Assembly: GCF_900465355.1 (NCBI RefSeq)
Contig: NZ_LS483254.1
Coordinates: 372,001 to 436,000 of the forward strand
Source: Candidatus Bipolaricaulis anaerobius
GTDB taxonomy: Bacteria > Bipolaricaulota > Bipolaricaulia > Bipolaricaulales > Bipolaricaulaceae
Length of the DNA: 64,000 bases
Reading direction: 5' to 3'
This document shows, piece after piece, positions 1-64,000 of this stretch. The position numbers and the translations under genes were made by a program. The stretch's first letter is position 1, and every line of letters starts with the position of its first letter. The notes beneath the pieces are model-generated. The model saw only the letters and a list, made by a program, of their open reading frames with translations. It did no database searches and was not told where the DNA came from.

Positions 1-198
1 CTGGCCGGCCGCACCTCGATCGCGATCGCCCACCGCCTGTCCACGATCCGCAATGCGGATCGGGTCTTGGTCATCCACGAGGGGAAGCTCGCCGAGCAGG
101 GGACGCTCGCCGAACTCCTCGCGAAGAAGGGCCTGTTCTGGGCGCTGTGGCAGCTCCAGTTCGCTGCCGGCGACGCGCCGCCCGAGCCGGCGGAATGA
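1..198 (+). CDS. ABC exporter, C-terminal fragment of ATPase domain
   Basis: The window opens inside this gene; 65 codons remain and end at TGA 196-198. The fragment starts just before the H-loop (AIAHRLSTI), followed by the typical exporter tail IRNADRVLVIHEGKLAEQG. This layout is that of a fused membrane-ATPase half-transporter of the MsbA/LmrA/MdlB type, in which the H-loop histidine contacts the ATP gamma-phosphate. The substrate cannot be told from this end. The gene converges on the restriction-system remnant at 280-1410. Family call is firm; specificity unknown. Confidence 0.85.
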   Translation: MAGRTSIAIAHRLSTIRNADRVLVIHEGKLAEQGTLAELLAKKGLFWALWQLQFAAGDAPPEPAE

Positions 199-279
199 GC
201 GCCTTGCCCCGGACCACCTGTTCGAGCGCCTAAGCCCCCGCTCCCAAAGGAGTGCGGGATCCAACGTTGCCCCTGCCGC

Positions 280-1410
280 TCAGGCCAGCGCCCACTCGGC
301 TGACAGGGCCTCGGCCTGCTCCAGGACCGTCCGCGTGGCCTGCTCCTGCTTGTCCGGCGGATAGCCGTACTTGCGCAGAACGCGCTTCACGAGCACCCGC
401 AGTTGCGCCCGCACGTTCTCGCGGAGGGTCCAGTCGATGGTCACGTTGGCGCGCACCACCCGCACCAGCTCGCGAGCGATCGCCTGCAAGGTTTCATTTC
501 CCAGAACCTGCACCGCGCTATCGTTCGTCTCCAGCGCGTCGTAGAAGGCCACCTCGTCATCCGTGAGCCCCAGTTTCTCTCCGCGTCGGCCCGCCTCACG
601 TAGGTCCTTCGCCAAGGCGATCAATTCTTCGATCACCTGCGCCGTCTCGATGGCCCGGTTCTGGTATTTCTTGATCGCATTCTCAAGAAGCTCGGCAAAC
701 GACCGGGCCTGCACCAAGTTCTTTCGCCCGCGTGCCTTGATCTCGCCTTCGAGAAGCTTGCGCAGCATTTCGACCGCCAAGTTCCTTTGCGGCATGCCGC
801 GCACTTCCGTTAGGAACTCATCGGACAGGATCGAGATGTCCGGCTTCTTCAGCCCGGCGGCCGCGAAGATGTCGATGACCTCATCCGAAGACACCGCCTT
901 CGAAACGATCTGCCGAATGGCGAACTCCACCTCTTCCGAGCTACGACGGCCTTCGCCCGTGCTCTTCGTAAGTACGGACTTCACGGCCTGGAAGAAGGCC
1001 ACGTCGTGCCGAATTTCCAGCGCCTTCTCATGCGGGACAGCGAGCGCAAACGCCTTCGACAATTCGCCCACCGCCTTCACAAGCCGATTCTTGCCGTCAT
1101 CCTGAGCCAGCACGTGTTCCTGCGCCGCCGGCAGCACCGATAGCCGCGCCTGCGGATCACCCGTAATCCATGTCGACCAGTCGAAGCCGTGGAATATTCC
1201 GCAACAAACCTCGTAGCGCTCCAGCATGACCGCCACGGCCTCTTCCTGATTAATAGCTGTCTGCCCCTTGCCCCCGCTCTCGGTATAGTTGGCCAAGGCC
1301 CGCTTTAGCTGGTCGGCCAGGCCCAGATAGTCCACCACCAGGCCGCCGGGCTTATCCTTGAACACGCAGTTCACTCGCGCGATGGCCTGCATCAGCCCGT
1401 GGCCGCGCAT
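280..1410 (-). pseudogene. hsdR: Type I restriction subunit HsdR, 3' remnant (DUF3387 part)
   Basis: The open frame gives 376 residues and begins at helicase motif VI (LMQAIARVN), then continues through [16 protein letters not shown] into the alpha-helical DUF3387 C-terminal domain of EcoEI-like type I R subunits. A complete HsdR is about 900-1000 residues, so the nuclease, DEAD and first RecA domains are gone. In its own frame a TAG lies a few codons upstream of the ATG. Motif VI reads NCVF where NRVF is usual, a C-to-T change consistent with decay. It is not part of the intact hsdR at 7632-10295, which has its own C-terminus. The upstream end abuts an unrelated gene start, so I read it as a deletion relic. 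Confidence 0.85.
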
Positions 1411-1483
1411 CGGCGACCGCCTCTATTTCCTCAAGGAGGATCTCAAAAGCCTCGTTGACTTCGTTCTCATCCACGGCGCTCAC
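1411..1483 (-). pseudogene. 5' stub of an unknown gene, fused out of frame to hsdR remnant
   Basis: A GTG at 1483, overlapping the last codons of the 965-aa gene as in the other coupled genes here, starts VSAVDENEVNEAFEILLEE and runs about 25 acidic, helix-like codons to about 1411. There the sequence switches to hsdR sequence in another reading frame, and translation would run 18 nonsense codons to a stop at 1352. The stub's coding character and overlap geometry suggest a real third accessory gene stood here before a deletion. Its function cannot be inferred from 25 residues. Confidence 0.5.
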
Positions 1484-4364
1484 CTTCGAGTAGATCCCGG
1501 AACTCCAGAAATCCACGGCTGCCGAGGTAGTGGATGATCCGCTCCGCTTCCTTCCCCGCGGTGGGATTCCGCAATGCCACTGCGAGGATCCTTCGGATAT
1601 GATCGCGGCTTGCGTAGAGCTTCCACCCTTCACGGTCCCCTTCGGCAAGTATCCTCAGGCATTGAGCTGATTCCACAGGATGGCTTTCCACAGTCCTTGC
1701 AAGATGCTCCAGCACCATATGTTCGGGGTCTGTCTGATGGACGAGTTGGAGCGATTCGAAAAGCTGCGCAATGGCCCAGCTCACGTCGAATTTGTCCGAT
1801 ACAAACCACCAGCCAAAGGCTGCCATTTCTTTCTCGAAATCGGAGGGCTGTTGTGCCTTCTTGGCGATGGCAAGACGCAGTTCCCACAACTTCTTGAGCC
1901 GATCCAGGATTTCTGCTGGAATATCCCCTTTCGTTTGCTTCAAAGCCCGCCCTACGAACTCTATGGCGTGACCCCGAAGGCCGTCTGGCGCCTTTTCCCA
2001 AAAGGCCGTAAGCAACGGCTCCCCAAGTGAGAGCTTGCCACGCCAGTAGAACACCATGAGGTGCTCCGCAAGCCTCTCGTCCGGGTTGGCGAGCCACCGG
2101 GTGTCGTCGCGACGGCAACCTATCCGCTCCACTGCATGGCGGTATTGCTCGCGGAGAATGTCCAAAACGTTGTCATAAGGCCTGCAGAATGTTACGTAAG
2201 TGTTCCACGCGGCCTCGAGAAGCGCCTCTTCCCCTTGGCCAATTGGGAAGATTCTCTTTGCATTGTCACGTGCCCACTTGGAATCCAAAAGGACGAGCCA
2301 TGGGAACCACTGGCCGTAGACTGCGCGGATGGCGGGCGATGGCTCTTGCGCCACGTCGAGATGGGCGTCCAGCACTTCCCGGACCTCGGGCATCTCATCG
2401 AAGCCCCTGCGAGGCTGATCCTCGGCGTCTGCTTGACCATCCATGTGCCGCCGCACCCAAAGGGCATAGCGGACGACGGCGTGCATAGCCTCGCCCCGTG
2501 TAGTGTTAATTGAGAGCGTGGCCGGGTCCATGTCGGAGCCGCCGTAACGCTCTTCGTACTCCGGCGTAGGATCGGGGTCGTTAGTCAGTGGTTTCAGAAT
2601 ATGCCACACCTTTTCGCGAAGGTGGATGGGGATACTGCCCGCACCATCGTCAAAGCCGGCGGAGAGTAAGTGCGCGATCGCCTTGCGTGTCCAGCTCCAG
2701 TCGGGATCGGCCTCCATTCGCTTCACCCGCCGGCCCTCGATCTCGCGTGGCTGCGCCAGAACCCATTGGCAGAGATCGAGTACCGACTCCCAATCGAAAG
2801 CCCTGGCCTGCTTAAAGCCTTCCCGGAGGCCGAACAGGACAGCGCGGACGTATGTCGGGTCCAGGCCTTGGAAGCATTTAGCCTCGACTGCGAAAGGTCC
2901 CGGATCTTGCGCGACGACGGACGACAGCACGTGGCCCAGCCCTTCCGGAGAAGGCTCGCAGAAAACGTTGTCCGGAGGCCTCCATGTCTTGAGGAATTCC
3001 ACAATTTCCGCGACGGACATTCCTTTGAGCTCGTCGGCTGACTTGGGGATCGCCGGCCCTACCCATCCGCCTTCCCTGTATATCAAAAACTCCGGATGCT
3101 CTGGCTCGCCGTAGTGCTCGACGAGCGTTCGATAGCGTTCCTGCCAATCCTGGGGCAGATTCTCAGACCCAATCCAGGCCAGCTGGTTCCGTTGCCATAC
3201 CTCGCGGTAGTGGGTAATCTCCTCATCGAATGGTGCAGAACCATTATCGCCTTGCCGCTGTTCCCTGAGCCGCTCTATGTCCGGTCCCGCCTCGATCCAG
3301 CCGAGGATCTTGGTTTGGTCTTTCTCTGTAAGGCGAGAGAAGCTCGCCTGCATCAGCAGGATGTATTCGTGCTGTGTCCCAACGTCATCAAACAGGTTAC
3401 GATTCGTCAGCCGTGTTGCGATAAGCGGTAAGGCCTGATCGGCAAACACCCGGAGAACGTGCAGGGCGATCCGTCGAAACACCTTCCAGGGCCTGCGCTC
3501 GAGGGCGTTAACAACTTCTTCCATATTTGCTTTACGGGAACGCACGGTAAGTTCCGCAACATCCCGGACACCAGAAACAAGGGCGTCCTTGATTGTGTGC
3601 CCGAGGTTCTGTGTATGTTCTTCAATCGCTGGGCGCCGGACGTACGAATAGTCCTCCGGCCCGTGGTCATCTTCCCGAGTCCGCGAAAACCGAATGGTCT
3701 TCTCCAAGAGATCGCATAGCACTTCCAGGGCAGGAAGACCGGCCGTCCTTACCAGTTCCGGATAGTATTTCTTGAGGATCTCCTCGTAATTCCAGGTGTC
3801 GAAGCGCGCCCGCGGCTCCGGCGGGAGCCGGCAGTCCTCTTTCGACGCGGCCTCCATGCGGCGTTCGCCCGGAAGGACATCCAGCAGCACGCTGGCCACA
3901 CGCAACGCCTCCTCAGTCCGGCCACCTTTCGCCCAATGCTCGATGAGCTGCCCGAGTTTCTCCGGCAGCAGCCAATCCGGTCGCTCCGCCCACTGCGCCG
4001 CCTTTTCCACAAGTGGTGCCGACACCTCAGCCGGTATTGCAAGCATCGCGTCCACAAGGTCCCCCAGTACATTGGTGTTTTCGGTATCGTCCATTTCCCG
4101 GATGATTTCGGCTACGCGCTCCGGCTTGTGCTGAGCCATGCGGGCGAGGTACCGCGCCTCGGGCCAAGGGGGAAAACGGATCGTGCCTTCTTCATCGTTT
4201 CGGATCGGCTGAGGTGGATGTCGGAAGAAACCCTTTTGTCGAAGTGGCTCAAGCCACTCCGGGTTTTCGAGGCGGTCAAAGAAATAGCGATACTGTTCGG
4301 CGTACACAAGCAGTGCTAATGCTTGGTCGACCTGCTCAGGAGTTGGTTTGTTCCAAGATTTCAT
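1467..4364 (-). CDS. Large alpha-helical repeat protein, R-M island accessory
   Basis: 965 residues with no signal peptide or membrane span. The sequence is almost entirely amphipathic helices with spacing like HEAT/ARM repeats, for example 90-190 (PERVAEIIREMDD, LVEKAAQWAERP, EEALRVASVLLDVLP) and regions rich in W, R and E. No Walker, nuclease or methylase motif is visible. The start lies 29 bases inside the end of the 228-aa gene, so the two are probably translationally coupled and co-transcribed with hsdRMS. Known defence islands often carry large helical-repeat proteins as sensors or scaffolds; applying that here is inference. Base composition matches the island (lower GC than flanks). 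It could also belong to a different, partly deleted system. Confidence 0.7.
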   Translation of the reverse strand: MKSWNKPTPEQVDQALALLVYAEQYRYFFDRLENPEWLEPLRQKGFFRHPPQPIRNDEEGTIRFPPWPEARYLARMAQHKPERVAEIIREMDDTENTNVLGDLVDAMLAIPAEVSAPLVEKAAQWAERPDWLLPEKLGQLIEHWAKGGRTEEALRVASVLLDVLPGERRMEAASKEDCRLPPEPRARFDTWNYEEILKKYYPELVRTAGLPALEVLCDLLEKTIRFSRTREDDHGPEDYSYVRRPAIEEHTQNLGHTIKDALVSGVRDVAELTVRSRKANMEEVVNALERRPWKVFRRIALHVLRVFADQALPLIATRLTNRNLFDDVGTQHEYILLMQASFSRLTEKDQTKILGWIEAGPDIERLREQRQGDNGSAPFDEEITHYREVWQRNQLAWIGSENLPQDWQERYRTLVEHYGEPEHPEFLIYREGGWVGPAIPKSADELKGMSVAEIVEFLKTWRPPDNVFCEPSPEGLGHVLSSVVAQDPGPFAVEAKCFQGLDPTYVRAVLFGLREGFKQARAFDWESVLDLCQWVLAQPREIEGRRVKRMEADPDWSWTRKAIAHLLSAGFDDGAGSIPIHLREKVWHILKPLTNDPDPTPEYEERYGGSDMDPATLSINTTRGEAMHAVVRYALWVRRHMDGQADAEDQPRRGFDEMPEVREVLDAHLDVAQEPSPAIRAVYGQWFPWLVLLDSKWARDNAKRIFPIGQGEEALLEAAWNTYVTFCRPYDNVLDILREQYRHAVERIGCRRDDTRWLANPDERLAEHLMVFYWRGKLSLGEPLLTAFWEKAPDGLRGHAIEFVGRALKQTKGDIPAEILDRLKKLWELRLAIAKKAQQPSDFEKEMAAFGWWFVSDKFDVSWAIAQLFESLQLVHQTDPEHMVLEHLARTVESHPVESAQCLRILAEGDREGWKLYASRDHIRRILAVALRNPTAGKEAERIIHYLGSRGFLEFRDLLEGERRG

Positions 4365-5022
4365 CTAAAGCCTCCACAGTCTTGAAGAATTCTCTTACCA
4401 TCGCTGACAGTGCCCACTCAAAGCTCTCAAAGCGGTCTTTCAGTTCATCGCCGCCCATCTCGGCATCCTTCTGACCCCGCTCATGTGCACGTTCAACAAA
4501 CCATTCGGTTGTTTTTAACCAATTATCAATTCGCGGCCTAAGGGTTGCCTCCGATACGCAGTTGTTTTGGTCGATTGCCAAAAATAGACGCCTCGCTGCT
4601 TCGCTTCTTGTCTCACGTGCCCGTTCATGATCTCTTACAAGGTTGGCCACTTTTTGGAAGACAGGGTACGGAAGTGGAATATCATCATTGGAAGGTAAGG
4701 CATCCCCTTCGCTTACTCTTGTCGGTGTCGATCCATCAAAAGGAAGGCCATGCCTTTTCCAAAGGTTGCCAATGTCATCAAGGCAGCTCTTGTAGTCGAG
4801 CCGCCATCCAGCTTTAGGCCCTGCTATGATATCCGGCAAGCGGTTTCTTATCTCTCGCACAGCATGCGCAACGAAGCGAACCCGGCCGGGGAAAGCCTCC
4901 GAAAAGATCATACGTAGTGCGCCTTCGTAGAACTCGCCGAGCGACGGAGCGTTGCTCTCGAACCATAAGCGCAAGTCCATGCGCAGTGGAGTCCAAAAGT
5001 CCGGATAGCGAACCTCCATCAC
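4336..5022 (-). CDS. Uncharacterised accessory protein following hsdS
   Basis: 228 residues, soluble, charged, mostly helical. It begins MMEVRYPDFWTPLRMDLRLW and has a conserved-looking segment RVRFVAHAVREIRNRLPD near residues 50-65 and a coiled, acidic C-terminus. I recognise no catalytic motif. Its ATG overlaps the hsdS stop codon as ATGA (5019-5022), and its own end overlaps the next gene by 29 bases, so it is an integral member of this operon. Codon use is the most AT-rich of the island. It may be a small partner of the 965-aa helical protein; a standalone toxin or antitoxin role cannot be excluded. Confidence 0.7.
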   Translation of the reverse strand: MMEVRYPDFWTPLRMDLRLWFESNAPSLGEFYEGALRMIFSEAFPGRVRFVAHAVREIRNRLPDIIAGPKAGWRLDYKSCLDDIGNLWKRHGLPFDGSTPTRVSEGDALPSNDDIPLPYPVFQKVANLVRDHERARETRSEAARRLFLAIDQNNCVSEATLRPRIDNWLKTTEWFVERAHERGQKDAEMGGDELKDRFESFEWALSAMVREFFKTVEALDEILEQTNS

Positions 5023-6134
5023 AACTCCCCCCGAAATGCCCTGTCCAGAATCGCCTGCTCCAGGAGTTGAAATTCCGCGTCGGTGGTCGCCTGGATTTCC
5101 TTCAGGGCCTTGATCTTCTCCTGCACCGCCTCCAGGTGCGCCAAGATCCGCCGCTGCTCATCGAGGGGCGGGAGGGGGATGGGAATTGACCGCATTGCGC
5201 CTTGGGTCAGCTTCGGCCGAGTTGCACCGGTTAGAAATGGGCGCAGGTCATAGGCGACAAGGCAATAGTAGAGCAATTGATTGACCAGATGGTCGGGCCT
5301 GCCACGCAAAATATGCACATGATTGTTAGCCCAGAACCGGCCGCTCATGATGTAGGCGGTAGGTTCGCCGGGCCCATAAAATCCGCCGTCTTCTGCAAGT
5401 AGGACAAATTCACCAGCGTGGGTGTGCCCATCAACGTAGTCTATGACACCATTGGCGCCGCAATAGGGCACATTACCCGGGATGCGAACTTTCTTCTTGA
5501 CTGGCTTTCTTAGCGTGTCCCAAACCTCACACACTTCCCCCAACCGCACCCAGCGCCAGCCGGGAGGCGGTTCGGCACCGGGGCGGGGGAAGGTCTCGGC
5601 AAGGGTGGATTGCCACAGGCGCTCGGCGTCCTCCTTGGCCTGCTGCCGCAGGCGCCGCGCCTCGCGCACCTGCGCCATCAACTCCTCGATCCGCGCCACA
5701 ATGCGGCGTTGTTCGTCGAGAGGTGGGAGGGGGATTATCATTGGAGATAATGTTAAGCGGGTTATTTGCGGTTGAGCGGATCCGCCGATAGCTTCTCTGA
5801 GATCTGTTGATTTAATTACCCAATAGAGGTAATCCTTACGTAAGCCCTCAATTACTGGAGTTACAACCATTGCATTGCCAGTTATCCACGACCGGGGTGA
5901 GGACATGTTGACCGTACCACAGGTAGCACCGCGACAAGTAACAAGAACTTCAGATTCTTCATGATTGAATTGGTAGTAATTACCAATGATTCCATTAGCC
6001 CCAAAGACAGGATACGGTCCTGGGTTACGCTTCATCTCCTGCACTGTAATTGTTTTGGGCTGATACAAATTGCACACCTCCCCCAACCGCACCCACCGCC
6101 AGCCTTCGGGGAGTTTGTAGAGTCCCTCAGTCAT
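5019..6134 (-). CDS. hsdS: Type I R-M specificity subunit HsdS
   Basis: 371 residues in the classic two-half layout. Target-recognition domain 1 starts at LPEGWRWVRLGEVC, is followed by a conserved linker (PLPPLDEQRRIVARIEEL) with a long coiled-coil helix, then target-recognition domain 2 (PPGWRWVRLGEVCEVWDT) and a second linker (PLPPLDEQRRILAHLEAV) with a closing helix. Each half reads one part of a bipartite DNA site and the helices set the spacing. The 5' end overlaps hsdM by 8 bases and the 3' end overlaps the 228-aa gene by 4. The recognition sequence cannot be predicted. Both halves are complete, so this subunit should be functional. Confidence 0.95.
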   Translation of the reverse strand: MTEGLYKLPEGWRWVRLGEVCNLYQPKTITVQEMKRNPGPYPVFGANGIIGNYYQFNHEESEVLVTCRGATCGTVNMSSPRSWITGNAMVVTPVIEGLRKDYLYWVIKSTDLREAIGGSAQPQITRLTLSPMIIPLPPLDEQRRIVARIEELMAQVREARRLRQQAKEDAERLWQSTLAETFPRPGAEPPPGWRWVRLGEVCEVWDTLRKPVKKKVRIPGNVPYCGANGVIDYVDGHTHAGEFVLLAEDGGFYGPGEPTAYIMSGRFWANNHVHILRGRPDHLVNQLLYYCLVAYDLRPFLTGATRPKLTQGAMRSIPIPLPPLDEQRRILAHLEAVQEKIKALKEIQATTDAEFQLLEQAILDRAFRGEL

Positions 6135-7635
6135 GGGGAGCCACCTCCCCGTTGTTGTTGCCGAGGAGTTCGCTTAGCTCCTCCACGATACTCAGGATCT
6201 CCCGCTCGCGCTCAAGGAGGCCCGCCACGATCTCCACCGGCGAGGGAAGCGCCTCGGCCTCCTTGCGGTTCGGGTTGCGGGCGGTGAGGTCGTAGCCGCG
6301 CCCTTTGACCTCATCGGCAGGAACGATCCAGGAACGCTCGGAAAGGCTGGCCTCAAACGGGCCCTGGCCTTTGCGATAAGCATCCCATGCTTTCCAAAGT
6401 CGGCGGGCCTCTTCAAAGTGCTCGTCCTGGATGGGGCTTCCCTTGCTAAACTTTTTCAAGCCCCCCGGCAGAGGCAGTTCGTAATACCATATCTCCGTAG
6501 TCGGTCCGGGTCGCTCGAAGAAGAGGAGCGCTGTCTTGACATCAGAATAGGGCGCAAAGGTGCCGGGCGGGAGGCTCACCACGGTATGCAGATTGAACTG
6601 CTCCAGGAGGTCACGCTTGACGTCGGCAAAGGACCCGCCGCGAAATAGCGTCCCTTCGGGCACGACCATCCCGCAGCGGGCGCCGTCCCGGGGCTTGAGC
6701 CTCTTCATGATGTGCTGGACGAATAGGAGCTCGGTAGCTGTGGCCTGCACTGGAAAGTTGGCCTGGATGTGCCGGCCTTCTGTGCCCCCGAATGGGGGAT
6801 TGGTGAGCACCACATCGTAGCGCTCGGTGACGTTGCGGATATTCTCCTCGAGGGTATTGCGCCGCATCACGCGGGGGGCGGTCACGCCGTGAAGCACCAT
6901 GTTCATGAGGCCCAGGAGGGCCGGCAAAGGCTTCTTCTCCTGGCCAAAGAAGGTTTTTTCCTGCAGGGTCTTGTGGTCTTCCAGGGTACGCTCGGATTTT
7001 ATCATGAAGAGGTAGGCCTGAGCCAGGAAACCACAGGTGCCACAGGCAGGATCATAAACGGTCTCGCCGATCTTGGGGGCGACGAGCTCCACCATAAAGC
7101 GCACCACCGGTCTCGGCGTGTAGAACTCGCCGGCCAGCCGGTTCTCGCTGCCCAGATGGCGTAGGAGCTCTTCGTACACCTGGGAGACGGTGAAAATGTC
7201 GTCCTGACTATGGAAGTCGATGCCATTGATGATGGTCAAGACATCCTTGAGGTTGTAACCCGAGGCGCAAACAATAACGTTGCGCTCGGCGAACACGCTG
7301 CGGATCGTCTCGCGCAGGGGATCGCCTCCCAGACTCTGAAGGTAGGGAATCAACCGGCCTTGGACGAACTCCAGCAAGCGATCAGCGGGCCAGTCCTTCG
7401 TAGCCCATGCGCTCCAGCGCAGGTCGCCATCCAGAATGCGGGTGTAGGGGCGGCCGGCAAGCTTTGCTTGAGTCTCCCACTCCTCTTCCTGGGCGTCCAA
7501 GAACCGCAGGAAGAGCAGCCAGGCCAGATGCTCGATGTATTCCATGACGCCACCGCAGTTGTTGTCGCGGCGCAAGATGTCGCAGGCCCGCCAGATTTCG
7601 TTGGCAAGGGATTCCCGAGTTTGAGGCCCGTTCAT
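6127..7635 (-). CDS. hsdM: Type I R-M DNA adenine methyltransferase HsdM
   Basis: 502 residues, normal length. The N-terminal HsdM_N helical domain covers about 1-150. The N6-adenine methylase core has SAM motif I DPACGTCGFL and catalytic motif IV NPPF at residues 279-282. It would methylate the site chosen by HsdS and form M2S, or R2M2S with HsdR. Motif I has Cys where the second Gly of GTGGF is more usual; the rest of the core is intact. Start ATG overlaps the hsdR stop (ATGA, 7632-7635). It differs from the broken chimeric hsdM upstream and is the likely working M subunit of this locus. Confidence 0.93.
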   Translation of the reverse strand: MNGPQTRESLANEIWRACDILRRDNNCGGVMEYIEHLAWLLFLRFLDAQEEEWETQAKLAGRPYTRILDGDLRWSAWATKDWPADRLLEFVQGRLIPYLQSLGGDPLRETIRSVFAERNVIVCASGYNLKDVLTIINGIDFHSQDDIFTVSQVYEELLRHLGSENRLAGEFYTPRPVVRFMVELVAPKIGETVYDPACGTCGFLAQAYLFMIKSERTLEDHKTLQEKTFFGQEKKPLPALLGLMNMVLHGVTAPRVMRRNTLEENIRNVTERYDVVLTNPPFGGTEGRHIQANFPVQATATELLFVQHIMKRLKPRDGARCGMVVPEGTLFRGGSFADVKRDLLEQFNLHTVVSLPPGTFAPYSDVKTALLFFERPGPTTEIWYYELPLPGGLKKFSKGSPIQDEHFEEARRLWKAWDAYRKGQGPFEASLSERSWIVPADEVKGRGYDLTARNPNRKEAEALPSPVEIVAGLLEREREILSIVEELSELLGNNNGEVAPHD

Positions 7636-10291
7636 GCTGTTACCTCCTCAGCGTAGATTCGTTTTTGCATTTCCTTCAGAGACTGACCGAGTAACTCTGC
7701 ACCGCCGAACCACCCGCTGATCCTGGCGGCACCGCCCCACTCTCGGAAGGGTGAGACCCCGAAAATCTCCGGCTCAAGCTGCTCGATGCCGCCAATGCGG
7801 TATTTGTCGAGGAGCTCCAGGATGACCTTGCGAGCATCTTCCTTGTGAGCGGCAATGAAGGCTTGCTCACGGTTTCGGAACCCGGCGGCCCGCTCGCTGC
7901 GGGTGCGGATAGGGCTGCCGAAGGCGATATGGCAGAGAAGGTCGAAGGCGTCTGCTTCGGGCTGGCCAAGGACTTCGGCGAGCACCTCAGGATGGATGCT
8001 GGAACGGCGCAGCTCTTCCAGGAAAGCGCGGCGGCGCGTGCTATCCACCCAGATGTCTCGCAGGGCTGTGCGGCTGTCGGCAGACCGCAGAATGCGGTGT
8101 TTGGTGTAGTCGCGGTATTGCTCGAGCGTGAGCTGCTCGCCTGTGGACTCGATCAGGAATATCGCTTCATCGGCAATGCTCACCTCGAGACCTTCCACCC
8201 GAATCCTTCCGCCCTTTTTCCTCGCCGGCTTGAGGCCAACAGCTTCCTGAATCGTCTGGTCTGTCAATGTTTCCACGACGATGGTGCGGCTCACAAAGCC
8301 CTTGGCGCTCACCATGAGCTGGAGGTTGCCAGCGGGAAGGCGGTCAAAACTGAAACGGCCATTTTCATCGGTCTGGATCGGGCCTCGCTGGCTGTTGGGC
8401 CCGGTTCGGACGCTAACTCGTGCGCCGACAATCAGGTCGTTTGTGTCGGCATGAAATACGACCCCCTCTAAGACGGCAGTCTGTGGGCCATTAGGCGGCT
8501 CCGGCGGCGGCAGTGGAGGACGATCCCATTCATCAAAGAGGCGGGTCGCGCCCGTGTAGTCGATAATACGGAACCAGTACTTGTCAGTGGCGGAATCCAG
8601 GCGACTGCCGCGTCCGATGATTTGCTTGAACAGAATGGGCGAAGACAGCGTCTTCATGAACACGATATTGCGGCACGAAGGGACATCGACACCCGTCGAG
8701 AGAAGTTCCGCCGTCGTCGCCACAACCGGGGCATGTTTGTCCGAGTCGGCGAAGGCCTCCAGCCAACGGCGACCTTCTTCGCCTTCCTCAGAGATGATGG
8801 GGACGGCGTAGTTGTCGAGCCCGGTCTCGGGTCCGAATTCGTCCTGGAGCAGGCGGGTGACCAGCCGCGCATGTTCCATGTCCACGCAGAAGACCATGGT
8901 TTTTTCCCTCGCACCGAAGCGGCGCAGGAGCCCTGCCAGATGGCGCACCATCTCCCGGGTCCGGTCCGGAAGGGTGATCTCTCTTTCGAATTGGGGCGTG
9001 GTGTAGACCTCGCGCGGCTCCACCTCTTCGGGGATAAAGACCTCCGCTCCCTGTTCTACAGCCTCCTGCAGATGCAACCCAGTCGCGTCAACAGTCGTTC
9101 GCACGCGATGCACCTTGTAAGTGGCCAGGAAGCCGTCCTCGATACCTTGCCCCAAGCTGTATTGATACGCTGGTGGCCTCCAGGTGCCCCGGCCCGGGTC
9201 GTCTGCGTCAATGGCAACCCCGGGTTCTTCGGCGCAGAAGTAAGCGTAGGTGTCCACATTTTCGTCCTGTTTGGGCGTGGCAGTCATGCCGAGTTGCATG
9301 GCAGTGCCGAAGTGATCGAGGATCTCCCGCCAGGTCCCAAAACCCGAACGGTGGCACTCGTCGATAATCACGAGGTCAAAGAAGTCTCGCGGAAATTTCT
9401 CGAAGAGGCGTTTACCCACCTCATCCGGGCCCCACAGCGTCTGATAGATCCCGAAGTAGAGGTCCCGCGTCAAGTTGGCCGGATGCCCTTCGATCTTGAA
9501 GCGAGGCTCGCTCGTTCCGTCGGCGAACGGTGCGAAGGTATTGTATGCCTGGTTGCGCAGCACGACGCGATCTGCCAGGAAGAGAACGCGCCCGGGGCGG
9601 TCGGGATGCCGGCGCTGGAGCCAACCCGATTTAACGAGCTTCCAAACGATCTGGAAGGCGACGAAGGTCTTGCCGGTTCCGGTGGCCATCGTCAGGAGGA
9701 CGTGCTTCTGGCCGCGCACAAGGCGCTTGATGACTTCGCGGATGGCCACTTCCTGGAAGTAAAACGGCGTTTTCCCGCATAGGCTTTCCGGGCAGTATGG
9801 ATGAAGGAGCGGATTGCTCCGCTTGCCTACGCCGTATTCCTCTGGGCGCTCGGCGACGCGCGACGCATCTGGGCTTCCCTGATTCTGTTGCCATCTCTCC
9901 CACAGCTCACGGGGACTCGGGAATCGGTCAAGAACCTGGGTTGACTTTGTAAAGAAGTCGAATTCGATGATCTGGTGACCATTCGCAGCGTAGGCGAACG
10001 CGAGCCCGAGCTCCCTGACATAGCGTTTGGCTTGTTCAAGCCCAGCCTCGGCCGCTTCCGCCTCGGACTTCGCTTCGACAACGGCGATGGGAAAAGAATC
10101 AGAAAGACGCAAAAGATAGTCCACCTTGCGGGCCTCGCCCCTGCGAACCCGATCGCCCACCAGGATGACGCGCCCCTGCGTGTACCGCTGGTCCCGCTGG
10201 TAGTAGTGCTCCCTTGTGATTTGCGTGTCAGCCCAGCCTGCGGCTTTCAGTTTCGGGTCGATGAGCGTCGCCCGCGTGTCCGCCTCGTTTC

Positions 10292-10295
<4 letters not shown>
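7632..10295 (-). CDS. hsdR: Type I restriction subunit HsdR with inserted Ig-like domain
   Basis: 887 residues. The N-terminal HSDR_N nuclease has D59, E74 and K76 in the PD-(D/E)xK pattern (KVDYLL..VVEAK). The SF2 translocase has Walker A MATGTGKT (203-210) and motif II DECH (VIIDECHRSGFG), and the second RecA domain ends at IIGRGSRLDS. After a proline-rich linker, residues about 605-690 form a beta-rich module (AVLEGVVFHADTNDLIVGA, DENGRFSFDRLPAG) that looks like a carboxypeptidase-regulatory or Cna-B-like fold. Then the C-terminal EcoEI-type helical domain resumes. It should cleave unmodified DNA with HsdM and HsdS. It overlaps both neighbours by 4 bases. The inserted module is unusual for an intracellular nuclease. 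Confidence 0.93.
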
Positions 10296-12372
<2,077 letters not shown>

Positions 12373-12430
12373 GGCCGAACCAGAACGATCGTACCGACCC
12401 CGCCCGCAGCGGACAACAGGCGGCCTACGT

Positions 12431-13834
12431 TCAGGGGCCGGCCTCCTCCTGGGACGGGGGGCGGATCGCCCACGTCGTCCCCTCGGGGCCATCGCGGAGC
12501 TCGATCCCGAGCTCGCCCAACTGATCCCGCACCCGATCGGCAAGGGCGAACTGCTTCGCGGTACGGAGTTCGGCGCGGAGTTCGATGAGGAGCCGGATCA
12601 GGTCTTCGGCGAGGCCTTCCGTCGCTGGGCGGCCGGCCTGGAACAGGCCGAGGCTCGCCCCGAGCTCCCGCACAACCGCAGCGGCGGCCTTCGCTCCCGC
12701 CACGTCGCCCCCCTGCTGCCGACGGTGCCCCAGCCCCACGATCTCCTGCAGCACCGCGAGGGCAGCGGGGGTGGTGAAGTCCTCCTCCAAGGCGTCGTGG
12801 AACCGCCGCCTGAGCGCGTCGAGCTCCGCGGTGGGCCCGGGGGCGCCCCCGTCGGGGAGGGCCTCCGCCGCCCACAGGAAGTCGTACACCCGGTCCACGG
12901 TGCGCTTCGCCTCCGCCAGGCCGTCGTGGGAGAAGTCGAGCGGTTTCCGCCAGTCGCGGGAGAGGTAGAAGTAGCGCACGGCCTCGCTGCCGTACCGCCC
13001 GACCACGTCGCGGGCGTACTCGAAGTTCCCGATGGACTTCCCCATCCGCTCGCCGCGTACGGTGAGGAGCCCGTTATGGAGCCAGATCCGCACGAACTCC
13101 TTTCCGGTGGCCGCCTCGGCCTGGGCGAGCTCGTTCTCGTGATGGGGGAAGATGAGGTCGCTCCCGCCGGCGTGGATGTCGATCGTCTCCCCGAGGAGAT
13201 CGCGGGACATGACGACGCACTCCGTGTGCCACCCGGGGCGGCCCTCCCCCCACGGGGACGGCCAGGTGGGCTCGCCGGGCTTGCCCTTCTTCCAGAGGGC
13301 GAAGTCGAGCGGATCCCGCTTCCTCTCGTCCACCTCGACCCGCGCCCCTGCCTCCTGCTCGTCCCTCACCCTCCCCGACAGCTTGCCGTACCCCGGGAAG
13401 CTCCGGACGGAGAAGTAGACATCGCCGTCCACGACGTAGGCGTGCCCGGAGGCAACGAGGCCCTGGATGAACGCCACCATCTTGGGGACGTAGTCGGTGG
13501 CCCGGGGAGCGTGGGTCGGCTCCCTTACCCCCAGCGCCGCCAGATCGCGGAAGTACTCTGCGGTGTAGTGGGCAGCCACCGCGGCCGGGGTGCGCCCCTC
13601 CTCCTGGGCGCGGCGGATGATCTTGTCCTCGATGTCGGTCACGTTCTGGACGTAGATCACGGTGTAACCACGGCTCTCCAGGTACCGCCGCAGGGCGTCG
13701 AACACGATCATCGGCCGGGCGTTCCCGATGTGGATGAGGTCGTAGACGGTGGGACCGCAGACGTACATCCGCACCGTGGTGTCGTGGACGACCAGCTCCT
13801 CGAGCTTCCGGGTCAGCGTGTTGTAGAGGCGCAT
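12431..13834 (-). CDS. cysS: Cysteinyl-tRNA synthetase
   Basis: 467 residues, usual length. This class I synthetase charges tRNA-Cys. The HIGH motif is HIGN at 35-38, zinc-binding cysteines include C26 ([10 protein letters not shown]) and the Cys of WHTECVV, followed by HHENE. The KMSKS loop reads RMGKS (263-267), with Arg for Lys and Gly for Ser at two positions; the essential second Lys is present. The C-terminal helical DALR region ends at the stop. A Shine-Dalgarno GGAGGG precedes the ATG. The restriction island begins 58 bases downstream on the same strand, so it may be reached by read-through from cysS. Confidence 0.97.
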
Positions 13835-13913
13835 CAGCTCAGCCCTCCTCTCGCTCGTGCCACGTCGCCAATCCTACGCGGGAACTGGCTCCCTCCCAAG
13901 GCCCGCTCCCGGG

Positions 13914-13919
13914 CATAAT
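13914..13919 (+). promoter_or_regulatory. -10 box CATAAT, 6 nt before start
   Basis: CATAAT ends 6 bases before the ATG at 13926, leaving no room for a Shine-Dalgarno sequence on the transcript. This implies a leaderless mRNA. No good -35 match is visible. Confidence 0.45.
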
Positions 13920-13925
13920 GCGGCC

Positions 13926-14387
13926 ATGGACCTCGGTGCGGTGGGGCAGGTGCTTCTCCTCTCCGCAGCCCCGCTCGCGGAGCTGCGGGGCGGGTTGCCG
14001 CTCGCCCTGTCGCTTGGGTTCTCCCCGGCGACCGCCTACGTCGTCGCGGTGGTGGGGAACCTCCTCCCCGTACCGCTCCTCCTTTTCGGCCTCTCCGCGC
14101 TCATCCCCTCCGCGGGGAGGATCCCCGGGCCCCTCGGCCGGGCCGCCCGGCGCTACCTCACCTGGCAGGAGACCCGCCACCGCACACGGTTTGCGAAGTT
14201 CGGGGAAGGGGCGCTGGTCCTCCTCGTCGCGATCCCCCTCCCGATGACGGGGGCGTGGACGGGGTCCCTCCTCGCCGTCCTGTTCGGGATCCCCTGGCGC
14301 CGCGCGCTCCTCATGATCTCGCTCGGGGTCCTCCTCGCCGGGGTCATCGTCCTCCTCGCCTCGCTCGGCGTGATCGCCGTCTTGTGA
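13926..14387 (+). CDS. COG2426-type small membrane protein (putative multidrug export family)
   Basis: 153 residues. The start at ATG 13926 is chosen over an upstream in-frame ATG because a -10 box lies just before it. About four hydrophobic spans are seen, with the family motif LAELRGGLPLALSLGF near the N-terminus and VAIPLPMTGAWTGSL near residue 120; both are hallmarks of the Sm_multidrug_ex (COG2426) family. Despite the name, function in this family is poorly proven. Divergent from cysS and followed by mgtE, which has its own -10. Confidence 0.75.
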   Translation: MDLGAVGQVLLLSAAPLAELRGGLPLALSLGFSPATAYVVAVVGNLLPVPLLLFGLSALIPSAGRIPGPLGRAARRYLTWQETRHRTRFAKFGEGALVLLVAIPLPMTGAWTGSLLAVLFGIPWRRALLMISLGVLLAGVIVLLASLGVIAVL

Positions 14388-14425
14388 CCCGTTTCGCCTG
14401 ATGTGGCGCGGCGCGGGATGACGGG

Positions 14426-14431
14426 TATAGT
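14426..14431 (+). promoter_or_regulatory. -10 box TATAGT, 8 nt before mgtE start
   Basis: TATAGT with a preceding GGG lies 8 bases before the ATG at 14440. The transcript would be leaderless or nearly so, which excludes a 5' magnesium riboswitch. Confidence 0.5.
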
Positions 14432-14439
14432 CGGGCATC

Positions 14440-15756
14440 ATGGCTGAGGAGAACACCCGGTCCCTGGATATCGCCGAGCTCATCCGCCGTCACCCCGCGG
14501 AGATTGCGGAGATCCTCGCCGCGCTCCGCGAGGAGGAGGCAGTGGAACTCCTGCGCCGCCTTTACCTCCGCCGCGCCGCCGCCGCGCCGCTGGGGGAGAT
14601 GGAGCCCGAGGAGGCGGCGCGGCTCCTCGCCGAGCTCAACCGGGAGGATGCTGCCCACATCCTGTCCCACATGGAGCCCGACGACGCGGTGGACCTCCTC
14701 GCCGAGCTCCCCCCGGAGACGGTGCGGGACATCCTGTCCCGCCTCGAGACGCAGGAGGCGAAGGAGCTAGGGGAACTCCTCTCCTATCCCCCCGACACGG
14801 CGGGCGGGCTCATGTCCACCGAGGTCGTGGCCCTCCCCGCGGACATGACCGCGGAGGAGGCGATCCGGGAACTGCGCGCGAGGGCGGAGGAGGCGGAGAC
14901 CGTCTACTACGCGTACGTCGTGGATGACCGGGGCACGCTCCTGGGGGTCCTGTCCCTGCGCGACCTCGTCCTCGCCCGTCCCACCACCCCGCTCCGCCAG
15001 ATCATGAACGCGGACGCGGTGACCCTCCCCGTGACGATGGACGTGGAGGAAGTGGCCCATCTGTTCGACAAGTACAACTTCCTCGCCCTCCCGGTGGTGG
15101 ACGAGAATCGGAAGCTCCTCGGGATCGTCACGATTGACGACGTCATCGACGTGATCCGCGAGGAAGCGACGGAGGACGTGCTGCGGCTGGGCGGCATCCC
15201 GGCGGGAGAGGAGCACCCGCTCGATCCACCGTTGAGCTCCGTGCGCAAGCGCCTCCCATGGATGATGGCCTACATCCTCCTCGACCTGGCGATCGTTGCC
15301 GTAGTGGCCCACTTCGAGCAGACGATCGCCCAGATCACGTTTGTGGCAAGTCTGATGCCCCTTATCGCCGACATGAGCGGGAACGTGGCGTCCCAGGCGC
15401 TCTCGGTCGCCATCCGCGGGATCGCCACCGGGGAGGTCCAATGGTCCGATCTGCCCCACGTGATGCGAAAGGAGCTCTTGGTCGGCATCCTGAACGGACT
15501 CATGTTGGGGGCGGAGATCGGGCTCATCACGTTCCTCCTGTGGCGGAAGCCCCTGTTCGGAGTGGTGAGCGCGGTGGCCCTGATGGGAAACACGATCGCT
15601 GCCTGTTTCGTCGGGGGGGCTCTCCCCTACGTGCTGAAGCGGCTCCGGCTGGATCCGGCGATGGTCTCGGGCCCCGTGGCGACCACGGTCGCGGACATCA
15701 CCGGGTTCTTCCTCTTCCTCGGACTGGCCACGGCGTTCCTCCCCTACCTCACTTGA
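14440..15756 (+). CDS. mgtE: MgtE-family magnesium transporter
   Basis: 438 residues. The order is a cytoplasmic MgtE_N superhelical domain (about 1-125, repeated AAxLLAEL/PE motifs), a CBS pair (about 130-255, with LMSTEVVALPADMT and IMNADAVTLP), then five membrane spans from about 270 (WMMAYILLDLAIVAVV). The pore region has PLIADMSGNVASQAL, the family signature for Mg2+ selectivity. The Mg2+-sensing N and CBS domains close the channel at high Mg2+. The sequence is complete. Regulation is expected mainly at protein level, since the mRNA seems leaderless. Confidence 0.96.
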   Translation: MAEENTRSLDIAELIRRHPAEIAEILAALREEEAVELLRRLYLRRAAAAPLGEMEPEEAARLLAELNREDAAHILSHMEPDDAVDLLAELPPETVRDILSRLETQEAKELGELLSYPPDTAGGLMSTEVVALPADMTAEEAIRELRARAEEAETVYYAYVVDDRGTLLGVLSLRDLVLARPTTPLRQIMNADAVTLPVTMDVEEVAHLFDKYNFLALPVVDENRKLLGIVTIDDVIDVIREEATEDVLRLGGIPAGEEHPLDPPLSSVRKRLPWMMAYILLDLAIVAVVAHFEQTIAQITFVASLMPLIADMSGNVASQALSVAIRGIATGEVQWSDLPHVMRKELLVGILNGLMLGAEIGLITFLLWRKPLFGVVSAVALMGNTIAACFVGGALPYVLKRLRLDPAMVSGPVATTVADITGFFLFLGLATAFLPYLT

Positions 15757-15799
15757 CCGGGGCCGCCCGCGGGCGGTCGCTCGCCCCCGCTGGGTACGC

Positions 15800-15805
15800 T
15801 ATACT
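15800..15805 (+). promoter_or_regulatory. Possible -10 box TATACT upstream of yajC-secD
   Basis: TATACT lies 140 bases before yajC, within the 188-base gap after mgtE. No convincing -35 is seen. A second candidate, TAGACT, sits near 15918. Either could drive yajC-secD. Confidence 0.35.
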
Positions 15806-15944
15806 CCGGCTCAACCTTTTCGCTCTGCGGCGGCCGGGATCGAACGGGGTCGGGGTGCGCCTTGTGGAGCGTGGGGAGTGCGCTCGTCGCCATTCTGGAT
15901 GGGACGAACGGAGCGCGTAGACTACGGGAAAAAGGAGTGATGGT

Positions 15945-16241
15945 ATGATCGCATACGCTCAGACGGGGACCGAGACGACGACCCAGTCCATGATCACCCT
16001 CGTCGTGATGCTGGTGGCGTTCGCCGCCATCTTCTACTTCCTCCTCATCCGGCCCCAGCGCCGGCATCAGAAGGAGCATCGCGACCTCCTCGGATCGCTC
16101 AAGCGCGGGGATCGTGTGGTCACTGCGGGCGGGATCCTCGGCACGATCGAGGACATCAGCGAGGATTCGGTTCTCCTCGCCGTTGAGGATGGGAAGATCC
16201 GGCTTTCGAAGGGCAGCATCGTGGACAAGGTGCGGAAGTAG
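15945..16241 (+). CDS. yajC: Sec translocon accessory subunit YajC
   Basis: 98 residues. One N-terminal membrane span (MITLVVMLVAFAAIFYFLLI, about residues 16-35) is followed by the YajC signature RPQRRHQKEH and a small basic soluble domain (LKRGDRVVTAGGILGTIEDI). YajC associates with SecDF at the SecYEG channel. A strong AAGGAG sits 7-8 bases before the ATG. secD follows after 8 bases, so the two form an operon. Confidence 0.95.
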   Translation: MIAYAQTGTETTTQSMITLVVMLVAFAAIFYFLLIRPQRRHQKEHRDLLGSLKRGDRVVTAGGILGTIEDISEDSVLLAVEDGKIRLSKGSIVDKVRK

Positions 16242-16249
16242 GTGCGACG

Positions 16250-17644
16250 ATGAAACGTTCGGACTGGGTTCGGTTTGGCTTCGTACTGGCAGCCCTCTTC
16301 GCCTCGATTGGCCTCCTCTACCCGTTCTTCCCGTTCCAGGACGTGATCAAGCTCGGCCTGGATCTCCAGGGAGGGGTGCGCCTCGTGCTCGAGGCGCAGG
16401 TCCTCGACCCGGCGACGGGCGAGCTCATCCCGCTTCGCGAGTCCCAGCTCGAACCGGCGAAGCAGCAGGACGCGGTGAACCAGCTGGTGACGATCTTCTC
16501 GGAGCGGGTGGACCAGTATGGGATGGTCAACGCCGAGATCCGGCCCTTGGGACGGGATCGGGTCGAGGTCAAGATCCCCAAGGTCCAGGACCCGGAAGAG
16601 GCGCAGAGGCTCCTCGGGAGCACCGCCCTCCTCGAGTTCCGCAAGGTGATCGAGGCCTCTTCCAACCGGGAGGACCTCGAAGCGCGCAAGGGGTTCCTGT
16701 TCGATGTCCTGCCCAACAAGGACCAGAGCGAGTGGTACCTCGTCGAGGTCGAGCCGCTTCTCACCGGGGACGTCCTCGACAACGCGGTGGTCCGCACCTC
16801 CACCGACCCGCGCAACCCCGGGTTCCTCATTGCCCTCACCTTCAATCGTGACGGGGCAGAGAAGTTCGCCGAGGCCATCCGGCGCATGCAGGTGAACGAT
16901 CGGTTGGCGATCATCCTCGACAACGTGGTCTACTCCGCCCCGCTCGTGGCCGACTCGATCAAGCAGGCGGCCCAGCAGGGGTGGAGGGCTGTTCAGGACT
17001 CAACGACGATCACCGGCCGGTTCACCCTCGACGAGGCGAAGCTCCTTGCGGCCGTGCTCCGGTCCGGGGCCCTCCCGACCCAGGTGGCGATCATCGAACA
17101 GCAGACGATCGGCCCGACCCTCGGCGCGGAATACGTGCGGCGGGGGATGACCGCCCTCGTGGCAAGCTTCGCCCTCGTCCTCGTCTACATGCTCGTCTAC
17201 TACCGCTGGTTGGGGATCGTTGCCGACGCCGGGCTGGTGATGACGATGCTCCTCGTGTTCGCCGCGCTGCGCGCGTTCGGGGCGACCCTCACCCTGCCCG
17301 GGATCGCGGGGCTCGTCCTCACCATCGGCATGGCGGTGGATGCGAACGTGATCATCTTCGAGCGGATCAAGGAGGAGCGCCGCACGGGCAAGGCCCCCAG
17401 GGCGTGCGTCACCGCTGGGTTCGCGAAGTCCCTGTCTGCGATCCTCGACGCAAACATCACCACGCTCATCGTGGCGTTCATCTTGTTCCTGTTGGGCTCG
17501 GGGCCGGTGGAGGGATTCGGGATCACGCTGGGATTGGGGATCGTGGCCTCGATGTTCTCCTCCCTCGTCCTGTCTCGCCTCCTCCTCGAGACGACGGGGC
17601 TGGGGGAGTTCATCCCGGTCCGGTCCGCGCCAGACCGAGGGTGA
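16250..17644 (+). CDS. secD: Protein translocase subunit SecD
   Basis: 464 residues. First membrane span at 9-27, then LGLDLQGGVRLVLEA, the periplasmic P1 base and head domains, and five spans from about 290 (GMTALVASFALVLVYMLVYY). The conserved membrane motifs GMAVDANVIIFERIKEE and DANITTLI carry the residues linked to proton-driven pulling of exported chains. secF normally follows or is fused, but here the next gene is holA on the opposite strand, whose 3' end overlaps secD by 35 bases. SecF must be encoded elsewhere or be missing. Confidence 0.96.
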   Translation: MKRSDWVRFGFVLAALFASIGLLYPFFPFQDVIKLGLDLQGGVRLVLEAQVLDPATGELIPLRESQLEPAKQQDAVNQLVTIFSERVDQYGMVNAEIRPLGRDRVEVKIPKVQDPEEAQRLLGSTALLEFRKVIEASSNREDLEARKGFLFDVLPNKDQSEWYLVEVEPLLTGDVLDNAVVRTSTDPRNPGFLIALTFNRDGAEKFAEAIRRMQVNDRLAIILDNVVYSAPLVADSIKQAAQQGWRAVQDSTTITGRFTLDEAKLLAAVLRSGALPTQVAIIEQQTIGPTLGAEYVRRGMTALVASFALVLVYMLVYYRWLGIVADAGLVMTMLLVFAALRAFGATLTLPGIAGLVLTIGMAVDANVIIFERIKEERRTGKAPRACVTAGFAKSLSAILDANITTLIVAFILFLLGSGPVEGFGITLGLGIVASMFSSLVLSRLLLETTGLGEFIPVRSAPDRG

Positions 17645-18506
17645 ACTGGTGCAGGGCAGCCTCAGGGGAGATCTGGCCGGTCTTGATCTGGAGGTCAAGC
17701 GCCTGAAGGGAGGCAAGGAGCCCGACGAGCCTTGCCTCCCCCCAGCGGCGGGCCTGGTCGAGCCGCCGCCGGACAAGCCAGGGCGGGCCGGCCGGCTCGC
17801 GGCCGTCCTCGCTCGCGGCGAGGGCAGCGAGGAGCGCCCGCACGTGGCCGACGAGGGAGAAGAAGAGGGGGGACGGGTTCCCACCCGCGGCGAGGAGACG
17901 CCGTAGCTCGGCCAGGGCGGCGGGGATCTCCCGCGACCCCACGGCGTCGAGGTACGCGTACGCCGGCCCCGAAGAGGAGGAGAGGAGCTCCCGCCACCGC
18001 GCGGGGAGCCGTTCCCCCTTCCACAGGGAGAGCTTCTCCACCTCCTGGGAGAGGAGGAGCGTGTTCCCCCCCGCCGCCTCGATGAGGGGGTCCACCACCG
18101 CGGCCGTCCCCGCCAGGCCCGCCTCGGAGAGGAGCTCGGAGGTGAGGGCCCGCAGAGTGCGGCCGGTCGGCGTGGGGAAGGACGTGGCTTCCTCGGCGGC
18201 CTGCACCACAGGGCCCCTCAGTGCAGCGCCGACGAAAGCCACCCCGAGGTCGGGCGGCACCCCCCGCGCCAGCGCCCGCACCAGCCGCTCCTCCCCCATC
18301 AGGGGGTCCGCCCGGCGGACGACGATCGCCCGCGGCTCCCCGAACAGGTCCGCGCTCCCCAGCTCCTCGATCAGCCGATCGAGGCACGGTTCGTCCCCGA
18401 ACAGGACCACCCGCCGCGCTTGGCCCCACGACCCCAGCGCCCGGGCGAGGGCCCGCTCCGCAAGGAGCGGGTCCCCCCAGTAGGCGACGATCCGCGGCCC
18501 GGCCAT
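17610..18506 (-). CDS. holA: DNA polymerase III subunit delta
   Basis: 298 residues, close to family length. The N-terminal AAA+-like fold lacks a Walker A, as expected for delta (AYWGDPLLAERALARAL, PRAIVVRRADPL). The C-terminal collar domain includes NTLLLSQEVEKLSLW and PSPLFFSLVGHVRALL and ends QIKTGQISPEAAL, the typical delta tail. Delta opens the sliding clamp within the clamp loader. A GGGAGGT Shine-Dalgarno precedes the ATG. Its 3' end overlaps secD on the other strand. Confidence 0.9.
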   Translation of the reverse strand: MAGPRIVAYWGDPLLAERALARALGSWGQARRVVLFGDEPCLDRLIEELGSADLFGEPRAIVVRRADPLMGEERLVRALARGVPPDLGVAFVGAALRGPVVQAAEEATSFPTPTGRTLRALTSELLSEAGLAGTAAVVDPLIEAAGGNTLLLSQEVEKLSLWKGERLPARWRELLSSSSGPAYAYLDAVGSREIPAALAELRRLLAAGGNPSPLFFSLVGHVRALLAALAASEDGREPAGPPWLVRRRLDQARRWGEARLVGLLASLQALDLQIKTGQISPEAALHQFTLGLARTGPG

Positions 18507-18536
18507 CGCCGAACGTTACCTCCCCCCGGACACGGC

Positions 18537-18542
18537 TACAAT
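18537..18542 (+). promoter_or_regulatory. -10 box TACAAT for tRNA-Leu-plsX
   Basis: TACAAT lies 39 bases before the tRNA. The -35 region is GC-rich and not clear. It overlaps the holA 5' leader on the other strand. Confidence 0.45.
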
Positions 18543-18581
18543 GTTGAGCTTGTGGGCCCATGCGGCTACCATCCCTCCCGC

Positions 18582-18668
18582 GCCGAGGTGGCGGAATTGG
18601 CAGACGCGCTGTCTTGAGGGGGCAGTGGGCTTCGGCCTGTGTGGGTTCAAATCCCACCCTCGGCACCA
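18582..18668 (+). tRNA. tRNA-Leu (anticodon GAG)
   Basis: The acceptor stem GCCGAGG pairs with CCTCGGC (18658-18664), followed by discriminator A and an encoded CCA (18666-18668). The anticodon stem CTGTC/GGCAG encloses the loop TTGAGGG, so the anticodon is GAG, reading CUC and CUU. A long variable arm (GGGC TTCG GCCT) marks the class II tRNA. The T-arm GTGGG TTCAAAT CCCAC is canonical. It ends 6 bases before plsX, so both likely come from one transcript. Confidence 0.96.
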
Positions 18669-18674
18669 GGACCG

Positions 18675-19715
18675 GTGGAGCCGCGCATCGTCGTGGACGT
18701 GATGGGGGCTGATCGCCCTCCTGCCGAGCTCGCGGGGGGGGCGATCCGCGCTGCTACGGCCCTCCCGATCCGACTCATCCTCGTCGCCCATCGGCCGCTC
18801 CTCCCACCCCTTCCCCCCGGAGTGGAAGTCCTCGAGTGCCCGCCGGCTCCCGAGCACGAGGAGGGGGCGACCCGCGTCGCACGCCGGGAGGACACCTCGA
18901 TCGCCCGGGGCCTGGACGCGCTCCGCCGGGGAGAGGCGGATGCGTTCCTCTCCCCCGGCAGCACAGGGGCGGTGGTCAGCGCAGCCATCCTCCGTCTGGG
19001 GCGGCTTCCCGGGGTGGTCCGCCCCGGGCTCTGCGCCTCGCTCCCCACCCTCCGCGGCGAGGTGCTCCTCATCGACGCGGGGGCCACCGCCGATTCCAAG
19101 CCCGCCCACCTCGTTCAGTTCGCGGACCTCGGTGCGGCCTACGCCCAGGCGGTGCTCGGCATCCCCTCGCCCACGGTGGGCCTCCTCAACATCGGGACCG
19201 AGCACGGGAAGGGGGACGCCCTCACCCGGGAAGCCCATCCCTTGCTTGCCCGTACGGCGGGGTTTGTGGGCAACGTCGAGCCCCATACGATCCTCACCGA
19301 GCGGCCGGTGGATGTCGTCGTCGCGGGCGGGTTCAGCGGGAACCTGTTCTTGAAGGCGGTCGAGGGGGGAGCGGAGGCGGTCCTGACGATGGTGAAGGGC
19401 GCCCTCCGGAGCTCGGCCCGCGCCCGGCTCGGGGCCTTGCTCTCCCGTCGGGCGCTGCGCGCGGTGGCGCAGAGCCTCCGCTACGAGGAGCACAACGCTG
19501 CCCCCCTCCTCGGGGTGAACGGCCTCGTGACCGTCGCCCACGGCCGGTCCGACGCCGCGGCGATCGAGGGAGCCCTGCGACGCACGTTTCAGGCCAGCCG
19601 ATCCCAGATCGTGGAGGTCCTTCGCTCCCGCCTTTCCTCCCCTCCCGCCGAGCCGGGGCTTGCCAACCCGGGGGATCCCCGGGTACCCTCCGCCACCCCC
19701 ACGGCCGCGGCCTGA
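18675..19715 (+). CDS. plsX: Phosphate acyltransferase PlsX
   Basis: 346 residues from GTG 18675. An upstream in-frame ATG lies inside the tRNA and is rejected. It begins [16 protein letters not shown], the PlsX signature, and carries [39 protein letters not shown] and [14 protein letters not shown]. PlsX converts acyl-ACP to acyl-phosphate for PlsY, encoded at 49015-49662. The C-terminal 25 residues are proline-rich and probably disordered. acpP follows with its own promoter. The usual partner rpmF is instead at 44325. Confidence 0.95.
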
Positions 19716-19737
19716 GGGCCGCCACAGGGGAGTGGTG

Positions 19738-19766
19738 TTGCGCCGTGCCGGGGGGCCCTATATAAC
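19738..19766 (+). promoter_or_regulatory. Promoter of acpP (TTGCGC-17-TATAAC)
   Basis: TTGCGC at 19738-19743 and TATAAC at 19761-19766 with a 17-base spacer. Transcription would start about 50 bases before acpP. Confidence 0.6.
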
Positions 19767-19824
19767 TGGCCCACGCTTGGGACGGCGCCGCCCCGCGGTG
19801 GGGCAGCGAGGAGGTGTGGGATCT

Positions 19825-20085
19825 ATGAGTGAGATTGCCGATCGGGTACGGGAGATCATCGCCGAGCAGCTGATGGTGGACCTCGATGAGATCACCGATG
19901 AAGCGTCGTTTGTGAACGACCTCGGTGCGGACTCCCTCGATACGGTCGAGCTGATCATGGAGTTCGAGGACGAGTTCGGGATTGAGATCCCGGACCAGTA
20001 CGCGGAGAACATCGCCACGGTGGGGGAGGCGATCGCCTACATCGAGGCCCGCGTCCACGAAAGGGAAGGGGCGGGCGGGGCGTAG
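19825..20085 (+). CDS. acpP: Acyl carrier protein
   Basis: 86 residues, acidic, four-helix ACP. The phosphopantetheine attachment serine is S37 in [12 protein letters not shown] 19825 is chosen because GAGGAGG lies 9 bases before it and homology starts at [11 protein letters not shown]. It carries growing acyl chains for fatty acid and phospholipid synthesis and fits with plsX just upstream. The C-terminus has a few extra charged residues. asnS follows after 23 bases. Confidence 0.97.
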
Positions 20086-20108
20086 GGGACGCCACCCGGA
20101 GGCGGACG

Positions 20109-21404
20109 ATGAGATCCGTGTACATCGAGGAACTGGGCCAGCACGTGGGGAGCGAGGTGCTCATCCAGGGCTGGCTCTACAACAAGCGCTCCTCGGGCAA
20201 GGTGCGGTTCGTGCTCGTGCGGGACGGGACGGGCCTCGTTCAGGGGGTCGTCACCCCCACGGCGGATCCGGCCGCGTTCGCGCTCGCGGACTCCCTTCCC
20301 CAGGAAGCATCGCTCCGCATGGGGGGGACGGTGAGGGCCGAACCGCGCGCCCCCGGCGGGTTTGAGGTCACCGTGACCCACCTTGAACCGGTCCATATCC
20401 CGACCGCGCCGTTCCCGATCGGGCTCAAGGAACATGGGCCCGGGTTCCTGATGGACCACCGCCACCTCTGGATCCGCAGCCGCCGTCAGACGCCGATCCT
20501 CCGCCTGCGGGATGCGGTGCTGTGGGCGATCCGCTCCTTCTTCCACGAGCGGAGGTTCGTGGCCACCGAGGCCCCGGTCCTCGTCGGGACCGCGGTTGAG
20601 GGGACGACGACCCTGTTCCCATTGGACTATTTTGGGACACCGGCCTACCTCTCCCAGTCCGGCCAGCTCTACCTCGAGGCGACGTGCGCGGCGCTGGGGA
20701 AGGTGTACTGGATCGGTCCCGTGTTTCGGGCGGAGAAGTCGAAGACCCGCCGCCACCTGACCGAGTTCTGGATGGCCGAGGCGGAGCAAGCGTTCCTCGA
20801 CCACGAGGGGAACCTCGCCCTCCAGGAGGACCTCGTGCGCTACGTCGTCGAATCGGTGGTGGCGGAACGCCCCCGCGATCTGGACGAACTGGAGCGCGAT
20901 TCGTCCCTCCTGCGCCGTGAGGTGGCCGAGCCGTTCGCCCGGGTCACGTACCACGAGGCGGTGGCCCTTGTCCAGGCGGCGGGGGTGGCGATGGAGGTTG
21001 GGGACGACTTCGGGGCCCCGGCGGAGGACGCGTTGTCGCAGCACTTCGGCCGCCCGGTGTTCGTGGAACGGTTCCCCGCTGCGATCAAACCGTTCTACAT
21101 GAAGCGCGATCCGGGGCGGCCCGACCTCGCCCTGTGTGCGGACCTCATCGCCCCCGAGGGCTACGGGGAGATCATCGGTGGCTCGCAGCGCGTGGACAGG
21201 GAGGAGGAGCTCCTGGCCCAACTGCGGGAGGCGGGCCTCCCGGAGGAGCCCTACCGCTGGTACCTCGATCTCCGCCGCTGGGGTGCGGTCCCCCATTCCG
21301 GGTTCGGCCTCGGCGTGGAACGGACCGTGCAGTGGATCGCCGGAATACCCCACATCCGCGAGGCGATCCCGTTCCCGCGGACCCTCGACCGCCTGTACCC
21401 TTGA
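20109..21404 (+). CDS. asnS: Asparaginyl-tRNA synthetase
   Basis: 431 residues, class IIb synthetase. An N-terminal OB-fold (about 1-100, VLIQGWLYNKRSSGKVRFV) binds the anticodon; the catalytic core has motif 2 (GPVFRAEKSKTRRHLTEFWM) and motif 3 (GFGLGVERTVQWIAG). The tail IPHIREAIPFPRTLDRLYP is the AsnRS form; AspRS enzymes differ here. Having AsnRS means Asn-tRNA can be charged directly. A GGAGG precedes the ATG. Promoter-like TTGAGG overlaps its stop codon. Confidence 0.93.
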   Translation: MRSVYIEELGQHVGSEVLIQGWLYNKRSSGKVRFVLVRDGTGLVQGVVTPTADPAAFALADSLPQEASLRMGGTVRAEPRAPGGFEVTVTHLEPVHIPTAPFPIGLKEHGPGFLMDHRHLWIRSRRQTPILRLRDAVLWAIRSFFHERRFVATEAPVLVGTAVEGTTTLFPLDYFGTPAYLSQSGQLYLEATCAALGKVYWIGPVFRAEKSKTRRHLTEFWMAEAEQAFLDHEGNLALQEDLVRYVVESVVAERPRDLDELERDSSLLRREVAEPFARVTYHEAVALVQAAGVAMEVGDDFGAPAEDALSQHFGRPVFVERFPAAIKPFYMKRDPGRPDLALCADLIAPEGYGEIIGGSQRVDREEELLAQLREAGLPEEPYRWYLDLRRWGAVPHSGFGLGVERTVQWIAGIPHIREAIPFPRTLDRLYP

Positions 21405-21429
21405 GGGTGAGGGTGGCGTGGGTTACACT
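21401..21429 (+). promoter_or_regulatory. Promoter TTGAGG-17-TACACT after asnS
   Basis: TTGAGG (21401-21406) and TACACT (21424-21429) are 17 bases apart and point into a 200-base region with no good plus-strand gene. It may drive a small RNA. Confidence 0.5.
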
Positions 21430-21435
21430 GGGGGC

Positions 21436-21604
21436 CCTGACCCATCACGTGGGTCACCCCCGTCCACTCCCCTACGTTCGTGGAGGGGGATCTCGCCCGT
21501 GGCGGGCAGGAGACACGACGGCGTAAGGGCTGTCCCGGCTGCGCCGCCTCCTCGAATCGGCTGTACCATGAGCGTGGGCGGCTGCCCTAGCGGTAGCCGC
21601 CCAC
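21436..21604 (+). ncRNA. Candidate small non-coding RNA between asnS and hup
   Basis: About 170 bases bounded by a promoter match and a strong hairpin. Inside, several stems are visible: GACCCA/TGGGTC (near 21440-21456), GCCCG/CGGGC near 21495, and the terminal 13-base stem. No open frame in it has protein-like content. I could not match it to SRP RNA, tmRNA, RNase P or 6S RNA by eye. It may be only an untranslated gap between convergent genes. Confidence 0.3.
21574..21604. terminator. Strong hairpin between convergent asnS and hup
   Basis: A 13-base stem (GTGGGCGGCTGCC with GGTAGCCGCCCAC, one G-T pair) closes a 5-base loop. No T-run follows on either strand, so intrinsic termination is plausible but not canonical. 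Confidence 0.55.
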
Positions 21605-21626
21605 CTCAGCCCCTGACGAGCGAACG

Positions 21627-21950
21627 TCAGCGCTTCTTCACTGCCAACTGGCCGCGCTGATCCACCACCGTTAGGCGCTTGGCGACCAGGGTCTTCAGGT
21701 TCTTACCGGGCTTGAACGCCGGAACGACCTTCGCCGGCACCATGATCCGCCGCTGGGTCTGCGGGTTGATGCGCTGCGACTGCTTCCGCGTGCGCACCTC
21801 GAACTTCCCGAACCCCGTCAGGAGGACCTCCTCGTTGGCGGCGATGCTCTCCGTGATGATGTCAATCGTGGCATCGAGCGCCTTCCGAGCGTCCTTCTTC
21901 GTAAGCCCAGTCCGCTGTGCAATCCGATCTACCAGTTCTCCCTTGTTCAT
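21627..21950 (-). CDS. hup: HU-family DNA-binding protein
   Basis: 107 residues, slightly longer than the usual 90. Starts MNKGELVDRIAQRTGLTKKD, and the DNA-binding beta-arm follows the HU signature GFGKFEVRTRKQSQRINPQT. The C-terminal 17 residues are extra and basic (AKRLTVVDQRGQLAVKKR). HU bends and compacts DNA. The start is set by AGGGGG upstream and by a near-perfect promoter. An upstream extension of the reading frame is antisense to rpsF and is rejected. Confidence 0.96.
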   Translation of the reverse strand: MNKGELVDRIAQRTGLTKKDARKALDATIDIITESIAANEEVLLTGFGKFEVRTRKQSQRINPQTQRRIMVPAKVVPAFKPGKNLKTLVAKRLTVVDQRGQLAVKKR

Positions 21951-21983
21951 TGTAACACCCCCTCCCTGGGTCAAAGATGCGCT

Positions 21984-22012
21984 AGTATAGAGCTCTTTCC
22001 CGGTGTTGTCAA
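21984..22012 (-). promoter_or_regulatory. Consensus promoter of hup (TTGACA-17-TATACT)
   Basis: On the minus strand TTGACA (22012-22007) and TATACT (21989-21984) are separated by 17 bases. This is the best sigma-70 match in the window, as expected for an abundant nucleoid protein. Confidence 0.85.
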
Positions 22013-22053
22013 GTGTGAACGTACTTCCCATGCCCCTTTTCGCGGAAAAGCGG

Positions 22054-22082
22054 TTGACGACGCACGGCGAGAGGGGTAGAGT
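22054..22082 (+). promoter_or_regulatory. Promoter of rpsF-ssb-rpsR (TTGACG-17-TAGAGT)
   Basis: TTGACG (22054-22059) and TAGAGT (22077-22082) are 17 bases apart, about 40 bases before rpsF and divergent from the hup promoter. Confidence 0.7.
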
Positions 22083-22121
22083 TCGGGGTGATACGTGATC
22101 TTTCCTGAAGGAGGGACGCCG

Positions 22122-22424
22122 GTGGCCGGTGAGGTGCGCGATTACGAGATGGTGTACATCCTCCGCCCTGACCTCGATGAGGAGGGGCGGCGGGCCAAGA
22201 TCGCTAAGGTCCAACAGATCATTGAATCCGAGGAAGGCACCGTCCAAACGACGGACGAGTGGGGTACCCGCATCCTCGCCTACGAGATCGACCATTTCCG
22301 CGAGGGGTACTACGTCCTCGTCACGTTCGCCCTCCCGGCCGATCGGGTGCGCAAGGTGGAGGAGAGGCTGGCGATGGACGATGCCCTCCTCCGCTACCAG
22401 ACCGTGCGGGTGAGCAAGAACTAG
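22122..22424 (+). CDS. rpsF: Ribosomal protein bS6
   Basis: 100 residues from GTG 22122, chosen because AAGGAGGGA lies just upstream. The frame could open at 22095, but that would swallow the ribosome-binding site. Signature RDYEMVYILRPDLDEE at the start and DHFREGYYVLVTFALPAD. bS6 binds bS18 on the 30S platform. First gene of the classic rpsF-ssb-rpsR operon; ssb starts 1 base after the stop. Confidence 0.96.
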   Translation: MAGEVRDYEMVYILRPDLDEEGRRAKIAKVQQIIESEEGTVQTTDEWGTRILAYEIDHFREGYYVLVTFALPADRVRKVEERLAMDDALLRYQTVRVSKN

Positions 22425-22425
22425 G

Positions 22426-22842
22426 ATGAGCGACCTCAACCGGGTCGTCCTCACGGGACGCCTCACGGCCGACCCCGATCTCAAGTACACTCAGAGCGGC
22501 CGGGCGATGCTCCGGTTCGACATCGCGGTCAACCGGCGGTGGGTCAACCCGGAGAGTGGGCAACCCGAGGAAGAAGTGACCTTCCTCCCCATCGTGGTGT
22601 GGGGGAAGCAAGCTGAGAACTGCGCAGCTTATTTGCGCAAGGGACGCCAGGTGGCGGTGGATGGACGGCTTCGGGTGAGGTCGTTCACCACCCAGAACGG
22701 GGATCGGCGGCGGACCACGGAGGTGGCCGCGCAGTCGGTCCACTTCCTCGGCGGCCGGCCGACCACCGCCGAGCCGCAGCCGACGGAAGAGGGGACCGAG
22801 ACCCCCCCCGATCCTTCACCCGAAGAGGAGGTTCCGTTTTGA
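22426..22842 (+). CDS. ssb: Single-stranded DNA-binding protein
   Basis: 138 residues. The OB-fold covers about 1-105 (NRVVLTGRLTADPDLKYT, VVWGKQAENCAAYLRKGRQV). The acidic, proline-rich tail ends EEEVPF, matching the DxxPF-type tip that recruits partner repair proteins. Coats single-stranded DNA in replication and repair. The stop overlaps the rpsR start. Confidence 0.97.
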   Translation: MSDLNRVVLTGRLTADPDLKYTQSGRAMLRFDIAVNRRWVNPESGQPEEEVTFLPIVVWGKQAENCAAYLRKGRQVAVDGRLRVRSFTTQNGDRRRTTEVAAQSVHFLGGRPTTAEPQPTEEGTETPPDPSPEEEVPF

Positions 22843-23057
22843 CGATGCAGCACCAACGTAAGGTCTGTCGTGTCTGTGATCAGGGATTGGAACTGCGGTA
22901 CACGGATCCGGAGACGCTCCGCCAGTTCGTCAACCGCCGGGGGAAGATCCTCTCCCGCCGGGTGTCCCGCCTCTGTGCCAAGCACCAGAACTGGATGGCA
23001 ACCGAGGTCGATCGCGCCCGCAAGCTCGCCCTGCTCCCCTACGAGGACAAGCCCTAA
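22839..23057 (+). CDS. rpsR: Ribosomal protein bS18
   Basis: 72 residues from TTG 22839, which overlaps the ssb stop and sits 7 bases after AGGAGG; ATG 22845 is the alternative start, 13 bases from it. The zinc-ribbon form is seen, with CRVC near the N-terminus and a later Cys at RLCAKHQ. Core signature DPETLRQFVNRRGKILSRRV. bS18 pairs with bS6 on the small subunit. Confidence 0.95.
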   Translation: MTMQHQRKVCRVCDQGLELRYTDPETLRQFVNRRGKILSRRVSRLCAKHQNWMATEVDRARKLALLPYEDKP

Positions 23058-23070
23058 CCGCCCCTCTCCC

Positions 23071-24171
23071 ATGCCCCGCACAGTCGCCTTCCTGTTCGAC
23101 AGTGGGGGCGAGGATCTGGTCGGACGGGCAAGGACGGCGTCAGCCAAGGCCCTCCTTCGCCGCATCGTGACCCATCCCCAGGTGGACGAGGTGGTGGTGG
23201 CGACCCCCCGCCCCGAGGCGTGGATGGGGGGTGGGGTCGAGGTGGAGCCCGATCCCCCGGGGCCGTGGGCGTTCGGGGCTCGGTTCAGCGCCCTCATCCG
23301 CAAATTCCGGCCGGAGCGGCTCCTCTACTTCTCCGCCGGCAGCGCGTTCCTCCTGCCCGATCCCCTGCTCGACCGCTTCATCACCGCGGCACCGACGGGA
23401 TCCGCGTACGCCGTGCTCAACAACTTCTACTCCACCGATTTCGCGCTCCTCGCCCCTCCCGCCGCGTTGGGGGACCTGACGCGGGACAACCCGATCGGGA
23501 CCCGGCTGTGGGGCGCAGGGTACGCGTGTTATGAACTCCCCCGATCGGCGGGGACCCAGTTCGACATCGATACCCCGGGCGAGCTGCAGTTCCTCGCGCT
23601 CCACCCGTCCCTGCCCCCTGAGCTCCGGGACGTCCTCGCGGTGGTCTCCACCGCGCGCGCCCAGCAGGTCCTCGAGGTGTTGGTGGACCCGGAGAAGGAG
23701 CTCGTCCTCCTGGGGAGGATCGGGGCCCACCTCGCCCACCACCTGGAGAGGGAGGCGGCATGCCGGACGAGGATCCTCTCCGAGGAGCGGGGGATGGAGT
23801 CGAGCGGCCGCGCCGAGCGGGGCGCGGTGAGGTCCCTCGTCGGAGCCCTGGCCCACGGCCGGACCGCGACCGAGCTCGTGGAGCTCCTCTCCCAGTTCGG
23901 GGACGCCGTGGTGTGGGACACGCGCGTCCTCATGGCCCACCTCGGGTTCTGGCCCCCCCCGGGGGAGCGGTTCGCGTCCGACCTCCTCGATCCCACCGGG
24001 CTCACGAACCCCGTCCTGCGGGAACTGACCGCGGCCTGTGCCGGCGCAGCGGTCCCGTTCCTGTTGGGTGGGCATGCCCTCGTCTCCGGGGGGATGTACC
24101 TCGCCCTTGAGCTGGCATGGACGAACGCGGACCGGGCGGTCCGGTTCCGTCCGTTGCCCTTCCCCGATTAG
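23071..24171 (+). CDS. Uncharacterised protein, possible nucleotidyltransferase fold
   Basis: 366 residues from ATG 23071. No signal or membrane span. Residues about 1-185 resemble a GT-A or CofC/MobA-like nucleotidyltransferase: a hydrophobic first strand (RTVAFLFDSGG), a DEVVVATPRP strand and FDIDTPGELQFL, close to the DIDTPEDL motif of those enzymes. The expected Lys/Arg-rich nucleotide loop near the N-terminus is not evident, so activity is uncertain. The second half is helical with no recognised motif. It sits between the rpsF operon and glyA-gcvT with 13- and 9-base gaps and may share their transcript. Confidence 0.55.
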   Translation: MPRTVAFLFDSGGEDLVGRARTASAKALLRRIVTHPQVDEVVVATPRPEAWMGGGVEVEPDPPGPWAFGARFSALIRKFRPERLLYFSAGSAFLLPDPLLDRFITAAPTGSAYAVLNNFYSTDFALLAPPAALGDLTRDNPIGTRLWGAGYACYELPRSAGTQFDIDTPGELQFLALHPSLPPELRDVLAVVSTARAQQVLEVLVDPEKELVLLGRIGAHLAHHLEREAACRTRILSEERGMESSGRAERGAVRSLVGALAHGRTATELVELLSQFGDAVVWDTRVLMAHLGFWPPPGERFASDLLDPTGLTNPVLRELTAACAGAAVPFLLGGHALVSGGMYLALELAWTNADRAVRFRPLPFPD

Positions 24172-24180
24172 GAGCCTACC

Positions 24181-27100
24181 GTGACCGATAGCGACGTGTG
24201 GACGATGGAACTGGCGAAGGTGGATCGGGCGGTGGAGGCCCTCATCCAGGCGGAGGAGGAGCGCCAATGCCGCAAGATCATCCTCATCCCGTCGGAATCC
24301 CTGACCCCCCGTGCTGTGCGCGAGGCGATGGGGAGCGTGTTCACTTCGATCTACGCTGAAGGGTACCCGCGCGAGGAGATGCTCCGCCTTCCGGAGGACC
24401 GGCTGATGGAGATCGCGGAACAGCTCGCGTACTTTCGCCGCTACAGCGATCGCCGGTTCTACAAGGGGGTCGAGTTCGCCGACCTCGTGGAGGCCCTCGC
24501 CTGTCGCCGCGCCGCGGAGTGCTTCGCCACCCCCGACGTCAGGGCTGACGACATCTTCGTCAACGTTCAGGCGCTATCGGGCGCGGCAGCGAACATGGCG
24601 ATCTACGATGCCCTCCTCCGGCCGGGGGACACGCTGATGGCGATGGACCTCTCCCAAGGGGGCCACCTCTCCCACGGGTCGCCGTTCCACCAGTCCGGCC
24701 GACGGTACCGGATGGTGCGCTACGGCGTGGATCCGCGGACGGAACGCCTCGACTATGCCCAGATCTCCGACCTCGCCCGGCAGCACCGCCCCCGGATGAT
24801 CATCGCCGGGTACACGTCGTATCCGTGGGCCCCGGACTGGAAGGCGCTGCGAGAGATCGCCGCCGGCTGCGGGGCGTTCCTCATGGCGGACATCGCCCAC
24901 ACCGCGGGGATGGCGATCGCTGGGGCCTACCCCAGCCCGGTGGGGTACGCCGACGTGGTCATGTTCACCACCCACAAGACCCTGTGCGGCCCGCGGGGGG
25001 CGATCGTCCTCTCCTTCGATCCCGAGATCGCGGCCCGGATCGACGCGGCGGTGTTCCCCGGGGCCCAAGGGGGCCCCCACGTGAACAAGTGGGCTGGCAT
25101 CGCCGCCGCGCTCGCGTTGGCCAAGACGCCGGCGTTCCGCGACCTCCAGCACCGGACGGTCGCCAACGCCGCCTCCCTCGCGACTGCGCTCCGGGAGCGG
25201 GGCCTGCGCCTCGCCTACGGCGGCACCGACACCCACCTCCTCGTCCTCGACCTCCGGGCGATCCGCCCCCCCCGTGGGGGAGAGCTGATGGGGGAGATCG
25301 CAGCTCGGATCCTCGATCTCGCCGGCCTGGTGGTGAACAAGAACACGATCCCCGGGGACGCCTCGGCCGCTGACGCCCGTGGGCTCCGGTACGGGACTCC
25401 GTGGGCCACCCAGCGGGGGATGGGGAAGGAGGAGATGGAGGAGATCGCGGACATCTCCCGCCTCGTCCTGACCTCGATCTACCCGTTCACGTACCAGGGC
25501 GTGACCGGCCCCCTCCCTCGCGGGAAGCTCCCCCTCGCGGTGCTCACCGAAGCTAAGGAGCGCGTGGAGGCGCTCGCTTCGCGGTTCAGCGGGCGCGCTT
25601 TCCGGTCCCCCAGCGGGCGACGGCCCGCGGCAAGCGGCGTCGCGGCGCTGCGGGTACGGGGCGGCCGGGCGGCCCAGCTCCTCCACGAGGCGTGCACCGC
25701 TCACGTCCTCTCCCTCGATCCCGGGCAGGGGTGCCGCACCCTGTTCCTCGATCAGGAGGGGACGATCCTCGCCGCGGCGATCGTGGGGAGGCTGCCCGAC
25801 GACCGCTGGGGCCGGCCGGAGTTCGCCGTCCTCGTCCCGAGCGACCGGGGCCCCGTTGTGGCGCAGTGGCTCACGGCCCTCGCCGATGGCTACGTCCTGT
25901 TCGATCCCGACGACCTCTACCGCAAGGTGCAGGGCCCGGCGGTCGTGGAGCCCGATGCGGGAGGTGCCTCGTTCCGCCTCGCCGACGGGGCGGTTGTGTC
26001 GGCCGAGATGGACCTCTTCGCGGGCGCCCCCCGGTCGGGGGATGCGTTGGAAAGCCGCCCTGACCTCGTCTCCCCGCGCAAGCCCTACTTCATCGGGTGC
26101 CAGCGGATCCGCCTGGCGGGGGGCAAGGAGCCCTACGCGCCGCACGCTCCCAGCGCTGGCATCGCCCGCACTCCGCTCTCCGACTGGCACCGCGACGCCG
26201 GGGCGCGGATGGCCGAGTTCGCCGGGTTCACGATGCCGCTCTGGTACACGTCGGCCCTCGCGGAGCACCGGGCGGTGCGGGAGGCGGCGGGGCTGTTCGA
26301 CCTTGGGCACATGGGGGCGTTCTCCGTCGCGGGCCGCTACGCGGAGAGCTTCCTCAACCTCGTGACCACGAACTACGCGGGGTGGCTCCAGCCGGGACAG
26401 TCCCAGTACGCCTTCCTCCTCACCCCCGACGGGGCGGTGGTGGACGACCTCATGGTGTACCGTCGGTCCCGCGACCACTTCCTGCTTGTGGTCAACGCCG
26501 CGAATGCGAGCAAGGATTGGGACTGGCTCTCGGCGATCAACTCCGGGAAGGTCCTCCTCGACCCTGACCGGCCGTGGGTCGAGCCGGATGGACCGGTGAC
26601 CCTCCGCGACCTCCGTGGGGACAACCCCGACGCGCTCGTGGACATCGCCCTCCAGGGGCCGTGGTCCCGGGCCCTCCTCGAACGGCTCCTTACGGGGCCG
26701 GACCGGCACCGACTCACCTCCCTCCGGCGTGCGGAGTTCTGCGAGCTCAGCGTGGATGGGGTTCCTGTCCTCTGCGCCCGCACCGGGTACACGGGCGAGC
26801 CCCTGGGGTACGAGATCCTCGTCTCCCCCGCGCAGACGATGCGCCTGTGGACGACGCTCCTTGCGGCGGACAAGGAGCGCAACCTGCAGCCGATCGGGCT
26901 CGCCGCGCGGGACTCCCTCCGAACGGAGGCGGGCCTCCCCCTCTACGGCCACGAGCTGGCCGGATCCCACGAGATCCTCCCCCATGAGGCGGGGTTCGCG
27001 CCCTACGTGAAGCTCCACAAGCCGGCGTTCGTCGGTCGGTCTGCCTACCTCCGCGCCGTCGCGGGTTGGACGCGGGAGGTGGTGCGGTTCTCCATTCCCG

Positions 27101-27384
27101 CCGGTCAGCGGCCGGTGCGGGCGGGGACCCCGGTCGTGGACAAGGGGGGGCAGGTGGTGGGGTGGGTCACGAGCTGTGTCGTGCTGGAAACGGGCCAGGT
27201 GGGGATGGCCCTCCTCTCCGTGCGCGGGCTGGGGGAGGGGACGCCGCTGGGGTTCGTCCTCGGCGCCGAGCGAGGCCTTCCCGAGAAGATCGAGCCGGGG
27301 GCGCGGCTCCCCCTCCCGGTGTGGGGCGCGGTGCTCCCCCGGTTCCTCAAGCGGGACGCCCTCCCCATGGCGGGGGAGGACTAG
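24181..27384 (+). CDS. Fused serine hydroxymethyltransferase - aminomethyltransferase
   Basis: 1067 residues from GTG 24181. Residues 1 to about 455 are a PLP-dependent SHMT; the Schiff-base lysine is K266 in TTHKTLCGPRG. Residues about 475-655 form a linker domain resembling a reduced GcvT/YgfZ N-domain (ALRVRGGRAAQLLHEACTA, DGYVLFDPDDLYRKV). Residues about 660-1067 are a complete GcvT with TPLSDWHRDAGARMAEFAG, DDLMVYRRS and ARTGYTGEPLGYEI. SHMT interconverts serine and glycine with methylene-THF; GcvT makes methylene-THF from the aminomethyl lipoyl-H protein. The fusion joins the two THF steps. No gcvP or gcvH is in the window. The stop shares CTAG with the convergent protease gene. Confidence 0.93.
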   Translation: MTDSDVWTMELAKVDRAVEALIQAEEERQCRKIILIPSESLTPRAVREAMGSVFTSIYAEGYPREEMLRLPEDRLMEIAEQLAYFRRYSDRRFYKGVEFADLVEALACRRAAECFATPDVRADDIFVNVQALSGAAANMAIYDALLRPGDTLMAMDLSQGGHLSHGSPFHQSGRRYRMVRYGVDPRTERLDYAQISDLARQHRPRMIIAGYTSYPWAPDWKALREIAAGCGAFLMADIAHTAGMAIAGAYPSPVGYADVVMFTTHKTLCGPRGAIVLSFDPEIAARIDAAVFPGAQGGPHVNKWAGIAAALALAKTPAFRDLQHRTVANAASLATALRERGLRLAYGGTDTHLLVLDLRAIRPPRGGELMGEIAARILDLAGLVVNKNTIPGDASAADARGLRYGTPWATQRGMGKEEMEEIADISRLVLTSIYPFTYQGVTGPLPRGKLPLAVLTEAKERVEALASRFSGRAFRSPSGRRPAASGVAALRVRGGRAAQLLHEACTAHVLSLDPGQGCRTLFLDQEGTILAAAIVGRLPDDRWGRPEFAVLVPSDRGPVVAQWLTALADGYVLFDPDDLYRKVQGPAVVEPDAGGASFRLADGAVVSAEMDLFAGAPRSGDALESRPDLVSPRKPYFIGCQRIRLAGGKEPYAPHAPSAGIARTPLSDWHRDAGARMAEFAGFTMPLWYTSALAEHRAVREAAGLFDLGHMGAFSVAGRYAESFLNLVTTNYAGWLQPGQSQYAFLLTPDGAVVDDLMVYRRSRDHFLLVVNAANASKDWDWLSAINSGKVLLDPDRPWVEPDGPVTLRDLRGDNPDALVDIALQGPWSRALLERLLTGPDRHRLTSLRRAEFCELSVDGVPVLCARTGYTGEPLGYEILVSPAQTMRLWTTLLAADKERNLQPIGLAARDSLRTEAGLPLYGHELAGSHEILPHEAGFAPYVKLHKPAFVGRSAYLRAVAGWTREVVRFSIPAGQRPVRAGTPVVDKGGQVVGWVTSCVVLETGQVGMALLSVRGLGEGTPLGFVLGAERGLPEKIEPGARLPLPVWGAVLPRFLKRDALPMAGED

Positions 27385-29789
27385 TCGCTCTTCTCTTCCT
27401 TCTCCGCGCGGAGGCTTGCCCGGATCTCCGCCAGCCGCTGCGCCACGCGGTGGTAGAGCGTGCCCTCCGGGTACGTGCCATCGGGACCAACCTCGCCTGC
27501 CGGGATCCCGAACAGGATCTCCACCCCCTCTTCCACCGTGGCGCAGCTCCAGAGGTGGAACTCCCCCGCGGCGACCGCCTGCACCACATCCTCGGGGAGC
27601 ATCAGCTCGTCCACGTTGGCGGCGGGGAGGATCACCCCTTGGTCGCCGGTGAGGCCGAGCTCCCGGCACACGAGGTAGTGGCCCTCCACCTTCTCGTTGA
27701 CCCCCCCGATCGCCTGCATCCGCCCCTTCTGATCGATGGCTCCCGTCACGGCGACCCCCTGCCGGGCGGCGACCCCGGACAGGGCAGACAGGAGGGCGAA
27801 CAGCTCCGCTGCTGATGCGGAGTCGCCCTCGACCCCGGAGTAGGACTGCTCAAGGGCGAGGCTCGCCCCGAGCGTGAGGGCCTCCCGCTGCCCGAACTGG
27901 GCGGCGAGGTAGCCCTTGAGGATCATGACCCCCTTCGTGTGGAGCTTCCCCCCGAGCTCGGCCTCGCGTTCGATGTCCACCACCCCGCTCTTGGCCGTGA
28001 ACACGTTCGCCGTGATCCGCGTCGGCTTTCCAAACGCGAAGTCCCCCAGGTCGAGCACGGCGAGGCCGTTCACCTGCCCCACCGCTACCCCTTGCACGTT
28101 CACGATGAGTTTCCCCCGCCGGATCCACTCCCGGACCTTCTCGGCGAGGAGGGAGTGGCGGTACTTCCCCTTGGCGATCGCCTGTCGGACGTGGTTCGCG
28201 TCCACGGCGCTCGCTCCCGCCTCGCGGGCCCAGAAGCTCGCCTCGGCGACGAGGGAGGCGAGGGTCCCGAACCGGGTCACGAGCTTGGCCTGATCGGAGG
28301 CGAGTTCGGCCGCGTGCTCGACGAGCCGCGCCACCCCCGACGGGTCGAACGGGAGCACGGCCGGGTTTTCATCCCGACACATGCGGACGAACCGCGCCAG
28401 CGCCTGGACGGACGCGTCCGACCACGGCATCACCGTGTCGAAGTCAGCCCTGATCCCGAACAGTTTCCGGAAATCCTCGTCGTAGTGGTGGAGGAGGTGG
28501 TAGAGGTACGGGGATCCCACGAGGAGGACCTTGACATCAAGGGGGATCGGCTCCGGGCGCAGTCCCTCCGTGGACGCGAACCCGAGCATCTGGGCTGGGT
28601 CCTCGATCCGGATCTCGCCGGCCTTGAGCGCGATCTTGAGCGCGTCCCAGGAGAGGGCGGCCCGCAGCAGGTTCGTGGCGGTGAGGACGAGGTACCCACC
28701 GTTCGCCCGGTGCAGGGCCCCGCCCCGGATTTGGGTGAAGTCCGTGGTCACGGCCCCGAACTGGACCCGACGCTCGATCGTCCCGAACAGGTTCGTGTAG
28801 GTGGCGTTTCCTTCTACCACCACGGGCGCCCCTTCGCTCCCCGAGCGGTCCACGACCACGTTCACCCGGTAGCGGAGGAACCGATCCCCGCCCTCGGGGA
28901 GCGGGATCGGCACCATCGGCGGTGGCTTCTTGTTCGCAGTCTGAAACTGCTCCACGTTCTCCAGGATGTCGGCCTTCACCTCGGCCAGGAAAGTCGGCAC
29001 GCGTTCGATCCCGCTGTACTTCTCCCGAAGCTGGGCGAACCGCGGCTCGACGAGGAACTCCACAGCCTGCTTCGTGAGGAGGTGCTGGGCCTCCTGCCAC
29101 GTCTCGTCGAGCTTCGCCAGGCGCTGGAACGTGTCCCGAATCAGGCCCTGCAGCTCCTCCTGCCGGCGGCGGATCTCCGCGCGGTCGGCCTCGGGGAGGG
29201 AGGCGTATTCCTCCTGCGAGTACGGCGTCCCGTCGCCCTTGAGGGGGATCGTGTTGATCCCGAGGGGGGTACGCTGGAGGGCGAATCCGAGCTGGGCCGC
29301 CTTCGCTTCCAGCTCGTGGAACTCCTCGTCCCGCTCATGGGAGATCCTATCCCGTTCCTTTTTCGTGCGGGTCTTGAACTCGTCGGACTCCAGCACCCGC
29401 GGCAGTTCGTGGGCCACGAACTCGATGCACCGCTCCATGTCCTGGCGCAGTTCGCGCCCCCGCCCCGCCGGGAGGAGGAGGTAGTGGGGCATGTGGGGGA
29501 CCCGGAAGTTGTGCACGTAGCAGATGTCCGGCGGGACCGGCCTCGTCCGCGAGACCTGTTCCAGGAGGCGGGAGACGGCGGAGGTCTTGCCGAGGCCCGG
29601 TTCGCCGGACACGTAGATGTTGTACCTGTGCTGGGGATCATGGAGCGAGAGCCCCAGCCACAGGGCCTCGATCGCCCTCTCCTGGCCCACGATGTCCGTA
29701 AGGGGTGCGAGGTCATCGGTGGTGGAGAACGAGAAGGTACGGGGATCGCACGTGCGGCGGAGTCGAGCAGGAGGCAGCTCTCGGTTCAT
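27381..29789 (-). CDS. Lon-family ATP-dependent protease (LonB/COG1067 type)
   Basis: 802 residues from ATG 29789; a longer frame upstream overlaps the divergent gene and is rejected. Walker A is GEPGLGKT, with its Lys at about residue 67. A helical insertion (about 150-330) replaces the Lon N-domain, as in COG1067 proteins. The C-terminal peptidase has the Ser-Lys dyad S657 (EGDSASAAE) and K700 (NEKVEGH). It should degrade misfolded or regulatory proteins in the cytoplasm. A -10 box lies 9 bases before the ATG, so the mRNA is probably leaderless. Confidence 0.93.
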   Translation of the reverse strand: MNRELPPARLRRTCDPRTFSFSTTDDLAPLTDIVGQERAIEALWLGLSLHDPQHRYNIYVSGEPGLGKTSAVSRLLEQVSRTRPVPPDICYVHNFRVPHMPHYLLLPAGRGRELRQDMERCIEFVAHELPRVLESDEFKTRTKKERDRISHERDEEFHELEAKAAQLGFALQRTPLGINTIPLKGDGTPYSQEEYASLPEADRAEIRRRQEELQGLIRDTFQRLAKLDETWQEAQHLLTKQAVEFLVEPRFAQLREKYSGIERVPTFLAEVKADILENVEQFQTANKKPPPMVPIPLPEGGDRFLRYRVNVVVDRSGSEGAPVVVEGNATYTNLFGTIERRVQFGAVTTDFTQIRGGALHRANGGYLVLTATNLLRAALSWDALKIALKAGEIRIEDPAQMLGFASTEGLRPEPIPLDVKVLLVGSPYLYHLLHHYDEDFRKLFGIRADFDTVMPWSDASVQALARFVRMCRDENPAVLPFDPSGVARLVEHAAELASDQAKLVTRFGTLASLVAEASFWAREAGASAVDANHVRQAIAKGKYRHSLLAEKVREWIRRGKLIVNVQGVAVGQVNGLAVLDLGDFAFGKPTRITANVFTAKSGVVDIEREAELGGKLHTKGVMILKGYLAAQFGQREALTLGASLALEQSYSGVEGDSASAAELFALLSALSGVAARQGVAVTGAIDQKGRMQAIGGVNEKVEGHYLVCRELGLTGDQGVILPAANVDELMLPEDVVQAVAAGEFHLWSCATVEEGVEILFGIPAGEVGPDGTYPEGTLYHRVAQRLAEIRASLRAEKEEKSD

Positions 29790-29797
29790 AGGTCCGT

Positions 29798-29804
29798 TAT
29801 CATA
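29798..29804. promoter_or_regulatory. Overlapping divergent -10 boxes (lon-like gene / PLD gene)
   Basis: The seven bases TATCATA read TATCAT on the plus strand (8 nt before ATG 29812) and TATGAT on the minus strand (9 nt before ATG 29789). Only 22 bases separate the two start codons, so both transcripts should be leaderless and the two promoters must compete for polymerase. For the minus strand a weak TGGCAA is 17 bases upstream. Confidence 0.55.
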
Positions 29805-29811
29805 CCCAGCG

Positions 29812-30864
29812 ATGAAGCGCGTTGCCATTCTGCTCTCCTTCTTCACCTGGGCGGCCGGGGCGGTGCCCGTCGTCCCCCTCGCCACGACCCCCGACGATCC
29901 GCAATACGTCCGCTTCGTCACCGATCTCGTCGCGGGCGCGCGGGAGGAGGTCCTGGCTTCCCTGTCCGACATCCGCCGCTACACCGGGGATGGGGCAACG
30001 GAAGGCCTCCTGGTGGCCCTCGCCGACGCTGCCGCCCGCGGCGTGCGGGTGCGGGTCCTTGCGGAGCGGCGGGAGACGGATCCTCTGTTCGAACAGAGGG
30101 GAGCCGCCGAGTACCTGGCGGAGCGGGGGGTAGGGGTGCGGTGGGACGCGCCGGAGGTGACCCTTCACACGAAGTTCCTCGTTGTGGATCGGCGGTGGGT
30201 GGTGGTGGGCTCGACCCACTGGACGATGTCCGCCCTCACGCGGAGCGTTCAGCTCGACCTCGCGCTCGAATCTCCGGAGCTGGGGGCCGCGTTCGGGGAG
30301 TTCTTCGACCTCCTCTGGGAGGGGCAGCTTAAGGCGATCCCCGCGCACCCCCCGCCCCCGTGGCCGGAGCCGGCGGTGGTCCCCCTCCTCGACCCTCCTC
30401 AGGGCGGGCTCCATGCCCGATACCTCCCGGACCTGATCCGCCGGGCCGAGCGTTCCGTGCGGCTCATCCTCTACCGACTGGGGTACTACCCGACCTATTC
30501 CGATAGCCCCTCGAACCGCATCGTGGAGGAGCTCTGTGCCGCTGCGGCCCGGGGGGTCGTGGTGCAGGTCCTTCTGGAGGGGGGGGAGGATTTCGCGGAT
30601 CTAGCCCACGACAATCGGGTGGCGGCGGCGTACCTCACTGCCTGCGGGGTCGCGGTGCGGTTCGATGCGCCGGGGACGACCCTCCACGCCAAGGGGTTGA
30701 TCGTGGACGGGCGGGACGTCCTCGTCACCTCGGCCAACGGTTCCTACTCCTCGCTTGTCCACAACGTCGAGGCGGGGATCCTCCTCCTTTCCGCGCCCGA
30801 GGTCGGCCGGCCCCTTGCCCACTGGTTCGACGTGCTGTGGGACGAGGCCCGACCCCTGCCCTAG
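29812..30864 (+). CDS. Secreted phospholipase-D-like protein (two HKD motifs)
   Basis: 350 residues. An N-terminal signal peptide (MKRVAILLSFFTWAAGAVP) directs export. Two PLD half-domains follow; motif 1 is H119-x-K121-x4-D126 with GSTHWT and motif 2 is H292-x-K294-x4-D299 with TSANGSYSS. The two HKD motifs form one active site that cleaves phosphodiester bonds through a phosphohistidine. Substrate may be lipid or nucleic acid; not decidable here. Its stop shares CTAG with the convergent PKD gene. Confidence 0.88.
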   Translation: MKRVAILLSFFTWAAGAVPVVPLATTPDDPQYVRFVTDLVAGAREEVLASLSDIRRYTGDGATEGLLVALADAAARGVRVRVLAERRETDPLFEQRGAAEYLAERGVGVRWDAPEVTLHTKFLVVDRRWVVVGSTHWTMSALTRSVQLDLALESPELGAAFGEFFDLLWEGQLKAIPAHPPPPWPEPAVVPLLDPPQGGLHARYLPDLIRRAERSVRLILYRLGYYPTYSDSPSNRIVEELCAAAARGVVVQVLLEGGEDFADLAHDNRVAAAYLTACGVAVRFDAPGTTLHAKGLIVDGRDVLVTSANGSYSSLVHNVEAGILLLSAPEVGRPLAHWFDVLWDEARPLP

Positions 30865-31514
30865 AAGGTGAGGGGGCCCGCCACCGGGACGCTCACGCGT
30901 TCCTTGTGGTCCCCAACGGTGACGATGCCTGTGACCGAGCACGCCAGGCGGGCCCGCGCCCTGGCCGACGGAGGGTAGAGGACATACTGGAGGACCAGCT
31001 CCTGGCCGGGATAGAGGACGGTGGCGGAGGCGGCGAGGATCTCGAGCTGCCCTTGCTCGTTCATCCGCGCCGGATCGAGCGACGTCGCTGTCCAGCCCGG
31101 CGGAACGTCCACCGTGAGGCCTGGGCCGAAGATCTCCGTTCGGGCCCGGATCACAACCGTCACCTCGGCCACATCCCCTGTCCAGCGGACCTCCCCCACG
31201 GCCCCCAGCCGGGAGTCGGCGACCACCACCACGCCGAGCTGGGAGATGGATCGGCTGCCTTGGATGACGTCCACCATGACGTTCCATGCCCCGGCGGGCA
31301 CGGTCCAGTTCGCCCACGGCTGGTTCGTGGTCGCATCGGGGCGCCCATCGCCGTTGAAGTCCCATTTGAACTGGGCGCCAGCGGGGGCCCCGCTCACCTG
31401 GAAGCTCACCTCGCTCCCCGGCTCGGGGATCGCGGTGGATGGGATCAGGGCGAGGCCCTGACCAAACGAGAGGACCCCGATCATCAAGCATGCGGTCACC
31501 ATGACCGTTCGCAT
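30861..31514 (-). CDS. Secreted PKD-like domain protein
   Basis: 217 residues from ATG 31514, preceded by AAGGAGG. Signal peptide at 1-20 (MRTVMVTACLMIGVLSFGQG). Residues about 25-110 look like a PKD/Ig-like domain, with the hallmark KWDFNGDGRPD. Residues about 115-215 form a second beta domain (VTVVIRARTEIFGPGL, LYPGQELVLQYVLYPP) similar in style to modules in the next gene. Probably a cell-surface or extracellular binding protein. It lies 79 bases downstream of the 736-aa gene on the same strand. Confidence 0.7.
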   Translation of the reverse strand: MRTVMVTACLMIGVLSFGQGLALIPSTAIPEPGSEVSFQVSGAPAGAQFKWDFNGDGRPDATTNQPWANWTVPAGAWNVMVDVIQGSRSISQLGVVVVADSRLGAVGEVRWTGDVAEVTVVIRARTEIFGPGLTVDVPPGWTATSLDPARMNEQGQLEILAASATVLYPGQELVLQYVLYPPSARARARLACSVTGIVTVGDHKERVSVPVAGPLTF

Positions 31515-31593
31515 CGTCGCCTCCTTCGGGGGCAGGCGGGGGCCGTGACCTCGGCCCCCGCCACCCTCAGTGCTGAGGAAGACCAGGTTCTGC

Positions 31594-33804
31594 CTAGCGG
31601 TCGCAGACCCCCGGCGCCCGGCCGGGAAGCACCTCGCAGATCGGGGTGCCCGTGAGCCAGAGGGCAATGATCGTCTTCATCGTCTCGTAGTCCACGATCC
31701 CTGGGGCACACGTCCGCGGAACCTTCGTCCCTTCGAGCCAGAACGCGATCGCCCGTTGCACCTGCGGGAACGTGATCTTGTCCGAAAGCGAGAGATCGAT
31801 CGTATCCCGAACCACATCCCAGCGGGAGATGGCCACGATCACGTTCAGGCAGTCGGTGAGGTCGACCCGGCTCGCGCCCGTGACCTCGACCTCGAGGCAG
31901 GGGTGACCGCTGTCGGCGCGGCCGACGACCGTTTCCGACGACAGCACCTTACAGGGATCCGGCGGAGTGGTTTCCACCGTCACCGTGGGTGGGACCTCGA
32001 CCTGGTAGATGATCGTCTTCGTCTGCCCGGCCTTGAGGGTCCCGGTGAATGCCCACTGGTCCACGCCCGGCTTGTAGGTGAAGCCGTCGTTCTGGATCGG
32101 GGTCACCCGCCACCCGATGGGGAGGTCCTCGTCGAGGCCCACGCCGTACACGTCCCGGTCCGTCGTGATCTCCACCTTGACCGTGAACCTGTTGCCGACG
32201 ACATTGCCCGCCGAGTCGTAGAACCCGATGACAACGCCCTCGCACGGGATGGGGGTGATGATCCACCGTTGGGCCTGGAGGTTCGCGGGGGCCATCGTGG
32301 GGAGCGGCTGGTCAATCGCCGTACAGGATAGCGAGTACGCGGCGATGAGCTTCAGCATGTGCAGGCTGATCCGTTCGCCACAGGCCTTCACCACCGGCCG
32401 ATCGGTCCGCCACAGCTCCGTGGCGCGGGCGAGTTGGTCGGCTGTGATCGCTTCCGACAGCCGGAGGTCCACCCGATCCTCTTCCCCTGGCATCGCGGCC
32501 GGGACGAGGTGGGCTACCGCTTCGAGGACGGAGAGGCAGTCGTTGACAAGGAAGCACGACTCGCCGGCGACCTCGAACTCGAAGTCGGGGACCTTGGCCT
32601 GGAAGATGCCGGTGATGCAGAACTGCTGCGGGAGGCGGATCGAGGCGAGCAGTTCGACCTCCGGCACGGTCACATCGTAGATGATGACCCGCTCAGTGCC
32701 CGCCTTGATCGGCTCCAAGAACACCCACTGCACCTCGGCCCGTTTGAAGATCGCGCCGCCGTTGGCGACCGGCGTGATCTCCCAACCCACCGGTGGGTTC
32801 TCGTCCAGCCCCGCCCCCGCCAGGTCCTGATCCGTGTGGATCCGTACCTGAACCCGAAACGCGTACCCCGGAAGGGCGGTGGTGGTGGAGATCGAGCGGA
32901 CCGCGGTCACGGTGACGAGCGATACGAACACCGGCATCGAGTAGGTTGTCTCCATCCCCGTGTTGTCCACGAGCGTCAAACGGATGGTGTACGAGCCACC
33001 GGTGAGGTAGGCGTACTTCACGGTCGGTTCCGTGCTCTCCAGGTCCACCACGCCGTCGCCGTTGAAGTCCCAGCGGTAGCGGACGATGGACCCATCGGGA
33101 TCCACGCTCCCCGAGGCGTCGAATGTCACCTGCTGGCGCGCCCGCGGAGCGGCCGGGCTGAGGACGAGGTTGGCCACCGGCGGCTGGTTTGTCATCCCCT
33201 GGATCACGATCGGCTCAGTCGTGTTGAGCTCAAGCCGCGTCGGGGCGTTGATGTTGCCGGACTTGACCACGATCCTCTGCACCCCGGAGAACGCGCCGGG
33301 GGTGAGGGTGATCCTGAACTCCTCTCCGAGCGGGCCGAACACGCCCCCATCCGTGCTGTTCGCCCCCCACGTCCACAGGATTTGGTACTCGCCGTTCGCG
33401 AGGACGTACTCATCGTTGAGCTCGGGCAGGAAGATCGCGAACAGGGGGAACCCCTCGTCATCCTTGACCACGAAGTCCGCCCCGATGGGGAGATCCGTCA
33501 GCGTGAGCCGCACGTTCCCGCCCGCGCCGGTGTCGGCCTTGTTCACGATGAAGAAGAGGTACAGGTCCTGCGTCGTTGGCTCCCGGTACAGGAACAAAAC
33601 CAGGTTTCCCGTCTCCGCGAGCTCGTTTCCGCTGCGGGACAGCCCACCATCGTAGGCATAGAACTCAGCGGCCGCCTTCGCCCCCCCCAGCGGGGGGATC
33701 GCGGCCTTGACCGCTCCCTGGGTCACCTGGAAGTAGCCCTGCGCGCTCAAGGGCACGGCGACCATCAGGGAGACCAAGAACCATAGGCTGGTCTTCCTCA
33801 CCAT
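31594..33804 (-). CDS. Large secreted PKD protein with duplicated dockerin-like modules
   Basis: 736 residues from ATG 33804 (AAGGAGG 11 bases upstream). Signal peptide at 1-23, a beta domain to about 210, then a PKD domain (YRWDFNGDGVVDLESTEPTV). Two tandem modules of about 200 residues follow. Each has a beta domain (GAGLDENPPVGWEITPVANG and GVGLDEDLPIGWRVTPIQND), then a paired-helix segment. In the second copy this reads ITFPQVQRAIAFWLEGT and VDYETMKTIIALWLTGT, recalling the two helices of a dockerin but without its Ca2+-binding Asp loops. Several cysteines are paired within modules. It is likely an extracellular adhesin or scaffold part. Ligand unknown. Confidence 0.7.
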   Translation of the reverse strand: MVRKTSLWFLVSLMVAVPLSAQGYFQVTQGAVKAAIPPLGGAKAAAEFYAYDGGLSRSGNELAETGNLVLFLYREPTTQDLYLFFIVNKADTGAGGNVRLTLTDLPIGADFVVKDDEGFPLFAIFLPELNDEYVLANGEYQILWTWGANSTDGGVFGPLGEEFRITLTPGAFSGVQRIVVKSGNINAPTRLELNTTEPIVIQGMTNQPPVANLVLSPAAPRARQQVTFDASGSVDPDGSIVRYRWDFNGDGVVDLESTEPTVKYAYLTGGSYTIRLTLVDNTGMETTYSMPVFVSLVTVTAVRSISTTTALPGYAFRVQVRIHTDQDLAGAGLDENPPVGWEITPVANGGAIFKRAEVQWVFLEPIKAGTERVIIYDVTVPEVELLASIRLPQQFCITGIFQAKVPDFEFEVAGESCFLVNDCLSVLEAVAHLVPAAMPGEEDRVDLRLSEAITADQLARATELWRTDRPVVKACGERISLHMLKLIAAYSLSCTAIDQPLPTMAPANLQAQRWIITPIPCEGVVIGFYDSAGNVVGNRFTVKVEITTDRDVYGVGLDEDLPIGWRVTPIQNDGFTYKPGVDQWAFTGTLKAGQTKTIIYQVEVPPTVTVETTPPDPCKVLSSETVVGRADSGHPCLEVEVTGASRVDLTDCLNVIVAISRWDVVRDTIDLSLSDKITFPQVQRAIAFWLEGTKVPRTCAPGIVDYETMKTIIALWLTGTPICEVLPGRAPGVCDR

Positions 33805-34014
33805 CGTCAACCTCCTTACCTTGTGCACCACAGCCAGTCTAGCGGCAAACTCTGTTCGTGTCTGTAACTGGGATCACCCCCCGGCGTCATCGGTGCATCA
33901 GAGGGACAGGCTACCCCGGGCGCGGGACGGACTGCGGGAAAGAGGAGGATCCTCCGCCCCCGGTTTGTCACGGGGCGAGGGGACCTGGATCACCTGGCTT
34001 CCGGTCAGAGAAGG

Positions 34015-34458
34015 TTACAGGGAGAAGGCAGATGGAGTCTGGGCCGCGTGCGGGTGGTCGGGCCCCGGGTAGATCTTCAGCTTGCGCAGCATCCTCCGCC
34101 CGAGCTCGTTCTTGGGGAGCATCCTCCGTACCGCAACCCGGATCGGGATCTCGGGGTGCTGGCGCTGGAGTTCGCGGTACGGCGTGGCCGTGAGGTGGCC
34201 GATGTACCCCGAATGGCGGTAGTACATCTTCTGATCCCACTTCTTTCCCGTGAGGCGGACCTTATCGGCGTTGATCACGATCACGTAGTCGCCCACGTCG
34301 AAGAACGGCGTGTACGTCGGTTTGTGCTTGCCCTGAAGGATCGTCGCTACCTTGGAGGCGAGCCGTCCGAGCGGCTGGTCCGTGGCATCCACCACGAGCC
34401 AGTCGCGCCGGAAGGTCACCCCGGCATCGCCCTTCTTGGCCATGTACGTCTTCTGCAT
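34015..34458 (-). CDS. rplM: Ribosomal protein uL13
   Basis: 147 residues. Signatures WLVVDATDQPLGRLASKVA, GDYVIVINADKVRLTGKK and VRRMLPKNELGRRMLRKLKIY. uL13 is an early assembly protein of the 50S subunit. AGGAGG precedes the ATG and a promoter lies just upstream. In most bacteria rpsI follows directly; here the downstream 210 bases hold no gene and then the unrelated PKD gene starts. Confidence 0.97.
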   Translation of the reverse strand: MQKTYMAKKGDAGVTFRRDWLVVDATDQPLGRLASKVATILQGKHKPTYTPFFDVGDYVIVINADKVRLTGKKWDQKMYYRHSGYIGHLTATPYRELQRQHPEIPIRVAVRRMLPKNELGRRMLRKLKIYPGPDHPHAAQTPSAFSL

Positions 34459-34482
34459 CCCTGCCTCCTGGTATGGGGCCGG

Positions 34483-34511
34483 ATCATAAACGCTGGCGGA
34501 GCGGACATCAA
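34483..34511 (-). promoter_or_regulatory. Promoter of rplM (TTGATG-17-TATGAT)
   Basis: On the minus strand TTGATG (34511-34506) and TATGAT (34488-34483) have a 17-base spacer, placed in the 67-base gap after the FAH-family gene. rplM is thus a separate transcription unit. Confidence 0.75.
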
Positions 34512-34525
34512 CCGCGCCGGCTTGG

Positions 34526-35266
34526 TCACGCGATGCGCACGGCGAGGGAACCGATCCCCTCCACCGCCACCTCCACGGTGTCCCCCCGGTGGAGCTCGCC
34601 CACGCCGGACGGCGTTCCCGTCAGCACCACGTCCCCCGGCACGAGCGTCATGAACGCGCTTGTGTACGCAAGGAGGTGGGGCACAGGGAAGATCATGTCC
34701 GCGGTTTGGCCGTGCTGGCGGAGCTCTCCATTCACATGGGTGCGGATGGAGAGCGCCCGGGGATCGAGGTCGGTCTCGACCCACGGCCCCAGCGGGAGGA
34801 ACCCGTCAGCTGATTTCGCGCGAACCCACTGTAGATCCGTCTTCTGGCGGTCGCGCGCTGTGAGGTCGAGGGCGCACGTGTAGCCGAGGACGTAGTCCAA
34901 GGCCTCCCGCTCGGGGACGGCCTTCATGCGGCGGCCGATCACGACCGCTAGCTCCCCCTCGTAGTGGAGGGAGTGGGTGAACGGGGGGTACGGGATCGTC
35001 TCCCCGGGGGCAGCGAGGGCATTGGGGGCCTTGAGGAACAGCCCCGGCTCGGCCGGTGCCTCGTCCGGGTGCCCCATCTCCCGGATGTGCTCCCGGTAGT
35101 TACGTCCCACGCACACGATCTTCGTCGGCCGTGCCGGGGGGAGGAGCCGGACCTCACCCAAGCGAAACGTCCGCCCGGTGGTGCCCCCGCCCGGACCACG
35201 GGTCACCCGGATCTCATCACCGTCGAGGGTCCCCCATGTCCCTCGACCGAAGCGCACGATCCTCAC
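34526..35266 (-). CDS. Fumarylacetoacetate hydrolase (FAH) family protein
   Basis: 246 residues, COG0179 type. An N-terminal lid of about 40 residues precedes the catalytic fold starting [19 protein letters not shown]. The metal ligands lie in [12 protein letters not shown] (two Glu) and the Asp of [22 protein letters not shown] is the typical C-terminal motif. Family members hydrolyse or decarboxylate beta-keto acids; the common housekeeping activity is oxaloacetate tautomerase/decarboxylase-like. Exact substrate not determinable. Start overlaps the purA stop by 4 bases. Confidence 0.87.
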
Positions 35267-36504
35267 TTGCTACCCCGCTCGATCATCGCCTGCTCACCGG
35301 GACCGGTCCCGATGAGCGTCACCGGAACGCCGAGCTCCATCTCGACGAACCGCACAAGACCGCGGGCCGCGGAGGGGAGCTCCTCCTCGTCGCGTGCCCC
35401 CGCGATGTCCTCCCCCCAGCCGGGGAGGACCTCGTACACCGGTTCGGCCCGCGCGAGGTCCTCCACCCGGGCCGGGAACGCCGCGCCCCCCTGTCCCGCG
35501 ATCGTGTAGGCCACAGCGACCTTGATCTCGTGGAGCCCGGAGAGGACGTCCAGCTTGGTCAGGGCGAGCTCGGTGAACCCGTTCACGCGGTGGGCATGGC
35601 GCAGAGCGACGAGGTCGAGCCAACCGCAGCGGCGGGGGCGGCCCGTGGTCGCCCCGTACTCTCCTCCCCCCTCCCGCAGCCGGTCCCCCACCGCGCCCAA
35701 CTCCTCGGTCGGGAACGGTCCCTCTCCGACGCGGGTCGTGTAGGCCTTCATCACCCCGACCACCCGTGCCAAGTTCACGCGGACCCCCGTGCCCCACCCG
35801 ATGCCGTGGACGGTGGTCGTGGAGGAAGTCACGCAGGGGTACGTCCCGAGGTCGAGGTCGAGGAGCGTGCCCTGCGCTCCCTCGAACACGACGTCGCTTC
35901 CCCCGTCGAGGGCGGTCGCGATCGCGCGTTGGGCGTCCCCGATCCGATCGGCGAACCGCTCCCGGAACCGGAGCAGTTCGCCCCAGACCTCCTTGGGGTC
36001 GGGCCCGCCGCCCGCCCGTTGTGCGCACTCTATCAGGTGATCCAGCACCATCTTCTCATCAGCGAGATCAGCCAACCGCAGGCCTCGCCGGGCGACCCGA
36101 TCCTCGTAGCAGGGGCCGATCCCGCGGCGGGTGGTGCCGATGCGATCGGCCGCCCCGCTCAGCTCTTCCCGCAGGCGGTGGAAGGGCAGGACGAGATGGG
36201 CCCGTTCCGAGAGGAGGAGGTCCGGCGCGGGGCGGCGTTGAGCCTCCAGTTCCCCCAGCTCCCGCTCGAGCTCCCACGGGTCGAGCGCCACACCGTGTCC
36301 CACCACCCCCTGGCACCGCGGGTGGAGCGCGCCCGATGGGACGAGGTGGAGCCGGGCCGTGCCCCGCCCGTCCTCCACCGTGTGCCCGGCATTGGCCCCC
36401 CCGTTGAACCGCACGCACATCCGCGCGGTCCGGCACAGGTGGTGGACCACCTTCCCCTTCGCCTCGTCCCCCCACTGCGCCCCGATCACCGCGACCGCTG
36501 GCAT
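35263..36504 (-). CDS. purA: Adenylosuccinate synthetase
   Basis: 413 residues from ATG 36504, which overlaps the ileS end by 19 bases. It couples IMP and aspartate with GTP to adenylosuccinate, the first committed step to AMP. The N-terminus has [13 protein letters not shown], where the usual loop is GDEGKGK; the catalytic Asp and Lys are kept. [10 protein letters not shown] and [18 protein letters not shown] are conserved. purB, the next pathway step, is at 39745, separated by ileS. Overlaps the FAH gene by 4 bases. Confidence 0.94.
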
Positions 36505-39500
36505 CCCTGCCCCCCGCTGCGCTTCAGCCACACCCGCCCGGCCCGGCCGTGGACCTCCAGTTCCGCCTCGTGCTCGGCGCCTGGGAGCGCGCCCTCCCTC
36601 ACCGCCACGGCGAGCACCTCATCGCGGATCCGATCCGCGAACCGGCGGAAGATCTCCCCGAGATCCCCGTCGTAGCCGATCTCGATCCGGTCCGTGACCA
36701 GGAACCCCGCTTCCTTGCGGGAAAGCTGCAGGCGGTGGACGAGCTCCCGCAGGTCTCCCTCTGCCCGAAGCGTCTCGTCCACCCGCAGATCGAGGGCCAC
36801 CGCCCCCTCCGGCCCCGTGCTCACCACGAACCCCTCCACCGGCCGCCACTCCACCTTGACCGACTCCGGATCGAGCACCACGGGGTTCCCCTCCACCCGC
36901 ACCTCGATCCGGCCGCGGGAGGCGAGGTCCGCCGCGAGCGTCGCCGGATCGGCCTGGGAGAGAGCAGAAGCGATCTTGGGGAGGAGTCCCCCGTACAGGG
37001 GGCCCAACCGCCGGAAGTCGGGGGTCACCTTCGGCACCCGATACGGGTCGAGGCTGTCCGTGAGGACGATGCGGGCCACGTTCACCTCGTCACGGACGAG
37101 GCCCCACAGCTCGTCGGGGATCACCTCGTCCCCCCCCTGGCGAAGGACGTGGAGGGTGGGGAGCGGTTGGCGGACCTTGACCTTCGCCACGTTGCGCGCC
37201 CCGAGGGCGAGGGAGGCCACCCGGCGCACGCGGGCCATCTGCGCCTCGAGGGAGGGGTCGCGCCCGGACGGCTCCGGCCAGTTGGCGAGGTGGATGGAGT
37301 CTGGATCATTTTCCATCCGCAGGGAAGCCCACATCGCCTCGGCGAGGAACGGGGTGAACGGGGCGAGGAGGAGGGCCAGGGTCCGCAGGGCGTCGTACAG
37401 GGTCCCGTACGCGCACAGCTTGTCCTGGGTCAGACCCTCACCCCAGAACCGCGGGCGAGAGAGGCGGATGTACCAGTTGGAGAGATCGTCCACGAGCTCG
37501 TCGATCTCCCGCGTCGCCGTGAGCGGATCGTACCCATCAAGCGCCGCCGTGACCCGCTCCACCGCTCCCCCGACCCGCGACCGGAGCCAGCGGTCGAGCG
37601 CCGGGCGGTCCGCCGGAGCGGGGACAGAGGTGGACGGAGCGAACCCGTCAATCTCCGCGTAGAGGGCGAGGAAGTCGTGGCAGTTCCGCACCGTATCGAG
37701 GAACCCGAACCGGGCCTGCCGGGCGCCGGTTGCGTCGTACCGCCGCTCGTTCCACGGCGCGGACTCGGACGCGAGGTACCACCGCACCGCATCCGCGCCG
37801 TGAGCCGCCACGATCGGCATCGGATCGAGCACGTTGCCCCGGGACTTGCTCATCTTCTGCCCTTCAGCATCGAGCCCCAGCCCCGTGACGAGCACGTTCC
37901 GGTAGGGGGCGGATCCGTGGAGGAGGACCCCCGTGACGAGCATCGTGTAGAACCAACCCCGGGTCTGATCGAGGCCCTCGCTGATGAAGTCCGCGGGGTA
38001 GGATTCCTTGAATTGGTCAACGTTCTCGAACGGATAGTGCCACTGGGCGGTGTGCATCGAGCCCGAGTCGAACCAGGTGTCGAGGACGTAGGGCACCCGC
38101 CGCATCACCCCCCCGCACGGGCAACGGAGCTCGACCCGATCCACATAGGGACGGTGCAGTTCCACGGCCCGGGCGAGGTCAGGATCGAGGGCGTGCGCGA
38201 CGAGCTCCGCCCGCGAGCCGACCACCTTCATTCCCCCGCACGTGGCGCAGATCCACACCGGAAGCGGCGTCCCCCAGTACCGATCGCGGGAGAGGGCCCA
38301 ATCCCTGAGCGAACTCAAGAAATCACCGAACCGGCCCCGCCCAATATGCTCAGGATGCCAGTTCACCTTCTCATTCTCCTCGATCAGTTTGTCCTGAACC
38401 TTCGTGGTGGCGATGAACCACGAGTCGAGGGCGTAGTAGAGAAGCGGGGTGTCACACCGCCAGCAGAACGGGTAGTCGTGGTCGTAGGTCTCCTCCCGGA
38501 ACAGGCGCCCGCGCTGGGCGAGGTCCTTCAGGATGAGCGGGTCCGCGTCCTTCACGAACACGCCGGCGGCGAGGGGGAACTCGTCGGTGAACCGTCCCCC
38601 GCGATCCACCGGTTGAAGGAAGGGGAGCCCCTTCTCCTGGCCCAGGTCGTAATCCTCCTCCCCGAACGCGGGGGCGATGTGGACGATCCCCGTCCCCTCG
38701 TCGAGGGACACGAACGCGGCCGGCCATACCTGGTATGCATCGTTGCTCTGTGCCACACGGTACAGGGGCGTGTAGTGCCGGTGGAGAAGCTCGTGCCCTG
38801 GGAAGACGCGGAGGATGTTCGCCTCCTCCCCCAGCACTGCCGGTACCCGGGCCGCGGCGAGGATCAGCCGTTCCCCCCTGTACACGACCTCCGCGTACGA
38901 GGCGTCGGGGTTGACCGCCACCGCCACGTTCGCGGGGAGCGTCCACGGGGTCGTCGTCCACACCAACAGGGAGACATCCGGGTCATCCGCGAGGGGCATC
39001 CGCACGAACACGGAGGGGTCAGCCACCCGCTGGTACCCCTGGGCCACCTCGTGGGAGGAGAGCGATGTCCCGCAGCGGGGGCAGTAGGGCAAGATCTTGT
39101 GGCCCTGGTAGAGGAGGCCGCGGGCATGGATCTCCCGGAGCTCCCACCACAGGGTCTCGATGTAGTCATCGTGGTAGGTGACATAGGGGTGTTCGAGGTC
39201 GATCCAGAACCCCATGCGCCGGATCATCTCTTCCCAGGCCCGGATGTAGGTCCGCACAGAGCCCTTGCACTGGGCGACGAACTCCTCCACCCCGTAGCGC
39301 TCGATCTCGGCCTTGGTGCTGATCCCAAGTTGCTTCTCCACCTCGAGCTCCACGGGAAGGCCGTGGCAATCCCACCCCGCCTTCCGGCCGACGTAGCGGC
39401 CGCGCATCGTGTGGTAGCGGGGGAACAGGTCCTTCTCGAGCCGGGCGAGGAGGTGCCCGATGTGGGGATAGCCGTTGGCCGTGGGGGGGCCTTCGTAGAA

Positions 39501-39623
39501 CACGTACCGGGGGCAGCCCAACCTCTGTTCGAGTGACCGCGCGAAGACCTGGTTCTCCTCCCAAAAGGCGAGCACGGCGGCCTCGCGCTGCGCTGGATCT
39601 GCCTCAAGCTTCGTGAACCCCAC
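36486..39623 (-). CDS. ileS: Isoleucyl-tRNA synthetase (eukaryote-like type)
   Basis: 1045 residues from GTG 39623 with AGGAGG upstream. HIGH is at 54-57 (GYPHIGHLL) and KMSKS at 590-594. The CP1 editing domain is complete (WTTTPWTLPANVAVAV, GTGIVHIAPAFGEEDY). The long C-terminal region and the PTANGYPHIGHLLARLEKD start suggest the type 2 IleRS found in eukaryotes and some bacteria, which often resists mupirocin. Charges tRNA-Ile and clears Val-tRNA. Heads an operon with purA and the FAH gene. Confidence 0.95.
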   Translation of the reverse strand: MGFTKLEADPAQREAAVLAFWEENQVFARSLEQRLGCPRYVFYEGPPTANGYPHIGHLLARLEKDLFPRYHTMRGRYVGRKAGWDCHGLPVELEVEKQLGISTKAEIERYGVEEFVAQCKGSVRTYIRAWEEMIRRMGFWIDLEHPYVTYHDDYIETLWWELREIHARGLLYQGHKILPYCPRCGTSLSSHEVAQGYQRVADPSVFVRMPLADDPDVSLLVWTTTPWTLPANVAVAVNPDASYAEVVYRGERLILAAARVPAVLGEEANILRVFPGHELLHRHYTPLYRVAQSNDAYQVWPAAFVSLDEGTGIVHIAPAFGEEDYDLGQEKGLPFLQPVDRGGRFTDEFPLAAGVFVKDADPLILKDLAQRGRLFREETYDHDYPFCWRCDTPLLYYALDSWFIATTKVQDKLIEENEKVNWHPEHIGRGRFGDFLSSLRDWALSRDRYWGTPLPVWICATCGGMKVVGSRAELVAHALDPDLARAVELHRPYVDRVELRCPCGGVMRRVPYVLDTWFDSGSMHTAQWHYPFENVDQFKESYPADFISEGLDQTRGWFYTMLVTGVLLHGSAPYRNVLVTGLGLDAEGQKMSKSRGNVLDPMPIVAAHGADAVRWYLASESAPWNERRYDATGARQARFGFLDTVRNCHDFLALYAEIDGFAPSTSVPAPADRPALDRWLRSRVGGAVERVTAALDGYDPLTATREIDELVDDLSNWYIRLSRPRFWGEGLTQDKLCAYGTLYDALRTLALLLAPFTPFLAEAMWASLRMENDPDSIHLANWPEPSGRDPSLEAQMARVRRVASLALGARNVAKVKVRQPLPTLHVLRQGGDEVIPDELWGLVRDEVNVARIVLTDSLDPYRVPKVTPDFRRLGPLYGGLLPKIASALSQADPATLAADLASRGRIEVRVEGNPVVLDPESVKVEWRPVEGFVVSTGPEGAVALDLRVDETLRAEGDLRELVHRLQLSRKEAGFLVTDRIEIGYDGDLGEIFRRFADRIRDEVLAVAVREGALPGAEHEAELEVHGRAGRVWLKRSGGQGCQRSR

Positions 39624-39700
39624 CCGTTCCTCCTACCTGTCCCCCAAATCCATGGGTTTTCTCGCTAGGGAATGCCGGCAAGATGCTCGCGGACGTTATA

Positions 39701-39720
39701 CCTGCCCCTGGGGGGGCAGG
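39701..39720. other. Perfect hairpin between purB and ileS
   Basis: CCTGCCCC-TGGG-GGGGCAGG forms an 8-base perfect stem. On the minus strand it follows purB by 24 bases and is followed directly by TATAAC (39700-39695), a possible ileS -10. It could end purB transcription or act at the ileS promoter. No T-run. Confidence 0.45.
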
Positions 39721-39744
39721 ATGAAGCAACAGATCCACGTTCGC

Positions 39745-41064
39745 TCAACCATCGCGATCTCCGGGCGCAGTATACCCCGCCCTGCGCACGCGGTCGAACG
39801 CCGCTCCGACGTCGCCGAGGGCGGAGCGGAGGTCGAACGCGGACCGCAGGTCCTCCCGGCTCAGCCGGGCGCGGACGATCGGGTCCGCCGCTGCCACCTG
39901 GGCGAGGTCGCTTCCGGTCGCGCGGGCCATGGCGGCGAGGCGGGACACGAGCTCGTGGGCCTCGCGCCGGCCGAGCCCCGACCGCACGAGGGCGAGGAGG
40001 AGCCCCTCCGAGAACGGGAGGCCCCGCGCTTCCTCGATCCAGGCCCTCATCCGGTCCGGGAAGATCACGAGGCCGCGCACGAGGCCAGCTGCCCGGTCGA
40101 GCATGTAGTCCACGAGGATGAAGCTCTGGGGGAGGAGGACCCGCTCCACCGAGGAGTGCGACATGTCCCGCTCGTGCCAGAGGGCGTTGTCCTCCCAGGC
40201 GGGGCCGATCCCGGCCCGTACGACACGGGCCAGGCCGCACAGCCGCTCGGAGAGGATCGGGTTCTTCTTGTGGGGCATCGCCGACGATCCCTCCGGCCGC
40301 CCCTCCGCGACCTCCCCCACCTCGGATCGGGAGAGGTGGCGGACCTCGAGGGCGATCTTCTCGACGAGGGACGCCGCGGAAGCGAGGGCGAACAGGACCT
40401 CCGCGTGCCGGTCCCGGGACACGATTTGGGTCGCGATCGGACAGGGCCGAAGCCCGAGGGAGGCGAGGGCCCGTTCCTCGGCCTGGGGAGGGTAGTGGGC
40501 ATGGGTCCCCACCGCGCCGGAGAGCTTCCCCACTGCGATCCCGTCCCGCGCCCGGCGGAGCCGGGAGACCACCCGCCCCAGCTCGTCGTACCAGGCGAGG
40601 GCCTTCCGTCCGAACGTGGTCGGCTCCGCCCACTGGCCGTGGGTCCGGCCGAGGATCGGGACATCGCGATGCCGCTCCGCGAGCTCCCCCACCGCCTCCC
40701 CCAGCCGCGCGGCCTTGTCGAGGACGAGGTCGAGGCCCGCGACGAGGGTCAGGGCGAGGGCGGTGTCCTTGACGTCGGACGAGGTGAGGCCGTAGTGGAG
40801 CCAGCGCCCCTCCGGGCCCACGGCCTCCTCGAGGGCCCACAGGAACGCCAGGAGGTCGTGCCCCGTCTCCTCTTCCCAGGCCCGAATTCGGTCCCGATCG
40901 ATCCTCGCCCGCGCGGAGACAGTGGCCGCTGTCCCAGCCGGGACCCCGTCTGCTTCCTCCAGGGCCGCGAGGGCGGCGAGCTCGACCCGCAGCCAGTTCT
41001 CGTACTGGGCGTCGGGCGTCCAGAGGTCCTTCATCGGGGCGAGCGCATACCGATCGAGCGTCAC
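39745..41064 (-). CDS. purB: Adenylosuccinate lyase
   Basis: 439 residues from GTG 41064, chosen because homology begins TLDRYALAPMKDLW and a promoter lies just upstream; a longer frame to 41100 would run through that promoter. Fumarase/aspartase superfamily: YGLTSSDVKDTALAL, GRTHGQWAEPTTFG (catalytic His) and the signature GSSAMPHKKNP. Cleaves adenylosuccinate to AMP and SAICAR to AICAR. It sits upstream of ileS-purA on the same strand, placing both AMP-branch genes together. Confidence 0.95.
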   Translation of the reverse strand: MTLDRYALAPMKDLWTPDAQYENWLRVELAALAALEEADGVPAGTAATVSARARIDRDRIRAWEEETGHDLLAFLWALEEAVGPEGRWLHYGLTSSDVKDTALALTLVAGLDLVLDKAARLGEAVGELAERHRDVPILGRTHGQWAEPTTFGRKALAWYDELGRVVSRLRRARDGIAVGKLSGAVGTHAHYPPQAEERALASLGLRPCPIATQIVSRDRHAEVLFALASAASLVEKIALEVRHLSRSEVGEVAEGRPEGSSAMPHKKNPILSERLCGLARVVRAGIGPAWEDNALWHERDMSHSSVERVLLPQSFILVDYMLDRAAGLVRGLVIFPDRMRAWIEEARGLPFSEGLLLALVRSGLGRREAHELVSRLAAMARATGSDLAQVAAADPIVRARLSREDLRSAFDLRSALGDVGAAFDRVRRAGYTAPGDRDG

Positions 41065-41070
41065 GGATGA

Positions 41071-41100
41071 AGGATAGACCGTTACCGAGTGGCGTGCCAA
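41071..41100 (-). promoter_or_regulatory. purB promoter (TTGGCA-18-TATCCT), leaderless
   Basis: On the minus strand TTGGCA (41100-41095) and TATCCT (41076-41071) are 18 bases apart. The -10 ends 6 bases before GTG 41064, so the mRNA would start at or next to the start codon. Confidence 0.6.
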
Positions 41101-41125
41101 CCCCTGGTCTCCGTGAGCTGACGGC

Positions 41126-41131
41126 TATAAT
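41126..41131 (+). promoter_or_regulatory. Consensus -10 TATAAT of tkt
   Basis: TATAAT lies 24 bases before GTG 41156, followed by CCGGAGGAGG as ribosome-binding site. It is divergent from the purB promoter; the -35 is weak. Confidence 0.65.
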
Positions 41132-41155
41132 CCTCCTGAACCGGAGGAGGGCCTG

Positions 41156-43249
41156 GTGAACCGAACCGAGAGTGTAGCCGTGAACGCCGTGCGATTCCTC
41201 GCTGCGGACATGGTGGAGGAGGCGAAGTCCGGTCACCCTGGGCTCCCCCTCGGCGCGGCGCCGATGGCCTATGTTCTGTGGACGCGCCACCTCACGCATA
41301 ACCCCCGCGATCCGGCGTGGCCGGACCGGGACCGGTTCATTCTCTCTGCGGGGCACGGGTCGGCCCTCCTCTACGCGCTCCTCCACCTCGGGGGCTACGA
41401 CCTCCCCCGGGATGAGCTGGCGCGGTTCCGGCAGTGGGGGAGCCGGACCCCAGGGCATCCTGAGGCCGGGGTGACCCCAGGGGTGGAGGTGACGACCGGC
41501 CCGCTGGGGCAGGGGCTGGCGATGGCGGTGGGGCTGGCGATGGCCGAGGCCCACCTCGCCGCGCGGTTCAACCGCCCCCCCTACCGGGTCGTGGACCACA
41601 CGACCTATGTCCTGGCGAGCGATGGGGACCTCATGGAGGGGATCTCCGCCGAGGCGTGCGGCCTCGCGGGGCACCTTCGCCTGGGGAAGCTGATCGTCCT
41701 CTACGATCGGAACGGGATCTCCCTCGCTGGCTCGACCGAGCTGGCGTTCACCGAGGACGTGCCGGCGCGGTTCGCCGCCCAGGGGTGGCACGTGACCGAG
41801 GTTTTGGATGGGAACGACCTCACCGCGCTCGACCGCGCCCTGCAGGCGGCGCGGGAGGAGACCGCCCGCCCCTCGCTCATCTGTGTCTCGACGACGATCG
41901 GCTATGGGGCTCCGCAGAAGCAGGGTACGTTCCACGCCCACGGCTCCCCCCTCGGGGAGGAAGAGCTGCGGGGGGCGAAACGAGCCTTGGGCTGGCCGGA
42001 GGAGCCCCCCTTCTTCGTCCCGGACGAAGCCCGCCGGCCGTTCCAGGACGCGGCGGCCCGCGGCGCGGAAGCCCAGAAGCGATGGGACGAGGCGATGCGT
42101 GGCTACCGGACGGACCACCCCGAGCTCGCCCGGGAGCTCAGCCGCCGGCTGCGGGGCGAGCTCCCCGTCGGCTGGGATGCGGGCCTTCCCTCGTTCGCGG
42201 CAGGAGGGAAGGCGATCTCCACCCGCAAGGCATCGGAGGCGGTCCTGCAGAGCCTCGCCAAGGCCGTCCCCGAGCTCGTCGGCGGGTCGGCGGACCTCAA
42301 CCCGTCCTGCCTCACCTGGCTCAAGGGGGAAGGGGACTTCCAGGCCCCCGGCCGCCGGGCGGGCATCCAGGGCGCGGTCGGCGGCCGCTGGGATCACGGT
42401 GGGCGGAACCTCCACTTCGGCGTTCGCGAGCACACGATGGGGGCGATCGCGGTGGGGATGGCCCGCCACGGCGGGGTGCGGCCGTTTGCCGGCACGTTCC
42501 TCGTCTTCTCCGACTACATGCGGCCCCCGATCCGGCTCGCCGCGCTCATGGGCGCCCCCGTCGTGTTCGTGTTCACCCACGACTCGATCGCCCTTGGCGA
42601 GGACGGCCCAACCCACCAGCCGGTGGAGCACCTCGCCTCGCTGCGTGCTATTCCCAACCTGACCGTGATCCGGCCCGCCGATGCGGGCGAGACGGTCGCG
42701 GCATGGCGGGCAGCACTTGAGCGTCAGGAGGGGCCCACCGCCCTCGTCCTCACCCGCCAGGATCTCCCCGTCCTCGATCGCTCCCGCCTCGCCCCCCCCG
42801 CTGGGCTGCGCAAGGGGGGATACATCCTGTGGGAGAGCTCCTCGGGCGCCGTGCCGGAGCTCATCCTCATCGCCACCGGATCGGAGGTCCACCTCGCCCT
42901 CGCCGCGGGGGAGGAGCTGGCGGGAAACGGCCTCCGGGTGAGGGTCGTGGCCCTTCCAAGCTGGGAGCTATTTGACCGTCAACCTGCTCCGTACCTGGAT
43001 CACATCCTCCCTCCCGCGGTCCGGGCGCGGGTGGCGGTCGAGGCCGGGATCCGGCTGGGGTGGGAGCATTACGTGGGCCTGGAGGGAGAGATCGTTGGGC
43101 TGTCGTCGTTCGGGGCGAGCGCCCCGGGGCCGGTCCTCCTCCGCGAGTTCGGGATCACCCCTTCCGCCGTCGTCGCCGCGGGTCAGCGGGTCCTGGCGCG
43201 AGTTGCTGCTGCCAGAGAGCGCGACTACCATGGGCCGGCGGGTCCGTAG
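41156..43249 (+). CDS. tkt: Transketolase
   Basis: 697 residues from GTG 41156, full length. TPP-binding region GDGDL-type ([17 protein letters not shown]) in the N-domain; [13 protein letters not shown] and [13 protein letters not shown] are transketolase signatures. The central Pyr domain has [10 protein letters not shown] and [15 protein letters not shown]. Moves two-carbon units in the non-oxidative pentose phosphate pathway. The last 10 bases, including the TAG stop, lie inside the following tRNA gene. Confidence 0.97.
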
Positions 43250-43311
43250 CTCAGGGGTAGAGCAGCCGGCTCATAACCGGTTGGTCGCAGGTTCAAACCC
43301 TGCCGGGCCCA
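43240..43311 (+). tRNA. tRNA with CAU anticodon (elongator Met, or Ile2)
   Basis: Acceptor GGGTCCG pairs with CGGGCCC (one G-T), discriminator A at 43311, CCA not encoded. Anticodon stem GCCGG/CCGGT encloses CTCATAA, giving CAU. The first acceptor pair is G-C, so it is not the initiator. Elongator Met and lysidine-modified Ile2 cannot be separated by eye. It overlaps the tkt end by 10 bases. Confidence 0.93.
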
Positions 43312-43337
43312 GAACCCAGTTCGGTTGAGGAGGGGGG

Positions 43338-43853
43338 ATGCGGAAGATCTTCGTGAACGTGGATGGCAGTTCCCACGGTAGCCCTGGGGAGGCCGCGATT
43401 GGGATCCTCGTCACGGACGAGAAGGGCCAGGTCCTCGGGCAGGAGTCGAAGCTCATCGGCCGGGCGACGAGCGACGTCGCTGAGTACAAGGCCCTCCTCG
43501 ACGGGATTCGCCTCGCCCTCGCTCTCTCCCCGGACGAGGCGGTGTTCCTCACTGATAACCAGGTCGTCGCCAACCAGGTCAATGGGTTCTACCAGGTCCG
43601 CGAGCCCCACCTCGAGCTCCTGAACCGCAACGCCCTCGATCTCCTCTCCAAACTCCCGCGCTGGCGGGTGAACTTCGTGGAGCGGGAGATCAACCACCCT
43701 GCCCACCGCCTCGCGGAACAGGCGTTCCGGGAGCGGAGCCGCCAGGAGCGGGAGCGAGCCGATCTCACCCGCGAGATCGGGTACCTCCTCGATGGCCTGC
43801 CGGTGGACGAGCTGCGCCGGCTCGTCGCCTACGTGCGATCGCTGCGCCCCTAG
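43338..43853 (+). CDS. RNase H-like protein
   Basis: 171 residues. The RNase H fold has D9 (VNVDGSSHG), E49 (SDVAEYKALLDGI) and D73 (LTDNQVVANQV) at the expected catalytic places. The fourth position, normally Asp in a NxxADxLA motif, is H123 (NHPAHRLAEQA). The C-terminal 40 residues are a helical, basic-acidic extension. Expected role is removal of RNA from RNA-DNA hybrids. It is directly followed by dtd without a gap. Confidence 0.85.
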   Translation: MRKIFVNVDGSSHGSPGEAAIGILVTDEKGQVLGQESKLIGRATSDVAEYKALLDGIRLALALSPDEAVFLTDNQVVANQVNGFYQVREPHLELLNRNALDLLSKLPRWRVNFVEREINHPAHRLAEQAFRERSRQERERADLTREIGYLLDGLPVDELRRLVAYVRSLRP

Positions 43854-44315
43854 ATGCGCATCGTCCTGCAACGGGTGAGCGAGGCGAGCGTACGCGTCGC
43901 GGGGCGCGAGGTCGCCCGGATCGGCCGGGGGCTCCTCCTCCTCGTGGGCATCGGCAGGGGGGATGATGAGGATGAACTCCGGTTCTGGTCGCGCAAGATC
44001 CCTGAGCTGCGCGTTTTCCCCGACGACGACGGTCGGATGAACCGCTCACTCCGCGACGTGGGGGGGGAGATCCTGTGCGTATCCCAGTTCACCCTCTACG
44101 GGGATGCTTCCCAGGGCCGCCGCCCCGGGTTCGACCGGGCGGCGCCGGGCAGCGAGGCCGCTTCCCTGTACGAGACGTTCCTCGCCCGGCTGCGGGAGGA
44201 GGGGTTCCCCGTCCAGAGCGGCCTGTTTGGGGCGCGGATGGAGGTTGCCCTCGTCAACGACGGGCCGGTGACCTTGATCTTGGAGCGGGCGCCGGCACAA
44301 TTGGGACGCACCTAA
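43854..44315 (+). CDS. dtd: D-aminoacyl-tRNA deacylase
   Basis: 153 residues starting MRIVLQRVSEASVRV, right after the RNase H stop. Conserved motifs LRVFPDDDGRMNRSL, VSQFTLYGDASQGRRPGF and the C-terminal NDGPVTLILE are present. It removes D-amino acids wrongly attached to tRNA, using an L-chirality-rejecting cross-subunit site (Gly-cisPro). Part of the run RNase H-dtd-rpmF. Confidence 0.96.
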   Translation: MRIVLQRVSEASVRVAGREVARIGRGLLLLVGIGRGDDEDELRFWSRKIPELRVFPDDDGRMNRSLRDVGGEILCVSQFTLYGDASQGRRPGFDRAAPGSEAASLYETFLARLREEGFPVQSGLFGARMEVALVNDGPVTLILERAPAQLGRT

Positions 44316-44324
44316 GGAGGGTTG

Positions 44325-44510
44325 ATGGCTGCAGTTCCGAAATCACGAAAGTCCCACCGCGAGGTGAGGCTTCGCCGTACCCAGTGGCGGGCGCAGATGA
44401 TGCCTGCTGCCGTGTGTCCGCAGTGCCACGAGTTCCGGCTCCCCCACCGCGTGTGCCCGTCGTGCGGGTACTACAACGGGATGGTCGTGGTCCAAACGGA
44501 GAAGAAGTAG
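44325..44510 (+). CDS. rpmF: Ribosomal protein bL32
   Basis: 61 residues from ATG 44325, just after AAGGAGG; the adjacent TTG 44322 is too close to it. N-terminus MAAVPKSRKSHREVR and a zinc ribbon with two CxxC pairs (CPQC and CPSC). bL32 is a large-subunit protein. It usually precedes plsX, which here is at 18675. Converges on the MFS gene with a 4-base gap. Confidence 0.95.
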   Translation: MAAVPKSRKSHREVRLRRTQWRAQMMPAAVCPQCHEFRLPHRVCPSCGYYNGMVVVQTEKK

Positions 44511-44514
44511 CCCC

Positions 44515-45786
44515 CTACGAGACGGGGCGCCCCTCCACGAGGAGGATCGGGAGGGCCACCACCATCAGCATCGCCCCGAGGAGGAAGGCGGCGGGGAACC
44601 CGATGAAATCGGCGACGAATCCCCCCGCGAGGGCGCCCAGCACGTTCCCCAACCCCGCCACGGCGTTGTAGATCCCGAGTCCCTGGCCTTGGAGTCCGCT
44701 CGGGGAGAGACGGGAGACGATCGCCGTCACTGACAGTTGGAACAGGGCCCACGTTGCGCCGGCCACGCCCCACAGGAGAGGAAGGAGCCAGCGCGCCACG
44801 TGCGGGGTGGTGAGGGCGAACCCCACGAACATCCCGGCCCGGCCGAGGAGGGCGAGCGCCGCCGCCGGGCGGTGGCCCCACCGCGCAACCGCGCGGCGCG
44901 CCAGTCCGAACGCGACCACGCTCACCCCGTGGTGGACCACGTTCAGCGCGAACACGAGCTCGCTCGGCCATCCCAGCTCCTGGCGCACGAACACGGGGAA
45001 CGGTGCGAACACGATGGAGAATCCCCCGAAGGCGAGCATCGCCGCGTAGTAGCACAGGACCAAGTCCGGCCCGAAGGCCGTGCGCCCCTGCAGGAACCGC
45101 ACGAGTTGCGATGGGCGGAGGATGTCATAGAGCTGCACAGGGCCGTAGCGGAACCGCTCGTAGAGGAAATTCCCTACCGCAACCGCGATGTCCCGGAACG
45201 AAGGGGCCTCGATCTGGATGCGGGGCTCGCGGATCTCCCGCAGGGCAACGAGCAGGCCTCCGAGCGCAAGGGCGCCCACGATGATCCCCAGCGACTTGAG
45301 GCTCCACCCTTCCCCGAGGGCCCGCCCGACGAGCGCAATCCAGCCTGCACCCAACGCGAGGCCGAGGGTCCACCCCACCCCGCAGTACACGTTGAACCGG
45401 GCGATCTCCCCCTCCCAGTGCTCCTTGGGGAACCCGGCGAGGACGAGGAGGATCGATACCGACGAGGCGGCCATCCAGGCGAACGCAACCCAGCCGTTGA
45501 CGAGGAGCAGCTGGGGGAGCTGCGTGATGAGCGGGAGGAGGAGGTAGGCGATCCCGACCCCGAAGAAGCTCAGCGCGACGAACACCCGCCGCCGCCGGGT
45601 GCGGTCGAGAAGCCTCCCCCACACCAGGCTTGCCACCATGTTCATCAGGCTTCCCACGGCGGCCAGGGTTCCCACCGTGCCCGCCGTCGCCCCAAGGTAA
45701 TAGGCGTAAAGCGAAAGGAGGGGCGACGCCGCACCCATCGCTGCGTTGGACAGGACGTACGCCCAGTACCAGCGGGGGGCCCTCAT
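44515..45786 (-). CDS. MFS transporter
   Basis: 423 residues with about 12 hydrophobic spans. MFS motif A appears after span 2 as WGRLLDRTRRRRVFV. A long cytoplasmic loop with an amphipathic charged stretch lies between spans 6 and 7 (about residues 185-235). The second half opens with LVLCYYAAMLAFGGFSIVF. Substrate unknown; it is last in an operon with a TIM-barrel sugar-type enzyme and an SDR, which hints at a small polar metabolite. Overlaps the TIM-barrel gene by 4 bases. Confidence 0.85.
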   Translation of the reverse strand: MRAPRWYWAYVLSNAAMGAASPLLSLYAYYLGATAGTVGTLAAVGSLMNMVASLVWGRLLDRTRRRRVFVALSFFGVGIAYLLLPLITQLPQLLLVNGWVAFAWMAASSVSILLVLAGFPKEHWEGEIARFNVYCGVGWTLGLALGAGWIALVGRALGEGWSLKSLGIIVGALALGGLLVALREIREPRIQIEAPSFRDIAVAVGNFLYERFRYGPVQLYDILRPSQLVRFLQGRTAFGPDLVLCYYAAMLAFGGFSIVFAPFPVFVRQELGWPSELVFALNVVHHGVSVVAFGLARRAVARWGHRPAAALALLGRAGMFVGFALTTPHVARWLLPLLWGVAGATWALFQLSVTAIVSRLSPSGLQGQGLGIYNAVAGLGNVLGALAGGFVADFIGFPAAFLLGAMLMVVALPILLVEGRPVS

Positions 45787-46589
45787 CCTCGCTCCAGCAC
45801 GGCGACCGACTCCCGCAGCCCGTCGGGATCAGGGATCTCGAGCACGATGGGGCCGCGGTACCCGGCGCTAGAGAGCGCTGCCCATGCCGCCCGCCACGGC
45901 AGGCTCCCGCGGCCGAGGGGCAGGTGTTCATCCCGCTCCCCGCGGTTATCGTGGAGGTGGACGTGGACGAGCCTCTCCCCGAGCGCGGCCACGTAGGCCG
46001 TGGGGTCCCCTCCGGTGGTGTGGAGGTGGCCGAAGTCCAGGCACGCCCCAAGCCCAGGGAACCGATCCACCGCCTGAACGTGCTCCGCTGGGGTGTGCAC
46101 CATGTCCCACCCGCGGGGGCGCTGCTTGTTCTCGAGCGCGACCTGTACCCCTTTCCGCGCGGCACGGGCGAGGATCACCTCTATCGCCAACGAGAACCGG
46201 CGCCAGGCGAGGTCCCGTTCCCCCGTGAGGGGCAGGTAGTCTGAGTCTACGTGCCCGGGATGGACAACGAGGAGGCGCGATCCAAGGTCGGAGGCAAGGT
46301 CCAACGCCCCGATCACCTCCTCCACCGATGCCGCAGCGATCGCGCGCAGGGGGGAAGCGAGGTTCAGGTCATAGATCGGCGCGTGGACCGTGCTCCACAG
46401 GCCGCGCTCCGCCAACTGGTTCCGCAACCGGAGGCGCACCGCGGGCGAAAGGTCCCCCGGGCCGGCGGCGCGGGGGTCGGCCCGCAGCTCGACCCCGCCC
46501 AACCCGAGCCCAAGCGCCAATTCGAGCCACCGCTCGACGTCCATCCCCGGCCACAGGAATGTGGACAGCCCCAACTGGTGTCGGTCCAT
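45783..46589 (-). CDS. TIM-barrel sugar isomerase/epimerase-like protein
   Basis: 268 residues of the AP endonuclease 2/xylose isomerase-like family (COG1082). Motifs in order: LALGLGLGGVELRAD, LLVVHPGHVDSDY, VALENKQRP (Glu metal ligand), ACLDFGHLHTTGGD (Asp, His) and LVHVHLHDNRGERDEHLPLG (His, Asp), followed by GYRGPIVLEIP (Glu). The divalent-metal site looks complete. Substrate unknown. One base separates it from the SDR gene and it overlaps the MFS gene by 4. Confidence 0.82.
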   Translation of the reverse strand: MDRHQLGLSTFLWPGMDVERWLELALGLGLGGVELRADPRAAGPGDLSPAVRLRLRNQLAERGLWSTVHAPIYDLNLASPLRAIAAASVEEVIGALDLASDLGSRLLVVHPGHVDSDYLPLTGERDLAWRRFSLAIEVILARAARKGVQVALENKQRPRGWDMVHTPAEHVQAVDRFPGLGACLDFGHLHTTGGDPTAYVAALGERLVHVHLHDNRGERDEHLPLGRGSLPWRAAWAALSSAGYRGPIVLEIPDPDGLRESVAVLERG

Positions 46590-46590
46590 C

Positions 46591-47328
46591 CTACCCCATG
46601 CGGATGCCGCCGTTGGCGGAGACCGTCTCCCCGGTGATGTAGCCCGCCTCCTCCGAGCAGAGGAACGCGATCACAGCGGCGATCTCGTCCGCCGTGGCCA
46701 CGCGGCCGAGGGGGATTTGGGCCCGGATCTCGTCCCCCCGCGCGGCGAGCGCCTCCTGGTTGATCTCCGTGGCCACGAACCCGGGGCACACCGCGTTCAC
46801 GGTGATCCCGAACGGGGCCACGGCGAGGGCGAGGGACTTCGTGAGGCCAAGGAGGCCTGCCTTGGCGGCGGCGTAGTGGATCCCGTGGGCCGAGCCGGTG
46901 AGGGCCCGCAGGGAAGAGACGTTCACGATCCGCCCGTACTTCCCCTCCCGCATGTAGGGGACCGCGTGCCGCGAGCAGACGAACGCGGCCGTGAGCCCCA
47001 CCGTGAGCATCCGTTCCCAATCCTCGAGCGACAGCTCCTCCCACGGCACCCGTTGCACGTAGCCCGCGTTGTTCACGAGGATGTGGAGTCCTCCCAGGCC
47101 CTCGGCCGCTTCGTGGACGAGGTCCCGCGCCTGTTCCAAGTCGGCGAGGTCGGCTTGAAGGATGAAGGCCCGGCTGCCGAGGCGTTGGATGGCCGCCGCC
47201 ACCTCCTCCGCCGCCGTACGCTGGGTACGGTAGCTCAGCGCCACATCGCAGCCCTGCGCGGCAAGCTTCACCGCTGCCGCAGCCCCGATCCCCCGCGATC
47301 CGCCGGTGACGAGCGCACACCGTTTCAT
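46591..47328 (-). CDS. SDR-family reductase (FabG-like)
   Basis: 245 residues from ATG 47328; a longer frame upstream runs into upp and is rejected. Nucleotide-binding TGGSRGIG at 8-15, NNAG, catalytic S138/S139, Y152 and K156 (HYAAAKAG). The C-terminus VSANGGIRMG is typical of classical SDRs, as in 3-oxoacyl-ACP reductase. NADP(H) preference is suggested by SYRTQR after strand 2. It could serve fatty acid synthesis or an oxidoreduction tied to the neighbouring TIM-barrel enzyme. Confidence 0.87.
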   Translation of the reverse strand: MKRCALVTGGSRGIGAAAAVKLAAQGCDVALSYRTQRTAAEEVAAAIQRLGSRAFILQADLADLEQARDLVHEAAEGLGGLHILVNNAGYVQRVPWEELSLEDWERMLTVGLTAAFVCSRHAVPYMREGKYGRIVNVSSLRALTGSAHGIHYAAAKAGLLGLTKSLALAVAPFGITVNAVCPGFVATEINQEALAARGDEIRAQIPLGRVATADEIAAVIAFLCSEEAGYITGETVSANGGIRMG

Positions 47329-47336
47329 CGCATCCC

Positions 47337-47960
47337 CTAGGTGCCGAACAGGCGGTCCCCGGCATCCCCCAGGCCGGGGCGGATGTAGCCATGGGCATCG
47401 AGCTCCCGATCGAGGGAGGCCGCGTAGACTGGGACGTCGGGATGGGCGTTGTGGATTGCCCGCCGCCCCTCCGGGGCAGCGACGAGGCACAGGAACCGCA
47501 CATCCCGCGCCCCGCGCTCCTTCACGATCGATACCGCACGGGCAGCCGACCCGCCGGTGGCGAGCATCGGATCGACCACGATCACCAACGCATCGCTCAG
47601 GTTGGCGGGGAGCTTGGCGAAGTACTCCACGGGCTTGAGGGTCGCAGGGTCCCGGTAGATCCCGATGTGCCCGACCCGGGCGCTGGGGATGAGGTCGAGG
47701 ACGCCGTCGAGCATGACGATGCCTGCCCGGAGGACCGGGACGAGCACCACGGGGCGGGCGAGCTCCACCCCCGCCGTCCGCTCGAGGGGGGTCTCCACCT
47801 CGACCTGGCGGAGGGGGAAGTCCCGCGTGATCTCGTACACCATGAGCGCGGTGACCTCCTCGAGGATCTGCCTGAACTGGAGGCGGTCCGTGCGCCGATC
47901 GCGGAGCATCGTGAGCTTGGCCTTGATCAGCGGGTGCTCGACGAGGACGAACGTAGCCAT
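47337..47960 (-). CDS. upp: Uracil phosphoribosyltransferase
   Basis: 207 residues from ATG 47960. Starts with the typical EHPLIKAKLTMLRD; PRPP-binding loop VDPMLATGGS at about 129-138; C-terminal uracil site GYIRPGLGDAGDRLFGT. Converts uracil and PRPP to UMP for salvage. It sits between a hypothetical gene and the SDR gene with gaps of 40 and 8 bases, all on one strand. Confidence 0.97.
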   Translation of the reverse strand: MATFVLVEHPLIKAKLTMLRDRRTDRLQFRQILEEVTALMVYEITRDFPLRQVEVETPLERTAGVELARPVVLVPVLRAGIVMLDGVLDLIPSARVGHIGIYRDPATLKPVEYFAKLPANLSDALVIVVDPMLATGGSAARAVSIVKERGARDVRFLCLVAAPEGRRAIHNAHPDVPVYAASLDRELDAHGYIRPGLGDAGDRLFGT

Positions 47961-48000
47961 GGTGGTGCCTAGGGTAGCGGGGAAGACGGCGCGCGCAACC

Positions 48001-48885
48001 CTAGATGAGGGACAGGTAGGGATGCTCCTCGCCGAGGACCGTATCCAGGTGGACCTGCCACAGCTTGAGGGTTTTGTAGAGGGAGGCCACCAGCCACCGC
48101 CGCACGTCGTCGCGCGGACCGACCATGGCGTGGACCCTCTCCTCGAGGGAGTTCCGCGGTGGCCCCTTCTGGATCCACTGGGCGAGGGCCTCGCCGATGT
48201 CGCGCAGGGTGGAGATACGCTCTGGGTCGAGCTTTGGGGCGATCCGGAGGGAAGGGATGCACACGAGTGCCGACGGCGGTTCGCCGTTCCCGATGCTGTG
48301 GGCGAGGCGGTCGAGGTTCCACAGTAGCGTGTAGGCACAGGGATGTTGGGCGACCACGGAGAGGGGGGCCTCCTCTCCATCCACGAGGGCGCGCGCGGGA
48401 GGGAACTGGGCCTTGTCCGCCCAGCGGTCGAGGGTTGCATCGAGCGCTGCCGCTCCCTGGCCGATCCCCAGGACGACCTCCCCCATCGCGCGGGCCGCCT
48501 CGGCCCGCTCCGGGGTGTGGGTTCCGAGCGAGCCCACGAGGGGACCGCTCCCGTTGCCGTGGTCGGCCCACTGGACCAGCCCCGTACCGAGGCGGAGGAG
48601 GTTTCGCTGTACGGAGAACGGGATGTCGCCGCAGCCGCCGAACCGCGGCCAGACGCGCCCCGCCCCGATCATGGCCAGGACCTGTTCCAGGCCCTCCAGG
48701 AACCGATGGGCACAGGGCTCAAACCCCCACCGCGGCATCCGGTCCCGGACGAGGATCGCCCACCGGGGGAGGGAGATCTCCTCGCTTAGGCTGTTCAGGT
48801 AAAGGATCTCTTCGTCGAACGCCTCGCGGCCATCGATCCCTGGGGCCTCCCACCACTCGGCGATGCGCCTCTCTGCGACCTTCAC
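48001..48885 (-). CDS. Hypothetical protein heading the upp operon
   Basis: 294 residues from GTG 48885, with a purine-rich GGGAGGGAGAGG upstream. Soluble, helical, Trp-rich (AEWWEAPGIDG at the start; VQWADHG; LWQVHLDTVLGEEHP near the end). No motif I recognise. A promoter match lies 80 bases upstream, and the leader holds a small hairpin (GCCGG/CCGGC). Being first in the transcript with upp may mean a link to nucleotide metabolism, but that is only context. Confidence 0.6.
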   Translation of the reverse strand: MKVAERRIAEWWEAPGIDGREAFDEEILYLNSLSEEISLPRWAILVRDRMPRWGFEPCAHRFLEGLEQVLAMIGAGRVWPRFGGCGDIPFSVQRNLLRLGTGLVQWADHGNGSGPLVGSLGTHTPERAEAARAMGEVVLGIGQGAAALDATLDRWADKAQFPPARALVDGEEAPLSVVAQHPCAYTLLWNLDRLAHSIGNGEPPSALVCIPSLRIAPKLDPERISTLRDIGEALAQWIQKGPPRNSLEERVHAMVGPRDDVRRWLVASLYKTLKLWQVHLDTVLGEEHPYLSLI

Positions 48886-48966
48886 CCTCTCCCTCCCTCG
48901 CCCGTTGCCGGCGGAAACCGGCCTAGACGCGACTCGGCTTGAGATCAGGAACGACCCGAGAGCCCC

Positions 48967-48994
48967 ATTCTACCCCGTCCCCTTGCCCCCTCAA
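48967..48994 (-). promoter_or_regulatory. Promoter TTGAGG-16-TAGAAT of upp operon
   Basis: On the minus strand TTGAGG (48994-48989) and TAGAAT (48972-48967) have a 16-base spacer and lead into a leader of about 75 bases with a GCCGG-CGGAAA-CCGGC hairpin near 48907-48923. Confidence 0.55.
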
Positions 48995-49014
48995 CGGACG
49001 CGGCCGAAGAGGGT

Positions 49015-49662
49015 TCACCCCCTCCCGCTCCGCCTCTCCCAGGGGCGTCGGAACCGGTTCTCCTTCCCTGCGATGAGGCGGCGGATGTTCTGGCGGTGGG
49101 TGTAGAAGATGAACGGCACCAACCCCACCGTCACCGCCCGCACCGCCGGATGCACGGCGTACGCGGCGGTGCGATCGAGGAGGAACGCGGCCACGGGGAG
49201 GGCCACCGCTGCGGTGAGGGACGCCAGGGAGACGATCCCCGTTCCGAACGCGACAAGGGCGAATGCTCCGGCCGCGATCGCCGTGGGGAGCGGGGCGAGC
49301 GCGGCGAGCACCCCCGCCGCTGCGGCGACCCCCTTTCCCCCCCGGAACCGAAGGTAGGGTGTGAACACGTGCCCGAGGATCGCGGCCACCCCCGCTGCCA
49401 TCCCGAGGTACACCCTCTCCCCCTCCCACACGGGAAGGAGCGGCAGCAGGCCCGCGGCGAGGTAGCCCTTGGCCACATCCAGCGCCATCACCGTGATCCC
49501 CGCTTTCCACCCCAAGGTCCGCAGCGCGTTCGTCGCTCCCACGTTCCCCGACCCCACGCGGCGGATGTCCACCCCCCACAGTCGGCCGATGAGGAATGCC
49601 GTTGGGATCCCGCCAAGCAGGTAGCCCGCCGCCACGATGAACGCGTAGGAGATCACACCCAT
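49015..49662 (-). CDS. plsY: Glycerol-3-phosphate acyltransferase PlsY
   Basis: 215 residues, multi-span membrane enzyme. Three conserved motifs are present: SGNVGATNALRTLG, GHVFTPYLRFRGGKGVA and the late HRQNIRRLIAGKENR. It moves the acyl group from acyl-phosphate, made by PlsX (18675-19715), to glycerol-3-phosphate. The C-terminal tail is basic. A -10 box lies only 6 bases before the ATG. Confidence 0.96.
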   Translation of the reverse strand: MGVISYAFIVAAGYLLGGIPTAFLIGRLWGVDIRRVGSGNVGATNALRTLGWKAGITVMALDVAKGYLAAGLLPLLPVWEGERVYLGMAAGVAAILGHVFTPYLRFRGGKGVAAAAGVLAALAPLPTAIAAGAFALVAFGTGIVSLASLTAAVALPVAAFLLDRTAAYAVHPAVRAVTVGLVPFIFYTHRQNIRRLIAGKENRFRRPWERRSGRG

Positions 49663-49668
49663 GGTTCC

Positions 49669-49674
49669 ATCATA
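49669..49674 (-). promoter_or_regulatory. -10 box TATGAT, 6 nt before plsY
   Basis: TATGAT on the minus strand ends 6 bases before the plsY ATG (49662), in the 49-base gap after the permease gene. This implies a leaderless mRNA. Confidence 0.5.
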
Positions 49675-49711
49675 GCGCGGCTCCCTCCGCCGGCACCACG
49701 GATGGGTGTGG

Positions 49712-51123
49712 CTACTCGGTGGTCAATGCCTCTACCGGGTTCAGCCGCGACGCGCGCCACGCCGGCCACGCGCCGGACAGGGCGCCGATCACAAACGAAG
49801 CGGCGACCACGCCCAGGATGAGCGCGGGCTCGAACACGGGTCGGAACGATCCCACGCCGAGTGCTGGCCCAAGGAGGCGCGTGCCGAACAAGCTTAGGAT
49901 GCCGCCCGCGATGAGGCCGAGGACGCCGCCGATGAGGCCCATCAGGCCGGAGTCCACGAGGAACAACGCCATCACCTGGCCGTCGCGGGCGCCGACCGCC
50001 TTGAGGATGCCGATCTCCCGTGTCCGCTCCAGGACCGACGTGTACATCGTGTTCATCATGCCTACCCCTCCGACGACCACCGCCACAGCCGCGATGCTCG
50101 CCAGCACGGTGGCGATCATTCCCAGGGTGCCCTGGATGCTTGCCGCGATCTGCTGCACGGAGGTCGGGGTCCCTCGTACGCCCTGCGCAGTGAGCTCAGC
50201 GGTGATGCCGGCGAGCACCTCTGCGACGTCGGCCCCAGCGGCCATCCGTGCGATCGTGGTCAGGTTCCCATCCTGGCCGGTCCACAATGCCGTTGCGCGC
50301 TCCTCGAGGACGAACAGGGAGTCGTCGGTGTTCGTCATCCTCCGCGTCAGGAACGAGGCGCCGCTGGTGCGGGCCGCATCGGTGGCGATCCGCGTCGCGC
50401 TGACGGTGGCCCCCCTGGCCGCCTCGTCGTCCGCCGCCCTCGATGGAGCGAGGATCCCGACCACGGTGAATGCCTCCCCGTCCACACGGATCGTGTCGCC
50501 CACCGTGACCCCGAGGCTCGTCGCGCTGCGCGCGCCGACCACGACCTCATTCGTCGCGGTGCCGGTGAACGAGGTGCCACGCTGGACCTCGAACCCGCCG
50601 ACGATGGACGGGAACGCCTGGAGGAAGCCCTGCGACAGGGTGGTGAGCCGCAGGAACCCGCTCGCCGCCGGGCCGTCCACGCTCACCACCCGCGTGCCCA
50701 CGTTGCCGGCCTCGACCAAGCCTGGAACGGCCTGCACGAGCTGCTCCGTGTCCACGGCGCTGACCGGGGGGAGCCCCGCTCCCGCGGCGTTTGCGGCGGA
50801 TTGGCCGATCCGGCTGGGGTCGAATGTCCCTCCGCTGGAGGGGGGCGTGGCCGTTGCCTGGCCCCTGCCAGGCTGGGAAGCGGGAGCCGTTCCTGGTCCG
50901 AACGTCCCCTCTTCGGGCGGGCCGGCCATGCCGCCGGGGGCGATGATGATGATGTCGTACCCGATGTCCGTGAACTCCTGAAGCACAGCGCGCTCGACCC
51001 CGGTCCCGATGGAGAGGAGGGACACGACGGCGGTTACGCCGATGAGGACGCCGATTACGGTCAGCCACGAGCGCGTCCTCCGGCTGCGGATGCTCCCGAT
51101 CGCGAGCTTGATCAAGGGGAGGA

Positions 51124-51127
<4 letters not shown>
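49712..51127 (-). CDS. MacB/FtsX-type ABC permease
   Basis: 471 residues. One N-terminal span (SWLTVIGVLIGVTAVVSLLSI, about 20-40), a large extracytoplasmic MacB_PCD domain (about 50-330), then three spans near the C-terminus (MIATVLASIAAVAVVVGGVGMMNTMY; LMGLIGGVLGLIAGGIL; ILGVVAASFVIGAL). The cytoplasmic coupling stretch RTREIGILKAVGA is typical. A Pro/Gly/Thr-rich insert sits at about 75-125. Forms an exporter with the ATPase it overlaps by 4 bases. Confidence 0.92.
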
Positions 51128-51813
<686 letters not shown>

Positions 51814-51822
51814 CGGTCCTCC

Positions 51823-52494
51823 TCAGGGCGTGTAGACGAACTCGGATAGCTCGACCGAGCTGAACATCCGGAACGGGTGCTCGTCGGTGGAGGCCGCGCT
51901 GTAGCGGAACACCATCTTCGCCGGGAACGGCAGCAGCCCGCGGATCGCTAGATCCACCGCGAACGCGAGATCGATCTCAACGTTCATGTAGTCGGCGTGG
52001 GTGTAGGTGCCGTGGATGACCTGAACCCCGGCGATCGTCCCCAGTTCCCCGGCTTGGAACCGGCCACCATCGGGGAGGAGGTAGTTCTTGCCCGGTTCGA
52101 TCGCCGCGGAGGCGATGGTGGAGAGGGGGGAGAGGTCAAGGGTCCCGCTCGCGTCCTCCGGTACGTGGATGCCCAGCCGGGGGAGGGGGATGCCGAAGAA
52201 CCCGATGTTCACCATCTCCAGCGACACCGTCTCCGTGCTCGTCGAGACGACGGAGTAGGTGCCGTCAGGAAGCAGCGTGATCTCGGTCGTGGTGGTGGAG
52301 GGCTGGATCCCTCCCTGACGGGAAATGGTGTAGGTGTACTTCAGGTAGCCGCCGGGGAACGTCCCACCCCCGAACAGGTTGACGGGGGGCTGCCCCACCC
52401 CCGGTTCGTCCGTCTGAGCGCTGCCGACCAGGGCAAACGTGGATCCGAGGAGCAGCGCGACGATGGTGGCACCGAACCGCCGATCTCCCTTCAT
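51823..52494 (-). CDS. Secreted protein upstream of ABC exporter
   Basis: 223 residues from ATG 52494, with AAGGAGG 9 bases before it; a longer frame is antisense to the next gene and rejected. Signal peptide at about 1-26 (ATIVALLLGSTFALVGSA). There is no Cys after it, so it is not a lipoprotein. The rest is beta-rich with Thr/Ser stretches and no known domain. It is 9 bases from the ATPase gene, so it is likely the first gene of that operon and may act with the exporter outside the membrane. Confidence 0.65.
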   Translation of the reverse strand: MKGDRRFGATIVALLLGSTFALVGSAQTDEPGVGQPPVNLFGGGTFPGGYLKYTYTISRQGGIQPSTTTTEITLLPDGTYSVVSTSTETVSLEMVNIGFFGIPLPRLGIHVPEDASGTLDLSPLSTIASAAIEPGKNYLLPDGGRFQAGELGTIAGVQVIHGTYTHADYMNVEIDLAFAVDLAIRGLLPFPAKMVFRYSAASTDEHPFRMFSSVELSEFVYTP

Positions 52495-52659
52495 GCTGAA
52501 CCTCCTTAGGCATCGAGGGCGGCAGTGTCCGCGCGCGCGGGGAAGGTCCCGTGGCAGGCCTGTGGCAGAGCTGTGGAGGAATCGCCGGGCTCGCCGCGGG
52601 CCTCGCCCGGGCTTCTCGGCTCCGGCGGGCCGCGCGGCCGAGAAGGGGGAACGGCATGC

Positions 52660-52665
52660 TATACT
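52660..52665 (+). promoter_or_regulatory. -10 box TATACT, 9 nt before COG3375-type gene
   Basis: TATACT ends 9 bases before ATG 52675 with no Shine-Dalgarno between. Another leaderless-type start. Confidence 0.5.
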
Positions 52666-52674
52666 TCCTCCCGC

Positions 52675-53541
52675 ATGGAGCTCTGCGACGAGGTGGTGAT
52701 CGAGCCGGTCCGGGATAGGGTGGGCTACCGCGCGTGCGAGCGGCTGCAGCAGGAGGTGTGGGGGTTTGCGGACGTGGCGGTGATCCCCGACCACCTCATC
52801 CACATGGTCACGAGCGCGGGCGGGCTCCTCCTCGGCGCGTTCGACGGGATCGGCCCGGGGCGGGAGATGATCGGGTTCACCCTGTCCGTGGTCGGCCTCC
52901 TCGCTGGGACGACCCTCCGCCACCACTCGCTGATGGCCGCGGTGCGGCCGGATTGGCAGGACCGGAGCATCGGCTACCGGCTCAAGTGCGCCCAGCGGGA
53001 GCGCGTGCTCGCCCAAGGGATCCGCATCATCACCTGGACGTTCGATCCGCTGGAATCCCGGAACGCCCACTTTAACCTCAACAAGCTGGGGGGGGTGGTC
53101 ACCGAGTACCTGCCGAACTACTTCGGGGAGCTTCGCGACGTCCGCAACCGGGGGATCGACACGGATCGCCTTCTGTGCCAGTGGCACCTCGACTCGCCGC
53201 GGGCGAAGGGCCACCTCGCCGGGGAGAGGCCGCCCGCCCTTGCCTTGGGGGATCTGGAGACGATCAACCGCACCCAGCGTACGGCGACGGGGCTCCGTGC
53301 CCCGGCTGGGTTCCGCCCGGACCTCCGGGCCCCCAACCTTCTGTTCGAGATCCCGTCTGACCTCCAGACGGTGCGCCGAGCAGACCTCGATCTCGCCCGG
53401 ACTTGGCGGCTTGAGGCGCGGCGGGCGCTCGGCGCGTACCTCGATGAGGGCTACCTCGTGACCTCGCTGTTCCGCCAGGGGGATCGGAGCTTCCTCGTCC
53501 TGGAGAAGGCCTCCCTCGCCCAAGTCCTGGAGCGGCCGTGA
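52675..53541 (+). CDS. GNAT-like acyltransferase (COG3375 type)
   Basis: 288 residues from ATG 52675. Matches the COG3375 layout: RACERLQQEVWGF, VTSAGGLLLGAFDG, GFTLSV, HSLMAAVRPDWQDRSIGYRLK and TWTFDPLESRNAHFNLNKLG. These proteins are predicted GNAT acyltransferases; the acyl-CoA loop is QDRSIGYRLK. They commonly neighbour N-acylamino-acid racemase/MenC-type genes, as here, where the stop overlaps the next start by 4 bases. Substrate is probably an amino acid or its derivative (inference). Confidence 0.8.
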   Translation: MELCDEVVIEPVRDRVGYRACERLQQEVWGFADVAVIPDHLIHMVTSAGGLLLGAFDGIGPGREMIGFTLSVVGLLAGTTLRHHSLMAAVRPDWQDRSIGYRLKCAQRERVLAQGIRIITWTFDPLESRNAHFNLNKLGGVVTEYLPNYFGELRDVRNRGIDTDRLLCQWHLDSPRAKGHLAGERPPALALGDLETINRTQRTATGLRAPAGFRPDLRAPNLLFEIPSDLQTVRRADLDLARTWRLEARRALGAYLDEGYLVTSLFRQGDRSFLVLEKASLAQVLERP

Positions 53542-54647
53542 TCCGGATCGAGCGTGCGACCCTCTCCCTCGTGGAGCTGCCCCTCGTCGCCCCGTTCGTG
53601 ACGAGTTTTGGGGAAGAGAGGATGCGAACCGCGCTCCTCCTCTCCCTTGCTGCCGACGGGCTCACGGGGTGGGGGGAGTGTGTGGCCGATCGTGGGCCGT
53701 GGTACTCCGCGGAGACGACGGATACGGCCCGCCACGTGATCCTCGACTTCGCCCTCCCCTTCCTCGCGGGGAAGGGCATCTCCCATCCCACGGATGTCCC
53801 CCGGCTCCTCGCCCCGATCCGCGGGCACCCGATGGCCAAGGCCACCGTGGAGGCCGCCTTGTGGGATCTCCACGCCCAGCGGGAGGGGAAGCCCCTCGCC
53901 GCGGTCCTCGGGGGAACACAGGACAGGGTCCCCTCCGGGGTGAGCGTGGGGATCCAGCCCGACATTGCGACGCTCATCTCCCGCGTCGCGGCGTACGTTG
54001 CGGCGGGGTACCAGCGGGTGAAGCTCAAGGTGAAGCCGGGGTGGGACCTTGAACCCGTGGCCGCGGTGCGGGAGCAGTTTCCCGATCTCCCCCTGTCCGT
54101 GGACGCCAACGCCGCGTACACGCTCGATAGGGCCCCTCACCTCGCGGAGCTCGATCGGTTCGGGCTCCTCATGGTCGAGCAGCCCCTGGCCTATGACGAC
54201 CTCGTCGGCCATGCCCGGCTCGCGGGGACCCTGCGCACCCCGCTCTGCCTCGACGAGTCCATCTCCTCCCCTCACCGGGCATGGGAGGCGCTCGAGCTCG
54301 GAGCGTGCCGGATCATCAACGTCAAACAGGGTCGGATCGGGGGCCTGTCTGCGGTCCTCGCCGTGCACGACCTCGCTCGGGCGAGGGGGGTCCCCTTGTG
54401 GTGTGGGGGGATGCTCGAAACGGGGATCGGCCGCGCCGTCAACGTCGCCCTGGCTTCCCTCCCGGGGTTCACGCTCCCCCACGACATCTCGGCCACGGAC
54501 CGCTACTACGAGGAGGACATCGCGCTCCCCCCGTTCCGCCTGGAGGAGGGGTGGGTCCGCGTCCCCCAGCGGCCAGGCTTGGGGGTGGAGGTGGACTTGG
54601 CGCGGCTTCACCGGTTCACAGAAGCAGCGTGGGCGTGGCGCCCGTGA
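53538..54647 (+). CDS. Enolase-superfamily N-acylamino acid racemase / MenC-like
   Basis: 369 residues, muconate-lactonizing subgroup. Catalytic K162 and K164 (RVKLKVKPG), metal ligands D189 (SVDANAAY), E214 (MVEQPL), D239 (CLDESI) and opposite-face K263 (NVKQGRIGG) are all present. The family includes o-succinylbenzoate synthase and N-succinylamino-acid racemase, often in one enzyme. No other menaquinone gene is nearby, while the COG3375 partner is coupled upstream, which favours an amino-acid racemization role. Confidence 0.86.
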   Translation: MIRIERATLSLVELPLVAPFVTSFGEERMRTALLLSLAADGLTGWGECVADRGPWYSAETTDTARHVILDFALPFLAGKGISHPTDVPRLLAPIRGHPMAKATVEAALWDLHAQREGKPLAAVLGGTQDRVPSGVSVGIQPDIATLISRVAAYVAAGYQRVKLKVKPGWDLEPVAAVREQFPDLPLSVDANAAYTLDRAPHLAELDRFGLLMVEQPLAYDDLVGHARLAGTLRTPLCLDESISSPHRAWEALELGACRIINVKQGRIGGLSAVLAVHDLARARGVPLWCGGMLETGIGRAVNVALASLPGFTLPHDISATDRYYEEDIALPPFRLEEGWVRVPQRPGLGVEVDLARLHRFTEAAWAWRP

Positions 54648-54657
54648 GGAGGGATGG

Positions 54658-55320
54658 ATGACGAAAGCGGAACTGGCGAAGATGATTGACCACACGGTGC
54701 TCGGGCCGGAGACGGGACGCGCCGCGGTGAGGCAGGCGTGTGCGGAAGCGGCTCAGCACGGGTTCTACGCGGTGTGCATCCCGCCCGGGCATGCGGCGTG
54801 GGCGAAGTCCCTCCTCCGGGATACGGAGGTGCGCCTGTGCACGGTCGTCGGGTTCCCCCATGGCCAGCACAAGCCGGAGGTCAAGGCGTGCGAGGCGCGG
54901 GCCGCGGTGGACGATGGCGCGGACGAGGTGGACATGGTGGTGGACGTGGCCGCGCTCAAGGAGGGGGATCGGTCCCGCGCCCTCGCCGACATCCGCGCGG
55001 TGCGGGAGGCAGCGCCTCGGCCGATCGTCCTCAAGGTGATCCTGGAGTGCTGCCTCCTCTCCGCTGAGCAGAAGGTGGTCGGGGCGAAGCTCGCCCAGGA
55101 AGCAGGGGCGGACTTCGTCAAGACCTCGACGGGGTTCAGCACCGGGGGGGCGACGGTCGAGGACGTGGCCCTCCTCCGCCGCACGGTGGGGACGGCGCTC
55201 GGGGTTAAGGCCGCGGGCGGGATCCGCGACTACGAGACGGCCCTCCGCATGATCCAGGCCGGGGCGAACCGCATCGGGGCCTCGAAGGGCGTTCAGATCC
55301 TCGCCGGGGCGCCCGAGTAG
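54658..55320 (+). CDS. deoC: Deoxyribose-phosphate aldolase
   Basis: 220 residues from ATG 54658, with GAGGAGG upstream. Schiff-base lysine K155 in FVKTSTGF, proton-relay K184 in GVKAAGGIRD, and D92 in DEVDMVV. Splits 2-deoxyribose-5-phosphate to acetaldehyde and glyceraldehyde-3-phosphate in deoxynucleoside salvage. Ends 3 bases before recO and is 10 bases after the racemase gene, so it is probably in one transcript with both. Confidence 0.97.
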   Translation: MTKAELAKMIDHTVLGPETGRAAVRQACAEAAQHGFYAVCIPPGHAAWAKSLLRDTEVRLCTVVGFPHGQHKPEVKACEARAAVDDGADEVDMVVDVAALKEGDRSRALADIRAVREAAPRPIVLKVILECCLLSAEQKVVGAKLAQEAGADFVKTSTGFSTGGATVEDVALLRRTVGTALGVKAAGGIRDYETALRMIQAGANRIGASKGVQILAGAPE

Positions 55321-55323
55321 GCT

Positions 55324-56013
55324 ATGGCCGAGCTCTCCCGGGATCGGGGGATCGTCCTCCGCACCCAGGACCACGCTGAGACGGACCGGATTGCGGTCCT
55401 CCTCACCCCCCGCGGCCGGCTGGACGTCCTGGCGAAGGGGGCGCGGCGCCTGGAGGGACCGGTGGGGGCGGTGCTCGATCCGTTGCACGTCGTGGACGTG
55501 ATCCACTACCGCCGCCGCGGCCTCCACCTCCTCAAGGAGGCGAGCCTCGTGCGCACCTTCCCCCATGTCCGGGGCGACCTCGAACGGGCCACGGCTGCCC
55601 TGAAAGCCCTGGCGTGGGTGGTGGACCTCGTGCCCGCCGACGCGCCCGATGATCGCCCCTACGCCCTGACGTTGGAGGCCCTCGCTGGCCTCGACGAGGG
55701 CCTCCCTCCCCCCGTGTTCACCGTGGCCTATCTCCTGCGGCTCCTTGGCGCCGGCGGGCATGCCCCCCATCTCCGCGGTTGCGTCCGGTGCGGGGCCCTC
55801 GTTGGCCTGACGTGGTCCCCCGAAAGGGGCGGGCTCCTCTGTGTGCGCTGTGGGGGCCGGGGGGAGCCCGTCCCGCCCCGCCTGTGGCGGTCCCTCGATG
55901 CCCTGGCCCGCCTCCCCGTGCCGGCCCTCGCCCGGCTGAAGCTCGCCGAGGAGGACCTCGCTGCCGGGATCCGGCTCCTCGACGAGTTCCGTGTGGCCCA
56001 GCTCAGCCGGTAG
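55324..56013 (+). CDS. recO: DNA repair protein RecO
   Basis: 229 residues. N-terminal OB-fold (RGIVLRTQDHAETDRIAVLLTPRGRLD), helical core and a zinc finger with two CxxC pairs (CVRC and CVRC, spaced about 26 residues). RecO loads RecA with RecR on SSB-coated DNA and anneals strands. It follows deoC with a 3-base gap and ends before a bidirectional terminator. Confidence 0.93.
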   Translation: MAELSRDRGIVLRTQDHAETDRIAVLLTPRGRLDVLAKGARRLEGPVGAVLDPLHVVDVIHYRRRGLHLLKEASLVRTFPHVRGDLERATAALKALAWVVDLVPADAPDDRPYALTLEALAGLDEGLPPPVFTVAYLLRLLGAGGHAPHLRGCVRCGALVGLTWSPERGGLLCVRCGGRGEPVPPRLWRSLDALARLPVPALARLKLAEEDLAAGIRLLDEFRVAQLSR

Positions 56014-56050
56014 CGTCCTCGCCCAGCGGACGGAGCTCCCCCAAAAGGAA

Positions 56051-56074
56051 AGGGCCCTGGTTCTCCAGGGCCCT
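56051..56074. terminator. Terminator between recO and csp
   Basis: AGGGCCCTGG-TTCT-CCAGGGCCCT is a perfect 10-base stem. On the minus strand it is followed by TTCCTTTTGG, suiting csp termination; on the plus strand only CTTC follows. Confidence 0.75.
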
Positions 56075-56095
56075 CTTCATCGGCACAGCTTGGGT

Positions 56096-56296
56096 CTAGC
56101 GCGGTGTCACGTTCTTGGCTTGCGGCCCCTTTGGGCCCTGCTCGACGTCTAACTCCACGACTTGGCCCTCGCGCAGGCTCTTGAACCCAGGCATGGTGAT
56201 CGCCGAGAAATGCACGAACACATCTGGGCCTCCATCCTGCTCGATGAAGCCATACCCCTTCGCGTCGTCGAACCACTTCACTTTACCCGTGGCCAT
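56096..56296 (-). CDS. csp: Cold-shock protein
   Basis: 66 residues from ATG 56296, with AAGGGGGG upstream. OB-fold with RNP1 KGYGFIE and RNP2 [21 protein letters not shown] is the family start. Binds single-stranded RNA/DNA and acts as RNA chaperone. Its mRNA has a leader of about 110 bases, as in cspA genes where leader folding controls cold expression. A longer frame upstream is rejected because it runs into that leader. Confidence 0.97.
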
Positions 56297-56412
56297 TCGG
56301 TTGTTCCCCCCTTTTCTTGTGTCTCGACCGTCTACATGAGCCCCTCTTCGCTGCATAGGGAAACCCCGAGCAGCCACTGCGGTGCTGCATTTCGTACGGT
56401 CCTACGGTCGCA

Positions 56413-56440
56413 AGTATAGCCGGGAAGGGGAGGAAAGCAA
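56413..56440 (-). promoter_or_regulatory. csp promoter (TTGCTT-16-TATACT) with long leader
   Basis: On the minus strand TTGCTT (56440-56435) and TATACT (56418-56413) are 16 bases apart, giving a leader of about 110 bases before ATG 56296. Divergent from the sigma-factor promoter. Confidence 0.65.
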
Positions 56441-56445
56441 CTCCC

Positions 56446-56474
56446 TTGGACGACCGGTTGCCCCCCGGTACACT
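56446..56474 (+). promoter_or_regulatory. Sigma-factor gene promoter (TTGGAC-17-TACACT)
   Basis: TTGGAC (56446-56451) and TACACT (56469-56474) are 17 bases apart, 16 bases before ATG 56491. No Shine-Dalgarno is obvious. Confidence 0.6.
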
Positions 56475-56490
56475 CCGCTTGGGACGAACC

Positions 56491-60324
<3,834 letters not shown>

Positions 60325-60346
60325 ATCGTGGCTCCCGAACTCAATT

Positions 60347-61615
60347 TCAGCTACTCTGCGTCCGATCCGCCCTCACCCCCACAAGGTGTCCGGTGGCCCG
60401 CGCCACAAGGCGGGCCGGGACGATTGTACCGCGTGGTGCCGCGCATCCACGCACCTCCACCACAAGGTAGTTCTCGCTCCGGCCTCGGACAGCATCCCCT
60501 GCTACCTCCTCCGCCGCCACCTCGACCTCGGCCCCGAGGAACCGTTCCTGGGAAGCACGGGACCACCCGTCGGCGAGGGAGGCGAGCCGGGCCGCCCGGC
60601 GGGCAGCTACGGCGGCGGGGACCTGCGGCGCGAACCGCGCCGCCGCCGTCCCTGGCCGGGGGGAGTAGCGGAAGATGTGCACGTTGAGGGGCGAGAGAGA
60701 ATCGAGGACCTCCACCGTGTGCGCGAACGCCCCCTCGTCCTCCCCCGGGAACCCTACCATCGCGTCCGCCCCGAGGGTGGCCTGAGGCACCGTGCGCCGG
60801 AACGCCTCGGCCCGCGCGACGTACTCCGCCGCAGTGTAGGGGCGCCTCATCCGCTCCAGGACCGCATCGTCGCCGGACTGGAGGGGGAGGTGGAGGTAGG
60901 GGCAGAGGCGGGTCTCGCCCGCGAACAGGGCGATGAGTTCGTCCGTGACCCCGTCCGGGTTGACGGACGAGAGCCGATAGCGGACGCCGGGCACGGCGAG
61001 GAGGGAGGTGAGGAGGTCGGTGAGCGTGGGGCGGGAGGGGAGGTCCTCCCCGTACTGGGCGAGGTTGATCCCCACGACCACGATCTCCGGATGTCCGGCT
61101 CGGGCGAGGGACTCCGCCTCGGCGCGGGCCGCTTTGGGCGTCTTGCTCCGCAGCGGCCCCCGCACCTGCCACGTCCGGCAGAAGGTGCAGCCCACCGTGC
61201 AGCCGTCCTGGACCTTGAGCAGGGCCCGGACCCTCGCCTCCCGGCCCGTGATCCTCTCCCCGTCGAGGTCTCCCCACTTCCCCTCGCCTGGCGGCCCACC
61301 CACTAGGAAGCGCCGGATTGCGTCCACGATCCGTTCCTTGTCGCGGTTCCCCACGAGGAGATCCGCCCCCGCCCGCGTCAACCCCGGCCCGGCTCCGTCC
61401 GCCCCGCACCCCACGGCCACGATGAGGGCCGCGGGGTGGTCGCGCCGGAGGCGGGCGATGAGCTGGCGGGACTTCCGGTCGGCGAGGGTGGTCACGGTAC
61501 AGGTGTTCACCACGTGGACCTCCCCCGGGGCCTCCCCCTCCGCGAGCTTCTCCGCGAGGAGGTGGGACTCGTACTGGTTGACCCGGCACCCCACGGTGTG
61601 AACGATGGCCCTCAT
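60347..61615 (-). CDS. mtaB: tRNA methylthiotransferase, MtaB-like
   Basis: 422 residues from ATG 61615, which overlaps the AMMECR1 stop by 4 bases; a longer frame is rejected. The N-terminal UPF0004 domain has C10, C39 and C70 for one iron-sulfur cluster. The radical SAM cluster is C139, C143, C146 ([10 protein letters not shown]). A TRAM-like C-terminal part ends the protein. It probably adds methylthio groups to t6A37 of tRNA; the short N-terminus fits MtaB better than MiaB or RimO. Confidence 0.9.
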
Positions 61616-62121
61616 TCCGTGTGCCGCTCTACGGTGAACCGCCACAGCCGACATGGCTCGTCGGCGGAGATCCCAGCCTTCATCTTCGCGATCCGGAGCT
61701 GCTCCTCCACCGTGTCCACGCCGGGGAGGTCGGGGAGGAGGAGCCCCCGCCGCCATCCCGCCTCGACGATCACCCCGTACCGGCGGGGATCGAGGTCGGC
61801 CGCGCGGCACGGCTCGGGCGGGGAGAGCACATCCACCGAGAGGGAGACCTCAGGGAGCTCGTCCGGGGTGAGGGGAGGGAACCGTGGGTCCTCCGTCGCC
61901 GCACGGATCGCGTTCGCGATGATCTCCTCGGCCAGGTTCTCCTCGGTCGGCTGGTAGGTGCCGATGCAGCCCCGCAGCGCCCCTCCTTTCTTGATGGACA
62001 CGAACGCTCCCCGGCGGCGGGAGGCGAGCTCCGGCGGCAGGCCAGGAGGAGGGGAGATCCGCCGCCTTTCCCTCACGTACGCCGCAATGCTCGACCGGGC
62101 CAAAGCCACGTAGGGATCCAT
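61612..62121 (-). CDS. AMMECR1 domain protein
   Basis: 169 residues from ATG 62121, with GTG 62130 as alternative. The family hallmark LRGCIG is at 49-54 and [10 protein letters not shown] follows. The AMMECR1 fold is widespread and its reaction is unknown, though in many prokaryotes it is linked to radical-SAM and MEMO proteins. Here it overlaps the radical SAM gene mtaB, a context that fits this link. Confidence 0.9.
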
Positions 62122-62175
62122 CGGACTCACGCCCCGCGAGCGTATCCGATCGGGGGGCGGCGTCAACCGCGGCGT

Positions 62176-62205
62176 TTGACGAACTGCCCACTCCCTGGCT
62201 AACCT
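62176..62205 (+). promoter_or_regulatory. Promoter TTGACG-18-TAACCT of LCP gene, leaderless
   Basis: TTGACG (62176-62181) and TAACCT (62200-62205) with an 18-base spacer; the -10 ends 9 bases before ATG 62215. Confidence 0.65.
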
Positions 62206-62214
62206 CTCCCCGAC

Positions 62215-63372
62215 ATGCGGCGTGTGGCGATCGCTATCGGGCTTGTCCTGACCGGGGTGGCGGTGACCCTGTTCATCCTGTTCTCCCAGACCGAGGTCAC
62301 GCGGACCCTCCGTCAGGGGTCGCCCGTGTACGTGCTGGTGGTGGGGGTGGACGAAGGAGGCCCGAGCACGGCGCACGTGCACTCCGTGGCCGTGGCCGTT
62401 GTTCAACCAGGGGGCAGGGCGAGTTGGATCAGCGTGCCGCGGACCCTCACCTGGCCCACCGCAGCCGGCTGGACCTCACTCTATGCCCTGTATCCCTCCG
62501 AGGGCATCGCCGGCATGGCCCGCCGCCTGAGCGCGCTCCTCGAGGTCCCCCTCCCCTATTGGGTGGTGATGGACTTCACCGGGCTTCGCACGATGGTGGA
62601 CCTGGTCGGGGGGGTGGAGGTGATGGTGGAGACCCGGCTCGTCTACCAGGACCGCTCCCAGAACCTGTTCATCGACATTCCCCCCGGACGACAAACGCTC
62701 GACGGGGCGAAGGCGCTCGACTTCGTGCGGTACGAGGACGGCGACGAGCTCGGCCGGCTGGCGCGGCAGCACCAGCTCCTGCGCGCACTGGGGGAGGAGG
62801 CACGGGCCATCCCCTCCGCCGCGTGGCGGACCACCGTCGAGGCCATCTACGACGCGGCGCGCACGAACCTCACCCTGTGGGAGGCCCTGGACCTGGCGCG
62901 GGCGCTTGGTGACGTCCCCCCGGAGCGGGCAACGTTCGCCATCGTCCCCACCCTCCCCCGGGCTGGAGCGAGTAGTGACCAGATCCCAGATCTGGTGCGG
63001 CTGCGCCGGCTCACCCAGTCCCTCGTCCGCGGGCCGACCTTCCTCACCCGCGACGAGATCCGCGTCCTCGTTCTCAACGGGACGGGCCAGAAGCTCCTCG
63101 CCACGCGGACCGGGGCCTGGCTCGCTGACCGGGGATTCCAGGTGACGGGGACGTCCGATGCTGACCGGTCCAACTACCCCTGCACCTACCTTGTGGTGCG
63201 GGAGGAGGACCGCGCTAAAGGGAAGGCCCTCCTCGAGGCCCTCCCCCCTGGAGTGCAAGGAGGGGTGCAGATCAAGACCGACCGTGAGTTCGACCTGGCA
63301 CGGGTGGGCGGGTGGCCGCAATATACGGACGTGATCCTGATCTTGGGAGCGGGGTTCGATGTCCAATCCTGA
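62215..63372 (+). CDS. LytR-CpsA-Psr (LCP) family protein
   Basis: 385 residues. N-terminal membrane anchor (about 3-24), then an LCP domain (about 35-235) with [38 protein letters not shown] and [22 protein letters not shown], holding the Arg and Asp residues that bind polyprenyl-pyrophosphate. The C-terminal LytR_C domain (about 275-375) starts [14 protein letters not shown] enzymes attach glycopolymers to cell wall. Overlaps rsfS by 14 bases. Confidence 0.9.
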
Positions 63373-63724
63373 GCGCGACCTCCTTGATCGGGCCGCGGCC
63401 CTCATCGTTGCCAAGAAAGGAGCCCGACTGACGGTGGTGGATGTGGGTGGATCCTCGATCCCCACCTCGTACTTCCTCATCGCCAGCGGCGAGAACCCGC
63501 TCCACGTAAAGGCCCTCTGTAACGAGCTCCTTTCGAAGCTGCCGCTTGCCCCCCGGCACACCGAGGGGGTGCAGGAGGGCCGGTGGGCGCTTCTTGACTA
63601 CGGCGACTTCATCGTGCATGTCTTCCACGACGAGGTGCGGGCCTTCTACGACATCGAGGGCCTGTGGCCGGAACGACAGGTCGTCCCCTGGCCTGGCTTG
63701 CGCGCCTCCCCTCCCTCGGTATAA
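63359..63724 (+). CDS. rsfS: Ribosomal silencing factor RsfS
   Basis: 121 residues. The DUF143 core has SYFLIASGENPLHVKALCNEL, HTEGVQEGRWALLDYGDFIVHVFHDEVRAFYDIEGLW, a near-complete match to the RsfS family. It binds uL14 and blocks subunit joining in stationary phase. Start overlaps the LCP gene. Its stop lies within the promoter of the following 23S rRNA gene. Confidence 0.96.
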   Translation: MSNPERDLLDRAAALIVAKKGARLTVVDVGGSSIPTSYFLIASGENPLHVKALCNELLSKLPLAPRHTEGVQEGRWALLDYGDFIVHVFHDEVRAFYDIEGLWPERQVVPWPGLRASPPSV

Positions 63725-63725
63725 T
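63698..63725 (+). promoter_or_regulatory. rRNA promoter (TTGCGC-16-TATAAT)
   Basis: TTGCGC (63698-63703) and a perfect TATAAT (63720-63725) overlap the rsfS stop. The leader carries a CCCCTGG-type hairpin (63739-63758) and GGTCCTTGAAAAGTGAATAG (63788-63807), which resembles the end of a 16S-23S spacer. Confidence 0.65.
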
Positions 63726-63819
63726 CCCGGTGGTCGTCACCCCTGGATATCCCCCAGGGGGGACGGTGTGCTTGTGGATGATAATCTGGTCCTTGAAAAG
63801 TGAATAGAGCGTCTGCTAC

Positions 63820-64000
63820 GTAAGTATAGTAAGGGCGGACGGGGGATCCCTTGGCAGTCGAGGGCGATGAAGGGCGCGGCCAGCTGCGATAAGCCCCGGG
63901 GAGCCGCTGAGCAGGCTATGATCCGAGGATGCCCGAATGGGGAAACCCACTGGACCGTTGAGGCCCAGTATCCAGAGCCGAAACACCCAAGTAGGCTCTG
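63820..64000 (+). rRNA. rrl: 23S ribosomal RNA, 5' end (partial)
   Basis: The sequence GGATCCCTTGGCAGTCGAGG, then GGCGATGAAGGGCG, TGCGATAAGC and CGAATGGGGAAACCC follows the conserved domain I start of bacterial 23S rRNA. The 5' end is placed near 63820 by comparison with E. coli numbering, with an error of a few bases. The gene continues past the window. No 16S gene lies upstream. Confidence 0.93.

What the first reader, a model, noticed from the sequence alone, without database searches (positions are those of the whole stretch)
31594..33804. Duplicated secreted module with degenerate dockerin-like helix pairs
The 736-aa protein repeats a unit of about 200 residues (GAGLDENPPVGWEITPVANG; GVGLDEDLPIGWRVTPIQND), each closed by two helices with an AIxxWL-type core (IAFWLEGT, IALWLTGT). 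These look like dockerin helices stripped of their Ca2+ loops. The neighbouring 217-aa protein has a related beta domain. They may form a surface complex specific to this lineage.
Basis: partly seen in the sequence, partly recalled or inferred. Interest (0 to 1): 0.5.

Follow-up and report, generated by a model that had tools for sequence, protein, structure and literature searches.

The report
Phylum-signature envelope protein with doubled module
This gene makes an exported chain of immunoglobulin-like domains in which a unit ending in a small, apparently new helical domain is repeated twice; nearly every sampled genome of this poorly known bacterial phylum has it, conserved nearly as well as household enzymes, so it is probably a basic part of the cell envelope and not a dockerin.

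Summary
The 736-aa exported protein (A, window 31594-33804, minus strand) carries two homologous ~200-residue modules, far beyond chance (0 of 1000 shuffles). Each is a beta-sandwich plus a helical domain (H). The 217-aa neighbour (B) shares the PKD-beta part.

The dockerin reading is not supported. H has no dockerin hit in Pfam and none in PDB sequences, aligns with the phylum's own dockerins no better than column-shuffled profiles do, lacks the Ca2+ ligand pattern and has no significant fold match. No cohesin was found in this genus.

The beta-sandwich has a CnaA-like fold (CLIPPER/DUF11), but its isopeptide Lys and Asp sites are Arg and Glu in 66-67 of 67 orthologues.

A is a phylum signature: present in 96 of 100 class genomes, H in none of 289 others, co-inherited with ileS and lon in a recurring ileS-purA-rplM-A-(M)-B-lon neighbourhood. 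M, a VWA-bearing paralogue, is missing at this locus in this family.

Best explanation: a soluble exported envelope scaffold or coat protein whose beta-H modules, above all the last H, form the assembly interface. Location and function are inferred. New variant of a known kind with a probably new helical domain.

The parts
31594..33804 (-). gene A: exported 736-aa protein with two beta-H modules
   Evidence: ORF; orthologues in 96 of 100 class genomes
33811..33815 (-). GGAGG ribosome-binding site of A
   Evidence: sequence
33739..33804 (-). N-terminal signal peptide, about residues 1-22 (no lipobox Cys)
   Evidence: by eye; residues 1-21 pLDDT < 50; no signal-peptide predictor was run
33190..33735 (-). 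N-terminal beta domain, residues 24-205
   Evidence: model; profile A6 found in 95 of 100 class genomes and 3 of 278 others
32917..33189 (-). PKD domain, residues 206-296
   Evidence: PF18911 60.8 bits, cut-off 27; 4aqo Z 13.6, rmsd 1.8, 86 aligned
32545..32910 (-). beta domain 1, residues 299-420, CnaA-like (CLIPPER/DUF11-like)
   Evidence: 9ifr Z 12.8, rmsd 2.5, 118 aligned; 4hss Z 11.8; R303/E335
32293..32544 (-). helical domain H1, residues 421-504
   Evidence: model alone pLDDT 92.0, pTM 0.82
31861..32286 (-). beta domain 2, residues 507-648
   Evidence: homologous to beta 1, E 1.9e-41; R513/E559
31621..31860 (-). helical domain H2, residues 649-728, the most conserved part
30861..31514 (-). 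gene B: exported 217-aa PKD + beta paralogue without H
34015..34458 (-). rplM, recurring upstream neighbour (context)
   Evidence: synteny; named by eye

Best explanation
A is a soluble, Sec-exported structural protein of the cell envelope of this phylum (Bipolaricaulota/Acetothermia): a chain of a beta domain, a PKD domain and two beta-H modules. The H domains, above all the C-terminal one, are most likely docking surfaces for a conserved partner: other A chains, B, M where present, or a wall or outer-membrane component. The chain is stiffened by predicted disulfides and by an Arg-Glu pair where related stalk domains have an isopeptide bond. Shown here: architecture, duplication, phylum-wide presence, vertical inheritance, recurring gene order. 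Inferred: export (signal peptide by eye), envelope location, self- or partner-assembly, disulfides, Arg-Glu pairing. Not known: the partner, and whether A sits in the periplasm, on the surface or in the prosthecae.
For: Signal peptide; 5 of 65 orthologues have any Cys in residues 11-40 and 1 of 65 a second hydrophobic span over threshold, so no lipid or membrane anchor in most. Ig/PKD string. Present in 96 of 100 class genomes at E <= 1e-35, all but G044, G047, G053, G099; one N-domain match in 89 of the 95 class genomes that have any. Identity within the genus 85.0% (9 loci, two with the same A) against ileS 78.4 (8), lon 78.9 (7), purA 73.4 (8), rplM 87.5 (9). Pairwise identities follow ileS (r 0.953, 19 loci), lon (0.957, 17), purA (0.879, 24), rplM (0.843, 50). 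rplM lies upstream on the same strand in 40 of 56 loci printed, within about 1.1 kb in 39. H2 is the most conserved domain: 94.4% in the genus, 57.5% in other families. Cys pairs 396/417, 423/475, 652/699 and 521/723 occur strictly together (phi 1.00, 67 rows). Omp85 in 88 of 100 class genomes including this one suggests an outer membrane.
Against: No localisation, abundance or binding data. Beyond the genus A is less conserved than the enzymes beside it: family 59.9% against ileS 66.0, lon 66.8, purA 63.5; other families 42.6% against 53.3, 50.1, 48.6. Codon bias does not single A out (11th, tied, of 46 window ORFs picked by a G+C heuristic). No known anchor in A. Three of six genomes in family f5 lack A, though they are 71-84% complete. 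The full model has pTM 0.52 and its five models range from pLDDT 80.6 to 55.8, so domain arrangement is uncertain. Disulfide pairs rest on co-occurrence in related sequences. Six proteins carry H twice and then at least 209-1023 further residues, so H is not simply a C-terminal sorting signal.
Confidence: 0.45

Rival explanations
1. A is part of an adhesive fibre: M, with its VWA domain, would be the binding subunit, A and B the shaft, H domains the joints.
For: M in other families is VWA-PKD(s)-beta-H (PF00092 in 6 of 6 scanned), directly after A; D-x-S-x-S/T in 25 of 25 distinct M, the strict D-x-S-x-S in 10; beta 1 resembles stalk and pilin domains (9ifr, 4hss, 7w6b).
Against: M is not at the locus in this family while A and B remain, nor is an H-bearing M found elsewhere in this genome; sortase and assembly genes were not sought; PMC6092417 (passages) reports no pili or adhesin genes found in Ran1. 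That A is too conserved for an adhesin is my inference.
Confidence: 0.2
2. H is a degenerate dockerin that still docks on a cohesin-like beta domain, without Ca2+.
For: Two helices after a 12-residue loop with D at position 1 (64 and 65 of 67) and I at position 8 (63 and 67 of 67); the beta-H order resembles X-module-dockerin (recalled); the top, non-significant fold hit is a type II X-dockerin; true dockerins and cohesins exist in the class.
Against: No profile similarity to 19 phylum dockerins, no dockerin among the Pfam hits of 50 H copies, position 3 R or T/S, position 12 Q in 133 of 134, no cohesin found in any of 12 genus genomes.
Confidence: 0.06
3. A is a periplasmic helper of envelope biogenesis or a binding protein rather than a structural protein; its N-terminal beta domain binds a glycan or metal.
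For: Near-household conservation; invariant D115, D116 and conserved W144, W146 in the N-domain; the N-domain occurs in other exported proteins.
Against: The N-domain is the least conserved folded part (33.4% across families) while H2 is the most conserved. The neighbours recognised (rplM, B, PLD-like, lon) give no hint of transport, but other flanking genes were not examined.
Confidence: 0.2

Closest known systems
CLIPPER (DUF11, PF01345) domains of fibrillar adhesin stalks
   Same: CnaA-like beta-sandwich fold; beta 1 matches 9ifr at Z 12.8, rmsd 2.5 over 118 residues, with the pilin SpaD (4hss) close behind at Z 11.8
   Different: The Lys site is Arg in 133 of 134 and the Asp site Glu in 132 of 134; A scores 16.7 bits, below the Pfam cut-off 24.6; an H domain follows each copy
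Ig-array S-layer proteins (e.g. Deinococcus HPI; PMC10120038, outline and section 7 read)
   Same: exported chains of Ig-like domains, with disulfides (predicted here)
   Different: no lipobox, SLH or TM anchor; more widespread in its phylum than HPI, for which the paper reports about 20 homologues; lattice not shown
Dockerin_1 (PF00404) and X-dockerin dyads
   Same: helix pair after a 12-residue loop, preceded by a beta domain
   Different: no Ca2+ ligand pattern, no profile match, no significant fold match, no cohesin found in the genus
PKD-domain surface proteins
   Same: one ordinary PKD domain (PF18911, 60.8 bits)
   Different: PKD is only one part of the chain

Membership tests
Dockerin_1 (PF00404) | profile match in Pfam | tested here: not met
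   none of the 14 families hit by 50 H copies at E <= 10 is a dockerin (HMMER filters drop most matches above about 0.1)
Dockerin_1 (PF00404) | two Ca2+ loops D-x-N-x-D-G-x-I-x-x-x-D | tested here: not met
   first loop of each H: position 3 (R 62/67; T 28 + S 25/67), 5 (S 50/67, 62/67), 12 (Q 66/67, 67/67); the second loop was judged by eye only
Dockerin_1 (PF00404) | profile-profile similarity to dockerins of the same phylum | tested here: not met
   score 12.2, probability 0.74%; column-shuffled mean 8.9, max 15.2 of 60
Dockerin_1 (PF00404) | dockerin fold | tested here: inconclusive
   best Foldseek hit 5g5d_B (X-dockerin), E 2.0, prob 0.08; none of 18 chains with Z >= 2
Dockerin_1 (PF00404) | cohesin partner in the genome | tested here: not met
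   PF00963: 0 of 12 genus genomes including own at E <= 0.01, though 26 of 100 in the class
CLIPPER/DUF11 (PF01345) | CnaA-like fold | tested here: met
   9ifr Z 12.8, rmsd 2.5, 118 aligned to residues 294-421; beta 2 by homology to beta 1
CLIPPER/DUF11 (PF01345) | Pfam score over cut-off | tested here: not met
   A 16.7 bits; M at most 24.1 (a DUF11 hit in 2 of 6 scanned); cut-off 24.6. A relative, L223, reaches 25.3 for the whole protein, no single stretch passing alone
CLIPPER/DUF11 (PF01345) | isopeptide Lys and catalytic Asp | tested here: not met
   R 66/67 and 67/67; E 66/67 and 66/67 (sites placed)
CLIPPER/DUF11 (PF01345) | isopeptide Asn | tested here: inconclusive
   the last strand aligns ambiguously
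PKD (PF18911) | profile over cut-off | tested here: met
   60.8 bits, cut-off 27
Ig-array S-layer protein | exported chain of Ig-like domains | tested here: met
   signal peptide by eye
Ig-array S-layer protein | known anchor (SLH, lipobox, TM helix) | tested here: not met
   no SLH in A; 5 of 65 orthologues have a Cys in residues 11-40, 1 of 65 a second hydrophobic span
Ig-array S-layer protein | abundant surface lattice | not testable with these tools
   needs microscopy and proteomics

The most novel reading that the evidence does not exclude
H is a new protein-protein docking domain confined to this phylum, held by an internal disulfide where dockerins use Ca2+. A is the principal structural protein of the Bipolaricaulota envelope, and perhaps of the prosthecae known from one member: a lineage-defining envelope architecture inherited since early in the phylum.
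Probability: 0.2. Interest if true: 0.75.

Novelty: new variant of a known kind. Interest (0 to 1): 0.5.

Why it matters
The envelope of this phylum is unresolved: PMC6092417 (passages) finds it hard to call mono- or diderm and reports no adhesin genes in one member. A phylum-wide, vertically inherited exported protein is a concrete handle on it, usable as a marker or antibody target in sludge and hydrothermal samples. It would also add a helical module to the domains known to join exported Ig strings.

Tried and rejected
Dockerin kinship: tested by Pfam, PDB sequences, profile-profile, loop residues, fold and cohesin search, and rejected as a membership claim.

H as a purely C-terminal sorting domain: true for A and M (0-22 residues follow; L124, whose frame runs off the contig, has 57), but six proteins continue for at least 209-1023 residues after H.

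Very high expression: codon bias ranks A 11th, tied, of 46. The PDB search with the beta-H profile gave no hit. No Rfam family at the locus. Fold search of the whole model gave many Ig strings of no specific meaning; the top VIA row, 2c26 (Z 15.2), has rmsd 11.6 over 179 residues. G399 as the replaced isopeptide Asn was my first reading; the joint alignment did not settle it, and in that alignment B and the 337-aa protein do not show the Arg-Glu pair.

Limits: DUF11 comparison sequences were picked with a K..D..N pattern, so their K and D counts are partly by construction. One search's query held the PKD domain; its hits in 27 of 97 genomes outside the class I read as PKD only, without checking each. 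Identities are best local BLAST pieces covering over 80%. Paper searches whose listings showed no description of A or H; only PMC6092417, PMC12617251 and PMC10120038 were opened. This is not proof that none exists.

Full report
What is there. On the minus strand, 31594-33804 encodes a 736-aa protein with a signal peptide by eye. Pfam finds over cut-off only PKD models (206-287, 60.8 bits). AlphaFold2 from 16 sequences gives pLDDT 80.6 and pTM 0.52 for the best of five models (the others 74.1-55.8): an N-terminal beta domain, PKD, then beta-H-beta-H. The two modules (291-506, 507-736) are homologous: score 270 against a shuffle maximum of 64 of 1000; hhalign E 1.1e-66, and separately for the beta parts and the helical parts. 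The downstream 217-aa protein B is a PKD-beta paralogue.

The helical domain. Folded alone (30 sequences) H is predicted with pLDDT 92.0 and pTM 0.82: one short and two longer helices. Foldseek against the PDB gives four hits, none significant; the first is a type II X-dockerin (E 2.0, probability 0.08), and VIA-align reports none of 18 chains at Z 2 or more. The H profile finds nothing in PDB sequences and no dockerin in Pfam. Canonical dockerins occur in 62 of 100 class genomes (56 over cut-off), one of them in this genome, so a fair comparison exists: hhalign of H against 19 of them scores 12.2, and column-shuffled H profiles reach 15.2. The 12-residue stretch before the first long helix keeps Asp at position 1 (64 and 65 of 67) and Ile at 8 (63 and 67), but Ca2+ positions 3, 5 and 12 are R or T/S, S and Q. 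Cohesins occur in 26 of 100 class genomes (20 over cut-off) but in none of the 12 of this genus. So H is not a member of the dockerins by these tests; a very remote common origin is left open.

The beta domain. Beta 1 matches the crystal structure of a CLIPPER (DUF11) domain, 9ifr, at Z 12.8 and rmsd 2.5 over 118 residues, with the SpaD pilin at Z 11.8; CnaA-like is the safe statement. CLIPPER domains can hold a Lys-Asn isopeptide bond with a catalytic Asp (PMC12617251, passages). Aligned to such domains of the same phylum, the Lys site of A is Arg (66 and 67 of 67) and the Asp site Glu (66 and 66 of 67) in both copies; M agrees (R 21 of 25, 4 gaps; E 25 of 25), B and the 337-aa protein do not. 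An Arg-Glu pair in place of the covalent bond is an inference; the Asn site is not settled. The alignment of beta 1 to DUF11 is weak by itself (7.8% probability), that of beta 2 better (77%).

Predicted disulfides. Cys 396/417, 423/475, 652/699 and 521/723 are present or absent strictly together in 67 orthologues (33, 48, 57 and 50 of 67; phi 1.00), while the 423/475 pair is independent of 521/723 (phi -0.06). 423/475 and 652/699 are equivalent positions in the two H domains. Shared ancestry inflates such counts.

Distribution. With residues 200-736 as query, 96 of 100 genomes of the class have A (E <= 1e-35); the four without are three of family f5 and a 56%-complete one. H is in the same 96 of 100 and in 0 of 289 genomes outside. 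The N-domain is in 95 of 100 and in 3 of 278 others, there in exported proteins, several with what looks like a FlgD/T9SS-type tail (my reading). A in 67 orthologues has 24 invariant columns. Pairwise identities follow ileS (r 0.953), lon (0.957), purA (0.879) and rplM (0.843), so A is vertically inherited. Within the genus A (85.0%) is better conserved than ileS, purA and lon; in the rest of the family (59.9%) and across families (42.6%) it is less conserved than they are. B is much less conserved (53.9%, 36.8%, 27.7%).

Neighbourhood. The order ileS-purA-(FAH)-rplM-A-(M)-B-(PLD)-lon recurs in whole or part; rplM lies upstream of A in 40 of 56 loci printed, within about 1.1 kb in 39, with three genomes counted twice. 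Only the window's own neighbours were looked for. M, 633-827 aa, lies directly after A in 25 distinct loci of families other than f1: VWA, PKD, beta and a final H (PF00092 in 6 of 6 scanned); D-x-S-x-S/T in 25 of 25 distinct M. M was not seen at the locus in f1, to which this window belongs, nor in L140, L153, L154, L156 and L169-L171.

Envelope background. Omp85 is found in 88 of 100 class genomes including this one, and an SLH domain, mostly one match in a short frame, in 59 of 100 including this one. A has no SLH, lipobox or second membrane span. PMC6092417 (passages) describes bipolar prosthecae, no LPS genes, an envelope hard to class and no adhesin genes in a member of the phylum.

Reading. 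An exported, anchorless Ig string, conserved nearly as well as household enzymes, single in most genomes (one N-domain match in 89 of 95), with the last helical domain most conserved (94.4% in the genus, 57.5% across families), is best explained as a structural envelope protein whose H domains dock on a conserved partner (0.45). An adhesive fibre with M as the binding subunit (0.2) and a periplasmic helper or binding protein (0.2) are the main rivals; a degenerate dockerin is unlikely (0.06).

Noticed in passing
G000:C1:4652-5662 (L183, minus strand): A second protein of this genome, 337 aa, has a NEW3 domain (33.8 bits, cut-off 24.4) and then an H-like stretch (E 7e-4, only the first half of the H profile matched; the second helix is by eye); an exported-looking 423-aa ORF lies upstream of it.
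   Followed up: partly
L204, L206, L208 (G022, G028, G034): A dockerin protein is followed directly by a protein with a weak cohesin match (below cut-off) and a lipobox-like GC motif by eye: a possible two-gene cohesin-dockerin display pair.
   Followed up: no
L022 (DYGJ01000015.1): A record labelled Thermotoga sp. carries A at 87% identity and the same gene order; probably a mislabelled Bipolaricaulota genome.
   Followed up: no
window 1-12000: G+C is 0.55-0.62 here against 0.65-0.72 in the rest of the window; possibly a foreign island.
   Followed up: no
window 24181-27384: A 1067-aa frame reads like a fusion of serine hydroxymethyltransferase and glycine cleavage T protein (by eye; not searched).
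   Followed up: no
L219-L224: A further family in f2 genomes has beta-H-beta-H at the N-terminus and a long tail; the four members scanned have SprB, PKD and Ig repeats there.
   Followed up: partly
class genomes, PF00395 search: An SLH domain, mostly one match in a frame of about 170-300 aa, occurs in 59 of 100 genomes: a candidate outer-membrane tether.
   Followed up: no
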